From Candidatus Electrothrix aestuarii (GTDB lineage: Bacteria; Desulfobacterota; Desulfobulbia; Desulfobulbales; Desulfobulbaceae): 64,000 nt of DNA. The notes beneath the pieces were generated by a model. That model saw nothing but the letters and a program-made list of their open reading frames with translations, ran no database searches and was not told the DNA's origin. This document shows, one piece after another, positions 1 through 64,000 of the stretch. Numbering within the stretch: position 1 is the stretch's first letter; every line of letters begins with the position of its first letter. Position numbers and translations under genes: made by a program. The DNA lies in contig CP159373.1 of NCBI GenBank assembly GCA_032595685.2, positions 1,571,001 through 1,635,000 on the forward strand, in the 5' to 3' direction.

Positions 1-2
1 AA

Positions 3-227
3 AACCAACCTACAAGCCCGAAAATCGATTTTGCGATAGATGAAGATCTCAATACAGCACTCGTCATCACCTGCGGCAATTGCGCAGCAGTAACCAAAAT
101 TCCATCAGATGAGTTAACCACGGAAGGAAATATCCTCTGTTCTGGATGTCATTATGAATTCCAAATAACTGCTGATGATATTACAATGATCAAAAAATAT
201 CTGGACGACGCAAAGAAACTCCAATGA
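3..227 (+). CDS. C-terminal part of a zinc-ribbon protein (5' end outside window)
   Basis: An open frame runs from the left edge to a TGA at 225-227, giving the last 74 codons of a gene that starts upstream. The translation contains two Cys-x2-Cys knuckles (CGNC and CSGC) about 25 residues apart, separated by a hydrophilic segment, which is a zinc-ribbon arrangement. The tail after the second knuckle is acidic and helical. The rest of the protein, and so its role, cannot be seen. Confidence 0.6.
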   Translation, partial: NQPTSPKIDFAIDEDLNTALVITCGNCAAVTKIPSDELTTEGNILCSGCHYEFQITADDITMIKKYLDDAKKLQ

Positions 228-289
228 TTCTCCCTGCCTGATGTGGCAGCAAGAGAGTCTTTTTTATTCCTCCAACCTACGGAAAAAAT

Positions 290-973
290 ATGAAACAAAT
301 TAAAAACAAAGCACCAATGCAGAAGTTGTTTATTAGCGCAATGATGTTCACCGTTTTTTGGGGAATATCTGCATCTCGCGCAGAGGCTATATCAATGGGT
401 CCCTATATCGACCTTTCCACCGGAACAGGGAGTCTGGAATGGCAGTATACTGGCGATGAATTTGATATTGATATGAATACCATCGCCGTTGGTTTTGTGC
501 TGGACACGGCGGCACTCAGCCCCTCCTTCTTTAATTATCGCCTCAACATCGGTTTTGAGGGCAGAGAGCTTGAGGCAGACGATAATTCCACCCTTGATCT
601 CAGCGGCATCGTGGTGGAAAATATCTTTGGTTTTTCCTTAACCCAAACCCCCTATTACCGTTGGTGGGTTGGACCTCTTCTCCATTTCAGTGCCCACAGC
701 GGTGACAGCGATACGGTGTACGATGAATATGGTTACCCCTATGAATATGAATACGACTTTGTTCAATATGGCGTTGGTGTCGTCACAGGTGTAAATTTCA
801 TGGTCAATCCATATATGACCTTCTCCGGCTCTATTGGTTTCCGCGTCCTCGAAACAGAAGGCACGGCGAGTATCAACGACTACTATTCATATGGTCACTA
901 CACCACCTATTATGAAGAAGATCTTGATGGGTCTACAGAGAGCTTTTTTCTCAACCTTGCCCTTTTGTTTTAA
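290..973 (+). CDS. Predicted outer-membrane beta-barrel-like protein, unknown function
   Basis: 227 residues. A basic N-terminus and a hydrophobic stretch ending near ASRAEA (about residue 33) look like a Sec signal peptide. The mature part is rich in alternating aromatic/polar strands (many Tyr, Gly and Phe) and ends in a strand finishing Leu-Leu-Phe, as expected for a small outer-membrane barrel with a C-terminal aromatic residue. Tyr/Asp/Glu-rich loops lie near residues 145-160 and 200-215. No family is recognised. No strong ribosome binding site precedes the ATG. It is not clearly in an operon. Confidence 0.6.
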   Translation: MKQIKNKAPMQKLFISAMMFTVFWGISASRAEAISMGPYIDLSTGTGSLEWQYTGDEFDIDMNTIAVGFVLDTAALSPSFFNYRLNIGFEGRELEADDNSTLDLSGIVVENIFGFSLTQTPYYRWWVGPLLHFSAHSGDSDTVYDEYGYPYEYEYDFVQYGVGVVTGVNFMVNPYMTFSGSIGFRVLETEGTASINDYYSYGHYTTYYEEDLDGSTESFFLNLALLF

Positions 974-1194
974 TTTCTCTTGTGTTAATCGCCCCAAAGC
1001 CCAGTCTTAGGGGAGCCAGCTGAGCACCGGGAGACGCGTATGCGTCTCCTGTCTCCCCCTTTCCGCTCCCATCTCCGCATCCCCTTCTCCTCGCCGCAAA
1101 CGCGGCAGCATTCTCAGCGATTTACCCTCCCCATCTGCAATGCTCTCTCTTTTTCATCGAAAAGACCTTTGCTCTTCACCATGAGACCTTTCAC

Positions 1195-1215
1195 AAATGC
1201 ATTATGCATTTTTTT
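1195..1215 (+). terminator. Possible Rho-independent terminator
   Basis: A 7-bp perfect stem (aaatgca / tgcattt, 3-nt loop) is followed directly by a T-run. It lies about 220 nt after the barrel-protein gene. The stretch 974-1404 has no convincing gene. It also holds a second perfect palindrome, ggagacgc-gtat-gcgtctcc at 1030-1049, without a T-run. Confidence 0.4.
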
Positions 1216-1404
1216 CTTCCTTTAACCTTGACGTGCTCGATCATCGTACTTACCTATTCAATCAGAAAGGAAAGCGATCCTTATCATGTTACAAAAAATA
1301 AATATAGAACAGAAGAATGATATACAAATATTGAGAGATCAATATTTATTAAGAAAAAAAATAATACAAGATCTCTTGACAGAACAAAACGCCCTACGGG
1401 CGGA

Positions 1405-2654
1405 TTAAAACGGAAGCAATTGCGGTATCCACTTAACCTGCCGACCCGAAGAGTTTCTCTTGTTGCATTCTTGTTTACTCTTGCTTTCCACAAAAGGTCC
1501 GTCTCTGCTCAGATCAAAGATATCTCCATAGTCAGGATGCCAAATCCGCCATAAAAACATTTTTTCTTTACAGTTTGGACATGTTAACGGATCTTTCCCG
1601 AAACTCTGTACTAGACGCTCTCTCCAGCTCAATGACCTTGAATCACTTTTCATGAATTCAAAAGTCTTCTGGATAAAACGTTTACAGTCCATCAAAATCT
1701 CTATCGCGATTGTTTTTGTACGTCGAGAATATAACCCATAATGGCGGACCATCTTGAATCCCTTTAGCGGGATATGGTCAATTAATCGTTGTATGAACTC
1801 TTTGGCTGGAATCGCTTCGGTAACTTTAACTTCTGTTTTATGATCAATATACCAAAATGTTACTTCCTCACCATCGTAATTCGTTATCTTGTGCTCTGCC
1901 AATGCTGGACGAGCCATATAGCGACCAATATATCGAGCTGCATGTCTTGCTGATGTCATCTTGCTTTTACCATTTACATAAAAACCATTACGTTGGCTTT
2001 TAAACAGGTAATCTATGAATCTTACATTTTCTTTTGTTTGCGGCAAGCTAGCCTTTATTTCAGTCAGCAAATAATATTGCCATTTTTTTCTAAGCAGACC
2101 ATATGGCAAAAATGGAATATCAACCCACTGATTGGAAGATGTTAATCCTCCTTCTGTCATTAACATATGGACATGCGGATTAAACTTAAGATCTCTTCCA
2201 AACGTATGGACAACTAATAGAATTCCCGGAACAGCATCAACTCCTTTACTTTGAAGTACTTCCACAGCCGCTTTTGAAGCACAATCCATCATAATCTTGA
2301 TCAGCATACGATCACTAAAAATTATCTTTCGGAGTTCTTGTGGAATGGTAAACACTAAATGTCGATGAACTACGTCGAATATACTTTTCACTGTCTTTTC
2401 AACCCATTCATCGACGTATCGCTTACCGCAAGACGTACAGAATCGACACTTACAGGTGAACCCTACTCTCTTTTTTCAAAACAATTCGGACAAATATACT
2501 CGACATAGCCATTGGTAGACTCTCCACAGTTGATCATTTTTTCTACATTTTCAACGATTGACTCCCAGTGAAGGCTTGAGTACCTGCTTGCCAATTCAAC
2601 GCAGACTACATACCAAAAATCACGAAAGATTAATTTTATCAGCTTATTTTTCAT
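1405..2654 (-). pseudogene. IS91-family transposase split by a -1 frameshift
   Basis: The N-terminal piece (2654 down to about 2463, 63 codons) has the IS91-type zinc-binding start with CPNC and then meets a TAG. The rest (from about 2460 to 1405) continues in another frame and restores the family pattern CKCRFCTSCGK. It carries the HP-type region (FNPHVHMLMTEGG), the tyrosine region (ARYIGRYMARP) and a C-terminal CPNC...MFLWRIWHPDYG ribbon. Joined by a one-base backward shift in a run of six A, the two parts give about 410 residues, the usual full length for rolling-circle IS91/ISCR-type transposases. The element is therefore recent but probably inactive. Terminal ori/ter ends were not identified. 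Confidence 0.8.
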
Positions 2655-2761
2655 TAAGCTAATACTCTATTCGCAATTACAACATGTTGAAAGGAAAATT
2701 TTATAATTTCCTATACAATAAAAAAGACTCGAACTTACTATTTCAACAACAAAGAGAATAC

Positions 2762-2778
2762 ATCATCGTAACGATGAT
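2762..2778. promoter_or_regulatory. Perfect palindrome upstream of the Hsp20 array
   Basis: atcatcg-taa-cgatgat lies about 55 nt before the first Hsp20 start, in an otherwise A+T-rich leader. It could be a repressor operator or an mRNA hairpin. It does not match the CIRCE consensus. Confidence 0.3.
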
Positions 2779-2832
2779 TAATAAAGCAAAAGATAGTATT
2801 TTTTTTACAAAGAGATAAACAAGGAGGGCATT

Positions 2833-3264
2833 ATGAACGTAAGTATTTGGGATCCTTTCCGTGAGATGGAAGCATTGTTTAATAATTACACAATGCCGAC
2901 AAGAAAAAAATCAACAGCAGATGAAAGCGGAACTGTTGAAACAAGAGAATGGGCACCTGTTGTTGATATCCTTGAAACAGAGAATGACTTTGTTTTAAAA
3001 GTCGAGCTCCCTGGTGTGGAAAAAGATGATGTAGAGGTCTCTATCGACAATCGCATTCTGACCATCAAGGGAGAAAAGAAGAACGACAGTGCAGACAAGA
3101 AGGTCCACAGAACCGAATGCAGATACGGCACCTTTATCAGAAACTTCACCCTGCCTCAGGATGTGGATAAGGTAGAGGCAGCCTGCAAAAACGGTGTGCT
3201 CAACCTGACGTTGACCAAGATGGAGCAAGCTAAACCCAAGCAGATTGAGGTACAAGTCCACTAA
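2833..3264 (+). CDS. Hsp20/alpha-crystallin small heat-shock protein (class-A-like, cytoplasmic)
   Basis: 143 residues, with a strong AAGGAGG ribosome binding site 8 nt before the ATG. The N-terminus WDPFREMEALF is typical of bacterial Hsp20. The alpha-crystallin domain spans about residues 38-130, with PGVEKDDVEVS and the GVLNLTLTK strand, and the tail ends in an I-x-V type motif (IEV). Family members are ATP-independent holdases that bind unfolding proteins. First gene of a three-gene Hsp20 array; the next start is 65 nt downstream. Confidence 0.93.
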   Translation: MNVSIWDPFREMEALFNNYTMPTRKKSTADESGTVETREWAPVVDILETENDFVLKVELPGVEKDDVEVSIDNRILTIKGEKKNDSADKKVHRTECRYGTFIRNFTLPQDVDKVEAACKNGVLNLTLTKMEQAKPKQIEVQVH

Positions 3265-3329
3265 TCTGCGTGCAGACGAACTGAGGGTGAATGCTTTTTT
3301 CGTTAACCAAGGACATGACGAGGTGTGTT

Positions 3330-3887
3330 ATGGATATGGATATCAAAAAATGGGTTCCCTGGAATTGGTTCAAAAAAGAAGAAGAGAACACCGGTGCTAC
3401 GGTGCCGGTGCAGCATAAGAACGCACAGGAGGGAATCGGGGCTTTTCCCCAACTGTTCAGCCAGTTGCATAATGAGATGGATCGCCGCTTTGAACAGATA
3501 TTCCGAGAATTCGGGAGTGGGAGGCCTCTCCTGTCAAACATGGCAAACGGTATGCTCAAGCCGACCTTGGACCTGAGCGCCAGCGAAAACGAGTATACCA
3601 TTGCCGTGGAAGTACCAGGCGTGAATGAAAGTGACCTCAAGATTGAGATTGATAAAAACACCATGATCATTCGCGGCGAGAAGAAGCAGGAAAAGGAAGA
3701 GAAGAAGAAAAACTATTATCGCCAGGAACGTTTTTACGGTTCGTTCCAGCGCATACTTTCTCTGCCAGAGGACGCAGATCAGGATGACATCCAGGCGACC
3801 TTTCAACACGGGGTTCTCAATATCACCCTGCCAAGAAAGGCCTTGCCGAAACCAGATGTCCGGCAGATAGCTATCAAAACCGTTTAA
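3330..3887 (+). CDS. Hsp20/alpha-crystallin protein with WVPWNWFKKEEE N-terminus
   Basis: Hsp20 family. I place the start at the ATG at 3330, preceded by GAGG, giving 185 residues; an upstream ATG at 3291 would add 13. The N-terminal segment WVPWNWFKKEEE is shared with the next gene and absent from the first Hsp20. The alpha-crystallin domain (PGVNESDLKIEID ... GVLNITLPRK) is followed by an I-x-I tail (IAI). A Lys/Glu-rich insertion after IIRGEKK is also shared with the third paralogue, so genes two and three are the closest pair. Confidence 0.92.
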   Translation: MDMDIKKWVPWNWFKKEEENTGATVPVQHKNAQEGIGAFPQLFSQLHNEMDRRFEQIFREFGSGRPLLSNMANGMLKPTLDLSASENEYTIAVEVPGVNESDLKIEIDKNTMIIRGEKKQEKEEKKKNYYRQERFYGSFQRILSLPEDADQDDIQATFQHGVLNITLPRKALPKPDVRQIAIKTV

Positions 3888-3899
3888 GATATAACTCCC

Positions 3900-3922
3900 G
3901 TCCCACCCCCTCGGGGTGGGAC
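3900..3922. other. G+C-rich hairpin in the Hsp20 intergenic region
   Basis: A 10-bp perfect inverted repeat (gtcccacccc / ggggtgggac, 3-nt loop) lies 13 nt after the second Hsp20 gene. No T-run follows, so it is more likely an mRNA-stabilising or processing hairpin than a terminator. Confidence 0.4.
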
Positions 3923-4085
3923 AACAAAACGGGAAAGAAGCCATGAACATTGGTCGGACGATTCCAAAGAATCATCCGTTCCTTTCATATAAACCGTGCT
4001 CGCGCACAGGAGGTATGAGTAAGGGGTTCTGCGGAATCCCTTACATCTTTTATTTTCTCATTTTTCTTATTCTGGAGGTTCAGCA

Positions 4086-4805
4086 ATGAATGGCCGAATG
4101 CAGACAAAGGTATTGGTACTTACAGGAATTATGGCACTTAACCTCTTCTTACCAATTACGCCGCTGAGTTATGCCGCCGGGTCGGCAAATTCTCCAGACG
4201 TGATCAGCAAAGAACTGAAAAGCAACAAGTCGGACCAGAAGTCAGAGGAGAAGAATTGGTCTCCCTGGAACTGGTTTAGGAAAGAAGAGGAGAAAAGCGG
4301 CAGCAAGGTGCCTATTCAACGGAAAGACGACAAAGAGGATCAGGATGATCTTGCGGGTCCATTGCAGGATTTTCATCGCGATATTAACCGGCTCTTTGAC
4401 CAGACCTTCCGCGATTTCGGATTTTCCGCGTTTGATTTCGATCAGCCCTTTATGCATACGTCCAACGGCGTTCTCAGGCCTGTGACAGATCTCGCGGCAA
4501 CTGATAAGGAATACACTATCACCGTGGAAGTACCCGGCGCGGACAAAGACGATATCAAGATTGAGGTCGCGAATAATGTTATGACCATTCGCGGCGAGAA
4601 AAAGCAAAAAAAGGAGGAGAAGCAGAAGGACTTCTATCGACAGGAGCGCTTTTATGGATCGTTCCAGCGCGTGCTCTCACTCCCGGAAGATGCTGATCAA
4701 AATGATATCAAAGCGAATTTTTATCAAGGCGTGTTAACAGTGACCATGCCGAGAAAGGATATGCCGAAACCCAATGTGAAAGAGATTGAGATACACTCCA
4801 GCTAA
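4086..4805 (+). CDS. Hsp20 family protein with an N-terminal signal peptide (predicted exported)
   Basis: 239 residues, ribosome binding site CTGGAGG. Residues 1-31 form a Sec-type signal (two basic residues, hydrophobic LVLTGIMALNLFLPI, cleavage probably after SYAA). Then come the WSPWNWFRKEEE segment shared with the preceding paralogue, a linker, and an alpha-crystallin domain (about residues 130-225: PGADKDDIKIE ... GVLTVTMPRK) with an IEI tail. Most Hsp20 proteins are cytoplasmic, so an export signal is unusual and suggests a periplasmic holdase. An uncleaved membrane anchor is the alternative. Confidence 0.88.
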   Translation: MNGRMQTKVLVLTGIMALNLFLPITPLSYAAGSANSPDVISKELKSNKSDQKSEEKNWSPWNWFRKEEEKSGSKVPIQRKDDKEDQDDLAGPLQDFHRDINRLFDQTFRDFGFSAFDFDQPFMHTSNGVLRPVTDLAATDKEYTITVEVPGADKDDIKIEVANNVMTIRGEKKQKKEEKQKDFYRQERFYGSFQRVLSLPEDADQNDIKANFYQGVLTVTMPRKDMPKPNVKEIEIHSS

Positions 4806-5024
4806 TCAGACAGGAAGCAGAGCATCATATTCTGCTCTCCATCTTTCATATATCTCGTCGCTCGTTCATGGCGGAAGGCTAATTATCCATAAAAATAAAA
4901 AAATAAGGAGGTGAAAGCTGCTGAGGACTAATCCCATCGCAAAAAAAGTCCTCTCCTCAAGAAACCCGAGATCCTGTTTTCCCTCTGGACGAGCGACTAT
5001 CTCTCAACCTCTCAAACCAACTTC

Positions 5025-5055
5025 CCCGCCTCAGACGAGGCGGGCTTTTCTTTTT
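5025..5055 (+). terminator. Rho-independent terminator of the Hsp20 array
   Basis: An 8-bp perfect stem (cccgcctc / gaggcggg, 4-nt loop) is followed by a T-rich tract. It sits between the Hsp20 genes and the converging gene that ends at 5077. Confidence 0.8.
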
Positions 5056-5076
5056 GAGCGCAGTGTCTTGCGCAAC

Positions 5077-6585
5077 TTAAAAGGAATAACGAATTTCAGC
5101 AAAGATCCGATCATTATCCCCCACATCCTGTAAGGCTAGAAGATCACCGGACTGATAAAGCACAGCCCCACCACGCAGGGTGATGGTATCGGTCACATCA
5201 TAATCAAAAGAGAGCCTCTCATAGGCACCATCAGCTGAAGAAGGTCCGTAGAGCATTGCCAACAGGGTGACGCTCAGGGTGTCGTTGAGGAAATCCCGGG
5301 TGCAACGGAAGGCAAGCTGATACATATCCTGGTACACCCCATCCGGGGCATCCTCCAGGTAGGGACGATGATTATTGATATGGTGATTAGCAAGTTCCAG
5401 AGAAAGAGAGGTCTCGTTAAACCCGGAATACTCTACCCCGACCAATGCATCAATACGGGTATAACCAACACCTGGTCGATTGGTGTAATGCACTCTGTTC
5501 AGCAGAGCCCCCTCTGTCTTCACCAGCCAGTTCCCTAAGGCCTTATTATAGGCAAAGCCGAACATATGCATCCGTTCGTGCTTACGCTGGATCTCGGTGC
5601 TCTCGTTCTCCTCATCTATCACGACATATTCCAGATGGGGAGTATCGTTAAATATCCTGGCATAATAGAGATCAAGATCCCAGCCCGTGAAAATACCGCT
5701 GAGCGAGATAGCCCATTCGGTGTTCTCCAGGGTGTTCGCAGGCTCGTCTTCCGGGGGCAGGGGCTCATCATAGGAATAGAAGTCATAGCCGTACACTGGT
5801 AATTTATTAAAACGGATCTCATGAACCGCTATACCGGACAGCTCCCAGTTACCGAAATAATAATCCAGCTTGGTCATGGCCAAAGGTAGACGGAGATCCT
5901 CGATATCTGTCAGGCCCGGTTCGCGCATATCCAGGGGATTGAGCACGTCCGTGATCCGGATATTATCTGATTTTCCCCAGACCACGATCTGACGACCAAT
6001 CTTGAGATCCAGCTTATCTGTGAGCTTGCCCTGAAGATAGGCCTCGCGCAATTCCACCTCATCTTCATATTCATCCAGAACGTAGCTGGTGTATTCATCC
6101 CGGCCTCGAAGAGAGTAGATGCCATCATAAAAGGCCTTACCGCCCACCTTGGCTGACCAGGCATCGGAGAAACGGGCCTCAAGATCGATCTGGAGGTCGG
6201 TTCGGGCCTTGGAAAAACCACGCCAGTCGGTCTCTCCCTCTGCCGGGGCATCGTGGGCAATGGTGTAGGTTGTGCCAAACTGGAGCCAACCGTCTATGCT
6301 CAGCCAGCCCGGAAGCCATGCAGAGTCACCTTCTGCCTCCGTTTGCAGATCGGAAGACAGCCCCTCCTCTTCAAAACCTCCCAGCACGGCATCAAGTCCT
6401 TGATCCGACGCGGGCTCTTCAGGTGGCAGTTCTATATCAAAGCCTTCGAGAACCGTATCCAGGTCACTGGGGCTGCTGTCGGTTTGGGCGGTTGCGGGTA
6501 ATGGGGAGAGAAAGAGAGGGGCAGCAAGCAGGGCTGCAAGGATTGTTGCTTTTCTCGATAAGAGGTCTTTTTTGATATCTTGCAT
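5077..6585 (-). CDS. DUF1302-like outer-membrane protein
   Basis: 502 residues. The signal peptide ends around ATAQ (residue 34). The mature N-terminus contains two copies of a short motif, LDTVLEGF and LDAVLGGF, in an acidic, proline-rich stretch. The remainder looks like a beta-barrel with the DUF1302-type block GRQIVVWGKSDNIRITDVLNP followed by REPGLTDIEDLRLP, and it ends in a strand closing with Phe. DUF1302 proteins often occur with MMPL/RND pumps and LolA-like proteins; such genes lie about 12 kb away here. Function unknown, possibly transport of hydrophobic molecules. Single gene, convergent with the Hsp20 array. Confidence 0.78.
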   Translation of the reverse strand: MQDIKKDLLSRKATILAALLAAPLFLSPLPATAQTDSSPSDLDTVLEGFDIELPPEEPASDQGLDAVLGGFEEEGLSSDLQTEAEGDSAWLPGWLSIDGWLQFGTTYTIAHDAPAEGETDWRGFSKARTDLQIDLEARFSDAWSAKVGGKAFYDGIYSLRGRDEYTSYVLDEYEDEVELREAYLQGKLTDKLDLKIGRQIVVWGKSDNIRITDVLNPLDMREPGLTDIEDLRLPLAMTKLDYYFGNWELSGIAVHEIRFNKLPVYGYDFYSYDEPLPPEDEPANTLENTEWAISLSGIFTGWDLDLYYARIFNDTPHLEYVVIDEENESTEIQRKHERMHMFGFAYNKALGNWLVKTEGALLNRVHYTNRPGVGYTRIDALVGVEYSGFNETSLSLELANHHINNHRPYLEDAPDGVYQDMYQLAFRCTRDFLNDTLSVTLLAMLYGPSSADGAYERLSFDYDVTDTITLRGGAVLYQSGDLLALQDVGDNDRIFAEIRYSF

Positions 6586-6800
6586 TATTCAATCATGCTC
6601 TATGGTTATGGAAAATTAACAGAAGTAAGTTACCTAGGGTCGAATGAGAGGAAAGTGGGTATTCCCCTGATGTTCTTGTCAATCGTAATGAACAGGTTCT
6701 CTTTTTTCAATTACTATCATCTCAGAATTAATAACGTTCCATAGCCTATTTACCCCTAATTTTAGAAATTTTTCCATAAAAGCCTACCTGAAAGATAGAG

Positions 6801-7127
6801 TTACCCTGGGACTCCTTCGTTATTCTCTCTAATCAATTTTTCATAACACTCTAAACACAACCAAATTCGGTTGCCATTAGTCCAGCCAGTGTTTTCTTTT
6901 TCTTGCTCGCTATCAAACAAAGTATGCTGGCAAATCTCACAGTGGTCGTGCGACCACCCCTCCTCAACTCAATCAATCTTTTTAGAATCGAACTTCTGAC
7001 CAACGTATTGGCTGATGCATCCCCCTTTCTTATGGATGAGCGCAGGTACTGCTTTCCACCGTTTTTTCGTCCAGGATTGCTGGCGGCACCAATCCACATG
7101 TTCTTGAATGTCAACATGGTTATCTCT
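6801..7127 (-). pseudogene. Decayed small gene with a Cys-x2-Cys pair motif (in-frame TGA)
   Basis: One minus-strand frame reads DWCRQQSWTKKRWKAVPALI, then a TGA at 6969-6971, then HDHCEICQHTLFDS and NRIWLCLECYEKLI, ending at 6801-6803. The two halves are in the same frame. Together they make a small protein of about 105 residues with CEIC and CLEC, a probable zinc site. The expected start is also damaged: the nearest ATG (7116-7118) is one base out of frame. This looks like a pseudogene with a premature stop. The family is not one I can name. The rest of 6586-7346 shows no gene. Confidence 0.5.
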
Positions 7128-7346
7128 TGTTAAATGAGCCTGAAGTCGTTAAGGTAGCTTAATTCCAGCTTTCAAAAAAACAAGTTAAAATTGGTTAATT
7201 ATCTTTTTTGTCTCCCTTTTCACATGAAAGGACTGGGGGGCTCCTTGGAGTCACCCGAACAACTTTTCATGTTGTGTTGTCCCGCCTCAGGGGGGCGAGA
7301 TGGGTGTTACACAGTTAAGGTACCCCGCTAATTATTGGAGGTGAGT

Positions 7347-8462
7347 ATGAAAACCCTGTTTGAGGAAACCATCATCAACGGAATGCGATTACGTAATCGC
7401 ATGGTGCGGTCCGCCACCTGGGAAGGAATGTGTGAACAGAACGGTTGTCCTACGGAAAAACTAACGGAGTTTTATCGTCAACTTGCTCTGGGCGGCATTG
7501 GGCTTATTGTGACCGGTTACACCTTTGTCGACCCATCGGGCAAGCAGTTGCCGGGAAAAATGGGCATTCATACTGATGATTTTGCAGGTGCATATACAAA
7601 AATGATTCATGCTGTTCACGACGCCGGTGGTAAAATTGTCGTCCAGCTGGTTCATGCCGGTGGGCAGACTGACTCCGCTAACGCCGGTCGTCAGCCGTTG
7701 GCACCATCAGCCGTCAAGGTTGATCAGTTTCCGGAAATTCCTGCGGAATTAACTACTGAAGACATTAGCATGCTTATTGATGCGTTTGGCAAGGGTGCGC
7801 AACGGGCAAAGGATTGGGGGTTTGACGGGGTACAGCTGCATGGTGCCCATGGCTATTTGATTAACCAGTTTCTTTCGCCGTTGACAAACAGGCGTACTGA
7901 TGAATACGGCGGTACCATTGAAAATCGGTGTCGTTTTGCCCTGGATGTTTTTCGAAAAGTGCGGGAAACCGTGGGCAATGACTTTCCCGTTCTCATCAAA
8001 CTGAATGGATCCGACAATCTGGAGGGTGGGCTTTCAGAAGATGATGCAATCTATGTAGCTCAACAGTTGTCTGAACTCGGTATTGACGCCATAGAGGTTT
8101 CAGCCGGAACACCTGCATCAGGCGATGAGTCAGCAGTCAGAACAAAAATAAACAAACCGGAGAAAGAGGCGTATAATCTCAAACCAGCAGTTCGGATAAA
8201 AAACAGTGTGTCCTGCCCGGTCATGGTTGTCGGTGGCATTCGTTCCTACGAAGTTGCCGAGAAAACAGTGACTGAACAGGGAATGGACTATATTTCCATG
8301 GCCAGACCGTTGATCCGGGAACCTGATCTGGCAAACAGGTGGCAGGGAGGGGATAGAAGCCCGGCACAATGTATTTCCTGCAATGGTTGCTTTATGCCGG
8401 GAATAAAGGAAGGTGGAATATACTGTATCGCCGACAAAAAAAAGAAAGGGCATGATGCGTGA
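7347..8462 (+). CDS. NADH:flavin oxidoreductase, Old Yellow Enzyme family
   Basis: Start chosen at ATG 7347 because GGAGGT precedes it by 4 nt; 371 residues. An FMN-binding TIM barrel with characteristic blocks: RMVRSATWEG near the N-terminus, VQLVHAGGQ, the active-site HGAHGYLINQFLSP, NRRTDEYGG, and the phosphate-binding GGIR / MARPLIREP near the C-terminus. It ends shortly after a Cys-rich segment (CISCNGCF), so it lacks the C-terminal dehydrogenase domains of dienoyl-CoA reductase types. Probably reduces an activated alkene such as an enone; the substrate is unknown. Monocistronic. Confidence 0.9.
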   Translation: MKTLFEETIINGMRLRNRMVRSATWEGMCEQNGCPTEKLTEFYRQLALGGIGLIVTGYTFVDPSGKQLPGKMGIHTDDFAGAYTKMIHAVHDAGGKIVVQLVHAGGQTDSANAGRQPLAPSAVKVDQFPEIPAELTTEDISMLIDAFGKGAQRAKDWGFDGVQLHGAHGYLINQFLSPLTNRRTDEYGGTIENRCRFALDVFRKVRETVGNDFPVLIKLNGSDNLEGGLSEDDAIYVAQQLSELGIDAIEVSAGTPASGDESAVRTKINKPEKEAYNLKPAVRIKNSVSCPVMVVGGIRSYEVAEKTVTEQGMDYISMARPLIREPDLANRWQGGDRSPAQCISCNGCFMPGIKEGGIYCIADKKKKGHDA

Positions 8463-8485
8463 TGAATGAAACATTGTTCATAGTG

Positions 8486-8518
8486 GCGTAGATCGGATTG
8501 AGTGAAACGAAATCAGAC
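8486..8518 (+). repeat. Diverged copy of a dispersed intergenic motif
   Basis: gtagatcggattgagtgaaa and following bases resemble the reverse complement of 35640-35680 (cgtaggtcgggttgagtg...). This family of sequences recurs between genes in this window. The copy here has several mismatches. Confidence 0.4.
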
Positions 8519-8542
8519 AAGTATGAAATGCGTTATCCTCAT

Positions 8543-8713
8543 TCCCGGAAGATAAGCGGGTGCAGGGGGAGAAAATGGCGTTGCAGTGCTACAGAGTCGT
8601 TTTCTCCCACTACAGAATGACTTTTTCCTGCTGCAGAGTGATTTTCTCCCGCTACAGAACGACTTTTTCCTGCTTCAGGATGATTTCCGCCGCTTCGGGA
8701 AGGGTTTGCAGTG
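8543..8713 (+). repeat. Dispersed element built of six 21-bp imperfect tandem units (copy 1)
   Basis: Following a leader (gcgggtgcagggggagaaaa...), six units of 21 bp (one of 20) begin at 8589, 8610, 8631, 8652, 8673 and 8693. Each starts with ctacag, ctgcag or cttc and ends in tttctccc or tttcctg. The same element, leader included, occurs inverted at 36233-36407. Short ORFs here are seven-residue repeats produced by the 21-bp period and are probably not genes. Positions 8463-8839 hold nothing else that can be supported. Confidence 0.8.
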
Positions 8714-8839
8714 AGCGTTTTTCCTCTTGCAGAGGGAATTCTTCCTGTGTAATTCGTTATCCACTTTCTTTTCACTCAAGTTGGTCTACTGCTCCCCTCT
8801 GCACAGCGACTATCCATTCATAAAGAAAGGATATATAAG

Positions 8840-9130
8840 TTATAATAATGATTTTTCAAGATTAAATTTCAGAAATGCTATTTCAAGTGACAGAGCCTTA
8901 TACTCTTCTGTAATCTGCTCTTGGCTCTTGTTAGCCAGGAAGAATAACTTTTTTGATATTTGAAATAATATGTTACAACTTTCAGAAGTTGGATCAAGTT
9001 TATTTGATGAAATCCATCTCTCAAGGGCCTTTTTTGACAATCCACATAGCTCTTCTGAGAACTTTGATTGTCTATTTACAACTTCAAGGACACTTCTCTG
9101 CGCATCTATTCTGTTATTGAATTCATACAT
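8840..9130 (-). CDS. Small helical hypothetical protein
   Basis: 96 residues from the ATG at 9130, chosen because it follows AGAGG and starts 4 nt after the stop of the upstream nucleotidyltransferase. The sequence is mostly predicted helix, charged, with no signal or membrane segment and no motif I recognise. Last gene of a three-gene minus-strand cassette that is richer in A+T than the flanks. Its tight spacing suggests it works with the nucleotidyltransferase. A HEPN-type RNase RX4-6H motif was looked for and not seen. Confidence 0.55.
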   Translation of the reverse strand: MYEFNNRIDAQRSVLEVVNRQSKFSEELCGLSKKALERWISSNKLDPTSESCNILFQISKKLFFLANKSQEQITEEYKALSLEIAFLKFNLEKSLL

Positions 9131-9134
9131 TTCC

Positions 9135-9752
9135 TTATACCTCTTCAAGCAAACCAGTCATCCATGTTTTAATAGAATAAAGATCCTCCAAAGAGGATTT
9201 AATATCATCGTATTTAATAATGGTTCCAGAACCTCGAATACTCAATATCCTAGAGCGTTCAAGTAACTCAAACGTAGCAGGGGAAATTATTATCGACTTT
9301 TCATTCATCTGTAATGCTGACCGTCTCGAAAAGTTTTTAATCTTCTCTTTCCCAAGAAGAAAACAAGTTGCAAAATTTCTTATTGCCAAAAAGATGTTTG
9401 ACAACTCAAAAACTAAACTGCAACTTCCAGATGAAATTGACTCTATTGCTGTACAATAAAGGTTATAAAATTTTCGACAATCCTCTTTACATGTTCTATA
9501 AGCTGTTGGAAGACCTAATTGCTCTATAAAATCCTCGCCGTTTGAAGCAAAAATAATCTTTGCTTCAGATGCAAGATGCCATGCAAATGGATTACCTTCT
9601 TCCCATAATCCTGCAAGCCGTTTGTATGAATAAATGGAGTATATAACTGGGTCAAATCTATCGTCAGTACCATCAACAATCGCAAGCAAATCAATATCAG
9701 ATTGGCTGTCAATTTCTCCTCTGCAAATGGATCCAAATGCATAAATATGCAA
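9135..9752 (-). CDS. MNT-type nucleotidyltransferase domain protein
   Basis: 205 residues. The nucleotidyltransferase motif AFGSICRGEI...SDIDLLAIV (GS-x10-D-x-D) lies right at the N-terminus. The start is a TTG supported by AGGAGA a few nt upstream, inside the end of the preceding gene. The C-terminal two thirds is helical and looks like the substrate or partner domain of MNT/KNTase proteins. Relatives include aminoglycoside nucleotidyltransferases and the MNT antitoxins of HEPN/MNT modules. Middle gene of the A+T-rich cassette, 2 nt after the pentapeptide gene. Confidence 0.72.
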   Translation of the reverse strand: MHIYAFGSICRGEIDSQSDIDLLAIVDGTDDRFDPVIYSIYSYKRLAGLWEEGNPFAWHLASEAKIIFASNGEDFIEQLGLPTAYRTCKEDCRKFYNLYCTAIESISSGSCSLVFELSNIFLAIRNFATCFLLGKEKIKNFSRRSALQMNEKSIIISPATFELLERSRILSIRGSGTIIKYDDIKSSLEDLYSIKTWMTGLLEEV

Positions 9753-9754
9753 GC

Positions 9755-10567
9755 TTATCTCCTGTTGAATCTTTTAATAATGATCGACATGAAAAATCCC
9801 ATAGCAACTAATCTGGTAAAGAATATAATCGCAAGATACCAACTAGGATAGTATTTCGGAGAAGTCACCCCCAAGAAAATCTCCGGCATTTTAATGATGG
9901 CATTAACATAACTTGCAACTTTTGTAATATCCTGAAAATTCAGAACATCAAACAAGGCCATTCCTGTAAGTAACAAAATAACAGACCTTGATAGCTTATA
10001 TGTGTTTTCCCCATTGCCCCAAACAAAATCCAAAACCTTAAAATTCAACCATTCAAAAAATTTTCTTAAGCGTTTCCATCCTGAATATTTTTGTCTGTAA
10101 TAAGATTCATTTGACCTCCACGATTTTTTTAAATGAATTTCTGTCGCGTCAAGTTCGACTTTAATTGCTTTATTTGCTGATTTTGAATCCCCAAGTTGTT
10201 GAAAGTTTACTCTTAACGTCCTGGCAAACTTCAGTTTCAAGTTATCCCACCCTGGGCAACAATTATCCAATATATCACTTGCAATTATTGTCCTTTCAAA
10301 CGTAGCATAGTCAAATTTACATCCTGTAAATTTAGCCCCATAGAAATTTACCCCGACAAATCTACAACCAGTAAAGTTGCAAGAATCAAAAACGCAGTCT
10401 CTTAAATAAGTTGCATCAAAAATCGTATATTTAAAGTTGACCTTTTCAAACCTCCTGCCCTTTGCTACGAGCCTTAAAAAAAACTTGTTGCTATAGTCGG
10501 CATCCGACACATCATTTTGAAATTTCTGATCAACCAAATGGTCTCTATTGTTGCTTAAAAGTGTCAT
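9755..10567 (-). CDS. Pentapeptide-repeat protein with two C-terminal membrane segments
   Basis: 270 residues. From about residue 40 to 92 an aromatic or aliphatic residue appears every fifth position (FEKVNFKYTIFDATYLRDCVF and onward), the hallmark of a right-handed pentapeptide beta-helix. A charged middle segment follows, then two hydrophobic stretches near residues 192-212 and 244-264 that look transmembrane. The function is unknown; pentapeptide domains fused to membrane helices occur in conflict-type and signalling contexts. First gene of the A+T-rich three-gene cassette. Confidence 0.8.
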   Translation of the reverse strand: MTLLSNNRDHLVDQKFQNDVSDADYSNKFFLRLVAKGRRFEKVNFKYTIFDATYLRDCVFDSCNFTGCRFVGVNFYGAKFTGCKFDYATFERTIIASDILDNCCPGWDNLKLKFARTLRVNFQQLGDSKSANKAIKVELDATEIHLKKSWRSNESYYRQKYSGWKRLRKFFEWLNFKVLDFVWGNGENTYKLSRSVILLLTGMALFDVLNFQDITKVASYVNAIIKMPEIFLGVTSPKYYPSWYLAIIFFTRLVAMGFFMSIIIKRFNRR

Positions 10568-10678
10568 AATTTTCTTTTGTTGAGATCAATGCCAAGTTAA
10601 CAATATTTTCGTAATCAACCACTACCCAGACAAGAAATAAGAACAGTATTTACCCACGCAGCAGCACAACCCGCCAAC

Positions 10679-13432
10679 TCACCCAGCCCGCAACTTCTTC
10701 TCCGCCTCAACAATCAAAAAACCGATAACCCCGGCCAGCATAATCCGGGCCCAGGAGCCGATACCGATGGACGTGCTGTGAAAGAGCTGCTGCATAATCG
10801 GGACATAGGTATACACCATCTGAATGAGCAGCATAGCCGAGACCCCGGCAAACACCCAGAGATTTGTGAATAATCCGAGCTGGAAGATGCTCTTGGTCAG
10901 GGACCGGCAGTTGAAGAGATAGAACAGCTCCATCATAATAAAGACGTTGACCGCAACTGTTCGTGCCGTATCAAGGGAAGCCCCTTGTGCCAACTCCCAT
11001 TGAAACAGGCCAAAGGCACCGATCAATAACAAGGTACCCACAAGAAAAATTCTGATGATCAGCTCGCTGGTCAGGATCGGGGTATCAGGATCACGGGGCT
11101 TGCGCCGCATAATGCCCGGCTCCTTGGGTTCAAAGGCCAGCATCAGGCCGAGAAAACCAGCAGTGGTCATATTGATCCAGAGGATCTGCACCGGCAGGAT
11201 GGGCAGGGTAAGGCCGAAAAAGATCGCCGCCAGGATGACCAATCCTTCCCCGAGATTGGTGGGCAGGGTCCAGACAATGAACTTGGTCAGGTTATCAAAC
11301 ACGGCCCGGCCCTCTTCCACTGCCGCTTCAATGGAGCTGAAATTATCATCCGTCAGGACCATGTCCGCAGCCTCCTTGGACACATCCGTGCCGGTGATGC
11401 CCATTGCCACCCCGATATCAGCCTGCTTCAGGGCCGGGGCATCGTTGACCCCATCACCGGTCATGGCGACCACATTACCCGTAGCCTGGAGTGCCCGCAC
11501 CAGGCGGATCTTCTGTTCAGGCGTGGCCCGGGCAAAGACATCCGTGTTCGCAGTAGCGGCAATCAGATCCTGATCCGCAATCTTTTCCAGCTCAGAACCG
11601 GTCAGCACCGCAGGCTGTTCTCCGTTCTTGTGCTCGTCTGCCAACCCTATCTGACCGGCAATGGCTGCTGCGGTGGCCGGATGATCGCCCGTAATCATCT
11701 TGATGCGAATTCCTGCCTGACGACAGGTCTTGACCGCTGCCACGGCCTCGGCCCTGGGTGGATCAATCATACCCATCAAGCCAAGGAAGGTAAAGCCATC
11801 TTGTACATCGTTCGACTCCACGCTTGTTGTCGCCTCTACGCTCTTTTCTGCAAAAGCCAGCACCCGCAACCCTCGCGCCGCCAGTTGGGTAACCTCTTCA
11901 TGGATCTGATCTTTTTCCAGCGGAGCTGTCCCGCCTTCAGCTGTCAGAACATTTTCACATTTGGCCAGAATTTGTTCCACAGCCCCCTTGATATAGACCA
12001 GAGAACCTGTGGAAACGCCTGCTTCATCCGCTTTCTCCTCATGCAGAGTTGCCATGAACTGGTGTTCTGATTCAAAGGGGATGCTGTCCAGTCGGGGATA
12101 ACGGGTCTTAAGCTCCTCCGGCCCGCAGCCCGCCTTACCGGCAACCGTGAGCAGGGCACCTTCGGTGGGATCGCCCTGAATCTGCCAGCCCTCCTCCTTT
12201 TCCTGAAGAACACCGTCATTGCACAGGGCAGCGACCCGGAGGCAGTGGTGCAGGGCCAAGGATTTCTGCTTAGAAGGGGACACTGCCAAGTCCTGATCCG
12301 TCTGATGATTTTCTGTTTGATCAGATTGGAGGCGAATCTCTCCCTGAGGAGCATAACCAGAGCCACTGACCGCATACTCCTCCTGACCGGCAATAATCGC
12401 CTGTACGGTCATCTGGTTCTCGGTCAGGGTGCCGGTCTTGTCTGAACAGATGACTGTGGTGCTACCCAAGGTTTCTACTGCGGGCAATTTACGGATAATG
12501 GCCCGTCGCTTGGCCATTCGGGAAACACCGATAGCCAGGGTGATGGTGACTGCTGCTGGTAGACCTTCAGGGATGGCCCCCACAGCCAAGGCAACCGCAG
12601 CCATAAACAGATCAAACAACGGCTGACCGCGCAACAGGCCCACAGCTACGGTCAGAGCGGCCAGTCCAAGGATGGCGTACAAGAGCACCTGACTAAACTG
12701 GTCAATTTTGCGGGTAAGAGGAGTAGCTAAATTCTGGGCCGTGGAGATCAGCTGGGAAATACGGCCCACTTCTGTTTGATCACCGGTCGCCGTAACAATC
12801 CCGCGTGCCTGCCCATAGGTAACCATGGTTGAGGCATAGGCCATGTTGGTCCGTTCTGCCAAGGGAGTATCTTCAGGTAGGGGCGCAATATCTTTAGCCA
12901 CAGGGACGGACTCACCGGTCAAGGCCGACTCAGCCACCTGGAGATCTCGACAATGAAAAAGGCGCATGTCTGCCGGAACCCGATCTCCTGCTGTGAGCAG
13001 AACCAGATCACCGGGAACCAATTCAGTTGAGGGAATCTGTTGTTTCTTCCCAGAGCGCAGTACTGTGGCCTCGGCAACCATGGTTTGAGCAAGGGCAGCA
13101 AGACTGCTCTCCGCCTTGGACTCCTGAATAAAACCGATAATACCGTTAGCCAACACCACCCCGAAAATCACCCCGGAATCCACCCATTCCTGGAGCAGGG
13201 CAGTGATCACCCCGGAAACAATCAGGATATATATCAAGGGTTGATGAAATTGAAGGAGAAAACGGACTAAGGGACTCTTGCCTGCTTTGCTGGTCAGAAC
13301 ATTGGGGCCAAAATGGCTGAACCGTTGCTCTGCCTCCTGCTGTTCAAGTCCTTGCTCCTGGTTGCTCTCCAGAAGGGAAAGGATGTTTTCTCTTTTTAAC
13401 AGGTGCCATTGCTCTTCAGGTATTTCTTTCAT
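10679..13432 (-). CDS. P2-type cation-transporting ATPase (SERCA-like)
   Basis: 917 residues from the ATG at 13432, which has GGGGAG upstream; a GTG at 13480 would add 16. N-terminal cation-ATPase domain, actuator TGES (ALTGESVPV), the M4 ion-binding helix [12 protein letters not shown], the phosphorylation loop DKTGTLT, nucleotide-binding region, hinge [17 protein letters not shown] and four C-terminal membrane helices. IPEGLP fits Ca2+-type or related P2 pumps rather than heavy-metal pumps. Exports Ca2+ or another cation from the cytoplasm; substrate not proven. Monocistronic. Confidence 0.93.
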
Positions 13433-13502
13433 GTCTCCCCTGTTTTTCGTATTATTGAACGTTATCTTCTCCTGCTCCACGTGTTCACGTTAGTCAGAAC
13501 GA

Positions 13503-13640
13503 GCTGGAACATCAAGCAGGATAAAATCAGTTAATTTCTCCCCTTGATAACAAGGTGCTCAGGATTCTGGACCCGAACTTGATTTTTTGCCGAAATGGCC
13601 TGCTCATTCGCCAAGAGAAGCCCTTCAGTCAGGTAAATAT
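13503..13640 (-). pseudogene. Relic of a pirin gene 3' end
   Basis: On the minus strand this stretch reads YLTEGLLLANEQAISAKNQV, then RVQNPEHLVIKG and a stop. It parallels the last 45 residues of the intact pirin gene at 16749-17450 (YLTEGRLLVNGQVISARDQV, RVKNPEQLVIKG). Nothing upstream of it codes for the rest of a pirin. It is a decayed remnant of a second pirin copy lying upstream of the ATPase gene. The remaining 13641-13980 shows no gene. Confidence 0.75.
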
Positions 13641-13981
13641 CAAGCCCCGACTGCTTGTATATCATTCTTTTCGATCATTCGGAAAAAATATATTTTTCCC
13701 TCACAACCCCAAAAGCTTACCATCGCATCCACGAAAAAAGCAACTGAAAATCCAAAACTTCCTGCCTCACTCTGCCCCGTAGAGCTAGCCATCAAACAAA
13801 GATGAGATTCGCCCTCTTTCTTTCCCCCTTGGCAATGACCAAACTCAAAGCAGCTCAAAATGTCCCCTCTCCAGGTGTTAAAAAAATAAAAAAAGAAAGC
13901 AAATTTAATAAGGAAGAAATATTAATAAATAAAATTATCTAAACAAAACTAAAGTACCACAACGAAACACTCTTCTTTTAT

Positions 13982-13998
13982 ATCGATAAGTTATCGAT
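13982..13998. promoter_or_regulatory. Palindromic candidate operator before the PhnD-like gene
   Basis: atcgataa-g-ttatcgat is a perfect 8-bp inverted repeat about 90 nt before the ATG at 14089. A TATAAT -10-like hexamer follows at 14053-14058. The -35 region is poor, which would suit an activated or A+T-driven promoter. Confidence 0.4.
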
Positions 13999-14088
13999 TG
14001 AATAATAATTAAAAATTTATTAAAAGTTATCTTTCTCATAGTAACTTTATGATATAATTTTTTATTTGAAATAAAAGAAGGTACAAAA

Positions 14089-14979
14089 ATGCGCATTACT
14101 CGACAGGGACGTTTGCTGCTTATTCTGCTCTGCTTGCTGCTCACCGCAACACAGGCCCAATCCGCCTATAAAATCGGTGTACTAGCAAAACGTGGTGGAG
14201 TTAAGGCATTGGAGAAATGGGGAAGGCACGGCGTTTACCTGAGCGAAAGCCTGGGAACACGGTTTATAATCATGCCGGTGAAATTTGCCAGCATCCCTCA
14301 TATGGTTCAAAGTCAAAAGATCGATTTTCTGCTCGCCAACCCGGCAATTTTTGCTGAGATGCAGGAAGAATACGGTCTCCAAGCCGTGGCGACTATGGTC
14401 AACCGGAGTAGCGGCAAAGGTGTGCATCAGTTTGGCGGGGTGATCTTTGTCAAACAGGACAGCCCGGTCAAGACCTTGGCGGAGATCAAGGGAAAAACAT
14501 TCGGTTTTGTCAAGCATTCCTCTTTTGGCGGGCTGCATGCTGCGTTACATCTCTTGCAGCAAAATGGCATTGATCCAAGAAAGGACTACGACCATTATCT
14601 GGAGCTCAAAACCCATGATAATGTAGTCAAGGCTGTGGCAAAGGGAGAGGTAGAGGTAGGCACCGTCCGCACAGACACCTTAGAGCGGATGGCGGGTGAA
14701 GGAAAAATCAAGATGGAGGATTTCCGGGTCCTGAACCAGGTGGAAGATGACTTCCCCTTTGTCCATTCGACAGAATTGTACCCAGAATGGCCAATGGCCG
14801 TCTTGGCACACACAGATAAAAAGATAGCAGAAGAAGTTGGAAAGGCGCTCCGGCAAATGAAGCCTGATTCGTTAGAAGCCCAGAGAGCTCATATCATGGG
14901 ATGGGAAAAGGAAGCAGATTACATACCGGTTCTCAACTGTCTCCAGGCAATCCACTATAATATCTTTAAGAAAAAATAA
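14089..14979 (+). CDS. PhnD-like periplasmic substrate-binding protein
   Basis: 296 residues, ribosome binding site AAGAAGG. The signal peptide ends near TQAQSA (residue 25). The body matches the phosphate/phosphonate ABC binding-protein family: KIGVLAKRGG at the start of the mature protein, IDFLLANPAIFAEM, and the hinge FGFVKHSSFGGLHA. No permease or ATPase gene is adjacent, so it may feed a distant transporter or act as a sensor-linked binding protein. The ligand is unknown. Confidence 0.82.
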   Translation: MRITRQGRLLLILLCLLLTATQAQSAYKIGVLAKRGGVKALEKWGRHGVYLSESLGTRFIIMPVKFASIPHMVQSQKIDFLLANPAIFAEMQEEYGLQAVATMVNRSSGKGVHQFGGVIFVKQDSPVKTLAEIKGKTFGFVKHSSFGGLHAALHLLQQNGIDPRKDYDHYLELKTHDNVVKAVAKGEVEVGTVRTDTLERMAGEGKIKMEDFRVLNQVEDDFPFVHSTELYPEWPMAVLAHTDKKIAEEVGKALRQMKPDSLEAQRAHIMGWEKEADYIPVLNCLQAIHYNIFKKK

Positions 14980-15025
14980 TAGCAACGGAGCACACAGATA
15001 AGCTCGCCTCCTCCTTCCTCTGTAA

Positions 15026-15057
15026 CGGATAGCCCCGAATTATTCCGGGGCTATCCG
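15026..15057. terminator. Strong hairpin between convergent genes
   Basis: A 12-bp perfect stem (cggatagccccg / cggggctatccg, 8-nt loop) lies between the PhnD-like gene and the porin gene that converges on it. No T-run follows on either strand, so termination may depend on Rho or be partial. Confidence 0.5.
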
Positions 15058-15134
15058 CCTCTTCATCAACTGAACCTCGGAAAAGCTCTCGTCCAAGATT
15101 CTTTCTCTGGTGCTCACCAAATACGAATCCGCAA

Positions 15135-16508
15135 TTATAGAAAAGAACGCATGGAATAGGTGACCTGAAAGAAACCTGTATAGGCGGTATCGTCGGTCAG
15201 ATTCTCCTGATCATGGGCAACGGCTTCTTCAATGGCATTACCCGGCATAAAAACAGAGGCTCCCGCAGCAAAGCTCCAGGTGGGATTCATCTTGAACTTA
15301 ACAACCAAATCAATTTCATTGCCGTATTCATCATCAGAGGCGTCTAGACCTGTCTTATAGGAAAGCCATTTATCATTAATTTGGTCGGCATAGAATTGGT
15401 GAACCTCTCCACGGATATTAAGCCCTTTGAAAGGACGATAATTGGCTGTCAGGCCATAATCCATCATATTGGACCAACGAATCAGATTGATTCTTCCGTA
15501 ATACTTATCTGCGGCCCCATAGCTCGCGTCAAAGCGCTCAATGTCATCAGTGGTCTTATCATCACCACTGGCAAAGCTGAAGGTCGTACCAAGGGACCAT
15601 TGTGGATTCAGGCGATAGCTCATATCCAGATTGATGCCCTGGGCATCTGAATCAACCTCTCCTCGGTCCAAAGTCGTCACCGTACCGCCCTGCTGAACAT
15701 AGGTGGCATCGACAGAAAATCCGCTCAACTCGAAAAATACCCTGGCACCACAATAGAGAAAATTCTTTTCTTCGTATTCCAGGCTATTATCGTTGTATTT
15801 ACTTATCAGCATAGGCTCAAGCGCCAGAGCATCGCTAACCTGCACATGGCCGTACATGCCTGCCCCCACATAACCGTGCCGATGATTAATGCTGAAGACA
15901 TCTGGATCATGCACCATTGATTCTCCGTAAAAGCCATCAATCCAGTGAGCCCCATTCTTATACCCAGCCCTGACTGCATCCCAGACCCATGAGCCTGAAT
16001 TCTTCCAATTACTTGCAGCTACAACCCGCTCGTTACCGTACCCGATCAGCTGACGACCGATCCGGGCATTGAAACCATTCGCCTCATATTGCAGCCAGGT
16101 TGCTCCTAACTCCAGTGGGTCATCCTGGGGGTTATGCTCTATGCCAGCAAATTCTTTTCTCGCCCAGACCTCCTCTTCATTAAGGGCCCAACCAAGAGCA
16201 CGACTGTCCTGCATGCTGACTTGTGCTGCAAACTGCTCGTTGAATTGATGCTTCACGCCGAGGCGTATCCTGCTGACCAGGAAGGCATCCGAGGAATCAC
16301 CAACTTGGGGCTGAGCCCCGTAGGATTTATCATTGAAATTATCCTGGTATTCAGCACGTTCCCGTACTTGGAGAAAGATCTCTGTCTGTTTCGAGGGATC
16401 AATTTTTTCCCCTGCCAAGACGGTATTGGAACCTGCGAGAAGTGCAGCAGCAAAACAACAAGATATTGGCAAGGCTTTTTTGCCTTTTGCACGAAATGAA
16501 TTATACAT
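15135..16508 (-). CDS. Alginate-export-type outer-membrane porin
   Basis: 457 residues. The signal peptide ends near TVLA (residue 32). The mature chain resembles the alginate_exp barrel family: LQVRERAEYQDNF near the start, RIGRQLIGYGNERVV, and many amphipathic strands ending in YSMRSFL. The family includes channel proteins for anionic polysaccharides and other solutes, but here no alginate genes are nearby, so the substrate is open. Single gene; 16509-16748 upstream contains nothing recognisable. Confidence 0.8.
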   Translation of the reverse strand: MYNSFRAKGKKALPISCCFAAALLAGSNTVLAGEKIDPSKQTEIFLQVRERAEYQDNFNDKSYGAQPQVGDSSDAFLVSRIRLGVKHQFNEQFAAQVSMQDSRALGWALNEEEVWARKEFAGIEHNPQDDPLELGATWLQYEANGFNARIGRQLIGYGNERVVAASNWKNSGSWVWDAVRAGYKNGAHWIDGFYGESMVHDPDVFSINHRHGYVGAGMYGHVQVSDALALEPMLISKYNDNSLEYEEKNFLYCGARVFFELSGFSVDATYVQQGGTVTTLDRGEVDSDAQGINLDMSYRLNPQWSLGTTFSFASGDDKTTDDIERFDASYGAADKYYGRINLIRWSNMMDYGLTANYRPFKGLNIRGEVHQFYADQINDKWLSYKTGLDASDDEYGNEIDLVVKFKMNPTWSFAAGASVFMPGNAIEEAVAHDQENLTDDTAYTGFFQVTYSMRSFL

Positions 16509-16748
16509 AAACTTCTGTCCTTCAGGAAGATAGCCTGTGATGAATTATCACAAGGCTTTTAACAATATAAGGAATGATGTAAAAAAAAATGAGTACCACA
16601 AAAACGCCTCGGTCGCAACGCAAAATCGGGCAGAGGTCAGAAGATGGGAGGAAGAAAAGAAAATTGGCAAGAGGGAGTTTCGGAAGCCCTTCAAGCGATT
16701 ACTCGAAGAGCTTCATAGAGGTGAGGAAAGATGGAGAGTAGAGGGAAA

Positions 16749-17450
16749 TCAAGAACGGTCAGGAACATCAATCAAAATAAAATCAGCGAGCTCGTCTCCT
16801 TTGATAACAAGCTGTTCAGGATTTTTGACCCGAACTTGATCCCTTGCTGAAATGACCTGTCCATTCACCAAGAGTCTCCCTTCAGTCAAATAGAGGAACA
16901 CACAACGTCCCTCAGCGCAGTCATGCATTACTTCTTTCCCAGGAGCCAGCTGACAACGATAGATGGTCGCATCAGTATGAAAGGTGATTGCGCCGGGAAG
17001 CCCCTGCCCGGAGGCCACCGGCAACAGGGTATTCTGCCACAGACTGGCATCATAACTTTTCTGGGCATAGCTTGGTTCCAGCCCTGCGGTATCCGGTAAG
17101 ATCCATATCTGGTAAAAAGAGACGCCGTCCTCGGCAAGATTATGCTCTGAATGGGTCAGGCCTGTTCCGGCGGACATCCGCTGCACATCACCTGCCTTGA
17201 TAACGCTTTTATTGCCCATGCTGTCTGCATGGGTTATCTCGCCCTGCAAAATAATGGTGATGATCTCCATCTCTTCATGGGGATGGGTTCCAAATCCTGT
17301 TCCCGGCTCGACAATATCATCATTAAAAACCCGCAACGCACCAAGTTGCAGGTTCTCGGGATCATAATAATTGGAAAAGGAAAAGAGCCAATAGGTCTTT
17401 AACCACCCGAAATCGGAAAAATGCCGATCTGCTGCTCTAATACGTTCCAT
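16749..17450 (-). CDS. Pirin family protein (YhhW-like, cupin)
   Basis: 233 residues. The N-terminal cupin contains the metal-binding set GTHPHEEMEII and THSEHN seen in pirins with quercetinase-like sites, followed by the second cupin with a C-terminal LYLTEGRLLVNG strand. Family members are iron-binding cupins with dioxygenase or redox-sensing roles. A degraded copy of its 3' end lies at 13503-13640. Confidence 0.92.
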   Translation of the reverse strand: MERIRAADRHFSDFGWLKTYWLFSFSNYYDPENLQLGALRVFNDDIVEPGTGFGTHPHEEMEIITIILQGEITHADSMGNKSVIKAGDVQRMSAGTGLTHSEHNLAEDGVSFYQIWILPDTAGLEPSYAQKSYDASLWQNTLLPVASGQGLPGAITFHTDATIYRCQLAPGKEVMHDCAEGRCVFLYLTEGRLLVNGQVISARDQVRVKNPEQLVIKGDELADFILIDVPDRS

Positions 17451-17597
17451 CGTATCTTTCTCCTCTTTGTAATGTCTGATAGCGGACTGATAAGGTTGAG
17501 AGTAAAGAAAACTTGCTCTACTTGGATTAAAATAGCTGCGTTTGTGTGCAGTCCAGGAGGAAATGGACTCAAATATGTTGCACGTGAAGCGAATACC

Positions 17598-18404
17598 TTA
17601 CAACCCTTTTTCCAATCGTCGTACTGTGAAGATTCCCTCATCCATTGCATCCTTAAACACAACATTATCCAGCTTCAAAACAGTCTTATGCTCAGTCACC
17701 TTGCCTTTTTTCTTGGTCACATGGGTCTCCGTACCAATCCAGATGCCGTTAATCTGCTCCAGTTTCTTCACATCAAAATACTTCAAGTATCCACCGTCAC
17801 GTACCCAGTGGACTGCTTTGACCACGTAATAATTATCCTGCCGAACAAAGACGATGGATTTTTCATACCCGGTCTCGTCAATCACTTCCGGGCGTCGCGG
17901 CATGGCCTGAATCAACCAAACCTTATGGCCGTTATCTTTATCCTCCTTGAGCAAGGTAAAATCGTAATCTTCCAGGTCCCGAGAGGTCATATCAGCGTAA
18001 TTCAAGTCTGACCCCATAAAGCTGGAGCTCTTATCATCCGTGGCAATACGCTTTGTCTTGCGCAGAGCTGGCAGGTAGAGCCATTGCTCATCATCCTTGG
18101 ACTCGTCATCATAATCATAGGTGAGAAAACCCGTGTCTTTGACATCTGGTGGATGGAGGAAAAACATAATCCGGTGAGTATCTTCGCCAAAGTCCTTGCT
18201 GAAAGAGTGAATTTTCCTCACCCGCTCACTGCCGTTTTTATCAATAAGGATCATGGTCATATCATTTTCCTGATTATCACCATCCTCCCGGTCTTCAACC
18301 TTCTGCATGATTTCCCTGGCCTTGGGGTCATCTTTGGCAAGGGCGGGGTTGACTGCCGTGAAAAATGAACAGGACAGCAGGATGGACAAGACAAAATATT
18401 TCAT
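17598..18404 (-). CDS. LolA-like outer-membrane lipoprotein-sorting protein
   Basis: 268 residues with a signal peptide ending ALA (residue 23). The body matches the COG2834-type LolA-like family that accompanies MMPL pumps: FLHPPDVKDTGFLTYDYD, DEQWLYLPALRKTKRI and SSFMGSDLNYAD. It probably shuttles a lipid or lipoprotein across the periplasm for the two adjacent pumps. Its ATG overlaps the stop of the upstream pump by 4 nt, so the two are translationally coupled. Confidence 0.88.
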   Translation of the reverse strand: MKYFVLSILLSCSFFTAVNPALAKDDPKAREIMQKVEDREDGDNQENDMTMILIDKNGSERVRKIHSFSKDFGEDTHRIMFFLHPPDVKDTGFLTYDYDDESKDDEQWLYLPALRKTKRIATDDKSSSFMGSDLNYADMTSRDLEDYDFTLLKEDKDNGHKVWLIQAMPRRPEVIDETGYEKSIVFVRQDNYYVVKAVHWVRDGGYLKYFDVKKLEQINGIWIGTETHVTKKKGKVTEHKTVLKLDNVVFKDAMDEGIFTVRRLEKGL

Positions 18405-20839
18405 GAAAGTTCTCCTGAAAAAGAAAGGTTAGAGGATTGCTGCGATGGATGGACAAGCATCATAAGGGCCGGGGCAATAAGATAATCTGCCAACAGGGCT
18501 ATAATAAGGGTAAATCCTGTCAACCAGCCAAAGTTGAACAGATTATTCATGGATGAACACATAAGAACAAAAAAGCCGATCGAAAGGACACAGGTGGTTA
18601 TGAGCATGGCCCGTCCTGTACTGCACAGAGTGTCCATAACAGCCTGCTTGGCATCACCACCTTGTTTATAATATCGCTGGAAGTTATGCATGAAATGGAT
18701 GGTATCGTCCACGGCCAGACCAATGGATATACTCCCCACCAACATGGTGAACAGGTCCATAGTGACATGAAACCAGCCCATGATACCCAAGGTCAGACAG
18801 ATGGGAAACAGGTTGGGAATCATGCTGAGAAGTCCGGTACGCAGCTTACCAATCAAGCTAATCATCAGCACGGTGATTACAATAAAAGCAATCATGTAAC
18901 TTTCGGCCATTGTGTCAACAACTTGAGCCATAGTTTGAGATATAATAGAACTCAAACCGGTGATGGTTATCTGGAGTTCTGGAAATGTTTGCTGAAAATG
19001 CTTGTTAACAGCCTGCAAAAAATCTGTATACGCCACTGCATCGCGGTAGGGTACTTTGACCGTGAACCGTGCTTTGGAAAATTGACTATCTGTCACGTCT
19101 TCCAAGTCGTCTGAGCCACTGTTTTCAAAGAGAAGAAACTCCTGAGGAATAAGCGCGGGATCATCCGGCACCTTATAGAACTCCGGTCTGTTCTCGTTCA
19201 GGGCCTGATGAATTTCTTTCAGGATGGTAGTGATGCTCCAGGCCTTGCCAGCAAATATCTCTCCCTTCTTCAGCTGCTCCATATATTGCACAGAGCTGTC
19301 GATCCGCCGGAGGAGATCCGGATCATAGAGCCCATTGACCTTGCCCGTATCCAGGATAATCTCCAACGAGATAGACCCACGCATCTCTTCATCAATGGTC
19401 TCTGAAGCAATACGAATCGGCGAGTCTTTCGGGTACCAGCCAACAATATAATGAGAGAATGTAATCCTGGTCATGCCGATGATGGAGACAAGAAAGATCA
19501 ACACCGTAGCTGCCAGAATACTCTTAGGATACTGGATGGCAAAATGGCCGAAGGCCGATAAAACCTTGTCGAGCCACGTTCCCTTGCGCTCTTTCTTCTT
19601 TTCCAGACCTTGTTTCAAGGAAATCAGGGCAAGTAGACTTGGTAAAAGGACGATGGTGTACAGCAGCGCCAGCATGACACCGCTGGCAGCATAGATGCCC
19701 AGGTCCGCAATAGGGGCGATATCAGCAGAGGCAAAGGAAAGGAGGCCACCGGCTGTCGTCACGGAGGTCATGAGTACAGCAAGCCCGGAATGGCCGATGG
19801 CATAGACCACAGCTTCTTCCTTATCCCAGCCATTATGGCGGAGCCGGTGAAAAAAAATCGCAAGTATATGGACCGAGTCTCCGACGCCGACAGCCAGCAA
19901 AAATGATGGCATAATCTGGGTGGGCATTTTTAACGGTGTGCCACAAGCCGCCATCAGGCCCATAGTGGAAAGGAGTGAGATAAGGACAATAAGCAGGGGC
20001 AGGAAGACAGCTGAAGCACGGCGAAACATCAAAAAAAGGAAAGTCGCGATAACCATGCCAACCAAGACCATGAATTTCAGCATACTTTCTGTCATGGCTT
20101 TCTTAAGAAAGTCGGTTACCACAGGTCCGCCAGCAACATAGATCTCAAAATCCGGGGAACGATAAGTATCAGCGATGCGAGTCACAGCCTCAACCGCCTC
20201 CCCTTTTTCCTCATCAGTAAGAAAGAGTCGCGCCTCCTGCGGGTTGCCATCAGCTTCTTCTGTAAAACCAGCCAGCACATCCTCAGGTTCTTCTCCCTGG
20301 GAAGTATAGGCCTGCATTTGCAGGACGATACCGGTGAAATCCCCTTTTTCAGAGATGATTAAATTTTTATAGAGGGAATTGGTCAAGGCCCGCTCTTTGA
20401 TGGTGGCCAGTTCTTCCGGGCTTTCCGGCCAGTGTTCCAACAGGTCCTCAACAATCAGTCGGTCTCCCTCTCCCCTGGTGCTTCGGGCATTAATCAGACT
20501 GCTGATATCATCCACGTAGGGAACAGTATCCCGCAATTCCACATGCAGTTTCTTTAACTCCTGTAAGAATTCAGGAGCAAAGACATCCTTGCCTTTGATG
20601 GCAATAATGACCATCTCGGTATTACCGAACTGCGCACGGAAATCATTATAGGTCAATAAGGCAGGATCTTGTTCGTGGAGAAAGCCCTCTGCGGAGGTAT
20701 CTAAAGTAAGCTTTGGCAGCTGAGAGAGTAATCCCCCGGTAAAAACGGTTAAAACCAGCAGGGTGATGAGGTTATGTCGAAAAAACAGACGGGCGGCAGC
20801 AGCAAATTGTTCTTCAATACGGTCTTTGACATGGTGCAT
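18401..20839 (-). CDS. MMPL-type RND transporter (copy B)
   Basis: 812 residues. Twelve predicted membrane helices arranged as two MMPL/SSD-like halves, each preceded by a large periplasmic loop. Conserved features include FGNTEMVIIAIKG, the sterol-sensing-like LLAVGVGDSVHIL in the first half and GLAVDDTIHFMHNF in the second; the two Asp pairs in helices 4 and 10 are the proton-relay positions of this family. Exports hydrophobic compounds or lipids. Closely similar along its whole length to the upstream copy, so a tandem duplication. Confidence 0.93.
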   Translation of the reverse strand: MHHVKDRIEEQFAAAARLFFRHNLITLLVLTVFTGGLLSQLPKLTLDTSAEGFLHEQDPALLTYNDFRAQFGNTEMVIIAIKGKDVFAPEFLQELKKLHVELRDTVPYVDDISSLINARSTRGEGDRLIVEDLLEHWPESPEELATIKERALTNSLYKNLIISEKGDFTGIVLQMQAYTSQGEEPEDVLAGFTEEADGNPQEARLFLTDEEKGEAVEAVTRIADTYRSPDFEIYVAGGPVVTDFLKKAMTESMLKFMVLVGMVIATFLFLMFRRASAVFLPLLIVLISLLSTMGLMAACGTPLKMPTQIMPSFLLAVGVGDSVHILAIFFHRLRHNGWDKEEAVVYAIGHSGLAVLMTSVTTAGGLLSFASADIAPIADLGIYAASGVMLALLYTIVLLPSLLALISLKQGLEKKKERKGTWLDKVLSAFGHFAIQYPKSILAATVLIFLVSIIGMTRITFSHYIVGWYPKDSPIRIASETIDEEMRGSISLEIILDTGKVNGLYDPDLLRRIDSSVQYMEQLKKGEIFAGKAWSITTILKEIHQALNENRPEFYKVPDDPALIPQEFLLFENSGSDDLEDVTDSQFSKARFTVKVPYRDAVAYTDFLQAVNKHFQQTFPELQITITGLSSIISQTMAQVVDTMAESYMIAFIVITVLMISLIGKLRTGLLSMIPNLFPICLTLGIMGWFHVTMDLFTMLVGSISIGLAVDDTIHFMHNFQRYYKQGGDAKQAVMDTLCSTGRAMLITTCVLSIGFFVLMCSSMNNLFNFGWLTGFTLIIALLADYLIAPALMMLVHPSQQSSNLSFSGELS

Positions 20840-20899
20840 ATAGAGATTACCTCAAATGACAGGACCCTTTGCTGTGGACAAAGGGGTACTTCTGTTTAC

Positions 20900-23329
20900 C
20901 TACGCATTGACAGCGGCTGGCTTCGCTTGATTCACCAGCACCATCAGGGCCGGGGCAATGAAATAATCGGCCAACAGGGCCATGATAATGGTAAAACCGG
21001 TCAACCAACCAAAATTAAAGAGGTTGTTCATGTTGGCAAACATGAAAATAAAAAATCCCACAGACAAAACACAGGTGGTAATCAACATGGCCCGGCCAGT
21101 ACTGTGCAGGGTTTCCATGACCGCCTGTTTGGCATCACCGCTTTGCTCAAAATAGCGACGAAAATTATGCATAAAGTGGATGGTATCATCGACGGCCAGA
21201 CCAATGGAGATACTTCCCACCAACATGGTGAACAGGTCCAGGGGTACCTGAAACCAGCCCATCACGCCCAGCGTCAGCATAATGGGGAAGAGGTTGGGAA
21301 CCATGCTCAGGATGCCGGTGCGCAACTTACCGATGAGCAAAATCATCAAGACAGTAATGACAATGAGCGCAATGGTGTAGCTCTTGGCCATACTGCGAAT
21401 TACCCGGGCCATGGTCTGAAAAAGGATAGACGTCATACCGGTGGTGGTGATCTTCAGCTCAGGAAAGGTTTGGGCGAAATGTTCATTAATGGTCTGAATA
21501 AAATCAGTATAGGCTATCGCATCCTGGAACGGCACCTTGATGGTGAAGCGAACCTTGGAAAATTGGCTGTCCGTCACATCTTCCAGATCATCGGAACCGC
21601 TATTTTCAAACAAGAGAAATTCTTGGGGAATCAGCTGGGGATTATCTGGAATCTTGTAGAATTCTGCTCTGTTTTCATTCAAGGCCTGGTGGATTTCTTT
21701 GAGAATAGTGGTGATACTCCAGGCTTTACCAGCAAAGATTTCCCCTTCCTGTACCTGCTCCACATACGTGACCGAACTATCTATGCGTTGCAGAAGGTCC
21801 CGGTCATACAATCCATTGACCTTGCCTGTATCCAGGACAATTTCCAGGGCGATGGACCCCCTCATCTCCTCATCAATGGTTTCTGAGGCAATACGAATAG
21901 ACGAGTCCTTTTTATACCAGCGGACAATATCATGGGAGAATTTGATTCGGGTAATGCCTATGATGGATACTATAAAAATCAGGGCGGTGATTGCCAGGAT
22001 TGCCTTGGGATTGCCGGTAGCAAAATGGCCGATTGAGGACAGAATGCCATCAAGCCGGGAGGTACCCTTCATTTTATGCGTTTCTTTTTTCTTTTTTTCT
22101 TTCAGCGGAATAAGAGCAAGGAGTGAGGGCAAGAGAAGAAGGGTGTAGAGTAAGGCCAACATGACTCCGGCAGCAGCATAGACCCCCAAATCAGCAATAG
22201 GTGCGACGTCAGCGGTGGAAAAGGAGAGCAGACCACCTGCTGTGGTTAATGAAGTCATGAATACAGCAAGCCCGGAATGACCGATGGCGTATTCCACGGC
22301 CTCTGCCTTATCCCAGGAATTATGGCGGAGGCGGTGAAAAAATATCGCCAGGATATGGACAGAATCACCCACACCGACGGCCAGAAGAAAAGAGGGAAGG
22401 ATCTGGGTGGGCAACTTGATCGGTGTCCCGCAGGCAGCCATCAGCCCCAAGGTGGAGAGAAGAGAAAGAATAACCACAAAAAGCGGCAGAAAAACCGCTG
22501 AAGCCCGGCGGAACATAAGAAAGAGAAAGATGCCAATGGTCAGGATGGCCAGTATCATGAACTTCCGCATATTCTTCATCATGGCCTTCTTCAGGAAATC
22601 TGTCACCACTGGACCACCGGCAACATAGATTTCAAAGTCCGGGCCACGGTAGTTTTCCACAATGCGGGTTACCGCCTGAACCACCTCACCGTTTTCCGCA
22701 TCCGTGAGATAAACCCTTTCTTTCTGCTCAGTGCTGTCGCTCTCCTCAGTAAAACCAGCTAGGACATCATCGACACCTCCTTCTCCCTGCGAAGAATAGG
22801 CCTGCATCTGCAAGACGATGGCTGTGAAATCGCCCTGTTCTGAAATCAGGAGATTTTTATAGAGCGGATTGGTCACGGCCCGTTCCTTTACCGCAGCCAG
22901 TTCCTCTGGAGTTTCCGGCCAGTGTTCCAGTAGGTCCTCAACAATGAGTTGGTCCCCCTCTCCCCGGGTGTTCCGGGCATTGATCAGGCTGTTAATATCA
23001 TCCAGATAAGGGACATTATCGCGCAGCTCCACATGCATCTTCTTCAGCTTTTGCAAAAACTCCGGCGCAAAGATGTCCTTTCCTTTGACCGCGACAATGA
23101 CCATCTCCGTATTACCGAACTGATCGCGAAAATCATTATAGGCAAGTAAGGCGGGGTCTTGCTCGTGGAGAAAGCCTTCGGTGGAGGTGTCCAAGGTGAG
23201 CTTGGGGAGCTGCGATAGGAGCCCACCAACAAACACGGTGAGCAGGAGCAAGGTGAGAATATTATGCCGATACAACAGACGCCCTGCTGCGGCAAACCTC
23301 TTCTCTATACGGTCTCTGATACGACTCAT
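20900..23329 (-). CDS. MMPL-type RND transporter (copy A)
   Basis: 809 residues, same architecture as the downstream copy, with LLAVGVGDSVHIL and GLAVDDTIHFMHNF conserved. The greatest differences lie in the cytoplasmic linker near residue 410 (KEKKKKETHKMKG) and in parts of the periplasmic loops. It follows the MarR gene by about 25 nt and precedes copy B by 60 nt. Two diverged pumps kept side by side suggest either a heterotrimer or two related substrates. Confidence 0.93.
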   Translation of the reverse strand: MSRIRDRIEKRFAAAGRLLYRHNILTLLLLTVFVGGLLSQLPKLTLDTSTEGFLHEQDPALLAYNDFRDQFGNTEMVIVAVKGKDIFAPEFLQKLKKMHVELRDNVPYLDDINSLINARNTRGEGDQLIVEDLLEHWPETPEELAAVKERAVTNPLYKNLLISEQGDFTAIVLQMQAYSSQGEGGVDDVLAGFTEESDSTEQKERVYLTDAENGEVVQAVTRIVENYRGPDFEIYVAGGPVVTDFLKKAMMKNMRKFMILAILTIGIFLFLMFRRASAVFLPLFVVILSLLSTLGLMAACGTPIKLPTQILPSFLLAVGVGDSVHILAIFFHRLRHNSWDKAEAVEYAIGHSGLAVFMTSLTTAGGLLSFSTADVAPIADLGVYAAAGVMLALLYTLLLLPSLLALIPLKEKKKKETHKMKGTSRLDGILSSIGHFATGNPKAILAITALIFIVSIIGITRIKFSHDIVRWYKKDSSIRIASETIDEEMRGSIALEIVLDTGKVNGLYDRDLLQRIDSSVTYVEQVQEGEIFAGKAWSITTILKEIHQALNENRAEFYKIPDNPQLIPQEFLLFENSGSDDLEDVTDSQFSKVRFTIKVPFQDAIAYTDFIQTINEHFAQTFPELKITTTGMTSILFQTMARVIRSMAKSYTIALIVITVLMILLIGKLRTGILSMVPNLFPIMLTLGVMGWFQVPLDLFTMLVGSISIGLAVDDTIHFMHNFRRYFEQSGDAKQAVMETLHSTGRAMLITTCVLSVGFFIFMFANMNNLFNFGWLTGFTIIMALLADYFIAPALMVLVNQAKPAAVNA

Positions 23330-23353
23330 CGGGAATTCCTCCAGAACAGATAA

Positions 23354-23782
23354 TTATCTTTCTAAGTTAGTGCGAATTTTTTGCAGGACCTTCTTGACGG
23401 TCTCCAGCTCTTCTTTGCTGATCCCTTGGTATGCCTGGTCAAGAACTTCCCGACCAGCGGCAGATATCTCCTGCCAGGTTCCAGCAGCTTTTTCAGTAGG
23501 GATGATCATCTTGACGCGCTGGTCTTCCGGGGCACGCTCTCGTCGCACCCACTCATCCCGTTCCATCCGATCAATGAGGCGGGCAGTGGTTGCACCGGTA
23601 ACGGCAAGGCGATCAGCCAGTTCAGACTGGGAGAGTGGACCCAAGGCGGTGAGGTTCGCCAGCGCGAGAAATTGACTCGGGCTGATATCTGTGCCTTTGA
23701 GCTTTTCGCCCAGCACACCAAGAAAAGCCTTCACCGTGAGGTTACAGTGAAAGCCCATGCTTTCATAGGGATCAAGTTGCAA
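23354..23782 (-). CDS. MarR family transcriptional regulator
   Basis: 142 residues. Winged-helix DNA-binding core with LSQSELADRLAVTGATTARLIDR-type sequence, followed by the wing (DQRVKMIIPTEK). The start is a TTG giving MQLDPYESMGFHC, an N-terminus usual for this subgroup; an ATG 8 codons later is the alternative. First gene of the marR-mmpL-mmpL-lolA-like operon, so it very likely represses the pumps until a lipophilic ligand binds. Confidence 0.88.
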   Translation of the reverse strand: MQLDPYESMGFHCNLTVKAFLGVLGEKLKGTDISPSQFLALANLTALGPLSQSELADRLAVTGATTARLIDRMERDEWVRRERAPEDQRVKMIIPTEKAAGTWQEISAAGREVLDQAYQGISKEELETVKKVLQKIRTNLER

Positions 23783-23821
23783 GGGACTCTTGTTGTTTGA
23801 AGAAATGAGATACAGGATTAC

Positions 23822-23833
23822 TTAGTAAGCTAA
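23822..23833. promoter_or_regulatory. Candidate MarR operator
   Basis: ttag-taag-ctaa is an imperfectly extended inverted repeat about 40 nt before the marR start, in the A+T-rich gap to the divergent DUF3786 gene. Position and symmetry fit autoregulation by a MarR dimer, but no experimental consensus can be checked here. Confidence 0.3.
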
Positions 23834-23988
23834 CTATTTTTCTAAAATGATGTCAAGAGGTGATTTTTCTTCTCCACGCTTTTCTCAATTCCCAGCAAAA
23901 AAGGACATCTTTTGAACCTCGATTATTGCCGGATGCTCTTGATTCTGTTCTAATCAGGACAAAACAATCTATCCTGAGGAAAGAAGCC

Positions 23989-24798
23989 ATGAAGATCAAA
24001 AATCCCCTGGAACTCTATAAACACCTGGACCAATCCAACTGCCGCCGCTGCATGCTCCCCTCCTGCATGGCCTTTTCCGTTGCCGTTATTCAGGGCCAGA
24101 AGAAACTCAGCGACTGCCCCCTGCTGAGTGAGGAGAGAATCAACGAGCTTTCCGGCGGTATCGTGCAAAAGAAATCTATGAGCGAGGAGCAGGAGGTTCA
24201 TCTCGACCGCTTACGGCAGGAACTGAATCAGCAAGACCTCCGGGAAATCGCCCGGCGGCTGGACCTTCCCTTAAAAAATGGGAGCGTGGGCGTGAAATGT
24301 CTGGGCAAGCACTTCTGGATTAATGGGCAAGGAGAGATGGTGTCTGAATGTCACCGGAATAACTGGGTCCATATCCCTGTGCTCCATTACCTTCTCCAAA
24401 GCAAGGGACGGCAGCCCATCGGAAAATGGATCACCTTTAGTGATATTGAAAATTCTGGAGGGAAAGAGGCCTTTTTCGCCCACCGCTGTGAGCAGGAAAT
24501 GGGCCGTCTGGCTGAGGAACACACCGAGGTCTTTTATGAAATCCTCGACCTCTTTGAAGTCGAGGAAATTGAGGATCTCCAGGGAAAAATCGATGCGGAT
24601 AAATCCTTTATCCTCCTCCCTCTTCCCGGTGTTCCCTTTCTGATTAATTACTGGGAGCCCGAGGATGCCTTTCCGGCCAAGCTGAATATCCTCTTTGATA
24701 TGACGGTCTCGGAGAACTGCAATGTGGAGTCCATCTATACCCTGGGACGGGGTATGGTGGAGATGTTTGAACAATTGATTCTGCGACACAGCTTATAA
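23989..24798 (+). CDS. DUF3786 protein with N-terminal Fe-S cluster motif
   Basis: Start set at ATG 23989 (GAGGAAAG upstream), 269 residues; the longer open frame upstream has no ribosome binding site. The N-terminus holds CRRCMLPSC and a later SDCP, the four-cysteine 4Fe-4S pattern seen in CoFeSP-type small domains. The rest is the DUF3786 domain (WVHIPVLHYLL, LPLPGVPFLINYWEPEDAFPAKL). DUF3786 occurs mostly in anaerobes and is often linked to corrinoid or C1 metabolism; the exact role is unknown. Confidence 0.82.
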   Translation: MKIKNPLELYKHLDQSNCRRCMLPSCMAFSVAVIQGQKKLSDCPLLSEERINELSGGIVQKKSMSEEQEVHLDRLRQELNQQDLREIARRLDLPLKNGSVGVKCLGKHFWINGQGEMVSECHRNNWVHIPVLHYLLQSKGRQPIGKWITFSDIENSGGKEAFFAHRCEQEMGRLAEEHTEVFYEILDLFEVEEIEDLQGKIDADKSFILLPLPGVPFLINYWEPEDAFPAKLNILFDMTVSENCNVESIYTLGRGMVEMFEQLILRHSL

Positions 24799-24800
24799 TA

Positions 24801-24866
24801 AAAAGGGGACAGATTTGTCATATTTTTACCCTTCACGCAGGATACCTCTAAAATCTGTCCCCTTTT
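24801..24866. terminator. Long inverted repeat with GGGGACAGATTT arms (bidirectional terminator, REP-like)
   Basis: A 16-bp perfect inverted repeat (aaaaggggacagattt / aaatctgtcccctttt) with a 34-nt loop fills the gap between two convergent genes. The A/T tails make it a terminator on both strands. Arms with GGGGACAGATTT are widespread in bacterial intergenic REP-like or transposon-derived palindromes. Confidence 0.65.
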
Positions 24867-24873
24867 TTAAAGA

Positions 24874-26520
24874 TCAACCCAGCAAACAGGTCTTGCGCTT
24901 CAGCTCCTCAATCAACACAGACTCATTTTCCGCGTAATCTATAGGTAAGTCGATGAGATGTACGCCAGGAGTATTCATACAATGTTCCAGCACCTCAGCC
25001 AGATGCTCCTGGTCTTTCACTCGGTAGCCCTTGGCTCCGTAGCTCTCCGCATATTTGACAAAATCCGGATTGCCGAAATCAAGACCAAAGTTAGGCAGCC
25101 CCATCCCTCCCTGCTTCCACTTGATCATACCGAAACCGTCGTCACGGAGCAGCAGGATGGTCAGGTCCAGCTTTAATCGGATAGCGGTTTCCAGCTCCTG
25201 GGAATTCATCATAAATCCGCCATCACCACAGACAGCCACCACCTTCTTTTCCGGCAAGATTATCTTAGCGGCAATAGCCACCGGCAAACCAGCGCCCATC
25301 GTGGCTAAGGCATTATCCAGCAACACGGAATGCGAATTTATGGAACGATAATTACGGGCGAACCATATCTTGTACATCCCATTATCCAAGGAAAGGACAG
25401 AATCCTTTACCATAAGCCGCCGCAACGCCCTTGTCAGTTGTTGTGGAGTATAGGGAAAAGTCGGAGGCACAGCACGCTCATAGACATTCTTATCAACCTC
25501 ATTCTTCAGAAGATTAAAATATCCATCTCCGGCCAGAGAATTGGGGACAACAAGCGTGGCGAGGCGCTGCATGGAATCAGCAATATCACCGATTACCTCG
25601 TGCTGAGGAAAATAAACCTCATCGAAAACAGCATGGAAATAGCTGAGATGAATAACCACAGGCCCTTCTCGACGCATAAAGAAAGGCGGTTTCTCAACCA
25701 CATCATGCCCGACATTAAGAATAACATCTGCCTTACTAATGGCGCAGTGGAGATAATCATGGTCAGACAGGGCCGCAGTGCCCAGGCAACGGGGATGGAA
25801 CTCATTGGCTGCCCCTTTCCCCATCTGGGTAGAGAAAAAGTGAATCCCGGTCTGCTCAATAAAATATTCAAGCGCCGGGCTCACCTCTTGGTGACGATTA
25901 CTGGCTGCTGCAATCAATAGGAGAGGATTTTTCGCCCGCTTGATAATCTCCGCCGCCTCTTTCAGAGAATCATGAGAGGCCTGCTTTTTCTGCAACGGAG
26001 TAACAGGAAAGGGAATAACTTTGGTCTCCTCATCAGCGATGTCTTCTGGAAGCTCCAAATGAACTGGCCCGGATTTTTCCTGCATCGCCACCCGAAAGGA
26101 CTCGCGCACCAGCGTAGCAATGGAATCTGCGCCAACGATCTGGCGGGTCATCTTGGTGATCGGGGCCATCATGGAGACCACGTTAATGATCTGAAAACGC
26201 CCCTGCTTGGAGCTCTTGATCGGCTTCTGTCCGGTGATGAACAGACAGGGCATGCCGCCCAGAAAGGCATAGGAAACGCTGGTAACAAAGTTGGTCGCTC
26301 CCGGCCCAAGAGTGGCAAGGCAAACACCAGGTTTTCCGGTGAGCCGACCATAGGTGGCGGCCATAAAACCGGCAGCCTGTTCATGCCTGGTGAGAATAAG
26401 CTTAATAGAGGAGGTTCGTAAGGCCTCCAGAAAAGCAAGATTTTCTTCGCCTGGAATACCGAAGATGTATTCAACTCCTTCATTCTCAAGGCATTTGACC
26501 ATGAGTTCTGCGCCGTTCAT
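24874..26520 (-). CDS. Thiamine-diphosphate enzyme, acetolactate synthase large-subunit-like
   Basis: 548 residues. N-terminal ThDP domain with the catalytic Glu in LTRHEQAAGFMAATYGR, central FAD/nucleotide-type domain, and C-terminal ThDP-binding GDGGFMMNSQELETA ... DDGFG motif. Length and motifs fit acetolactate synthase large subunits, especially the catabolic AlsS-type that need no regulatory subunit; none is adjacent. Condenses two pyruvates to acetolactate if the assignment holds. A related oxo-acid decarboxylase cannot be excluded. Monocistronic. Confidence 0.82.
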   Translation of the reverse strand: MNGAELMVKCLENEGVEYIFGIPGEENLAFLEALRTSSIKLILTRHEQAAGFMAATYGRLTGKPGVCLATLGPGATNFVTSVSYAFLGGMPCLFITGQKPIKSSKQGRFQIINVVSMMAPITKMTRQIVGADSIATLVRESFRVAMQEKSGPVHLELPEDIADEETKVIPFPVTPLQKKQASHDSLKEAAEIIKRAKNPLLLIAAASNRHQEVSPALEYFIEQTGIHFFSTQMGKGAANEFHPRCLGTAALSDHDYLHCAISKADVILNVGHDVVEKPPFFMRREGPVVIHLSYFHAVFDEVYFPQHEVIGDIADSMQRLATLVVPNSLAGDGYFNLLKNEVDKNVYERAVPPTFPYTPQQLTRALRRLMVKDSVLSLDNGMYKIWFARNYRSINSHSVLLDNALATMGAGLPVAIAAKIILPEKKVVAVCGDGGFMMNSQELETAIRLKLDLTILLLRDDGFGMIKWKQGGMGLPNFGLDFGNPDFVKYAESYGAKGYRVKDQEHLAEVLEHCMNTPGVHLIDLPIDYAENESVLIEELKRKTCLLG

Positions 26521-26661
26521 TCTACATCTTCTCCATGATAATAGTGTAAGATAAAAGAAAAAAGGGGGAGAGCTGCCGAGAGAGCCACGGAAACGAATTT
26601 GTCAGAGAAAAATACGCGCTACGAGCGAAGAGAACTAGCTGACCTTCTCGACCCTGCGTAT

Positions 26662-26973
26662 TTAATGATTTACAAAAGCGTTAGGACTATTCATTGCCTG
26701 ACAGTACTCCTTAACTAATTTGAGACGATCAGGAAGTGGTACTCGGAAGTACATAGGGCTTTGCATAAGAATATGTACAGCATAACGAAAATTCATTGTA
26801 GCACCTCTACCTTGTCTAACGTCCTTTTTTGCAAGATAAAGACCAAATCCCAAAGCATTTTTTCCTACGATGCTTTTGTTCTTTGCCACAACCAAAGCTC
26901 TATCGGAACAACAGGTCTTTTCACGCCATTTACCTCTGAGGCGGCATGAAGTTCCCCTCAAATAACGATACAT
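26662..26973 (-). CDS. Small basic hypothetical protein
   Basis: 103 residues from the ATG at 26973 (MYRYLRG); the open frame extends 20 codons further without a better start. Basic N-terminal half, then GATMNFRYAVHILMQSP and a charged helix. No signal peptide, membrane segment or known motif. No close neighbour on the same strand. Coding status rests on length and protein-like composition only. Confidence 0.4.
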   Translation of the reverse strand: MYRYLRGTSCRLRGKWREKTCCSDRALVVAKNKSIVGKNALGFGLYLAKKDVRQGRGATMNFRYAVHILMQSPMYFRVPLPDRLKLVKEYCQAMNSPNAFVNH

Positions 26974-27173
26974 TTTTACGCTCTTCTCGCGACACTGCAT
27001 CATGCCAGCAGAGAAACATAGTACACAGCCCATTATCCCTTGTCAAGATTCAGCCGGTTTTCCCGATACGCCACAAAGGCAAGAAGCGACTTTACGAACA
27101 ATAAGGCAATCTATTATACTATAAAAAACAATCTCGGCATTTTTGCATAATTTTTTTATAAGGGATCAATACC

Positions 27174-28274
27174 TTGAAGCAGCAACCGCTTATCCTGCAT
27201 ACAGACTGGTCACGCTCTTGGGGCGGCCAGGAAATACGTACACTTACTGAGTTACGAGAGCTAAAAAAAATAGGATTCCGAGTCGGAATGGTTGTTCGCG
27301 AGGGAGCTGAACTTGCCTGTCGCGGAAAGGCGGAGGGTATTCCAGTCCATTATATAGACTTTTCGTCCAAGTTCAACCTTGCTGCCTGGTGGGATATTTA
27401 CAAGCTGATTCGCCGCCTGCAACCGGCAGTCATTAATACCCATTCCTCAGAAGACTCCTGGATGGCCGGTTGCCTGGCGAGGCTCTGTCGCGTCCCCCTG
27501 GTAATAAAAACCCGGCATGTGCTGGCCCCTATCTCTTCCTCCTTCAGCTATAATGCCTTTGCCAATGTTATCTTTGCCTGTAGCGAATCAATTGCCAAAC
27601 AGCTGGAGGAGCAAAAGGTAGAAAAAGAAAAAATCGTTGTGCAGTCTACAGGTGTTGCTGAAGAACGCTTCCGATTTTCCGCGCAAAATCGCAAGGAGAT
27701 CCGTGCGCAATACGGCCTGAGTGATGAAGATATTCTGGTAGGGAATATTTCTTTTTTACGAGAATATAAGGGGCATAAATTTATTATCCAAACGGCAGCA
27801 AGTATGCCGAAACAATATAAATTCATGTTTGTTGGAGGGGGCGATGATCGTCCCCTTCTGGAAAAAGAGATTGCCGAGGCAGGCGTTGCCGACCGCTTCA
27901 TCCTTACCGGTCATCGGGAGGACCCAGAACGCTACTTCTCTGCCCTGGATATTATCTTTTTTTCCTCCTACGGAACCGAGGGGGTCTCTCAATCCTTTAT
28001 CCAGGGACTTCTTTATGGTATTCCCCTGCTGGTCTGCCGTACCCCCTCCCTTCTTGAACCCCTGGAATTTGTCCAGCATTACAGAACGGTTGATTATAAC
28101 GATCTGGAAACAGCCAAGACAGGTCTCCTGGAACTCGCAGAGCATCTCCAGAGAGATGAAGCAATGATTGAGCGGCAACGACAAAATATCGCAGGAAAAT
28201 ATGGCCTCAAGGCCATGATAAAAAATATCCTGCGAGTGTATGCGGATTATGGTATTACGATGAAGGAAGAGTAA
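27174..28274 (+). CDS. Glycosyltransferase family 4
   Basis: 366 residues from a TTG with AAGGGA upstream. GT-B fold: N-terminal LHTDWSRSWGGQEIRTL with the glycine loop, and C-terminal VGNISFLREYKGHKFII, GGGDDRPLLEKEI and the E-x7-E-type acceptor/donor region TEGVSQSFIQGLLYGIPLL. Transfers a sugar to a lipid-linked or cell-surface acceptor, probably in LPS-core or exopolysaccharide assembly. No other glycan genes are adjacent. Confidence 0.87.
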   Translation: MKQQPLILHTDWSRSWGGQEIRTLTELRELKKIGFRVGMVVREGAELACRGKAEGIPVHYIDFSSKFNLAAWWDIYKLIRRLQPAVINTHSSEDSWMAGCLARLCRVPLVIKTRHVLAPISSSFSYNAFANVIFACSESIAKQLEEQKVEKEKIVVQSTGVAEERFRFSAQNRKEIRAQYGLSDEDILVGNISFLREYKGHKFIIQTAASMPKQYKFMFVGGGDDRPLLEKEIAEAGVADRFILTGHREDPERYFSALDIIFFSSYGTEGVSQSFIQGLLYGIPLLVCRTPSLLEPLEFVQHYRTVDYNDLETAKTGLLELAEHLQRDEAMIERQRQNIAGKYGLKAMIKNILRVYADYGITMKEE

Positions 28275-28378
28275 GCATTTTTAGCTCTCTTCCCCCTCAT
28301 ATAGCGCTGTGTTACAAAGGTGTTACCAAACCACCACTCGACCAGAAAGGCGGAAGAGAAAGAACCTCAATTAGAACA

Positions 28379-28618
28379 TCAATCCCCTGCCTCTTGCAAC
28401 ACATCGTCCAGCTTCTGATTTTGTGCATTCTGCGCAGCCTGGGATTTTTTGGCCGCATCTAAGGGCTTATTGAGGTACTCAGCAGCCTTGCCTGCAACCT
28501 TATCCGAGGCCTGCTCAACCACTCCAGCCTCCTCTTTTTCTCCTGAACAACCAGCCAGGATCATAAAGGCAACAAGCAAGAATACCCCGGTCATTCCGGT
28601 CAAAAGGCTTTTCTTCAT
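28379..28618 (-). CDS. Small lipoprotein
   Basis: 79 residues from the ATG at 28618, preceded by GGGGAA. Two lysines, a hydrophobic stretch and the lipobox LAGC mark a lipoprotein, followed by an acidic then Ala/Gln/Lys-rich helix that could form a coiled coil (DKVAGKAAEYLNKPLDAAKK). Comparable to small outer-membrane lipoproteins, but no family is recognised. Confidence 0.7.
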   Translation of the reverse strand: MKKSLLTGMTGVFLLVAFMILAGCSGEKEEAGVVEQASDKVAGKAAEYLNKPLDAAKKSQAAQNAQNQKLDDVLQEAGD

Positions 28619-28773
28619 TCCATTTCCCCTGTTAAATTTCATTGATTCTCTTCCTATCTTATTATAATTTTAAAATTATACTATAAGCCATTTCGTCTGT
28701 TCTCTTCAAGAGGAACCTGCCTATTTGCAGCAGACTCTTATGGAACAAAGTATATTTGCTTCAATCAACTCAC

Positions 28774-31026
28774 ATGCATAAACGACTGATTCCGGCATTG
28801 CTCCCTCTTCCTCTTTCCACTGTGTTCCTCCTGCTGTGTAGCCTGTTTGCTTGTATTCCTCCTTGCTCTGCTCAAAAAACGACCCTGCAATCTGCCAGCG
28901 AACTGGATTATCCCCCCTTTGCCTTGGTTCGTCCAGACGGAACAGCTGACGGCTTTTCCGTTGAACTGCTCAGGGCCGTTGCAGAGGCGGCGGACTTCAA
29001 TATTACCATTCCTGTTGGCCCTTGGCATGTTCTGAAACAACAGCTTGCAGAAGGACGGCTGGATGTCCTGCCCCTGGTGGCATATTCCCTGGAGCGAGAC
29101 GAATATTTCGATTTTACAGTTCCATACCTCCAAATGAGCGGAACAGTCTTTGTCCGCAAAGGTGAGACGTCTATTCGCAGCGAGCAAGACCTACGTGATA
29201 AAGAAGTCCTGGTTATGCAGGATGATGCAGCACATGAATATGCTATCCAGAACAATATTTCCCAGAAACTAATCTTGACCTCCTCGTTTGAGGAGGCAAT
29301 GCGCATGCTCTCTGCGGGCAAGCATGACGCCGTCCTATGCCAGTATCTGATGGGCCTGCAGCTGCTCAAGCAACTCAACATAAAAAACATAGTCAGCGTT
29401 TCCACAGAAAAGCAGATGAGCCTGAAACCGGGCAAGGGAAAAGTCTCCGGTTTCACCCAACGATTCTGCATTGCCGTGCCGGAGGGAAGAAAAAAATTAC
29501 TCGCTCAACTGAATGAGGGGTTGGCCATAGTTTTTGCAAACGGAACATACGACCGCCTCTATAAGAAATGGTTCGGCCCCATCCTTCCAGAGATGCCAAT
29601 TCCGGCAGCAGAAGTCATCAAGTCCGCCCTGCTGATTCTTATTCCAGTCTCGCTTCTTTTGGCTCTCCTGGGATTATGGTACCTCAAACGGGAAGTGCAG
29701 AAAAAAACGCACAGCCTGCAAACGGAAATCCGGGAAAGAAAACAGGCAGAAAAGGCCTTGCAAGCCAATGAGCTCATGTTGCGAACAATCCTCGACACCC
29801 TCCCTGTAGGCATATGGCTCACAGACCAGAAAGGAAAAATCCAATACGGCAATCCAGCCGGTCATAGTATTTGGCAGGGAGCGCATTGTGTCGAATTCGA
29901 GGAATATCAAACATGCCGCAGCGAGGCCGATAAATCAGACTCGCCTGCTGATTGGGTTATTCCGTTGATCGTTCAGAACAGACAAAAATCGCATAAAGAA
30001 GAAGTGAAAATTCTCTGTACCGATGGCACCCGGAAAATCATCTCCAACTGGGCTGTTCCGGTTAGAGATGCTGATGAAAAAATTGCAGGCGCAGTCGCCG
30101 TTAACCAGGATATTACGGAACGAATACGAATTGAACAGGAATTGATTGCGGAACGTGACTTCACCAAAAATCTCATAGAAACAGCCCAGACCGTGATTCT
30201 GGTGCTGAACCCGGACGGAGCGATTAACACCTTTAATCCTTATATGGAAAAAATAAGTGGGTATCGCCTTGAGGAGGTACAGGGGAAAGATTGGTTTGCG
30301 ACTTTTCTCCCCGATCAAAACTGGCAGGAAATGCGTAAGATTTTCACAACATCCCTTGTTGATATCCAAACACGCGGTAATGTCGCCCCGATTATCACAA
30401 AAGATGGCAGGCAGCGATATATTGAATGGTATGAGAAGACCCTCAAAGACAGAAACGGTACAGTATTGGGTTTACTTTCGATTGGTCAGGATATTACGGA
30501 AAAGAGAAGTATGCAGAAAAAGCTTGAGGAAATGGCTCTGCACGATGCCCTAACAGGTCTCTATAACAGAAAGGTATTGGAGGAAAAATTAATGGGCGAC
30601 ATTGAATTGGCCCAAAGCAACAAAAAGGAGCTTTCCCTCCTTCAGCTTGATATTGATCATTTTAAACGGATAAATGATAGCCACGGTCATTTGGAAGGCG
30701 ATAATGTGCTCCGTTGGATAGCTGACATCTTAAAACGTTCCATACGCAAAAAAGATTATGCAGCCCGTTACGGGGGCGAAGAGTTTACCATAGTATTACC
30801 GGAAACCTCTGAGCAGCAAGCAGAGGCCTTGGCTGAAAGCCTGCGGGAAAGCATCAATGAGCATGAGGTGGTTACCAAAAAAGGCGAGCGAGTCGAACTC
30901 ACTGTCAGTATTGGCGTGGCCAGCCTGTCAGGACATGTCAAATCGCATCAGGTACTTCTTCTCCATGCTGAGACAGCTCTGTATGCCGCCAAGAGAGGTG
31001 GTCGTAATCAAGTGGGGGTGACCTGA
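28774..31026 (+). CDS. Periplasmic-sensor diguanylate cyclase (SBP_bac_3-PAS-PAS-GGDEF)
   Basis: 750 residues from the ATG at 28774; an in-frame TTG at 28756 is the alternative. Signal peptide, then a type-3 solute-binding domain (about residues 40-265, ELDYPPFALVRPDG), one transmembrane helix (ALLILIPVSLLLALLGLWYL), two PAS domains and a GGDEF domain. The active site is GGEEF with an upstream RKKD inhibitory site, so it should make cyclic-di-GMP with product feedback. It probably senses an amino-acid-like ligand in the periplasm. Confidence 0.9.
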   Translation: MHKRLIPALLPLPLSTVFLLLCSLFACIPPCSAQKTTLQSASELDYPPFALVRPDGTADGFSVELLRAVAEAADFNITIPVGPWHVLKQQLAEGRLDVLPLVAYSLERDEYFDFTVPYLQMSGTVFVRKGETSIRSEQDLRDKEVLVMQDDAAHEYAIQNNISQKLILTSSFEEAMRMLSAGKHDAVLCQYLMGLQLLKQLNIKNIVSVSTEKQMSLKPGKGKVSGFTQRFCIAVPEGRKKLLAQLNEGLAIVFANGTYDRLYKKWFGPILPEMPIPAAEVIKSALLILIPVSLLLALLGLWYLKREVQKKTHSLQTEIRERKQAEKALQANELMLRTILDTLPVGIWLTDQKGKIQYGNPAGHSIWQGAHCVEFEEYQTCRSEADKSDSPADWVIPLIVQNRQKSHKEEVKILCTDGTRKIISNWAVPVRDADEKIAGAVAVNQDITERIRIEQELIAERDFTKNLIETAQTVILVLNPDGAINTFNPYMEKISGYRLEEVQGKDWFATFLPDQNWQEMRKIFTTSLVDIQTRGNVAPIITKDGRQRYIEWYEKTLKDRNGTVLGLLSIGQDITEKRSMQKKLEEMALHDALTGLYNRKVLEEKLMGDIELAQSNKKELSLLQLDIDHFKRINDSHGHLEGDNVLRWIADILKRSIRKKDYAARYGGEEFTIVLPETSEQQAEALAESLRESINEHEVVTKKGERVELTVSIGVASLSGHVKSHQVLLLHAETALYAAKRGGRNQVGVT

Positions 31027-31054
31027 CCACAACCACTCTTTTCCTCTTCTTATC

Positions 31055-32983
31055 TCACCCCCTCTCAGCCAGCTTCTTACTAACTGTGGGAAAAAGACTC
31101 ATATCCGTATGAGGGAGAAAGAGGGCAGCCATGTAATGCTGCATAAATTCCGGGTTCTCAGATAATTCCATATTGGTCATGAGCTGACGCACTGTCAGGC
31201 GTTCCTGAAAACGATTAACATCGGAAAGACTAATCTGGCAGCCCAGCATAGAGGCATTGCCGATATAATAGAAATTATTCCGATCCACATCCGGCAACAG
31301 GCCGATGCAGATGGCTCGCTCCAGGTCAATATAGGCCCCGAAGTTACCCGCCATGATTACCCGATCCAGGTCAGCAAAGGTCAAACCAACGGATTCCAGC
31401 AGGGTCTGATACCCTGCGTACATAGCCCCTTTAGCCCGCATCAGGTTATCCAGGTCCACTTCGGTGATTACGATGTCCTCGCCGATGAGAGAATCACGGG
31501 CCCAGGCCAGGACATACTCCCAGCCGTCCGTTCCCTGCCGCACCCTGGGGGTGTCCAGATTATGGCGAAATTTCCCTTGCTGATCAATCACCCCGCTTTC
31601 CAGCAGCTCTGCCACAATGGCAATCAGGCCGGACCCGCAGATCCCGGAAGGCTTGATACGATCAATGGTCACGATCATGGGATCAAAGGTCTCTGGGTGA
31701 ATTTGAAAATTCTCAATAGCCCCACTGGAGGCCCGCATTCCGTAGCGGATGCCACCGCCTTCAAAGGCGGGTCCGGCAGAACAGGCCGCGCAGACCATCC
31801 AGTCCTGATTCCCCACCACGATCTCGCCATTAGTGCCGATGTCGATGAACAGACTCACCTTCTCGGACTTGGCCATCTGACAGGCATGGACCCCGGCCAC
31901 GATATCGCCACCCACATAAGAGGCAATACAGGGGTAAAGAAAGAGGCGCATGGAGGGATGGGCATGGATGCCCAGGTCTGCCGCCTTGGTCAGAGGAAAA
32001 CGGCTGATACTGGGGACGTACGGGGCCTCTCGGAGATATTTCGGGTCCAAGCCCAGCAGGAGATGGGACATGACTGTGTTGCCTGCTGCCATCATATAGG
32101 CAATATCTGCCGGAGAAATAACCAGCTCACGACAGATATCCTCAATGATTGTATTGATGGTCCCGACCACCTTATCCTGGAGGGCCCTCTGGCCGCTGGG
32201 TCGTTTGGCATAGACTATGCGCGAGATGACATCCTCACCGCAGCTGATCTGACCATTATAGCCAGAAGACTCGGCCAGAATCTCTCCGTTGGTCAGATCT
32301 ACCAGAACCCCGGAACAGGTGGTGGTGCCGATATCCACGGCCAGCCCGTAGAGTTTGGCCGTGGTATTACCTGCCTCCACATCAATGATGCGGAAACCGC
32401 CCTGGTTGCGCCGAAGCAGGAGCAGGGTGATCTTCCAGTCCGACTCACGCAGCACAGCAGGGAGATATTTAATCAGCTCCGGGTGATCATAGGAGGGATC
32501 TCCCTCATGATCGGGATAGGCCTGCTTAATTCCCCGCATCACCCGGTCCATATCAGAGATATTATCTTCCAGGGTAGGCGGAGCAAGCTCCAGATAGAGC
32601 TTGCTGACCGGCGGCTCAACCTCCCAGCTCCCGATCAAGCTGTCCAGGGCCTTGGCCGAGATGGTGCGGGTGGTCTTGGGTTTGCGCTTCAGGGCCTTGC
32701 CGCTCTTGCTGGTCATCTCGGGAATGGTGACTTCCAGGTCCGATTCCACTGAGGACAGACAGGCCAGGCGATATCCCTGGTCCCAGTCCTCCTGCTTCAG
32801 GTTCGCCTTATCCGAACGCACCTCTCCCTTATTCACAATCACCTTGCATTTGCCGCAGATGCCGTCCCCGCCGCAATAGGCATGGATATAGACACCTGCC
32901 TGGGCAGCAGCATTGAGGAGGTTTTCTCCCTTATCAACAGTCGCGGTGATGTTATCCGGCAGGAAGGTAATGGTGTGCTTCAT
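31055..32983 (-). CDS. Ferredoxin-ASKHA corrinoid activator (RACo-like)
   Basis: Start placed at ATG 32983 (MKHTITFLPDN), 642 residues; the longer frame begins with an unlikely hydrophobic leader. N-terminal 2Fe-2S ferredoxin domain with C37, C43, C46 (CGGDGICGKC) and C75, a linker, and a C-terminal ASKHA ATPase domain with DIGTTTCSG and DIGTNGEI phosphate loops. RACo-type proteins use ATP to reduce inactive Co(II) corrinoids of methyltransferase systems such as the Wood-Ljungdahl corrinoid Fe-S protein. The partner is not in the window. Confidence 0.88.
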   Translation of the reverse strand: MKHTITFLPDNITATVDKGENLLNAAAQAGVYIHAYCGGDGICGKCKVIVNKGEVRSDKANLKQEDWDQGYRLACLSSVESDLEVTIPEMTSKSGKALKRKPKTTRTISAKALDSLIGSWEVEPPVSKLYLELAPPTLEDNISDMDRVMRGIKQAYPDHEGDPSYDHPELIKYLPAVLRESDWKITLLLLRRNQGGFRIIDVEAGNTTAKLYGLAVDIGTTTCSGVLVDLTNGEILAESSGYNGQISCGEDVISRIVYAKRPSGQRALQDKVVGTINTIIEDICRELVISPADIAYMMAAGNTVMSHLLLGLDPKYLREAPYVPSISRFPLTKAADLGIHAHPSMRLFLYPCIASYVGGDIVAGVHACQMAKSEKVSLFIDIGTNGEIVVGNQDWMVCAACSAGPAFEGGGIRYGMRASSGAIENFQIHPETFDPMIVTIDRIKPSGICGSGLIAIVAELLESGVIDQQGKFRHNLDTPRVRQGTDGWEYVLAWARDSLIGEDIVITEVDLDNLMRAKGAMYAGYQTLLESVGLTFADLDRVIMAGNFGAYIDLERAICIGLLPDVDRNNFYYIGNASMLGCQISLSDVNRFQERLTVRQLMTNMELSENPEFMQHYMAALFLPHTDMSLFPTVSKKLAERG

Positions 32984-33294
32984 AAAGGGCTCCGTTCGGG
33001 GCAGAAAGATTGATGAGGTTATGATGTATGCCAAAATTGTACATATAGCATACCACAAGAGGTTAAGCAACAAGACGAAGCGGGCAGCTCACCGCAGAAT
33101 GAACAGGAAATCCTTCCTCCTGCTAATTGCAGGAGGCATAAAAATACTGTATGCTGCCTGCGCGTAACTTCCTGTTACTTTTTACCTGTCTTCCCTCGTT
33201 ATATCCTGGGCCTCGAAAGAGGACAACCCTGTACATAATTCAGCAGGGAACAACAAGCAATCTTCAAACTTCAAACTTCAACAGAGAGACCATC

Positions 33295-33477
33295 ATGCCC
33301 TATGTAAGTATTCGCGTTGCAGGCAAGCTGAGCAGAGAACAAAAAAAGAACATCGCCAAAGGCGTCACCGAGGTTATTGCCAAGGAGGCCAATAAACCTG
33401 AATCCTCGGTTCTCATCTTTATTGATGAAGAACAGCGGGAAAACATCGCCAAAGGCGGAAAATTGCTGGATGAGTAG
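33295..33477 (+). CDS. 4-oxalocrotonate tautomerase family protein
   Basis: 60 residues, start at ATG 33295 because the family uses the Pro directly after Met as catalytic base (MPYVSIRVAG). An upstream in-frame ATG at 33151 would bury this proline. The rest (KLSREQKKNIAKGVTEVIAKE) matches the small tautomerase fold that assembles as hexamers. Substrate unknown. Just upstream of ligA on the same strand. Confidence 0.88.
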   Translation: MPYVSIRVAGKLSREQKKNIAKGVTEVIAKEANKPESSVLIFIDEEQRENIAKGGKLLDE

Positions 33478-35601
<2,124 letters not shown>

Positions 35602-35613
35602 TAAATCTGCTTA

Positions 35614-35664
35614 AGTGCAACGAAAGCGGACGCGCCTCCTTGACTCGTCTGGTTTCGTTGCACT
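35614..35664. repeat. Inverted repeat after ligA, part of a dispersed motif family
   Basis: A 12-bp perfect inverted repeat (agtgcaacgaaa / tttcgttgcact, 27-nt spacer) follows ligA. The right arm continues into caacccgacctacg, related to 8486-8518, and a second short palindrome ctacg-tta-cgtag lies at 35673-35686. It may also end ligA transcription. Confidence 0.5.
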
Positions 35665-35698
35665 CAACCCGACCTACGTTACGTAGCGAGGTGATTTA

Positions 35699-36181
35699 AT
35701 GAAGAGTTGTCTTGTAGCGTTACTTGTTGTATTCACAGCAGGTTGTTCTCATGTAGTGAATATTGAACGTGTTAAATTATCTCATACTACAGAGTCAAGT
35801 GTCTTTCTTGAGATAGAAACGAATGAAGATTTGGAGAAATTTGTTGATTCCTATTGGGCCTACAAGCCCTTTCTTGTGTACCGGATAGATTCAAAGAAAG
35901 ATCTAATACATTATTCAAAGGTGACCCCTGATGACTTGCTAGAGATATTTCCTTTTAGCGCACAAAGCGAAACTTTTTTCGACGTTGAAGGTAAGTATAA
36001 AACGATCTGGGAAATACCCAAGAGAAAAAATATAAACGTTATTAACAAGAGAGAGGACTTTTATGATATTAGAAAAATAGAAGTTCCTGTGATTACCATA
36101 ATGATTTATGGAGCTACAATGGGAGGAGGTCATTTAATATCTTCACCTAAAAGTTTTGTACTAATAGACAGCAAAGAATAA
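35699..36181 (+). CDS. Lipoprotein, unknown function
   Basis: 160 residues with AGGTG upstream. A short signal and the lipobox FTAGC predict lipidation at Cys16. The mature part is a mix of acidic strands with no recognised fold and ends with a Gly-rich hydrophobic segment (VITIMIYGATMGGGHLIS). Base composition is richer in A+T than ligA next door, which fits transfer. Begins the accessory stretch 35.6-39.8 kb. Confidence 0.65.
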   Translation: MKSCLVALLVVFTAGCSHVVNIERVKLSHTTESSVFLEIETNEDLEKFVDSYWAYKPFLVYRIDSKKDLIHYSKVTPDDLLEIFPFSAQSETFFDVEGKYKTIWEIPKRKNINVINKREDFYDIRKIEVPVITIMIYGATMGGGHLISSPKSFVLIDSKE

Positions 36182-36232
36182 AATGCAACCGTCTATAATT
36201 AGCAGGCTACCTCGTCAATATATTGCCCCCCG

Positions 36233-36407
36233 CTGTAACGGGAGAAACCCTTCCCGAAGCGGCAGAAATCCCCCTGAAGCAGGAGAAAGGGGGTCTGGAG
36301 CAGGCAGAACCCATAAGGGGAAAGAAGTCGTTCTGTAGCGGGAGAAAACGGTTCCACAGCACTGCAACGCCATTTTCTCCCCCTGCACCCGCTCATCATC
36401 CGGGAAA
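36233..36407 (-). repeat. Dispersed element of 21-bp tandem units (copy 2)
   Basis: Read on the minus strand it begins with gatgagcgggtgcaggggga, as at 8550-8570, and goes through several 21-bp units (for example cttcgggaagggtttctccc) in the same order as copy 1. The middle units have diverged and shifted in length. The two copies lie in different contexts 27.7 kb apart. Confidence 0.8.
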
Positions 36408-36438
36408 TCCTTCCCACAACCCAATTCAGGAGGACACC

Positions 36439-36546
36439 ATGCCAGCACCGTATCATTCCATCGAAGACCGCCTGAACCGCTACCAAACCGGCCTCACCAA
36501 TGCCCGCGATGTCCCGGAACTGCTAGAGATGCTTGATCGCGGATAG
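36439..36546 (+). pseudogene. N-terminal fragment of a truncated gene
   Basis: A good ribosome binding site (AGGAGG) and an ATG start a 35-codon frame: MPAPYHSIEDRLNRYQTGLT and on to a TAG. The protein-like start and strong translation signals, followed directly by repeat DNA, suggest the 5' end of a longer gene cut off here. I cannot name the parent family with confidence. Confidence 0.5.
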
Positions 36547-36612
36547 CTTTTTGCCTGATTCCAAAGCTCCGGTTTGGGAACTGCTTTTTCGGGAAGCTCT
36601 GCTTCATTCTCC

Positions 36613-36656
36613 GAAGCTGGAGCTTCTGTATTCAAGATGCCCAGGCAGAGCCTGGG
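36613..36656. repeat. Two adjacent short palindromes of an intergenic repeat
   Basis: gaagct-gg-agcttc (36613-36626) and cccaggc-aga-gcctggg (36640-36656) lie in a stretch of the 'gttcccaagctggagctt ... cccaggcagagcctggg' type common between genes in many bacteria. It separates the truncated gene from the RhuM gene. Confidence 0.5.
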
Positions 36657-36703
36657 TACCAGTAAAAAGAAAGTGGATAATTCACCGCACAGGTCAATTT
36701 TTT

Positions 36704-37750
36704 ATGGATGCAAAAAAAGGACAGCAGCTGATTCGCAACAGCACGGCAGAGTTTTTGATCTTTACCACCCAAGCAGGCGAGCAAAGCATTGAGGCCCGGT
36801 ATGAAGATGAAACAATCTGGCTCTCACAAAAATTGATGGCTCAACTTTTTGATGTGGATGTGCGAACCATAAACGAACATCTTGTAAACATATATAATCA
36901 AAAAGAATTGATCCGCCAGGCAACTATCCGGAAATTCCGGATAGTTCAAACGGAAGGCAAGCGAGAAGTAACCAGGCAAATTGATTATTACAACCTGGAT
37001 GCCATTATTTCAGTGGGTTACCGTGTAAACTCAGTTCGTGCAACACAATTCCGGCAATGGGCCACCCAGGTGCTGAAAGAATTTGCCGTCAAAGGCTATG
37101 TGTTGGATAAAAAGCGGATGGAAAACGGAGCGTTCCTCGGAGAAGATTACTTTGAGCACCTGCTTGAAGAAATCCGGGAAATCCGACTCAGCGAACGTCG
37201 TTTCTATCAGAAAATCACCGATATTTACACCACCAGCATAGATTACAATAAAAACGCTCCGACCACCAAAACGTTCTTTGCTAAAGTCCAGAATAAACTG
37301 CATTATGCTATTCACGGCAACACAGCAGCTGAACTGATCATGCGGCGAGCTGATAGCAGCAAGGCCAATATGGGATTAACCACATGGGAAAAAGCTCCGA
37401 ACGGCAAAATTGTACAAACAGATGTCTCAGTGGCCAAAAACTATTTGTCAGTTGAAGAACTGCAATCATTGGGGCGCATCGTCAATGCCTATTTGGACTT
37501 GGCCGAAGAGCGGGCACGGCGAAAAATCCCCATGACTATGGAAGACTGGGCTAAACGATTGGATATGTTTCTGGAGTTTGACGACCGTAAAATTCTACAG
37601 AATGCTGGTAAGGTGACAGCAAAACTGGCTCGAAAACATGCCGTGTGTGAATTTGAAAAATATCGAATTGTTCAGGACCGATTTTTTGAGAGCGACTTTG
37701 ATCGGATGGTCAAGCAGCTGGACCCAAAAGACGTGGGTGAAGAAGAGTAA
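36704..37750 (+). CDS. RhuM family protein
   Basis: Start set at ATG 36704, 348 residues; sequence before this is repeat DNA. Typical RhuM features: IWLSQKLMAQLFDVDVRTIN, an HTH-like N-terminus, YYNLDAIISVGYRVNS, then FRQWATQVLKEFAVKGY and a long helical C-terminus (KVQNKLHYAIHG). RhuM proteins are common in mobile and pathogenicity islands. Some look like ORF6N/Bro-type DNA-binding proteins, but no activity is firmly established. Weak ribosome binding site. Confidence 0.87.
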   Translation: MDAKKGQQLIRNSTAEFLIFTTQAGEQSIEARYEDETIWLSQKLMAQLFDVDVRTINEHLVNIYNQKELIRQATIRKFRIVQTEGKREVTRQIDYYNLDAIISVGYRVNSVRATQFRQWATQVLKEFAVKGYVLDKKRMENGAFLGEDYFEHLLEEIREIRLSERRFYQKITDIYTTSIDYNKNAPTTKTFFAKVQNKLHYAIHGNTAAELIMRRADSSKANMGLTTWEKAPNGKIVQTDVSVAKNYLSVEELQSLGRIVNAYLDLAEERARRKIPMTMEDWAKRLDMFLEFDDRKILQNAGKVTAKLARKHAVCEFEKYRIVQDRFFESDFDRMVKQLDPKDVGEEE

Positions 37751-37861
37751 TATTGGAGCACCTCAACAACCCTGATTTTAATTCCGTCGAATTCGAGGGA
37801 ATTAACAAACAAGCCGGGTTGAACCAGTAAATCGAACCCACAGGAGCACGATACAGAATCA

Positions 37862-38671
37862 ATGACTGATCAAGGCGAAGTCTTAATTGCTCTTCTCAAT
37901 AATAAAAGCGATTTCAAGATTGTGCGCGCCCGAAACTGGTATCGGATCCCTATAAGCAGTGCGCATAAATGGTTGAAGAATCGTTGGCCACCGCAGTGGA
38001 TAGCTTTCTATCAAACCAAAATATTCGGGCCGGAAGCCTACTCAATCAATTATTACACGAAAGTCATTCAAGTTCGCAAAGTCTATAGGCAACAACTTTT
38101 TCCCAGTGAGCTGCCTAACCGCAAAAGCAACCGGCAATATTATCAGCTCATCCTGAACCCGTTGCAGAAATTACCAAAACCAATACTCAGTCAGCGACGC
38201 CGCAGAATAATTTTTATCCCGACAACATGGTATAAATTTATCCATGCTTCTGAAATTAATGATCTGTACGACGACAGCCCGTTGGAAGACAGTCTGTGGG
38301 CGGAATTAAAACGCCGCAAAATTCCTGCTGAACGACAGGAGTTTGTAAAGGTTGATAATCAGAACTATGCCTTAGATTTCGCTGTCTATTGCTCCAAAGC
38401 AAAAATTGATATCGAAACTGACGGTGACAGCTGGCACACAAACAGAACCGCTGAGGATAACCGTCGGAACAATGCCTTGCAAGCGGCAGGCTGGAAAGTA
38501 CTACGATTTACAACTCAGCAGGTTCAGGAAAAAATGGAGAGCTATTGTATCCGCAATATCACGGAAACCATCAATAATGCTGGGGGAGTGGATGAAGGTA
38601 AGATGGTTGCACGAAAAATCAACCCAAAAGCAAACGGTGCGCATCAGTTATCACTGTTCGACTGTTTTTAA
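37862..38671 (+). CDS. DUF559 / Vsr-like PD-(D/E)xK nuclease-domain protein
   Basis: 269 residues. The C-terminal 120 residues show the restriction-endonuclease-like pattern of DUF559: a Glu in WAELKRRKIPAERQEF, D172 in YALDFAVYC and KIDIETDGDSWH near 181-192, then the closing strand GWKVLRFTTQQV. The N-terminal 130 residues are basic (QRRRRIIFIP) and unassigned; they could bind nucleic acid. Sits 110 nt after rhuM in accessory DNA, so a defence or mobile-element role is plausible but unproven. Confidence 0.72.
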   Translation: MTDQGEVLIALLNNKSDFKIVRARNWYRIPISSAHKWLKNRWPPQWIAFYQTKIFGPEAYSINYYTKVIQVRKVYRQQLFPSELPNRKSNRQYYQLILNPLQKLPKPILSQRRRRIIFIPTTWYKFIHASEINDLYDDSPLEDSLWAELKRRKIPAERQEFVKVDNQNYALDFAVYCSKAKIDIETDGDSWHTNRTAEDNRRNNALQAAGWKVLRFTTQQVQEKMESYCIRNITETINNAGGVDEGKMVARKINPKANGAHQLSLFDCF

Positions 38672-38888
38672 ACCCGCCTTCACTCTTTCGCCTGATTCCC
38701 GGCGAGCTGAGCTGGAGTATCTTGTTGGTCTTCTTTTTTTGTCTTCATAACTGCCGCGATTAGCCGAGATAGAGCTTCAGGATAATAATAGGGGACGTGC
38801 CGTGCCGCCAATCATTTTCACAATCCCTGGAAACCTTGGGAGAACTCCATGTTGACAGACCCGCCCCATAACGGAGGTTCATCACATC

Positions 38889-39053
38889 ATGCCTAATTCA
38901 CTTTTGTTGAGCGGCTGCGCCACGTCTACCACCTTACGAGTGCTGGATGCAAAGACAAAACAGCCCATTGAGGGAGCGGTGGTCTTGGCCGAATGGACCG
39001 CAGGTAGAGGTTTACCTGGGCTCAGCAATACCGTCACAACTCAAGTGGGTTAG
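38889..39053 (+). pseudogene. Truncated lipoprotein gene
   Basis: GGAGGT precedes an ATG and a 54-codon frame: MPNSLLLSGCATSTTLRVLD, then AKTKQPIEGAVVLAEW and a stop. LLSGC is a lipobox and the following segment resembles the first strands of a carboxypeptidase-regulatory-like domain, which normally continues much further. It is therefore most likely a gene remnant, though a very small lipoprotein is possible. The rest of 38672-39128 shows no other gene. Confidence 0.5.
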
Positions 39054-39065
39054 TTACTTTAGAGT

Positions 39066-39086
39066 GCCCTGATTTTGAATCAGGGC
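39066..39086 (+). terminator. Hairpin after the truncated lipoprotein
   Basis: A 9-bp perfect stem (gccctgatt / aatcagggc, 3-nt loop) 12 nt after the stop codon, followed by a weakly T-rich tract. Probably its original terminator. Confidence 0.5.
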
Positions 39087-39128
39087 AACTTTCCTCTCTT
39101 TACTTCACACAAAAAAAGAACTATATTA

Positions 39129-39157
39129 TGTGTAACTTTTATATGGAGGTTTACACA
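39129..39157. promoter_or_regulatory. Candidate VapBC autoregulatory operator
   Basis: tgtgtaa and ttacaca form a perfect 7-bp inverted repeat around the GGAGG ribosome binding site, ending on the start codon of the antitoxin gene. A TATATT -10-like element lies just before it (39123-39128). Binding here would block both transcription and translation. Confidence 0.4.
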
Positions 39158-39357
39158 TGGCTACGAATCTCGCTATAGACGATTGGCTTATTGAAGAAGC
39201 AAAGGCCCTTGGCAAGCACCGCACTAAAAAAGGGGCTGTAATAGAGGCGCTACAGGAATATATCCAGAAAAGACGGCAAATGAAAGTAATGAGTATCTTC
39301 AATACTATAGAGTACGAGCAAGACTATGACTACAAAAAACAAAGGCTCGAAAAATGA
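39157..39357 (+). CDS. vapB: VapB-type antitoxin
   Basis: 66 residues, GGAGG ribosome binding site. N-terminal ribbon-helix-helix-like segment (ATNLAIDDWLIEEAKALG) and a charged C-terminal tail that would wrap the toxin (YEQDYDYKKQRLEK). Its TGA overlaps the toxin ATG by 4 nt. This size and arrangement fit a type II antitoxin. Confidence 0.85.
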   Translation: MATNLAIDDWLIEEAKALGKHRTKKGAVIEALQEYIQKRRQMKVMSIFNTIEYEQDYDYKKQRLEK

Positions 39358-39761
39358 AAGTCATCGTAGATACAAGTGTGTGGTCGCTGGCTTTGAGGAA
39401 AAATATTCCTCAAGATGATCTGTATGTTAACGAGCTGAAAGAGCTTATAAAAGAGTCACGTGTACAGCTTATAGGTCCAGTTCGCCAAGAGCTTCTTAAT
39501 GGAATTAAGCATGAGAACGACTTCAATTCTCTCAAGGATCATTTAAGGGCTTTTAAAGATCTTAAGCTTGAAACAGAAGATTACGAATTAGCATCTGAAT
39601 ATTTCAATAAAGCAAGAAGAAGTGGCATTCAGGGCTCAAACACAGACTTCCTTATTTGTGCAATTTCAACTCGTAATAATATGCCGATTTTAACCACAGA
39701 TAAAGATTTTGAAAATTTTCAATCTGTACTCCCCGTAACTCTGCATGAAGTAAAAAAATGA
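39354..39761 (+). CDS. vapC: VapC-type PIN-domain toxin
   Basis: 135 residues. PIN-domain acidic residues appear in order: D6 (VIVDTSVW), a Glu in PVRQELLNG, and Asp residues in NTDFLICAIS and LTTDKDF. VapC toxins are Mg2+-dependent RNases that usually cut tRNA or rRNA. Overlapping start with vapB. Ends 62 nt before the converging biosynthetic operon. Confidence 0.9.
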   Translation: MKVIVDTSVWSLALRKNIPQDDLYVNELKELIKESRVQLIGPVRQELLNGIKHENDFNSLKDHLRAFKDLKLETEDYELASEYFNKARRSGIQGSNTDFLICAISTRNNMPILTTDKDFENFQSVLPVTLHEVKK

Positions 39762-39823
39762 TTTGTATTGTCCTTTTTGCCAAGAAATAGCGCTTTCTTC
39801 CTTTCTCCTGTTCTATTTTGCCT

Positions 39824-40651
39824 CTAAAATCTTCCTTTGCTCTTGCTTGAGATAACAGTATCCCGCATCCTCAACCCTTTCACCACCTCATAAACCAGTC
39901 CTTTCCCATCAAAAATCAGCAAATCAAAGACCAGCTCCTTCTCTGACAGAACGACAGCAGACACCTTAGTAAGGTATTCCCCATCAGGCTGCGTCGGACG
40001 CAGGATAATCCGCTGATCAATACCAACCGGTAATGGTGTAAAGTCCACCTTCTGCTGCCCCAAAACACTGGCTGCATGCATGGCCCCGTCCAAGGGAAAA
40101 GGAGAACCGAGCTGCTCCTGAACCGTGTAAATAAAGGGCAACGCAGGAGCTTTCACCACGGCCCAGGCACTGTCTTCATGTAGAAATAGTGTATCCTGAA
40201 GGGTTTGATACTGTCGGCCAAAGGGCACCAGTTCGCGATAGAGCTGCTCAACGGGGATTTCTAACAGAGGGTTTGCTGGTTGGGTCGGATCAATCCGGGA
40301 AGGCGGGTGCTCTTCTGACTTCGTCAGGGGAAAAAAGACCTGACTATGCTCCTTAATCCTGCTCATCTTCCCGCATGTCTTCCGGGTGAGCAACTGTGCC
40401 CCTACCCTATCCCCATCAGGCGAAAACTCAACCAGAACATCCAGCTCCGTAGCCTCAGGCGGGATTTCAAGAAACTTGGCAAAGCGCATGTCCTCCATAA
40501 CAGAGATATCTGCGCCGGGAAAGGCTTTGGCAACCTGCGCTACGAGCAGCAGGAGGCTCTCTACCGCAGGGAGAACGATTGTACCGGTAAAGGAATGGTC
40601 CTGGAACCAGGGTTGAACAGAGAGGGTGACAGGGAGGCGCTCGTTACTCAT
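39824..40651 (-). CDS. Stand-alone polyketide-type (double-hotdog) dehydratase-like protein
   Basis: 275 residues, about the size of one PKS DH domain. The first hotdog carries H19-x3-G23-x4-P28 (HSFTGTIVLP), the exact catalytic motif of PS-DH domains. The second carries D188-x3-H192 (DGAMH), matching their D-x3-Q/H motif, after an FGRQYQTLQ segment like the GYxYGPxFQ block. Expected to remove water from a beta-hydroxyacyl-ACP. Last gene of the 13-gene operon; its ATG overlaps the thioesterase stop by 4 nt. Confidence 0.8.
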   Translation of the reverse strand: MSNERLPVTLSVQPWFQDHSFTGTIVLPAVESLLLLVAQVAKAFPGADISVMEDMRFAKFLEIPPEATELDVLVEFSPDGDRVGAQLLTRKTCGKMSRIKEHSQVFFPLTKSEEHPPSRIDPTQPANPLLEIPVEQLYRELVPFGRQYQTLQDTLFLHEDSAWAVVKAPALPFIYTVQEQLGSPFPLDGAMHAASVLGQQKVDFTPLPVGIDQRIILRPTQPDGEYLTKVSAVVLSEKELVFDLLIFDGKGLVYEVVKGLRMRDTVISSKSKGRF

Positions 40652-41127
40652 GAATCAGGAAATTCCTGCCAGAGGCGCAGGGTCTGTGGATCAATCTCCA
40701 CCGGAATCCCCTTCTCATTGATCGCGCAATGGCGGGTAAAACCGGTGCAGGATATTTCGCCTCCCTCCGCCTTGGTGATCAGGTACTCAAACTGGAGCCT
40801 GACGCGTTCGAGTTTTCCGGGCCGGATGTGGATGTACATCAGATCATCATAATAGAGCGGCGAGTAATAGTTCAGCTCGGTCTTGATGATGGGATAGACA
40901 AAGCCGTCCTCCTCTATCTGCTTATATGGGTACTTGGTCTCCCGCATCAGGGAAGCCCTGGCAAATTCGAAATACTTGAGGTAATTGGAATGATAGACCA
41001 CCTGGGAGCGATCAGTATCAATGTACAGGGTCCGCATTTCGCACCGAAACCAGACCAGACCACTGGTGGCATCCCGGACAAAGGAGGACTTTTCTAAGGG
41101 CTGAGGACGAAAGGGTTTAGGTCGCAT
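40648..41127 (-). CDS. 4HBT hotdog thioesterase (YbgC-like)
   Basis: 159 residues. The motif YIDTDRSQVVYHSNYLKYFEF contains the catalytic Asp (D39) of the YbgC/4HBT group. The first 25 residues are an extra basic tail. Probably hydrolyses an acyl-ACP or acyl-CoA of this pathway, setting chain release or proof-reading. Start and the ketosynthase stop share a base (TGATG). Confidence 0.87.
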   Translation of the reverse strand: MRPKPFRPQPLEKSSFVRDATSGLVWFRCEMRTLYIDTDRSQVVYHSNYLKYFEFARASLMRETKYPYKQIEEDGFVYPIIKTELNYYSPLYYDDLMYIHIRPGKLERVRLQFEYLITKAEGGEISCTGFTRHCAINEKGIPVEIDPQTLRLWQEFPDS

Positions 41128-42392
41128 CAGATACCTCGTAAGACCAGGCAGCAGTTGGTTCCACCGAACCCGAAGGAGTTGGACAGGACAAATTCATAGC
41201 TATGATTACGTACCACATTGGGCACCACATCCAGGTCAGCAAAGGCGGGATCCGGGATATGATTCACCGTGGGTAGAACCAAGCCTTTATTCATGGCCTC
41301 GATAGAGAGGGCTGCCTCGATGGCTGCTGAGGCCCCCAGGGAGTGCCCAACCTGGGATTTATTGGCTGAGATCGGTATGCCGGACAGGGCCTCGCCAAAG
41401 ACCCTGCGCAGGCATTCCACCTCAGTTGCATCTCCGGTGGGGGTAGAGGTGCCGTGGGCATTGATGGAGCCGATGTCCTCGGCGCTGATCTCCGCATCAT
41501 CCAAGGCATCATGGATGGCCCGAATTATGGTGGTGGCGTTGGGCCGGGTAAAATGGTGGGCATCTGAGTTCCAGCCTATCCCTAAGACCTCTGCCTTTGG
41601 ATGGAGTCCCAGGGCATGCACTGCCTCTTCTGCGGCCAGCACCAGTGCTGCCGCGCCTTCGGCCAGGACAAAGCCCTTGCGATCCAGACTGAAGGGGCGA
41701 GAGGCCTGGGTTGGATCCGCAAAGGCCCGGTCCTTTTCCCCCACCTTGATGCTGGCCAGCATATTGGAAAACCCCTGGATAATTTCCGGGACCAGGCAGG
41801 TCTCCACCCCGCCTGCCAGCATGAAATCACAGTCCCCGTCCCGGATCATCCTGGCGCTCAGGGCAATGGCATGGTTGCCTGAGGCGCAGGCCCCTTGGGG
41901 GGAGAAGATCGGTCCGGTAAAGCCGGTGAGCATGCCTGCCTTGCCGCCGGGCAGGTTGGCACAGACATTAGGGAGAAGATAGGGGCTGACCTTAAAGGGG
42001 CCGCCGACACGGTAGTTCTCTGTCGCAATTCGGTAGGCATCAGTTCCATTCAGGGCCGAGCCGATCAGGCAGCCTGTCCGTGGACCGGTTTCTTCATTCA
42101 TTTCCAGCCCGGCATGTTCCAGGGCCCGGCGACAGACCTCCATCGTCAGGAAGACATAGGCCGCATTCCAGAGTGAGGCCTCTTTCCGGTCCACATAGGG
42201 GAGCTGGCTGGGGTCCCAGTCCGGGATCTCCCCCACCACATTACTGCGGCTGGCGGTTTCACAGCGGGTGACCCTGCGGAAGCCTGCCTGGCCTTCGAGA
42301 GCGGCCTGCCAGGTTGCGGTAAAGGTATTGCCCAGGGCGGTGGCCGCATCATAGCCGACCACAAAAACACGTCTGTTCTTTGGCGCCTTCAT
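41127..42392 (-). CDS. FabF-type beta-ketoacyl-ACP synthase (KS1)
   Basis: 421 residues, thiolase fold. The catalytic triad is complete: C169 (GACASG), H313 (NAHGTSTPTGD) and H350 (KSQVGHSLGAS). The protein should therefore decarboxylate malonyl-ACP and condense it with an acyl chain. It differs from housekeeping FabF in its loops (for example PRTGCLIGSALNG). Three nt from the KS2 stop, so part of a KS1-KS2 pair. Neither is a Cys-less chain-length factor. Confidence 0.92.
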   Translation of the reverse strand: MKAPKNRRVFVVGYDAATALGNTFTATWQAALEGQAGFRRVTRCETASRSNVVGEIPDWDPSQLPYVDRKEASLWNAAYVFLTMEVCRRALEHAGLEMNEETGPRTGCLIGSALNGTDAYRIATENYRVGGPFKVSPYLLPNVCANLPGGKAGMLTGFTGPIFSPQGACASGNHAIALSARMIRDGDCDFMLAGGVETCLVPEIIQGFSNMLASIKVGEKDRAFADPTQASRPFSLDRKGFVLAEGAAALVLAAEEAVHALGLHPKAEVLGIGWNSDAHHFTRPNATTIIRAIHDALDDAEISAEDIGSINAHGTSTPTGDATEVECLRRVFGEALSGIPISANKSQVGHSLGASAAIEAALSIEAMNKGLVLPTVNHIPDPAFADLDVVPNVVRNHSYEFVLSNSFGFGGTNCCLVLRGI

Positions 42393-42395
42393 GAA

Positions 42396-43646
42396 CTATG
42401 CAACCTTCTGGAGGACGGCGCAGGCATTACAGCCACCAAAGCCGAAGGAGTTTTTCAGGATATACTCCTGCTCAAGCGAGCGGCTGCCTTCAGACACGCA
42501 GTCCAGTTCCAGTTCAGGATCAGGGGTATAGTTGATGGTGGGTGGCAGCAAGCTGTCCTGCATACCCTGGAGGGCAAAGATGGTTTCAATGACGCTGGAG
42601 GCCCCCATCGCATGTCCGATCAGGGATTTATTGGCCGTGACAGGCGGAAGCCCGTCACCGAAAACGGCTCGCATAGCCTCGTATTCCACCTTATCCCCCA
42701 CCTTGGTGGAGGCGGCATGGGCATTGACCACTGCAATATCCTGAGGGAAAATTTTGGCATCAGTCAAGGCATCCTCCATACATTGCCTAACCGTGACCAG
42801 ATGCGGGGCAACAAAATGATGGGCATCCGAGGTCATCCCCCAGCCAGCCAGACGGACAGCGTAAGGTAAACCGTGGGCATCGGCAAATTCCCTGGTCGCA
42901 AGGATTACAGCCCCGGCCCCTTCGGAGATAACAAAGCCCCGCCGATCAAGAGAGAAGGGCCTGCTGGAGCTTTCCGGGGGATCATTTTCCCTCCCCTCTT
43001 TGGGGTTATAGGCCCCGTTCATGGTATGAAAACCTGCTACAATGGGCTCAACCAGGGCAAAATCCACTGCTCCACAGATGGCGAGATCTGCTCGGCCTTG
43101 GGCCATGAGCAGGGCCGCGATGAGCATGGAGGTCAGGCCAGTGGCACAGGCGGTAATAGTAGAGGTAATCGGTCCCTGGGCACCAGTGGCAATGGCGATC
43201 TTGCCGCCGATCATATTGATACAAGAATTGGGATTGGCATAGGGATGGGGAAGCTTGTTCTCGGCCTGCAGGCGTCTGTCTGACCTGAGGACGGCATCCA
43301 AGCCACCAATGGCTGAGCTATAGGTCACAGCTGTGCGCGGCGCCAACTCTGGGGTCAGTTCAATACCGCTGCGCTTCAAGGCGCGAATTACGGTGAGCAG
43401 GGAATATTTAAAGACTGGTGAACTCCAGGCTGCCTGATGGCGGGCAGTGAGAAAGGGATAGTCCAGATGGTCAATATCCGGGACCTGACCAGCAATGCGG
43501 ACCGGGAAGTCCTCTGGCAGGGAAAAGCGGGTGAGCGGGCCAACGCCGCTTTCCCCTGCCAAAGCACGCTGCCATTGCTCATCCAGCTCAATCCCCAAGG
43601 GAGAGACGGCATCACAGCCTATAATGACGGCATCTTTCGCCCCCAT
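42396..43646 (-). CDS. FabF-type beta-ketoacyl-ACP synthase (KS2)
   Basis: 416 residues from the ATG at 43646 (MGAKDAVIIG); a longer frame upstream overlaps the radical SAM gene and is rejected. Triad C167 (ITACATG), H310 (NAHAASTKVGD) and H345 (KSLIGHAMGAS) intact. Diverged from KS1 along its length, so not a recent duplicate. Its place directly after two radical SAM genes suggests it elongates a modified chain. Confidence 0.92.
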   Translation of the reverse strand: MGAKDAVIIGCDAVSPLGIELDEQWQRALAGESGVGPLTRFSLPEDFPVRIAGQVPDIDHLDYPFLTARHQAAWSSPVFKYSLLTVIRALKRSGIELTPELAPRTAVTYSSAIGGLDAVLRSDRRLQAENKLPHPYANPNSCINMIGGKIAIATGAQGPITSTITACATGLTSMLIAALLMAQGRADLAICGAVDFALVEPIVAGFHTMNGAYNPKEGRENDPPESSSRPFSLDRRGFVISEGAGAVILATREFADAHGLPYAVRLAGWGMTSDAHHFVAPHLVTVRQCMEDALTDAKIFPQDIAVVNAHAASTKVGDKVEYEAMRAVFGDGLPPVTANKSLIGHAMGASSVIETIFALQGMQDSLLPPTINYTPDPELELDCVSEGSRSLEQEYILKNSFGFGGCNACAVLQKVA

Positions 43647-43653
43647 CAACAGC

Positions 43654-44652
43654 TTACCAGGGGATGAATTGGTAGAGTTTGGCGAACATCTCGTAGACTT
43701 CGATCCAGTTCTGGAAGTCCTTGGTACTTCGCATGTGGGCACGCTTATTGACCATGACCCAACTCATATGGGCCGCGCCGTCCTTACAGGTGGAACAATC
43801 TCTGGTCTCTGAGGTGCAGCAACGGTGCATGGTCTGAAGGTCTGAGGACCAGCGGATGAAGTTGATCAGACGCTTGGGCTGAGGCTCCCGATTATCTTTG
43901 GAGATGGTCACGGACGGGCATTCCAGCCAGCCAAAAGGACGGCCCAGCATTTGGCCGGTGGTAATGATCTCGTGGTAATATTTGCAGGAAATCACCGTTT
44001 CTGGATAGGCATCCAGCATAGCATCCATCTCGTCCCGGATCGCGATCAGTTCCTCGGGCTTCCAGGAAAATCCATCAACGCCCTCGTCATTGGAGAGAAG
44101 TTGCATATGGACCTTCAGGCCAACATCTTTGATTTTGCGGATGATCTCTTCGGTCTTGCCCAACTGCTTGGGGGTGATGGTATAGAGATAATAGGTATGG
44201 GGGTCACCTGCGTAGTTAGCACTGGAGATCTTAAAAGTGTCCTTGCCGCGCAGGGTTGTCTCATCCTCGGGGTTCCCCCAAAGGGAGAGCCCAACCATCA
44301 TGTCCGGGAAACGATCCCTGGGCACCTTGATTAGGCCATTAGTGGCGCAAAAGGTGGGCATGCGCTTATAAAATGCCTCAATCCTATCCAGGCAGAGAGT
44401 GGGTTCACCGCCGATGAGAATGGCCAGATTTACCCCGCGCTTCATCTCCTTTTCCACAAAGGCATGCCACTTTTCCATGTCATTTTCCTCAGCTGCCGCC
44501 TCATGCTCACCAGAGGAAAAGAAAAAGCAACCTTTGCAGCGCAGGTTGCAGCGGTTGGTCACATCGTAAATGGAACTGCGGAAATTCAGCTTGGAAATTC
44601 GTTTATAGCGCTCGTACCAATGGTCATCCAGCAGGGAACTGACAGTTTTCAT
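43654..44652 (-). CDS. Radical SAM protein A (paralogue of the next gene)
   Basis: 332 residues. The cluster-binding motif C35-x3-C39-x2-C42 (TNRCNLRCKGC) and an IGGEP SAM-binding motif are present. A C-terminal cysteine group (CCTSETRDCSTC) may bind a second Fe-S cluster. YDxTNRCNxRCxGC, the LWGN block and the C-terminal CC...DC..C pattern are shared with the upstream gene. Ladderane-candidate clusters of anammox bacteria contain radical SAM genes in like company. Reaction unknown; 11 nt from its neighbour. Confidence 0.88.
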   Translation of the reverse strand: MKTVSSLLDDHWYERYKRISKLNFRSSIYDVTNRCNLRCKGCFFFSSGEHEAAAEENDMEKWHAFVEKEMKRGVNLAILIGGEPTLCLDRIEAFYKRMPTFCATNGLIKVPRDRFPDMMVGLSLWGNPEDETTLRGKDTFKISSANYAGDPHTYYLYTITPKQLGKTEEIIRKIKDVGLKVHMQLLSNDEGVDGFSWKPEELIAIRDEMDAMLDAYPETVISCKYYHEIITTGQMLGRPFGWLECPSVTISKDNREPQPKRLINFIRWSSDLQTMHRCCTSETRDCSTCKDGAAHMSWVMVNKRAHMRSTKDFQNWIEVYEMFAKLYQFIPW

Positions 44653-44663
44653 AATGGAGAATT

Positions 44664-45731
44664 TTACTGAGTATTTGAAGGCGGATTGCTAAGGCTTGTG
44701 CAGAGATTTGCTCCTTTCTCATAGCCCCTGACCCAAACGCTGAGATAGGTGTCCACATAATCAAGCCAAGCTGAGAAGGTGCTTGGATCGGTGGCATGGC
44801 GATACATCCTGGCCGTGACCACAGCGCTACCCGCTGCATAATGGCGGCAGTCGGCGCAATCTGTATCCGGGACACAGCAGGCCGCATCGCGGTCCCATTG
44901 CAGATCTGTCCTATATTGTCGGAATGAGCGACCCAGGCCGATATCGGTGGAGGGGTTCATTCGGGGATAGGGACAGGAAAACAGGGCATGGAGCCCCTGC
45001 TCATGGGTATGGGCAACGATATTATAGGGAGAAAAGAGGACGGTCTCGGGATATTCTCTCAGCAAGTCCAGCATGACCTTACGGGTCTTTTCCAGGCTTG
45101 CAGCGCTATGACGAAGAGGGCCATTATAGCCCACAGGAGCAGAAAACATGTTAAAGGTGATCTGCTGCTTATTCTTTGCCAGCAACTCGGTCACTTCCCG
45201 GGCATCGTTAATGTTTTCCGAGGTAAAGGTGTAGACAAAGACCGCCCTGGGGTCATCGGCATAGTTTTCCATCTGGCGAGCCAGCATATCTGGGGCCTTC
45301 CGTACCGCCAGGCTGGTCTGATCATTCCCCCAGACAGAAATATGGATACGGTAGTCAATTTCTTTGGGGAGCTGCTTGAGCCCGTTGCTGGCAATGGCAC
45401 CGTGTGGAATCACCTTGTAGGCAGCAGCACAGAGTTCCGGCACCAGAGAGGGTTCAGCACCGGCCAGGACAACAAAGGTGATACCCCGCTCTTTTTCTGC
45501 TTCAAAAAGCTGGAGCCAGGCCTGCTCATCCCGCACTTCCTGGGCAAACTGTTTCTCGCCGTTATAGTAATAACAGCCCTCGCAACGCACATTGCAGCGG
45601 TTGGTCATATCATAGGTGGATTCGCGGAGAAAGAAATATTTGCGCACCTTTTCCCAGCGTTCTTTGATTGCCGGGTCCGCTATGATATCAGAGAATTTAT
45701 ACTCCTGTTTATACTCCGGTTGGGCAGCCAT
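44664..45731 (-). CDS. Radical SAM protein B (paralogue of A)
   Basis: 355 residues. Motif C46-x3-C50-x2-C53 (TNRCNVRCEGC), with AGAEP in place of GGEP, and the C-terminal cluster CCVPDTDCADC. Same overall plan as protein A but clearly diverged, so the pair may act as a heterodimer or at successive chain positions. Follows the acyl carrier protein gene with no spacing (TAG then ATG), tying it to ACP-bound substrates. Confidence 0.88.
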   Translation of the reverse strand: MAAQPEYKQEYKFSDIIADPAIKERWEKVRKYFFLRESTYDMTNRCNVRCEGCYYYNGEKQFAQEVRDEQAWLQLFEAEKERGITFVVLAGAEPSLVPELCAAAYKVIPHGAIASNGLKQLPKEIDYRIHISVWGNDQTSLAVRKAPDMLARQMENYADDPRAVFVYTFTSENINDAREVTELLAKNKQQITFNMFSAPVGYNGPLRHSAASLEKTRKVMLDLLREYPETVLFSPYNIVAHTHEQGLHALFSCPYPRMNPSTDIGLGRSFRQYRTDLQWDRDAACCVPDTDCADCRHYAAGSAVVTARMYRHATDPSTFSAWLDYVDTYLSVWVRGYEKGANLCTSLSNPPSNTQ

Positions 45732-45998
45732 CTATTCGTCACTGTTCAGCTTATCAATGATGTATTGGGCAATGATGCGCACAGTGGTTAGTTTGGGATA
45801 ATCGTCTTCATCAATCCGTATCCCGTATTCATCCCGCAGCACCAAGGCAACTGTGGCCAGATCCATAGAATCGATACCCACCTCATCCACCAGATCCAGA
45901 TCCGCGTCAAAGGTTTCAGGGGTAACGTCCTCAAGCTTGAGTTCGTTAATAATGATTTCAGCAACCCGAAGGACGGTTGTATTAAGGTCGTTACTCAT
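45732..45998 (-). CDS. Acyl carrier protein (ACP1)
   Basis: 88 residues, acidic, helical. The phosphopantetheine site is S44 in GIDSMDLATV. The fourth helix region (LTTVRIIAQYIIDKL) completes the ACP fold. Carries the growing chain for the three ketosynthases. Sits 125 nt after the FabZ-like gene, the largest gap in the operon, with a hairpin in between that could set its separate level of expression. Confidence 0.92.
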   Translation of the reverse strand: MSNDLNTTVLRVAEIIINELKLEDVTPETFDADLDLVDEVGIDSMDLATVALVLRDEYGIRIDEDDYPKLTTVRIIAQYIIDKLNSDE

Positions 45999-46030
45999 GC
46001 ATCCGCTATTTCATTTGTTTATATGAAAAT

Positions 46031-46047
46031 GGTCAGCGCGGCTGACC
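46031..46047 (-). promoter_or_regulatory. Hairpin in the FabZ-ACP1 gap
   Basis: ggtcagc-gcg-gctgacc is a perfect 7-bp stem-loop. On the minus strand it is followed by attttcat, a weak U-tract, so it may attenuate read-through or mark a processing site ahead of acp1. Confidence 0.4.
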
Positions 46048-46123
46048 AAGGTTCCAGCCAGTTTTTATTTTTTATCCCGGCCTCAGTATAAGCTCAGCAT
46101 ATGAAGAGGGGCCAGGATGGGAA

Positions 46124-46432
46124 CTACTGCGCAAGAAAGATACTGCCGGAGCAGACATCTTGATTATCACCGATGATCTTAAAGGTATATTGGTCTTTTT
46201 TCGTACCCGGTGCAACCTGAATATCCAACAGATCACCAGGACGCACGATTTTTCTGAATTTTACCCTGCTCATTCCGGTCAGCTTTACGGGCCTTCCTGT
46301 TGTTTCGGAAAGAAGCGTGACGATCATTTCCAGCTGGGCGACCCCAGGCAGGATGGGATTATCAGGAAAATGGCCGGAGAACCAAGGAGAGTCAGCGGCA
46401 ACTTGTATGGATTTTTGCACGATTGTATCCAT
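46124..46432 (-). CDS. FabZ/FabA-like single-hotdog dehydratase
   Basis: 102 residues, shorter than housekeeping FabZ (about 140-150). The active-site helix reads HFPDNPILPGVAQLE with H21 and E35, the FabZ-type His/Glu pair. A 4HBT-like minimal fold. Likely dehydrates 3-hydroxyacyl-ACP or acts with the double-hotdog protein on specific chain lengths. Confidence 0.88.
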   Translation of the reverse strand: MDTIVQKSIQVAADSPWFSGHFPDNPILPGVAQLEMIVTLLSETTGRPVKLTGMSRVKFRKIVRPGDLLDIQVAPGTKKDQYTFKIIGDNQDVCSGSIFLAQ

Positions 46433-46457
46433 CAGATGAGAACAATATTACCCGGTC

Positions 46458-47498
46458 TTAACATTTTGTCAATGCGGCGTTACGCCAGCAGGTGGGGTCG
46501 GAGGCAAGGTAGTCTCCGGTGAGTTGATAGGCAGCACCCCGGCAGCCGTAACATTCTTCTGCTTTTTCGCAGGTTCGGCAGGCCCCTTTTATGGTCTCCC
46601 GAAAATTTTTTAGATTTTGTATTTCTTCGCTATTATGGAGAATATGGGCAAGCGACCTGTTACGAATATTCCCCAGAGGAATGGTCACCCCGACACAGGG
46701 CATAACATCTCCATTCGAGGTCACGAGGCAAGAAACCTGATGCCGCATACATCGGTTGCCGACCAGAGGGGGCTGGGGTTCCCAATCGCGGCCGAATTTT
46801 TTCCGATCAAGGTCGGCGAGCTGGGTAAAGAGAGTTTGCAATTCTTCAGGACTCACCCCAAGCCAGGTATTTTCTGAGGCATTGGCCTGTGGAGTGAGGA
46901 CTTCAAAGAGGGGCTCAATATCCTGCTCCCGCAACCATTGCCAGATTGCCGGGAGTTCCTCAATATTCTGTTGGCAAATGACAGTGCTCATGGCCAGGTA
47001 GAGCTCCTCCCCTGGATACCCAGCCGCACGCAAGCAACTCAAGGCTCGTTGGATAGACTGGTAGGCACCTTGTTTCCCAGCAAGCGTATCCTGCAACTCC
47101 TCGTCTTGGGAATTGAGTTTTAGGGCAACCCGAACCTTTTCCTGGGCAAGAACATCAGCAAGCTCCTGGGTAATCCCCGAGCCGTTGGTGAACATCTCTA
47201 TTTCCAAACCTTCCTGCCCAAGAAAATGGAGCATTTCCGGGAGGTGGGGGTAAATAGAGGGTTCGCCTCCCAAGATAATAATTTTCCGGGCACCTAAGGC
47301 CTTAGCCTGGAGAATAACGTCCTTAATCTCATCCCGTGAAAGTTCATTTTTCCAGGTATCCTGCCCCTCAACATAGCAGTAGGAGCAGCGGAAATTGCAG
47401 ACCCGGCTGAACTCAATTTCCATCGAGAGGAGTTGGTTGGCAGCAACTGCCTCGCGAATTTCCTGCTCAGTAAATTCAAGGTTATACGTTTTTTGCAT
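46458..47498 (-). CDS. Radical SAM/SPASM-type protein C
   Basis: 346 residues. C34-x3-C38-x2-C41 (CNFRCSYC), ILGGEPSIYP, then a C-terminal SPASM-like region with CLVTSNGDVMPCVGV and CRTCEKAEECYGCRGAAY, enough cysteines for one or two auxiliary 4Fe-4S clusters. SPASM enzymes usually modify peptides, so its presence among lipid-type genes is notable. Start and stop overlap with the upstream gene as TAATG. Confidence 0.88.
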   Translation of the reverse strand: MQKTYNLEFTEQEIREAVAANQLLSMEIEFSRVCNFRCSYCYVEGQDTWKNELSRDEIKDVILQAKALGARKIIILGGEPSIYPHLPEMLHFLGQEGLEIEMFTNGSGITQELADVLAQEKVRVALKLNSQDEELQDTLAGKQGAYQSIQRALSCLRAAGYPGEELYLAMSTVICQQNIEELPAIWQWLREQDIEPLFEVLTPQANASENTWLGVSPEELQTLFTQLADLDRKKFGRDWEPQPPLVGNRCMRHQVSCLVTSNGDVMPCVGVTIPLGNIRNRSLAHILHNSEEIQNLKNFRETIKGACRTCEKAEECYGCRGAAYQLTGDYLASDPTCWRNAALTKC

Positions 47499-48994
47499 TA
47501 TTCTCCAAACTCTTCAAGATCAGCAAACCTGTTCATTCTGTTCAGGCGGTCGATCTCCTGTTGATAACGGGTTGCCCAGTCGTCTTTTTCAAACTGCAAG
47601 GCATAGCGGAGCTTCAAAAAGGGTTTAAAAAAGAAGCGCCAGATAAATATCCAGAGCTGCCCCTGTTTCCCTGTTTGCGATGAGGGATTCCACCACCCCA
47701 ACACAACTTGACGCTGATACCAAAATTGGTAATGGAGCTGGGAGGAATCTAAGTACTTTGTCCGTACATTCGCCCATAAACCATTGTATTTTTTGTAATC
47801 CCTTGGGTTGCTGATTAAACCTTGCTCAAGAAGGTGTTCGCGCATCCCTGTTTTTGGATATGGGGTCAGAATTTGACAATAGGCGGCATCGCACTGAAGA
47901 TCCTTGAAAAATTCGTAATTTTCTTTGATAGATACCTCGGTATCTTCAGGAAATCCGAAAATCAGGCCACCAATGACCATTATTCCATATTTATGACAGT
48001 TTTCAACTGCCTTTTTTGCCGCAGTGATAATATCCCCCTTACAGGCTGTACTCAAGTTTTTTCGGGATACATTTTCAATGCCGAGAAAGATTGAAGCAAA
48101 GCCTGCTGCCGCCATCCTGGCCACCATCTCTTCGTTCTTGGCGATGGTGATACAATCGGCCTGGACAAAGAGTTTCAGCCCCTTGTACTTTCTGGCTATG
48201 ATCGCGTCACAGAGCTCCATAAGCCGGGCCTGATCCAGGACAATATTATCGTCTGTGATAAAGATGCAGCGTGTTCTTTTCTGAAAATAGATGTCGTCAA
48301 TATCCCGCAAAACACGCTCAATAGGAAAGGTCCTGAAGCTCCGCCCGTACATATGTTTCATTGAGCAAAAATTGCAGGAACGGGTACAGCCCCGTGAGGT
48401 CTCGATGACCTCAATCTTGGAATGCACCAGATGGTAGCCCCAGGTCAGACGCCGTTTATCCCGGATAGGCAGCTTCAAGGTGCTCAAATCCAGGTTATCT
48501 CCTCTGGGATTATGGACAAAGTGACCGTCTTTTTTATAGGAGAGCGAGGGGATTGCAGACAGATCATCCTGACCAGCTAAGGCATTGACCAAACGGCGGC
48601 ATGCCTCCTCCCCTTCCCCCCGGATCATAAAATCAAGCCACTGTGCCTCAGGGGAGCGGGCAATTTCCTCATGCATGAGGGTGGCGTGGTAGCCGCCGAT
48701 AACTATCCTGACTCCCGGCAGCAAGCTTTTGATGAGGCGGGCAATGCGAACACAGGTATCATACTGCCAGGCCATAGCCGATAGGCCGACGAGGTCTGGT
48801 TGTCGTTTTCTGATAACCTTGGTCAGATATTTTTTGATTGAGCGACGCTTACGGACCAGATCAATGAGCCAGACATCATGCTCCGCGTCAATATTTCCCC
48901 CCACGCTGGCAATGCCATGATTGGGCAGGTGGACAGCCGCCTCATGGATGAGAATGGGAGCAACATCGGGCATGGATATCAGGATGACTTTCAT
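47498..48994 (-). CDS. B12-binding-domain radical SAM protein D
   Basis: 498 residues. The N-terminal 130 residues form a Rossmann-like cobalamin-binding domain (LVGLSAMAWQYDT, VRIVIGGYHATL); the usual DxHxxG histidine is not evident. The radical SAM core has C203-x3-C207-x2-C210 (CTRSCNFCSM) and GLIFGFPEDT. B12 radical SAM enzymes methylate unactivated carbons or rearrange rings. ATGA overlap with the acyltransferase. Confidence 0.9.
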   Translation of the reverse strand: MKVILISMPDVAPILIHEAAVHLPNHGIASVGGNIDAEHDVWLIDLVRKRRSIKKYLTKVIRKRQPDLVGLSAMAWQYDTCVRIARLIKSLLPGVRIVIGGYHATLMHEEIARSPEAQWLDFMIRGEGEEACRRLVNALAGQDDLSAIPSLSYKKDGHFVHNPRGDNLDLSTLKLPIRDKRRLTWGYHLVHSKIEVIETSRGCTRSCNFCSMKHMYGRSFRTFPIERVLRDIDDIYFQKRTRCIFITDDNIVLDQARLMELCDAIIARKYKGLKLFVQADCITIAKNEEMVARMAAAGFASIFLGIENVSRKNLSTACKGDIITAAKKAVENCHKYGIMVIGGLIFGFPEDTEVSIKENYEFFKDLQCDAAYCQILTPYPKTGMREHLLEQGLISNPRDYKKYNGLWANVRTKYLDSSQLHYQFWYQRQVVLGWWNPSSQTGKQGQLWIFIWRFFFKPFLKLRYALQFEKDDWATRYQQEIDRLNRMNRFADLEEFGE

Positions 48995-49734
48995 GGCTCT
49001 GCGCTACGATACGCTTTCTCTATTTTTCGCATCAGCTGGGTTGCGGAAGGAGGCGATGCACCATCGGTTTCTAAGCGTTGCAATACCTTGAGGGTAATTC
49101 TGTTTTTTTTTCTCGTCGCAAAAAGAAATTTTCCCGGAGGAAAGAGTTTCTCCGTATTGCGCAATTGGAGAAGATAAATGGGCGCGCCAAGGAGCCGGGC
49201 GATTTTTATAGCCCCTTGCTGCATAGCTCCAATTTCTCCACTGCGACTTCGTGTGCCCTCTGGAAAGACAAAGAGGTTACCTCCAGCTTGTAAAAATTTG
49301 GGCATGCTGTCCATCTGGTGAATCATGAGGCGGGAAAAACGTCCTCCTCCGTCGCCCGGTAGATAGCCGGACTTGGCTATGATCTGACCGAAGATCGGCA
49401 TCATGAAAAAACGGGGCTTCACAATGGTCCGGTGGCGAGGAAAAAGGGCGATGAGCATGAGAGGGTCCAGGTAAGAAAGGTGATTGCAGATAATCACCGA
49501 GGAACGAATCGCCGCGACCTCGTTATCTATGCATATTTTTTGTCCTGGAGCGGTTCGGCCAATGATACTGAGGAGGATTTGGAAAAAACGACTGTTCAGC
49601 CCCTGGAAAGTGCGTTCAGAGTCGGAGCTGAACAGGGCCGCAGCATATCGCCAGGAAAAGATACAAAGAAAGCCGAAGATGAACCAGACCCAGTAGAGAA
49701 GGGTTATGCAGAAGTCGATGCCTCGGCTCAACAC
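48991..49734 (-). CDS. PlsC-type 1-acylglycerol-3-phosphate acyltransferase-like
   Basis: 247 residues. I start at a GTG that overlaps the KS3 stop (TAGTG); a longer frame reaches into KS3 and is not credible. A hydrophobic N-terminal anchor, then the LPLAT motifs NHLSYLD (H-x4-D) and FPEGTRSRSGEIG. Transfers an acyl chain to a glycerol-phosphate lipid. In this operon it suggests that the product is put into a membrane lipid. Confidence 0.88.
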   Translation of the reverse strand: MLSRGIDFCITLLYWVWFIFGFLCIFSWRYAAALFSSDSERTFQGLNSRFFQILLSIIGRTAPGQKICIDNEVAAIRSSVIICNHLSYLDPLMLIALFPRHRTIVKPRFFMMPIFGQIIAKSGYLPGDGGGRFSRLMIHQMDSMPKFLQAGGNLFVFPEGTRSRSGEIGAMQQGAIKIARLLGAPIYLLQLRNTEKLFPPGKFLFATRKKNRITLKVLQRLETDGASPPSATQLMRKIEKAYRSAEP

Positions 49735-50966
49735 TATGCCTTTTTCACCAACACACAGGTATTGACCCCGCCAAAGGCGAAATTCTGAATGGCTGCGATA
49801 TTGATGTTCGCGTCCGTGACTTCCTGGCAATGGCGTAGCATGGCGCAGCGTTCGTCAACCTCTTCCAGGTTCAAGGTAGGAGCGACAAAACCTCGCTCCA
49901 TCATGTAGAGGGTCAGAATGAGTTCTATGGCCCCACAGGTTGCCATAGTATGGCCCATATAGCTCTTCAGACCACTGACCAGCGGTTTATCGCCGTATAC
50001 AGAATGCATGGCCTGGGCCTCAATGACATCGCCCATCTTGGTCGCTGTGGCATGGGCACTGATGAAATCCACCTCCTCAGGCGTGATTTCCGCATTTTCA
50101 AGGGCGAGTTTCAGGGTTGCTTTAATGCCTTCGTGATTGGGCAGGATCAGATCACCGCCGTTATTATTGCAGGCAAAGCCGATGATCTCTCCCAGGATAG
50201 TTGCCCCGCGTTTTTTCGCGAACTCATATTCCTCCAGCATCACAGCACCGCCGCCCTCACCAACAACGAGACCATCCCGTTTGCTGTCAAAGGGCCGTGG
50301 GGTGCATTCTGGTGTTTCGTTATATTTGACAGAGCAGGCCAGCAGGTTATCGAACACAGCCACAGTGGTGGTATCGTATTCATCTGCCCCGCCACAGAGC
50401 ATGGCATCCTGCATCCCGAATTTAATCGCCTCATAGCCGTAGCCGATGGATTGGCTACTGGTGGTGCAGGCCGTGGATGAGGAGATAACCCTTCCAGTAA
50501 TACCGAACATACGGGTTATATTCACTGCCGTGGTATGGACCATCGAACGGAGATAGTCTACAGCCCCGATGGAGGAAAATTTTGTGTCAAGTTCGTTGAA
50601 ATAGGCTTTATATATATCGCGCTGCACTGTGGGACTGCCGTGGATCGAACCAAAGGCAACACCGAGGCGGCCTGAGGTAATGAAATCCTGGTCTAGGCCA
50701 GACTGCTCTAAGACATCTTTGGCAACCTGACAGGCATAATAGGCCACCGGGCCCATAGTTTTACGGAAGTAGCGGGAAAAATTATACTCAATGGGATAGC
50801 CTACGGTCCCGAAGACCCGGGAATGGATATGCTTGGTCAGCAGACCATCGTCTCGAAGCGGGGCCACACCGGATTTGCCCTGGAGAAGACTGTCTATGAT
50901 GTCTTGTTTATCGTACCCGATGGGGGTAATTGCGGAACATGCGGTGATGACGACACGTCTTTTCAT
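49734..50966 (-). CDS. FabF-type beta-ketoacyl-ACP synthase (KS3)
   Basis: 410 residues. Triad C167 (STACTTSSQSIG), H305 (SAHATATKMGD) and H339 (KSYMGHTMATCG). The TACTTSSQ nucleophile region and the GSIHGSP loop differ from KS1 and KS2, placing it in another branch, closer to secondary-metabolite KS such as those of aryl-polyene-type pathways. Second gene of the operon. Confidence 0.9.
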   Translation of the reverse strand: MKRRVVITACSAITPIGYDKQDIIDSLLQGKSGVAPLRDDGLLTKHIHSRVFGTVGYPIEYNFSRYFRKTMGPVAYYACQVAKDVLEQSGLDQDFITSGRLGVAFGSIHGSPTVQRDIYKAYFNELDTKFSSIGAVDYLRSMVHTTAVNITRMFGITGRVISSSTACTTSSQSIGYGYEAIKFGMQDAMLCGGADEYDTTTVAVFDNLLACSVKYNETPECTPRPFDSKRDGLVVGEGGGAVMLEEYEFAKKRGATILGEIIGFACNNNGGDLILPNHEGIKATLKLALENAEITPEEVDFISAHATATKMGDVIEAQAMHSVYGDKPLVSGLKSYMGHTMATCGAIELILTLYMMERGFVAPTLNLEEVDERCAMLRHCQEVTDANINIAAIQNFAFGGVNTCVLVKKA

Positions 50967-50990
50967 GAGGATAATTGAGGTAGCTAAATA

Positions 50991-51012
50991 ACCCCGCCCC
51001 TTGGGGTGGGGT
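50991..51012. promoter_or_regulatory. G+C-rich hairpin between ACP2 and KS3
   Basis: accccgcccc and ggggtggggt form a near-perfect inverted repeat (one G-T pair) just downstream of acp2 on the minus strand. It resembles the hairpin at 3900-3922. It could stabilise or attenuate the operon mRNA after the small first gene. Confidence 0.4.
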
Positions 51013-51086
51013 TGATAAAAAATGTTCTGCTGTTACGCCGCAAGCAGCGGAGTATCAGACCCGGAGTTTTGCAATGAACAGCGGAG

Positions 51087-51344
51087 TTATTCGGGGCTAG
51101 AGCCTGTGAGCTTCTCTATATAATCAAGAATATCATTAATAGTCCTGATCTCCATAGCCTGCTCTTTTTCCTCTCTGGTGAGCGTTTTATCGAGGATATG
51201 CTCTATTTTTCCCAGTAACTCGATAGCGTCGATACTGTCAAAATTATGGTCATCGCGGAGATTATCATCCAAGCCTGGATTTTCAAATTCAAAATCCTCT
51301 GTTAGAATCGTGAGGATACGCTCTTGCAATTCATCTCTGGTCAT
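51087..51344 (-). CDS. Acyl carrier protein (ACP2)
   Basis: 85 residues. Phosphopantetheine site S37 in HNFDSIDAIELL; otherwise a standard four-helix ACP (LDDNLRDD, RTINDILDYIEKL). Distinct from ACP1, so each may serve particular ketosynthases. First gene of the operon; the promoter should lie in 51345-51498. Confidence 0.92.
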   Translation of the reverse strand: MTRDELQERILTILTEDFEFENPGLDDNLRDDHNFDSIDAIELLGKIEHILDKTLTREEKEQAMEIRTINDILDYIEKLTGSSPE

Positions 51345-51498
51345 AATATGTCAGTCGCTCTGGAAATATTTTAATGAAGTTTCTTTTGTTACTCCTGCAT
51401 TCATTACCATTTTTTCAGGAACTCTGAAAGAAAAAGAAGAGGCATAGATTATAAGCAGGTAGATAGATTCGTACATGAGAGGAGAGATGAGAGAAAAA

Positions 51499-52020
51499 TT
51501 ACGCCGATGCCACGTCTTCCTCATCTCGTATGTGGACCTTATTGAGCAATTCTTGAGGGTACAGCTTTATGATTCGGCGAAGCGCTGCGCTGATTTGCTG
51601 GGTTGGAGCTGTAATAATTTCCTGCTCCTTTCCGTCCTTGTACGCTGTCATAAAAAGACGTTTTTTCTGAAGAGCAAAGTTGTGGCTCCAGTCGACCACG
51701 ATTCGCTCCTTATCTTCACTCACCGGAGGTTTGTGTACCTGTCCTTGAGTAGCCACTTGAACGGCATCACCGTCTGTCACTTCCAGTACCCAAGCATCTC
51801 CATTTTCCATGCTAAAGAAGATAAAGACGCCGAGCTGATAGACCTGCGTTTTAAACTGGGTGGCGCTTTGTTGGATTTTTTCTATCTCTCCCAGCAAAGA
51901 TATCTTGATCTGTTGTATGGGAGAGGGGGCGTGTCTCTCTTGACGTAAGGGTAAGCAGCAATGTTTGTGCTTCTTACCCGAGCCGCAGGGGCAGGACTGA
52001 TTGCGCTGTATCTTTGCCAT
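51499..52020 (-). CDS. SEC-C motif protein
   Basis: 173 residues. N-terminal CPCGSGKKHKHCC is the zinc-binding SEC-C motif first known from the SecA C-terminus. The rest is an alpha/beta domain without a recognised family (VEVTDGDAVQVATQGQ-like strands). SEC-C proteins may bind partner proteins or metal. Lies between nrdJ and the lipid-type operon, same strand. Confidence 0.8.
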   Translation of the reverse strand: MAKIQRNQSCPCGSGKKHKHCCLPLRQERHAPSPIQQIKISLLGEIEKIQQSATQFKTQVYQLGVFIFFSMENGDAWVLEVTDGDAVQVATQGQVHKPPVSEDKERIVVDWSHNFALQKKRLFMTAYKDGKEQEIITAPTQQISAALRRIIKLYPQELLNKVHIRDEEDVASA

Positions 52021-52069
52021 AGTTGCTCAAAGTAAGGTTGTCTTGCCCCGGGCGCTCCGCGTTATGGCG

Positions 52070-54262
52070 TTATGAGCACTTGGAGTAGCCACATTCCCGG
52101 CAAACTTCGCAGCCTTCTTCAAAGACTAAGGTTCCTGGACATTCGGGGCATGCAGACGAAAACCCGTTTCGGGTTCCGGCCATAAACGATTTAAGCAGTT
52201 TACCCAATTGGGCGGGTAAGTCAAGCATATGTCCGCTGGAGCGGTCAAGTTGTTTGATAACCTCTTCCATAGGAATCTGGTAGCGCAGGGCCAGAGAGAC
52301 CAGGCGACAGGTGGTTGTCCACATCGTGGATTTATCCTTTAGGTCAACCCGATTATCAAAGGGGAATTTGGCGAAAACCTCCATTGGTGTCTCATTTTCT
52401 GCAAAGCAAACAATAATGTAGATGGTATTGCCGTTGGCATCTTTTAGGCGGTAACGCTTTGCACTGAGGACATCTGGTAATTCCTTTTTCTGGAAAAGTC
52501 CTTGGCTGGAAACCGTTGCTGTTTTTTGCTCATTGCCACTGCTGGTATTACCGGTATTAAGTACCTGGGCATCACGAGAACCATCGCGATACACGGTCAG
52601 GCCCTTGCAGCCCAGTTCAAAGCCGAGCATATAGGAGAGCCGGACATCCTCTTTGTTGGCAGAAGAAGGCAGGTTGATGGTCTTGCTGATGGATGAGTCC
52701 ACCCCATTGGTCTGCAAGGCTCCTTGCATCTTGATGTGTTCTTCCGGGCTGATATCCTGGGCAGTGCGGAAGATGTTCTGCCATTTTTCGGGAATTTCAT
52801 CATGTCCGACAACTGTACCGGTACGGGCGACCTTTTGCATCAGGGCATCTGAGAAAAAGCCTTCTTTGCGGGCAACAGCCTCAAAATGCTTATTGACCAT
52901 CAAAAAGCGATCTCCGTCCATAACGTTTTTTTCCATGACTACGGAAAAGTATGGTTCACACCCAGAGGCACAGTCTGCAATCATGGAAACAGTTCCAGTG
53001 GGTTGAATAGAGGTCAGGGCTGCATTGCGGCGGGCCGGATAGTCATTGAGTTTGCCATTATATGCAGGAAAGGCTCCTTTGGTTGCCGCAAGTTCAACAG
53101 AAGCCTCCTCAGCCTGCTGGCGAATAAAGCGCGTCACCTCAGAGCATGCTTCCCTGCCCTCTTCTGTGCCATAAGGAAGCTCCAGTTGGATGAGCATGTC
53201 ATGCATGCCCATGATCCCGAGACCTATTTTTCTGGTTTTCCTGGTCATCTCACCAATTTCTGGGATAGGAAAACGATTACAGTCGATGACATTATCAAGG
53301 AAGCGCACAGCTGTTTTTACGGTACTTGCAAGGCGTTCAAAATCCACCTTTCCCTCGCAGATATATTGCCCCAGATTAATTGAGCCGAGATTACAGGACT
53401 CATAAGGGAGCAACCATTGCTCACCGCAAGGATTTGTTGCTTCAAATTCACCAAGTTGCGGTGTAGGGTTGCTCCGATTGGCCGCATCAATAAAAAGGAC
53501 ACCAGGCTCTCCATTATGCCAAGCCAGATCGATAATTTTATTAAAAACCTTTGCTGCATTGAGTGAGTCCACCACTTGGTTATTGGAAGGATCAATCAGA
53601 TCATAATCACTGTCATTTTTTGCCGCTTCCATGAAGGCATCTGTGATCGCCACCGAGAAGTTAAAATTGGTGAATTTGGTTTGATCCTCTTTTGCGGATA
53701 TAAAATCCATGATGTCTGGATGGTCAACCCTGAGTACGCCCATATTGGCACCACGTCGTTTGCCACCTTGCTTGATGGTCTCGGTGGCAGCGTCAAAAAC
53801 GGCTGCAAAGCTGAGCGGCCCAGAAGCGACCCCTTGAGTAGAGCGAACAGAAGAATTTTTGGGACGAAGACGAGAGAAAGAGTACCCTGTCCCTCCTCCG
53901 GTTTTATGCACCAAGGCACCGTTACGGATAGAGGTGAAAATGCCATCCATTGAGTCATCTACCGGGAGCACAAAACAGGCTGAGAGCTGACCAAGGTCAG
54001 TACCGGCATTCATGAGACAGGGAGAGTTGGGCAGAAAATCGAGCTGGTGAATCATCGTGTAAAAGTCTTCCCGAATGGTCTCGTAATCCTTTTGATCACT
54101 ATCTACAGATGCGACGGCATCTGCAACTCGCCGACAGAGTGATTCCCAGTTTTCCAGCGCACTGCCGTGTCCGTCTTTAAGATAATAACGACGTGCCAAG
54201 ACCGTTTCAGCGGTTTCTGTCAAAAGCTGCTGAGAGATATTGCTGCTCATATCTTTACCCAT
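52070..54262 (-). CDS. nrdJ: Class II (adenosylcobalamin-dependent) ribonucleotide reductase
   Basis: 730 residues from the ATG at 54262 (AAGGGA upstream); an upstream in-frame TTG is less likely. Ten-stranded barrel with NPCGEQ (catalytic Cys), LSACFVLPVDDSM near the start, GGGTGYSFSRLRP, and PTGTVSMIADCASGCEP. The C-terminus has a Cys cluster CPECPG ... CEVCRECGYSKC for thioredoxin-type reduction or zinc. Makes deoxynucleotides without oxygen. The upstream region carries a paired NrdR operator. Confidence 0.95.
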   Translation of the reverse strand: MGKDMSSNISQQLLTETAETVLARRYYLKDGHGSALENWESLCRRVADAVASVDSDQKDYETIREDFYTMIHQLDFLPNSPCLMNAGTDLGQLSACFVLPVDDSMDGIFTSIRNGALVHKTGGGTGYSFSRLRPKNSSVRSTQGVASGPLSFAAVFDAATETIKQGGKRRGANMGVLRVDHPDIMDFISAKEDQTKFTNFNFSVAITDAFMEAAKNDSDYDLIDPSNNQVVDSLNAAKVFNKIIDLAWHNGEPGVLFIDAANRSNPTPQLGEFEATNPCGEQWLLPYESCNLGSINLGQYICEGKVDFERLASTVKTAVRFLDNVIDCNRFPIPEIGEMTRKTRKIGLGIMGMHDMLIQLELPYGTEEGREACSEVTRFIRQQAEEASVELAATKGAFPAYNGKLNDYPARRNAALTSIQPTGTVSMIADCASGCEPYFSVVMEKNVMDGDRFLMVNKHFEAVARKEGFFSDALMQKVARTGTVVGHDEIPEKWQNIFRTAQDISPEEHIKMQGALQTNGVDSSISKTINLPSSANKEDVRLSYMLGFELGCKGLTVYRDGSRDAQVLNTGNTSSGNEQKTATVSSQGLFQKKELPDVLSAKRYRLKDANGNTIYIIVCFAENETPMEVFAKFPFDNRVDLKDKSTMWTTTCRLVSLALRYQIPMEEVIKQLDRSSGHMLDLPAQLGKLLKSFMAGTRNGFSSACPECPGTLVFEEGCEVCRECGYSKCS

Positions 54263-54365
54263 GTTATGTCCCTTGTTTGCTTGTAGCTTGAATCTTATAG
54301 CCAAGAATTTTGTGGAAATTGCTTAGAAGAAGAACCTTCGATTTAGAACTGACGAGAGCTTTATA

Positions 54366-54413
54366 GCACAATATATAGAGGTTTATCAATTGATAAGTTC
54401 TATATATTGTATA
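54366..54413. promoter_or_regulatory. Paired NrdR boxes upstream of nrdJ
   Basis: Two inverted copies of caatatatag (54369-54378) and ctatatattg (54400-54409) lie 31 bp apart, inside gcacaatatatagagg and ttctatatattgtata. This matches the NrdR pattern of two 16-bp boxes about three helical turns apart. The site is about 105 nt before the nrdJ start. NrdR represses ribonucleotide reductase genes according to its bound ATP/dATP. Confidence 0.75.
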
Positions 54414-54548
54414 ATTCTGCAAAGCTCTATAAAAAGAACTGCTTGCGTGCAGGAAGGGCTTTTTTACCCTGTAACAGGGAAAAAAAAGATAAAGATATAG
54501 TGAAAATGCGGTGAAAACGATAAAGATGAGAACGGTGAAAAGATATTC

Positions 54549-56159
54549 CTAATCGACCATGCCCTTTGCCAGAACTGTGTCCTCACCAAAGAGCACATCA
54601 TCCCGCTGCGGGTAATCAAGGAGGTAATGGAGGCCTCTGGATTCTCGCCGCAACGAGGCACTCTTGATGATTAAATCCGCCATCAGAACAATATTGCGGA
54701 GCTCTATCAGGTCCGGTGTGAGTAGGTAGTCATAGAAGTGTTCTTTGGTTTCAATGAGAATAGGTCGCATACGGCGTTCCACAAGCTGGAGGCGTTTTTT
54801 GCTACGCACTATACCCACATAATTCCACATCAGGCGTCGTACCTGATCCCAGTTATGGCTAATCAGAACGTTTTCTTCAATAGATTGGGCACGTCCTGTC
54901 CGCCAATCCTGGACATGGCAAGCTTTCTGGTTGCTGATCTCAGTCCAATGTTTTTTTACCCATTGCGCAGCCCTATGGGCAAAAACAACGGCTTCCAGCA
55001 GAGAGTTGCTAGCTAAGCGGTTTGCTCCATGTAGGCCTGTGCAGGCAGTCTCGCCCAGAGCGAGCAAATTATTTACGCTGCTGACACCCCATTGATCTGT
55101 TAACACGCCGCCGCACATATAATGAGCTGCAGGCACCACTGGAATGGGCTCCTGACTGATGTCTACGCCATAGTTTTTGCAGGTACCATAAATAGTAGGA
55201 AAACGTTGCTCCAGAAAATCCTTCCCTTTATGGGTGATATCCAGGTAGACACAGTCAGCACCGCTTTTTTTCATCTCTGTATCTATACCCCGGGCAACAG
55301 CATCCCGTGTTGCCAAATCCCCCCGCACATCGTATTGATGCATGAAGGGTTGGCCCTTTTCATTAATAAGGATGCCACCCTCGCCTCGTACAGCTTCTGA
55401 GATAAGAAAATTTTTAACCTTGGGGTTAAAAAAGCAGGTGGGATGGAATTGGACAAACTCTAGGTCTGCTACTTTTGCTCCAGCCCGATAGGCCATTGCA
55501 ACACCATCACCTGTCGCGATATCAGGATTTGTCGTATACAGGTAGACTTTTCCGCTTCCCCCTGTACAGAGGACTGTGATCCCTGCCCTCCAGGTTTCCA
55601 CCTCGCCTGTTGAACGATTCAATACATAGGCACCAATGCAGCGGTCTTTATCTCCTGTCAACTTTCCTTGAGCCTTGGATTCAAGGAGAAGGTCGACGGC
55701 CATATGGTCTTCCAATATTTCTATCTGAGGATGTTCCTGAGCCCGGGCAAGTAAGGCACGTTCTATTTCTCGCCCGGTCATGTCTTTGGCGTGTGCAACT
55801 CTGCGAGCAGAATGCCCTCCTTCCATGCCAAGGTCAAACTCCTCCCCTCGTTTTCCCTGTTGAAAGCTAACACCAAGCTCGACCAACTCTCGAACTCGAC
55901 GAGCACCCTCTTCCACCACGATTTGCACAGTTTCTCGATTACAGAGACCGTCTCCTGAAATAAGGGTGTCCTGAATATGATCTTCCAGCCGATCATCCTC
56001 TGAGAGTACTGCCGCAATACCTCCTTGAGCGAGATTGGTTGCAGTGTCCGCACTTTGTTTTTTAGTCACCAAGGTGACACGGGCAAAGGAAGATACCTTG
56101 AGAGCAAAGGAGAGACCTGCAACGCCACTGCCGATAATGAGAATATCTGTCGAGAGCAT
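54549..56159 (-). CDS. nadB: L-aspartate oxidase NadB
   Basis: 536 residues. N-terminal FAD site GSGVAGLSFAL, then NLAQGGIAAV, the active-site region GGHSARRVAHAKDMTGREIE, LEFVQFHPTCFF, and HYMCGGVLTD ... GETACTGLHGANRLASNSLLE. Oxidises aspartate to iminoaspartate, the first step of NAD synthesis, using fumarate or another acceptor without oxygen. Monocistronic; the region 54263-54548 between it and nrdJ holds the NrdR boxes. Confidence 0.95.
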   Translation of the reverse strand: MLSTDILIIGSGVAGLSFALKVSSFARVTLVTKKQSADTATNLAQGGIAAVLSEDDRLEDHIQDTLISGDGLCNRETVQIVVEEGARRVRELVELGVSFQQGKRGEEFDLGMEGGHSARRVAHAKDMTGREIERALLARAQEHPQIEILEDHMAVDLLLESKAQGKLTGDKDRCIGAYVLNRSTGEVETWRAGITVLCTGGSGKVYLYTTNPDIATGDGVAMAYRAGAKVADLEFVQFHPTCFFNPKVKNFLISEAVRGEGGILINEKGQPFMHQYDVRGDLATRDAVARGIDTEMKKSGADCVYLDITHKGKDFLEQRFPTIYGTCKNYGVDISQEPIPVVPAAHYMCGGVLTDQWGVSSVNNLLALGETACTGLHGANRLASNSLLEAVVFAHRAAQWVKKHWTEISNQKACHVQDWRTGRAQSIEENVLISHNWDQVRRLMWNYVGIVRSKKRLQLVERRMRPILIETKEHFYDYLLTPDLIELRNIVLMADLIIKSASLRRESRGLHYLLDYPQRDDVLFGEDTVLAKGMVD

Positions 56160-56349
56160 CTTGTGCCTTATATGGAAAAGAGATACATGAAGCCGCTGGT
56201 AACGCTTTGGAGCCGTCAGGTCTTACTTTTAAAATTTTACTGTCTCAGCTCAGAGACTGAAAGAGACTTTAAAAAGAAGGAAAACTCTCTCTGTGCTGAG
56301 ATTTTTTTTGAGAGGTATAACACTCCTTGTCAGAGAGGTACAGAGAAAA

Positions 56350-56365
56350 TGTTTCACGTGAAACA
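56350..56365. promoter_or_regulatory. parS centromere site
   Basis: TGTTTCACGTGAAACA is a perfect 16-bp palindrome identical to the conserved chromosomal parS consensus. It lies 205 bp upstream of parA. ParB binds here and spreads; such sites cluster near the replication origin. Confidence 0.93.
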
Positions 56366-56459
56366 TAAAAAAACATTCACCACTCATGGAGAGTAGTGTA
56401 CTATACCCGGAAAGGTGGAGATCAACAATCGACATTCTATTCTTTGAGCCTGTTTTTTT

Positions 56460-56493
56460 ACAAACCGAGTCATTGTCGACGGTTTGTTTTTTT
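56460..56493 (+). terminator. Terminator-like hairpin upstream of parAB
   Basis: A 7-bp stem (caaaccg / cggtttg, 12-nt loop) followed by seven T. No gene ends just before it, so it may insulate parAB or attenuate a leader transcript. Apart from parS, 56160-56531 shows no other feature. Confidence 0.5.
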
Positions 56494-56531
56494 GTTATAT
56501 ATAGTTACATTTTTTTACATGAGGTAAAATT

Positions 56532-56573
56532 ATGTCGCAATCCAGTTCAAAAAGAGGGTTGTTTGTCAGATGA
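56532..56573 (+). CDS. 13-codon leader ORF coupled to parA
   Basis: GAGG at 56521 is followed by an ATG and 13 codons ([13 protein letters not shown]) whose TGA overlaps the parA ATG (ATGA). parA itself has only a distant AGAGGG. The arrangement suggests translational coupling of parA to the mini-ORF. The peptide itself has no evident function. Confidence 0.4.
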
Positions 56574-57346
56574 ATTCGAAAATTATTGTACTTGCAAACC
56601 AAAAAGGTGGCGTAGGGAAAACCACTACAGCAATAAATCTTGCTGCTACCTTGGCTACAAAAGGAAAAAAGGTGTTGCTTGTTGATTCCGATCCTCAGGG
56701 GAATGCATCAAGCGGTGTGGGACTCTTCAACGCGGATCCAGAAAAGCATCTTTATAATTGTTACATGGGGACGCCCAATACAATAGACTGCATTCAGGGG
56801 ACCAGTATCAAAAATCTGTCCATCCTCGCAGCATCTATTGATTTGGTTGGCGTTGAGATAGAGCTGATCTCGAAGGAAAATCGGGAGAAGCAATTACGAG
56901 GGATCCTCAAAGAGGTTCGAGAACTCTACCATTATATTATTATAGATTGCCCCCCTTCTCTTGGGCTTTTGACCATTAATGGTTTAACGGCGGCTGATTC
57001 AGTTCTTATTCCTATGCAATGCGAATACTTTGCTATGGAGGGGCTCGCACAGCTGATTGGAACTATTCGTAAGGTGAAAAAGAGTCTGAACCGAGGCCTG
57101 TACATTGAAGGGCTCTTGATGAGCATGTTTGATCAGCGGAATAGCTTGACACACAAAGTGGCAGGGGAAATAAAGAAGCATTTCAAAGATCAGGTGTTCA
57201 AAACGATCATCCCAAGAAATGTACGGCTGAGCGAGAGTCCCAGTCATGGTAAAACGATTATTGAGTATGACAAGAACTGTGCTGGAGCCAAGGCCTTTAA
57301 TCAACTCGGTAATGAGTTCTTACGAAGAAACAGGAAAGCACAATGA
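56570..57346 (+). CDS. parA: Chromosome-partitioning ATPase ParA (Soj)
   Basis: 258 residues. Deviant Walker [15 protein letters not shown], Walker A' [12 protein letters not shown], Walker [13 protein letters not shown]. Size without an N-terminal HTH identifies the chromosomal (Soj-like) class. ParA-ATP binds nucleoid DNA and moves ParB-parS complexes. Its TGA overlaps the parB ATG. Confidence 0.96.
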
Positions 57347-58230
57347 GTTCAAAAAACGTGTTAGGTCGAGGAGTTGCCGCTCTCCTACCGGATGATATGT
57401 CATTGGATGAAGAGTCTAGGTTTTTCTTTTGTGATATAGATAAGATAGAGGCTAATCCTCATCAGCCTCGAAGTAATTTTGATGAGGAAAAGCTCCAGTT
57501 ATTAGCAGAATCCATTCGAGAAAAAGGCATTATTCAACCCCTCTTGGTCAGCAGTAATGGTGGAAATAGGTATAAATTGATAGCCGGGGAACGGAGGCTC
57601 AGAGCTGCTCGCCTCATTGGCGAGGATGAAGTTCCTGTGGTTATTATGGAGACCAGTAGTGAGGATGAAACCTTGGAGTTGGCCCTGATTGAAAATATTC
57701 AACGCCAAGACCTGAATCCCATAGAAGAGGCCATCGCCTACTCTCGTCTTATAGAAGAGTTTCACTTAACCCAGGAAGAGGTTGCTCAGAAGGTCGGGAG
57801 AAAACGCTCTACGGTGACGAACACTCTCAGGCTTTTGAACTTGCCCTCTTCTTTGCAAAACGATGTTGCAGGTGCAATTATCTCTGAGGGGCATGCCCGG
57901 GTGCTTCTGCGCCTGAAAGAAGAGCCTCTTCTGATGCAGGAAATCAGGGACCGTATTGTGAAGGAGGATCTTTCTGTACGCCAAACAGAAAGTCTCTGTC
58001 GTCAAGTCATTCAGAAAAAAAAGCAGGCCCCGGCAGAAAAAAAGCAAAAAAAAGGTGAACTCTCTCCTTCTTATTGTAGTGCTCTTACTACCCAGCTCAC
58101 CAATCAGTTTAATACCAAGGTGAGGATTGTCCAGAATGGAGCACGTGGTAAATTGGAGATTGAGTATTATTCCCCTGATGATCTTGACCGGTTAATCAGT
58201 TTAGTGTCTGATAGGAATATTGAAGCATAA
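57343..58230 (+). CDS. parB: Chromosome-partitioning protein ParB (Spo0J)
   Basis: 295 residues. N-terminal CTPase domain ([26 protein letters not shown] with the arginine patch), central HTH ([19 protein letters not shown]) that reads parS, and a C-terminal dimer domain. Binds the parS at 56350-56365 and spreads as a CTP-dependent clamp. Operon with parA. Confidence 0.96.
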
Positions 58231-58242
58231 CCGGAGAGAAAA

Positions 58243-58563
58243 ATGGCATTTATGCAGATTACAGTGCTGCCGATGGAAACAGGAGACACAAGCCTGAGCG
58301 CTTATATTGCAGATATTCAGGAAATCCTGCGTGATACAAAGCTTGATTACGAAATGAATGACATGGGAACAGTCATCAATGGCTCCCCTGCTCTTCTTTT
58401 TCAAGTTGCTGAGGCATTGCATTCCTGCCCATTCCAGCACAGTGTCCAGCGTGTGATAACTCAGATCACTCTTGATGAACGTAGGGATAAGACACAACAC
58501 CTTGGTGAGAAAAAAGGGGCTGTCTTGAGCGTCTTGGCTGAAAGAGAAAAAAATCAGCAGTAA
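58243..58563 (+). CDS. MTH1187-family thiamine-binding protein
   Basis: 106 residues. Matches the MTH1187/YqgV family (ferredoxin-like fold): MQITVLPMETGDTSLSAYIAD, YEMNDMGTVINGS. Family members bind thiamine or related pyrimidines and assemble as tetramers. Begins 12 nt after parB, so probably cotranscribed with the partition genes without a functional link. Confidence 0.85.
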   Translation: MAFMQITVLPMETGDTSLSAYIADIQEILRDTKLDYEMNDMGTVINGSPALLFQVAEALHSCPFQHSVQRVITQITLDERRDKTQHLGEKKGAVLSVLAEREKNQQ

Positions 58564-58601
58564 CCACAGAGAAAACTCAAAAAAAACAAATCTTGAATAC
58601 C

Positions 58602-59063
58602 ATGAAAAAAAAAACTTTTATCATTTTATTCATTTTTGTTCTTCTGAGCAGCTTGACCGCACAATCGGTTTGGGCCCGGATGGTTGCTATTAAGAACGAT
58701 GATGTCAATATGCGCTCCGGTCCGAGCCTGGACAAAGAGATCACCTGGAAACTTGGTGTGGGCTTTCCTCTCAAGATAGTAAAGGCATCAGGCGATTGGA
58801 TTAAAGTAAAGGATTTTGAAGGAACTGTGGGCTGGGTGCATAAAGATGTTGTTGACCGCTCCGGTCATATGATCGTCAAGGCACAAAAGAAGAATAAGGG
58901 AAAAATTAATATCCGTAAGAAGCCCGATACCAAGAGTAAGGTTGTTGCTAAGGCCTATTATGGTGTCGTGTTTAAGACCCTAGAACAGAAAAGAGGATGG
59001 GTAAAGGTACAGCACGGGGACGTGACCGGATGGATTAAGCGCTCATTACTTTGGGGATTCTAA
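58602..59063 (+). CDS. Exported protein with two bacterial SH3 domains
   Basis: 153 residues from the ATG at 58602 (an in-frame TTG lies three codons before). Signal peptide ends near VWA. Two SH3b repeats follow: DDVNMRSGPSLDKEITWKL ... GWVHKDVV and KINIRKKPDTKSKVVAK ... GWIKRSLLWGF. The N-x-R-x-x-P and GW-x-x motifs are typical. Such proteins bind peptidoglycan or cell-wall-linked partners in the periplasm. Confidence 0.87.
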   Translation: MKKKTFIILFIFVLLSSLTAQSVWARMVAIKNDDVNMRSGPSLDKEITWKLGVGFPLKIVKASGDWIKVKDFEGTVGWVHKDVVDRSGHMIVKAQKKNKGKINIRKKPDTKSKVVAKAYYGVVFKTLEQKRGWVKVQHGDVTGWIKRSLLWGF

Positions 59064-59222
59064 AGAATTTTTTTAAATCTCTTTGTATGATGCTTCTCAC
59101 TCATTTTCATGTCCTGAAAATCAGGAGGCAAAGATGTACCTTAGAAATTTTTCCAGCAGAAAGAGTCTCACTTTAAAAGCACTCCCTAACAAGATGATGA
59201 AGCAGAGCGAAAAAAGAGCAAT

Positions 59223-59252
59223 AAAAAAAGCCGCTCTTACAAGAAGAGCGGC
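59223..59252 (-). terminator. Terminator of the tRNA-Ser transcript
   Basis: A 9-bp perfect stem (gccgctctt / aagagcggc, 5-nt loop); on the minus strand it is followed by seven T. It lies 11 nt downstream of the tRNA-Ser(GCU) gene. Confidence 0.88.
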
Positions 59253-59263
59253 TTTTCAATTTA

Positions 59264-59356
59264 TGGCGGAGAGAGAGGGATTCGAACCCTCGGTGGAGTT
59301 TAACCCCCACACTCGCTTAGCAGGCGAGCACCATCGGCCAGCTCGGTCATCTCTCC
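59264..59356 (-). tRNA. tRNA-Ser (anticodon GCU)
   Basis: 93 nt including an encoded CCA. Acceptor stem GGAGAGA/TCTCTCC, GCT anticodon in the loop CTGCTAA, a long variable arm as required for class II tRNA-Ser, and T-loop GGTTCGAATCC. Reads AGC/AGU codons. Confidence 0.96.
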
Positions 59357-59386
59357 TTTGTCTTGCAAAGCAAGGACAAAATATCC

Positions 59387-59472
59387 TGGCGGAGGAAGTA
59401 GGATTCGAACCCACGGTACTTTCGTACAACGGTTTTCAAGACCGCCGCCTTCAACCACTCGGCCATTCCTCC
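59387..59472 (-). tRNA. tRNA-Ser (anticodon UGA)
   Basis: 86 nt including CCA. Acceptor GGAGGAA/TTCCTCC, anticodon loop CTTGAAA with TGA, long variable arm GTACGAAAGTAC and T-loop GGTTCGAATCC. Lies 30 nt upstream of the other tRNA-Ser, likely one transcript. Reads UCA and perhaps other UCN codons. Confidence 0.96.
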
Positions 59473-59549
59473 GAACTCAGCAATTGAGTGTAGAGTTTTT
59501 ATACCACTTAAAATTTATTCTGTCAATATTCTCCTGATGTTGATTCATT

Positions 59550-61178
59550 ATGACCACTGACTTACATACTTCTATAAAAAATCAAGATCTTGCGCGACAA
59601 GATCTTTCCTGTCTTTACGAAATTACAAAAAATCTTGCTGCCGGGACTGACCTTCAGGAGAGTCTGAACAGCGTGGTCCGGGTGCTGGCTGATATGAAAA
59701 AAATGGAAAACGGTACAGTGACGATCGTTAATCCATTGACCAGAGAACTGGAGATTGAGGTTGCCTGTGGAATTACAGCGACAGCACAAAAAAAAGGAAA
59801 GTACAAACTGGGTGAGGGAATTACCGGTCGAGTTGTTTCCACCGGTGAGCCGGTTATTGTTCCTCGTATCAGTGAGGAGCCGCTTTTTCTGAATCGAACG
59901 GGTATTCGAAATGATGAGCAGAAAAAGAAAAGCTCTTTTATCTGCGTGCCTATCAAGGTCACTTTTGAAAGTTCCGAACAAAAGGTTTTTATTCAGGATA
60001 TCCATGACCGATCAGATAATCTCTCTATAGGGGCCTTATCTGTCGCTGTCTATTATGAAAACGAGTTTGGTTCACAATCAGAACAGGATCTTCGTTTTCT
60101 TACTATTGTGAGCGCCTTGATAGCCCAGACCGTGCATCGAGTTCAGGTTATTAATAGAGAGAAGGAGGCCTTACAGATGGAAAATCAGCGCCTCCGCCGA
60201 GAACTTTCCGGCAAAAATCGTCTCAGTGACATTATTGGTAATTCCTCACGGATGCAGGAGGTCTTTGAGATGGTACATCGGGTAGCCGATTCCAATGCCA
60301 CCGTCCTTTTGCGAGGGGAATCCGGTACAGGAAAGTCTATGGTTGCCAAGTCCTTGCACCATAATTCCCGTCGGGCAGATAAGCCTTTTCTGGTGGTGAA
60401 CTGCTCTGCCCTGCCTGAAAATCTTTTGGAAAGTGAGCTTTTTGGACATGAGAAAGGGGCCTTTACCGGGGCTGAGCAACGGAAAAAGGGACGCTTTGAG
60501 CTTGCAGAAGGGGGAACCCTCTTTTTAGACGAAATTGGTGAAATCAGCACCACGGTGCAGATTAAACTCCTTAATGTGATTCAGGAGCGTTGTTTTCAGC
60601 GTCTCGGGGGAACTGAGCTGATTAAATCAGATATTCGTTTGGTTGCAGCCACTAATCGCAATCTTGAAGAGGCTGTACTTGAAGGGGTTTTCCGGGAGGA
60701 TCTGTACTACCGGCTGAATGTTTTTCCGGTTCATTTACCCCCTCTTCGAGAGCGCCGCACCGATATATTATTATTGGCAGAATATTTTCTGGAGCAATAT
60801 TGCCAAGAAAATAATAAACGGATTGAACGTATCTCGACCACGGCAATTGATTTGTTGATCAAATACCACTGGCCCGGTAATGTGCGGGAATTGCAAAACT
60901 GCATGGAGCGAGCTGTCCTTATCTGTGATTCCAATACGATAAGTGCAGTGCATCTTCCTCCGACCTTGCAGAGTTCAGATTCGGTAAGTACTGATAGTCC
61001 GCTCTCTCTGTCCGGTGCGGTGGAAAGCTTTGAGCGGGAGTTGATTATTGACGCGCTCAAGCATACCAATGGAAATCAAACCAAGGCGGCTGCCCGCCTG
61101 GAAACAAGCCTGCGCATTATCAACTATAAAATTCATAATTATGGCATTGACCCTAAGCAGTTCAAGGTGAAATCGTGA
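59550..61178 (+). CDS. NifA-like sigma-54-dependent activator (GAF-AAA+-HTH)
   Basis: 542 residues. N-terminal GAF domain ([20 protein letters not shown] and [10 protein letters not shown], a NifA-type block), AAA+ domain with [16 protein letters not shown] (sigma-54 contact) and LFLDEIGEI, then a Fis-type HTH ([20 protein letters not shown]). Likely activates sigma-54 promoters for nitrogen fixation or another nitrogen process. No nif genes are in the window. Its stop overlaps the queH start (GTGA). Confidence 0.87.
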
Positions 61179-61717
61179 GGGTCCTGCTCCATGTCTGTTG
61201 CGGACCCTGTACAGTGTATCCACTGGAGGAGCTGCGCAGACAGGGGCATGAGGTCAGAGGATATTTCTTTAATCCCAATATTCATCCTTATCGAGAATTT
61301 AAACAGCGGATCAAGGCTCTGGTCGAATTTTCTGAGCAGAAAAAATTCAAGGTCGATATTGATCGAAATTATGGTTTAACAGAATATCTTCGCAAGGTTG
61401 TCTTTCATGAAACCAGACGCTGCGCAATATGTTATGATATGCGCCTTGAAGTCGTTGCCGAACGGGCTGCTGCTGAAGGATATGATGCCTTTACGACCAC
61501 CTTGCTCTATTCAAAATATCAGGGGCATGCCATGATCAAGGAGAAATCTGAGGCCTTGGCGCAAAGGTTTGCCGTGCAGTTTTTGTATCAGGATTTTCGT
61601 GAAGGCTGGCAAGAGGGCATTGATCAATCCATTGCGATGGATTTGTATCGCCAGCCCTATTGTGGCTGCATTTACAGCGAGCAGGAACGGTACGATAAAA
61701 AGATGCGAAAGAAATAA
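61175..61717 (+). CDS. queH: Epoxyqueuosine reductase QueH
   Basis: 180 residues from a GTG that overlaps the previous stop. Conserved cysteines: HVCCGPC near the N-terminus, CAICYD in the middle and [10 protein letters not shown] near the C-terminus, the ligands of the QueH metal/Fe-S centre. Reduces epoxyqueuosine to queuosine in tRNA; replaces the unrelated QueG. Confidence 0.93.
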
Positions 61718-61751
61718 AACAGATAGAGACCTTTTTTATGGAGATGAACCT

Positions 61752-62435
61752 ATGAACAACATTATTGTTCTTGCCACGAATAACCAAAATAAGGTGAAAG
61801 AATTCCAGGCCCTGGTAAAGGATTTTCCCATTGAGGTAAAATGCCTGAAAGATTACGGCCCCTTGCCTGAAGTTATTGAGGACGGTGCAACCTTTGAGGA
61901 GAATGCCTATAAAAAGGCCCATCATTATGCCCGTGTTCTCGGAGTACCGGCACTTGCTGATGATTCCGGTTTGGTGGTGGATGCGCTGGATGGGGCACCT
62001 GGTGTGTATTCTGCTCGTTACAGTGGCGAGAAGGCAACAGATTGGGATAATTGTGAGAAACTCCTTGAGGAGATGAAAGACAAGACAGATCGTACTGCCC
62101 GTTTTCAATGTGTTCTCTCTTTAGCCACCCCTGGCGGCCCTGCCCTGACCTGGGAAGGCAGCTGTGAGGGAAAAATTACCGAAGAGCGGCAAGGTGACTC
62201 AGGATTTGGCTATGACCCGGTTTTCTTTTATGAGGATTTTGGTAAGACCTTTGCCGAGGTCAGCATGGAAGAGAAGAGCGGGGTCAGCCATCGTGGTAAG
62301 GCCATGCAGGAGATGAGCTCTGAGTTTGATAAGGTTATGGTGTGGCTCCGACAGCGCATGGAGGAGATACGTCCGAAAAAGCCGGATCATTCAGAGTTTG
62401 AGCATAATGACTGGTCGCAGGAGCGGATGGTTTAA
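61752..62435 (+). CDS. rdgB: XTP/dITP diphosphatase (RdgB/HAM1)
   Basis: 227 residues from the ATG at 61752 (GGAG upstream). Motifs: LATNNQNKVKEF, ADDSGLVVDAL, the catalytic GFGYDPVFF and SHRGKA. Removes non-canonical purine nucleoside triphosphates (ITP, XTP, dITP) from the pool. The C-terminal 25 residues form a charged extension beyond the usual length. Third gene of the operon. Confidence 0.94.
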   Translation: MNNIIVLATNNQNKVKEFQALVKDFPIEVKCLKDYGPLPEVIEDGATFEENAYKKAHHYARVLGVPALADDSGLVVDALDGAPGVYSARYSGEKATDWDNCEKLLEEMKDKTDRTARFQCVLSLATPGGPALTWEGSCEGKITEERQGDSGFGYDPVFFYEDFGKTFAEVSMEEKSGVSHRGKAMQEMSSEFDKVMVWLRQRMEEIRPKKPDHSEFEHNDWSQERMV

Positions 62436-62468
62436 AGCATTCTTTGTTCATGCTTGCAGGAGCATCTC

Positions 62469-62493
62469 AGGAGGCGTTCTTGCCTCCTTTTTC
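62469..62493 (+). terminator. Rho-independent terminator after rdgB
   Basis: aggaggc-gttctt-gcctcct stem-loop followed by T-tract, 34 nt after the stop codon and before the converging response-regulator gene. Confidence 0.78.
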
Positions 62494-62574
62494 ATTGCGT
62501 CACTCTACTCTCCACTGGCGCAATATCCCTAAATTACATTTTTTTCTCTTTTTATTATACATTCCAAGCTGAAT

Positions 62575-63660
62575 TCAGGGGAAAGTGATTGTAAACGCCG
62601 TTCCTCCCTTACTTGAATCCTTGGGCTTTTCTATGGTGAATTCTCCATCAAGTTGTCCTGATAAAAGAGGAACCAGTTTGAGGCCGATGGAGTCCGTTTG
62701 TTGGGTATCCATTTGCTTGGGGAGACCTACACCATCATCACGCACGACAAGGGCATATCCTCCTTCGGAATGAGGGGTGAGACTGATAGTAATGGCCCCC
62801 TTCCTGTTATCAGGGAAGGCGTGTTTCAGGGCATTGGACACAAGTTCGTTAATGATGAGTCCGCAGGGTATGGCCCGATCAAGGTTCAGGGAAACATCAG
62901 CAATATCTGTATGTAATTGAATCAGATGAGGAGAAGCCGCATAGGAATATATCAATGATTCGGCAAGATCACGGATAAAATCCTTAAAATTAATATTCTT
63001 CAGATCCTCTGTATGGTAGAGCTTTTCATGGACAAGGGCCATAGTATAAATACGGTTCCGCGTATCTATGAATCGTTGTAAGGCCTCGGGATCTTTGACC
63101 TGTTGTATTTGCAGTTGGAGAAAGGAGGACATCATAGCCATATTATTCTTTACCCGATGATGGATTTCCTTGAGCAGGACGTCTTTCTCCTTGAGTGCCA
63201 CCTTAATTTGCTCTGTGACCTGTTGCAATTCCGAGGTTCGTTCCTGGACCATTTCCTCCAGATGATGCTTCATCCGGCTCATGGATAAATGAGTCTGCAC
63301 TCGGGCAAGGATTTCCTGTGACTGAAAAGGCTTGGTGATATAATCAACTCCTCCTACTTCAAAACCCTTTATCTTGCTTTGACTATCCTTTAAGCCGCTG
63401 ATAAAGATAACCGGAATATTTGCTGAAGCAGGATCATTTTTTAGATGACTGCAAACCTCATAGCCGTCCATATCAGGCATTTTAACATCAAGAAGAATAA
63501 GGTCAGGTAATTTTTTGGTGATGGATTTCAGCGCGTAGCGGCCACTGTTTGAACCCCTGACCTGAAAATTATTTTCCGTGAGTATTTTTGCCAATAATTT
63601 AAGGTTCTCTGGAGAATCATCGACAATCAGGATATCTCCTTGCATAGGGTTTTCTGTCAT
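62575..63660 (-). CDS. Response regulator fused to a HisKA_2-type histidine kinase
   Basis: 361 residues. N-terminal REC domain with phospho-acceptor D58 (LILLDVKMPDMDGYE) and a switch Lys in YITKPF, a coiled-coil linker (TSELQQVTEQIKVALKEKD), a HisKA_2 block with the phosphorylated His in EIHHRVKNNMAMM, and an HATPase_c domain (LIINELVSNALKHAF, DDGVGLP). Such REC-HWE/HisKA_2 proteins relay signals from an upstream hybrid kinase. The ATG overlaps the stop of the upstream gene by 3 nt. Confidence 0.9.
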   Translation of the reverse strand: MTENPMQGDILIVDDSPENLKLLAKILTENNFQVRGSNSGRYALKSITKKLPDLILLDVKMPDMDGYEVCSHLKNDPASANIPVIFISGLKDSQSKIKGFEVGGVDYITKPFQSQEILARVQTHLSMSRMKHHLEEMVQERTSELQQVTEQIKVALKEKDVLLKEIHHRVKNNMAMMSSFLQLQIQQVKDPEALQRFIDTRNRIYTMALVHEKLYHTEDLKNINFKDFIRDLAESLIYSYAASPHLIQLHTDIADVSLNLDRAIPCGLIINELVSNALKHAFPDNRKGAITISLTPHSEGGYALVVRDDGVGLPKQMDTQQTDSIGLKLVPLLSGQLDGEFTIEKPKDSSKGGTAFTITFP

Positions 63661-64000
63661 TTTTTTCTCCCAAGAATACGTTCAACTTCCTCGAACTGGT
63701 AGTTCTCTACTAATGCCCGTAAAGAGGTAGCTATTTTCTCATGAAGAGGGGGAAGTTTCTCCAGAGCGGAAAAAAAGGCTTCCTGATTGAGATTGACTGT
63801 TGCTTCAAGTAAGGTATTTCTGATCCCCTCTGGTAAGGCATCAATGCCTTGAGGTTCAAGGTCTTCTTTAGTGTCACCACCATCAGAATCAAACTCCTGG
63901 ATCCCCTTATTCTGATAAAGAAATTGGATATCCAGATGTTTTCTCATGAGGACAAAAAGCTCTTCTTCTCTATATGGCTTGCTGATAAAATCATCACAGC
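63657..64000 (-). CDS. C-terminal part of a receiver-domain (hybrid kinase-like) protein, runs off the window
   Basis: The frame is open to the right edge. Read from the edge it begins DDFISKPYREEELFVLMRKH, which is the end of a REC domain (switch Lys-Pro). An acidic linker and a helical C-terminal domain of about 70 residues follow (PEGIRNTLLEATVNLNQEAF). This tail may be an Hpt-like helical bundle, though its expected phospho-His site is not clear. Upstream partner of the next gene. Confidence 0.7.
   Translation of the reverse strand, partial: CDDFISKPYREEELFVLMRKHLDIQFLYQNKGIQEFDSDGGDTKEDLEPQGIDALPEGIRNTLLEATVNLNQEAFFSALEKLPPLHEKIATSLRALVENYQFEEVERILGRKK

Follow-up and report, generated by a model that had tools for sequence, protein, structure and literature searches.

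The thirteen genes at positions 39824–51344 of the window (the whole 64,000-nucleotide stretch of Candidatus Electrothrix aestuarii contig CP159373.1 that was analysed) appear to belong to a type II polyene-lipid pathway with dispersed genes, in which the logic of aryl-polyene (APE) synthesis would be modified for anaerobic radical chemistry. The probability of this reading is put at roughly 0.6. The most likely product would be an envelope lipid of the modified-polyene or unsaturated-acyl kind. The preliminary description had named an aryl-polyene cluster solely as a case that would refute it. Comparison of synteny and families shows instead that, among characterised layouts, the aryl-polyene cluster comes closest, the six radical SAM (rSAM) genes being additions to it.

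The operon and its conserved residues

All thirteen open reading frames are present, co-directional on the minus strand, and Pfam and NCBIfam profile searches bear out the domains that had been named for them. They are listed here by window position.

51087..51344, minus: ACP2, acyl carrier protein, ApeE-like (nearest NCBIfam model PRK05350, 42 bits, cut-off 65; best aryl-polyene match ACPb)
49734..50966, minus: KS3, ketosynthase, ApeR-like (nearest PRK09116, 404 bits, cut-off 470; 351 bits to aryl-polyene KS_R)
48991..49830, minus: PlsC-type acyltransferase, ApeD-like (76 bits to the aryl-polyene lysophospholipid acyltransferase; TTG start)
47498..48994, minus: B12-binding radical SAM protein (nearest NCBIfam model BchE, 175 bits, cut-off 481)
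46458..47498, minus: SPASM-type radical SAM protein (nearest heme b synthase/NirJ2 models, far under cut-offs)
46124..46432, minus: short FabZ/ApeI-like hot-dog protein (PF22818 ApeI-like, 30.8 bits, cut-off 28.5)
45732..45998, minus: ACP1, acyl carrier protein (nearest PRK09184, 44 bits, cut-off 70)
44664..45731, minus: rSAMa, radical SAM protein with cysteine-rich C-terminus (conserved Cys set)
43654..44652, minus: rSAMb, radical SAM paralog of rSAMa (AlphaFold model, pLDDT 84.9)
42396..43742, minus: KS2, FabF-type ketosynthase (GTG start as called)
41127..42392, minus: KS1, FabF-type ketosynthase (profile match)
40648..41127, minus: 4HBT/YbgC-type thioesterase, ApeK-like (TIGR00051, 81.4 bits, cut-off 68.7; 67 bits to the APE thioesterase)
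39824..40651, minus: PKS-type double-hot-dog dehydratase, PS-DH (without a match in the aryl-polyene cluster)

The genes generally follow one another with overlaps or tiny gaps, as first described, but the ACP2-KS3 gap is 120 nt and the ACP1-FabZ gap 125 nt. Both are equal in length in a same-genus genome (L030) and about 30 nt in L031 and L032 by open reading frame calls. Neither of these two long intergenic stretches recurs within the window or in any of ten other stretches searched in the same genome. Promoter and terminator scans were uninformative, terminators being at the level of shuffled sequence and promoters somewhat above it. Ortholog lengths suggest that PlsC and KS2 as called are probably over-long, with true starts near 49734 and 43640, respectively.

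rSAMa and rSAMb display about 31% identity, in agreement with their description as paralogs. The nearest solved folds to the rSAMb model are CteB (5why), SkfB, TigE, viperin and GDGT-MAS; an earlier model built from 21 sequences (pLDDT 58.4) was set aside. PDB neighbours of the operon B12-binding rSAM protein are 9ccb, apramycin oxidoreductase 4 (6fd2), TokK and OxsB. The FabZ-like protein was also considered as a relative of anammox FabZ, and this was rejected: the beta-hydroxyacyl-ACP dehydratase entries 7qv0, 8ayb, 8ayc and 8ayi, which we take to be anammox FabZ, score below 3esi and 6qsr, the latter presumably ApeI of Xenorhabdus.

The residues that we take to be catalytic are present: Cys-His-His in KS1, KS2 and KS3, the ACP serines, HX4D in PlsC, the thioesterase Asp, His/Asp in PS-DH, and CX3CX2C in all four operon radical SAM proteins. 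Most of them are also conserved in aligned relatives. ACP2 Ser37 is found in 7/7 sequences, ACP1 Ser44 in 60/60, the PlsC HX4D in 7/7, Cys-His-His in 67/67 (KS2) and 54/54 (KS1), and H19, D188 and H192 of PS-DH in 40/40. CX3CX2C is kept in 5/5 members of the operon B12-rSAM family and 6/6 of the SPASM-rSAM family. The rSAMa family displays this motif together with C253, C285, C286, C292 and C295 in 76/76 sequences, and the rSAMb family C35/C39/C42 with C245, C278, C279, C286 and C289 in 69/69. In the fused ketosynthase/chain-length factor (KS/CLF, see below) the N-terminal half has Cys-His-His in 39/39 sequences and the Cys of the C-terminal half is replaced by Asp in 34/38. His21 of the FabZ-like family is present in 57/57 relatives; position 35 is E here and K, G, S, H or A in 50/57 relatives, such that the usual acid is missing in at least 50 of the 57, which counts against the preferred reading.

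dN/dS is 0.025–0.24 for 13/13 genes against each of two same-genus genomes. Because of these values and the gene order kept across loci, the thirteen-gene set is not a chance assembly; it is under purifying selection.

A larger locus in relatives and its scattered genes

In relatives the operon genes belong to a locus of approximately 30 kb with two divergent operons, about 28 genes and six radical SAM genes. The left operon comprises an ApeP-like dehydratase, a ketoreductase, LolA, a lipoprotein, a B12-rSAM, an AMP-ligase and a fatty-acid-kinase-like (FakA/DegV-like) protein, then GT2, an LpxL-like protein, ACP2, KS3, PlsC, B12-rSAM and SPASM-rSAM. The right operon comprises ACP3, KS/CLF, the TIGR04072 ‘ladderane’ rSAM, FabZ, ACP1, rSAMa and rSAMb, then KS2, KS1, thioesterase, PS-DH, GT25, an MMPL-methyltransferase and a deacetylase. 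On this comparison the window operon is a rearranged part of the larger set, its distal left genes being joined to most of the right genes. The earlier reading of the operon as an acyl pathway holds as far as a dedicated acyl-ACP pathway with radical SAM proteins goes, but the operon joins only parts of the ~30 kb locus.

The gene set is common to many sulfate-reducing-type bacteria. Among 80 loci examined, the core order ACP1-rSAMa-rSAMb-KS2-KS1-4HBT-PSDH is found in all 52 that are long enough to show it, with FabZ also detected in 46 of these. Of 54 loci for which 7.5 kb or more of upstream DNA is available, 38 carry the TIGR04072 gene upstream of the core; in 13/54 both KS/CLF and TIGR04072 are missing there, and the linkage is not universal. 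KS3 is present in 32/34 core-bearing genomes vs. 3/62 without a detected core (96 relatives); it is 1.7 Mb from the core in one genome (G014), and two core-bearing genomes (G010 and G050) lack it. The left run was followed in 10 genomes chosen for having KS3 and core on one contig 15–33 kb apart: ACP2, KS3 and SPASM are found in 10/10, PlsC was detected in 9/10 and the B12-rSAM ortholog in 8/10, and in 8/10 the run is continuous with the AMP-ligase, FakA/DegV-like, GT2 and LpxL-like genes. A division into two cluster types, with either KS/CLF-TIGR04072 or ACP2-KS3-PlsC upstream of the core, was dropped because the KS3 search and the upstream DNA show one system that differs in arrangement.

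In a phylum sample, TIGR04072 occurs in 26/28 genomes with rSAMb vs. 130/367 others, counts that, like those for KS3, treat related genomes as independent (G112, matching at only E = 9.9e-36, was dropped from an initial 29, and the distance in G449 was left uncounted). TIGR04072 is thus also present in many genomes without the core. A search with the TIGR04072 sequence of one relative (L047) gave no plasmid relative at E = 1e-20.

In the genome of the window, 14 of the 15 remaining locus genes are present at six further places (genome positions 945044-948861, 995454-996143, 1423398-1427316, 1879078-1883645, 1911244-1912110 and 1946204-1948689). These include:

1423398-1424759: TIGR04072 rSAM_ladder_B12 (378 bits, cut-off 360; 191 kb away)
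1424756-1427050: fused KS/CLF (357 bits to PRK09185, cut-off 407)
1947507-1948250: ketoreductase, 73% identical to the ketoreductase beside the core in relatives

The operon's own B12-rSAM scores just 96 to TIGR04072 (same cut-off). The preliminary description had found no ketoreductase, which is true within the operon but not of the genome, as the last entry shows. Because the set is broken up in the genus of the window, joint action of its genes is assumed from synteny elsewhere.

Comparison with aryl-polyene and ladderane-type clusters

The APE cluster of Pseudoalteromonas sp. Bsw20308 (19 coding sequences, with 578 background open reading frames) was searched with HMMs of the locus families. 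For 14 locus families together with GT2 and the LpxL-like family the best match is the like-named APE gene (16 families, one weakly); the background held few proteins of the same superfamilies, and the result therefore identifies the nearest APE gene without ranking APE above other systems. The KS/CLF family profile gives 285 bits to APE KS_O; this KS/chain-length-factor pair lies outside the window operon. For the lipoprotein, DUF3261 is matched only weakly (E = 1.5e-4), and the ApeP-like PF22817 match in a relative is 20.9 bits, under the cut-off of 27. A ketoreductase of a relative (L047) gives 281 bits to FlxB of flexirubin synthesis (cut-off 340), second to a FabG model, a likeness that is not specific because the Pseudoalteromonas APE ketoreductase scores 282.

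Roles of ape genes A–R are known for E. coli CFT073 (PMC8253772). The locus shares with APE clusters ApeE/ApeF-like ACPs, an ApeR-like KS, KS and chain-length factor, candidate ApeI- and ApeP-like dehydratases and a ketoreductase; PlsC-type and LpxL-type acyltransferases, GT2, AMP-ligase and 4HBT thioesterase; and LolA, an RND/MMPL transporter, a methyltransferase and a lipoprotein. Unlike APE clusters, it has the six radical SAM genes, the extra KS1, KS2 and PS-DH, and the fatty-acid-kinase-like protein, and its KS and CLF are fused, as are its MMPL and methyltransferase.

Ladderane-type clusters are found in anammox and other bacteria (Rattray et al. 2009, PMC2649909), and antiSMASH ‘ladderane’ clusters have been reported in Desulfobacterota MAGs (PMC9902471). 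The gene set overlaps those of Rattray et al. 2009, gene roles being compared from the text of the papers: a B12-rSAM (TIGR04072 here), an adjacent rSAM pair, FabF paralogs, FabZ and ACPs, as well as FabG, a ligase, GT, a membrane protein compared with Mmp, a methyltransferase and a polysaccharide-deacetylase-like protein. PlsC, PS-DH, 4HBT and the FakA/DegV-like protein are missing from the ladderane gene lists compared, as far as these are given in the papers. The kinship with ladderane-candidate gene sets that was proposed at the outset is supported by TIGR04072 upstream of the core and by its copy over the cut-off in the genome.

Proposed pathway and alternatives

From gene content, order, conservation, co-occurrence, conserved motif residues and family matches we infer the reactions, the sequence of steps and the product as follows. 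The AMP-ligase (elsewhere in the genome) would load a starter acid onto an ACP, and KS3 would begin the chain. The KS/CLF fusion, likewise encoded elsewhere, may extend it together with ACP3/ACP1, the dedicated ketoreductase and three dehydratases (ApeP-like, FabZ/ApeI-like and PS-DH). No enoyl reductase is seen among the locus genes, and we therefore propose that double bonds remain. KS1 and KS2 may catalyse further condensations of a specialised kind. The chain or the starter would be altered by rSAMa/rSAMb, the SPASM-rSAM and three B12-type rSAMs, through radical chemistry of the C-C, C-H or methyl type. The thioesterase and fatty-acid-kinase-like protein could release and then reactivate the acid, which PlsC and the LpxL-like acyltransferase would place on a glycerolipid or glycolipid; as a conserved member of glycerolipid type, PlsC is in accordance with the esterification suggested earlier. 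Export to the outer envelope would involve LolA, the lipoprotein and the MMPL-type transporter.

An overlapping explanation is a ladderane-type or anaerobic PUFA system (Rattray et al. 2009), an offshoot of FASII in which radical SAM proteins cyclise a polyunsaturated chain, as proposed for anammox. The TIGR04072 gene adjoins the core in relatives, and many roles of Kuenenia kuste3335-3352 (FabZ, ACPs, FabG, two adjacent rSAMs, FabFs, ligase, GT, membrane protein, methyltransferases, polysaccharide-deacetylase-like protein) recur in the intact locus when role descriptions are compared (PMC4790861 Table 2; PMC2649909). Two phytoene-desaturase-like genes are present at 1434.9-1438.5 kb of the same genome, but none is found among the 13 operon genes or the other locus genes identified, and analysis of Desulfotalea psychrophila revealed no ladderanes (PMC2649909). 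This explanation is possible, if on the unlikely side; it overlaps the preferred polyene-lipid reading and does not exclude it. A genuine aryl-polyene pathway, primed with an aromatic starter and with the radical SAM genes as tailoring additions, is decidedly unlikely. The family matches favour it, as does the AMP-ligase, which among NCBIfam models comes nearest to 4-coumarate-CoA ligase (92 bits, cut-off 335), just like the Pseudoalteromonas APE ligase (76.5 bits). It is opposed by ACP1, ACP2, KS3 and KS/CLF, which fall under NCBIfam cut-offs that true APE proteins pass, by the extra KS1, KS2 and PS-DH, and by the absence from the genome, by profile search, of an aromatic ammonia-lyase (PF00221). 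The scores under the cut-offs and the missing ammonia-lyase also count against the preferred reading, although the E. coli ape cluster, which uses 4-hydroxybenzoate as starter, likewise has no ammonia-lyase listed (PMC8253772).

A further suggestion combines the two comparisons: an unrecognised class of anaerobic polyene lipids, made by APE machinery with six rSAMs that cyclise or cross-link the conjugated chain, with the ladderane genes of anammox bacteria as one branch. This is speculative and rather unlikely. ‘Ladderane’ clusters outside anammox have been reported without an assigned function (PMC9902471, PMC2649909), and a set of them now has a concrete gene list. The comparison also ties that set to aryl-polyene logic, including envelope export. 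Cultured strains that carry the core are Desulfobulbus rhabdoformis DSM 8777, Desulfogranum japonicum DSM 18378, Desulfogranum mediterraneum DSM 13871 and Desulfofustis glycolicus DSM 9705. Should the locus make a cyclised or radical-modified polyene lipid, ladderane synthesis, a question of long standing, would become testable in growable organisms; if the anammox genes are one branch, the culturable sulfate reducers Desulfobulbus, Desulfogranum and Desulfosarcina could model ladderane-like ring formation.

Two other explanations are very improbable. FabF-like KS1/KS2, the FabZ-like protein and PlsC would fit an anaerobic version of the ordinary synthesis of unsaturated or branched phospholipid fatty acids, but rSAMb is limited to 86/257 genomes of the order and the set is therefore not housekeeping. 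To our knowledge, ordinary fatty-acid synthesis involves no KS/CLF, LolA/MMPL or set of six rSAM genes, which also counts against this version. A literature search on a link to C31 hydrocarbons yielded nothing pertinent. The acyl product might otherwise be a small signal or secondary metabolite and not a membrane lipid: rSAMb relatives (about 29%–34%) occur on plasmids beside ‘phenylacetic acid catabolic protein’ and thioesterase or MaoC genes, and others on plasmids adjoin an NRPS. The presence of PlsC, LpxL-like, GT2, LolA and MMPL genes in the locus speaks instead for an envelope lipid.

Gene content and borders of the operon

The window occupies positions 1571001–1635000 of a single contig of 5,110,699 bases. 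ORF calls and domain searches show an operon of 13 genes, of which rSAMa and rSAMb are paralogous radical SAM (rSAM) proteins. The features of this region are:

51344 down to 39824, minus strand: the operon, in the order ACP2, KS3, PlsC, B12-type rSAM, SPASM-type rSAM, short FabZ/ApeI-like protein, ACP1, rSAMa, rSAMb, KS2, KS1, 4HBT thioesterase, PKS-type dehydratase (PS-DH)
50967–51086: gap of 120 nt with predicted hairpins
45999–46123: gap of 125 nt with predicted hairpins
36533–39761, at the operon 3′ end: RhuM-family, DUF559 and VapC-type genes

These two gaps are the longest; the remaining junctions overlap or have gaps of 25 nt or less. An operon of the same 13 genes is found in three more genomes of the genus (stretches L030–L032). 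The two gap lengths are equal in L030 and only about 30 nt in L031 and L032, and neither gap sequence has a second copy within the window or ten other stretches of the genome. Upstream neighbours are a SEC-C motif gene, an NrdJ-type ribonucleotide reductase and L-aspartate oxidase; on the other side, the opposite strand carries a VapC-type toxin gene downstream of the operon. The RhuM/DUF559/VapC genes possibly form a mobile or defence patch at a rearranged border.

The dN/dS values, measured against L031 and L032, are 0.025–0.24 in all 13 genes, lowest in ACP1 and rSAMb and highest in PS-DH, and the operon is maintained in evolution. The motif residues tested are conserved across the operon proteins, with the exception of position 35 of the FabZ-like protein. 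This is E in the window, whereas at least 50 of 57 relatives have K, G, S, H or A there. H21 of this protein is invariant among relatives. A CX3CX2C motif and five more cysteines near the C-terminus are present in rSAMa (76/76) and rSAMb (69/69); conservation of the latter five suggests an auxiliary iron-sulfur cluster in both.

The predicted rSAMb model (pLDDT 84.9, pTM 0.88) has CteB, SkfB, TigE, viperin and GDGT-MAS as its nearest solved structures, with TM-scores of 0.56 or less among the matches listed; thus the structural match places rSAMb in the superfamily and does not give its reaction. SkfB is the best match of rSAMa and rSAMb in a PDB profile search (E = 2.8e-10).

The locus in related genomes

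Within the order, 86 of 257 genomes carry rSAMb; a phylum sample of 395 genomes has it in 29 (E = 1e-15; one of the 29 weakly). It has no match in four members of the genus, G001, G002, G004 and G005 (completeness 97, 93, 89 and 69%). A search of genome contigs gave 271 rSAMb relatives, the best 80 of which were used for locus analysis. These 80 are labelled as Desulfobulbaceae, Desulfocapsaceae, Desulfobacterales and similar taxa, or have unresolved labels (Deltaproteobacteria, Proteobacteria, “bacterium”). Carriers among them include Desulfogranum japonicum DSM 18378, D. mediterraneum DSM 13871, Desulfofustis glycolicus DSM 9705, Desulfobulbus rhabdoformis DSM 8777 and Desulfosarcina widdelii.

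Among the best 80, the 52 loci long enough to show the core all have the order ACP1-rSAMa-rSAMb-KS2-KS1-4HBT-PSDH, and FabZ is also detected in 46. The 54 loci with at least 7.5 kb of upstream DNA show TIGR04072 (“rSAM_ladder_B12”) in 38, a fused ketosynthase/chain-length factor (KS/CLF) in 38, ACP3 in 39, an ApeP-like dehydratase in 35, ketoreductase, LolA and lipoprotein in 34 each, and B12x, a further B12-type rSAM, in 31. ACP2, KS3 and PlsC lie upstream in 6 of the 54, and 13 have neither KS/CLF nor TIGR04072 in this upstream DNA. Downstream (50 loci with at least 9 kb) are GT25 (31), an MMPL-type protein (31), which is a methyltransferase fusion in the single relative scanned, and a polysaccharide-deacetylase-like gene (26).

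KS3 orthologs (73–100%) are found in 35 of 96 relatives and the core in 34; both occur in 32, and on one contig in 17. The KS3-rSAMa distance is 5.1–8.1 kb in six of these 17 (four genomes of the window genus, G036 and G042), 15–33 kb in ten, and 1.7 Mb in G014. G036, like G008, belongs to the family of the window genome. The ten genomes with 15–33 kb spacing all have ACP2, KS3 and SPASM, with PlsC detected in nine and a B12-rSAM ortholog in eight. In eight of the ten, the ACP2-SPASM run extends through LpxL-like, GT2, FakA/DegV-like fusion and AMP-ligase genes, followed by B12x in seven; this extended run leads into the left operon, which is divergent. G063 and G073 have the ACP2-SPASM block separate from that operon. 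The composite locus, assembled by overlapping positions on the same contig, comprises about 28 genes and includes six radical SAM genes.

In G088 a 1623-aa open reading frame lies between TIGR04072 and FabZ on contig C85 (L036, L169), and KS1 is about 5 kb away from KS2; therefore the locus tolerates insertions.

The window operon is a REARRANGEMENT, in which the far part of the left operon (ACP2 to SPASM) is joined to most of the right (FabZ to PSDH). The arrangement in relatives is probably the ancestral one, because it is more widespread. A genome-wide search for 14 of the 15 remaining locus genes, all except the deacetylase-like one, finds every one of them in the window genome, spread over six places.

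Table. Remaining locus genes (genome positions)
945044–948861: GT25, MMPL-methyltransferase
995454–996143: GT2 (67%)
1423398–1427316: TIGR04072, KS/CLF, ACP3
1879078–1883645: B12x, AMP-ligase, FakA/DegV-like
1911244–1912110: LpxL-like (66%)
1946204–1948689: lipoprotein, LolA, ketoreductase, ApeP-like

Comparison with aryl polyene and ladderane clusters

The locus families, as profile HMMs, were searched against the 19 CDS of an aryl polyene (APE) cluster from Pseudoalteromonas and 578 background ORFs; the background is poor in members of these superfamilies, so the comparison ranks APE genes and not other systems. Sixteen families have their best match on an APE counterpart, one of them (lipoprotein) weakly. 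Roles of the E. coli ape genes are from an excerpt of PMC8253772.

Table. Best APE matches of locus families
ACP2: ACPb
ACP1, ACP3: ACPa
KS3: KS_R, 351 bits
KS/CLF: KS_O, 285 bits; CLF, 35
PlsC: lysophospholipid acyltransferase, 76 bits
FabZ: ApeI, 62 bits
ApeP-like: ApeP, 46 bits
Ketoreductase: KR, 259 bits
4HBT: thioesterase, 67 bits
LolA: LolA, 38 bits
MMPL: 747-residue protein, taken as the RND transporter, 43 bits
AMP-ligase: AMP-ligase, 140 bits
GT2: GT2, 141 bits
LpxL-like: acyltransferase, 61 bits
Lipoprotein: DUF3261, 16 bits (weak)

KS1 and KS2 give generic matches to both APE KSs, and PS-DH, GT25, the deacetylase, FakA/DegV-like and the rSAMs are without an APE counterpart. The NCBIfam comparison is more specific. 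The top models of KS3, KS/CLF, ACP1 and ACP2 are PRK09116, PRK09185, PRK09184 and PRK05350, whose cut-offs the Pseudoalteromonas proteins exceed; the locus proteins all score below them. Thus the locus has the layout of an APE cluster, yet is not classed as one.

TIGR04072 is found in 156 of the 395 phylum-sample genomes at E = 1e-60 (84 over the cut-off) and in 26 of 28 rSAMb genomes, and in 18 of these 28 it is at most 12 kb away from rSAMb; it is therefore more widely spread than the core. A second TIGR04072-type gene in the window genome (4334065–4335420; L149 6060–7490) scores 385 bits, over the curated cut-off. The Kuenenia gene list, as given in parts of PMC4790861 and PMC2649909, resembles this locus in gene roles, including a neighbouring rSAM pair. 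Genome positions 1434.9–1440.2 kb (L029 12928–18218) encode two phytoene-desaturase-like FAD proteins, an ACP-like gene and a KS, a set similar in roles to Kuenenia kuste3603–3608. An excerpt of PMC9902471 describes antiSMASH “ladderane” clusters of unknown function in Desulfobacterota. A literature search of titles and abstract openings found no link of ladderane-type clusters to aryl polyenes and no account of this locus.

Proposed pathway and other radical SAM sets

Beside the observed gene content, order, co-occurrence, selection and motif residues, a putative pathway may be proposed. A starter would be loaded and the chain initiated by KS3; iterative condensation would leave the double bonds in place; the acyl chain would be modified by radical chemistry, released, transferred onto a glycerolipid or glycolipid, and exported. 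None of the locus genes was identified as an enoyl reductase; the SDR of relatives has a top Pfam family of that name and is a ketoreductase by NCBIfam. This fits a polyene product, although a housekeeping enoyl reductase could act.

Just beyond the low end of the window, at 1564–1569 kb (L025 6218–11084), a separate minus-strand set encodes a KASIII-like protein, an HpnR-like B12 radical SAM, an ACP-like protein, and an ABC transporter permease and ATPase; it is another acyl-ACP and radical SAM cluster. A 2560-aa PKS-like protein is encoded at 2854.8–2862.5 kb (L151 6800–14482), scoring 532 bits with PfaA (cut-off 1010) and 551 with PKS_plus_SDR (cut-off 1740).

Relatives of rSAMb (about 29–34% identical) are found on plasmids NZ_CP156687, NZ_CP098773 and NZ_AP019785 (L141–L143), either adjoining a “phenylacetic acid catabolic protein” and a thioesterase or MaoC dehydratase, or flanked by a dioxygenase and an NRPS. 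The family seems also to work with acyl-thioester enzymes in other settings.
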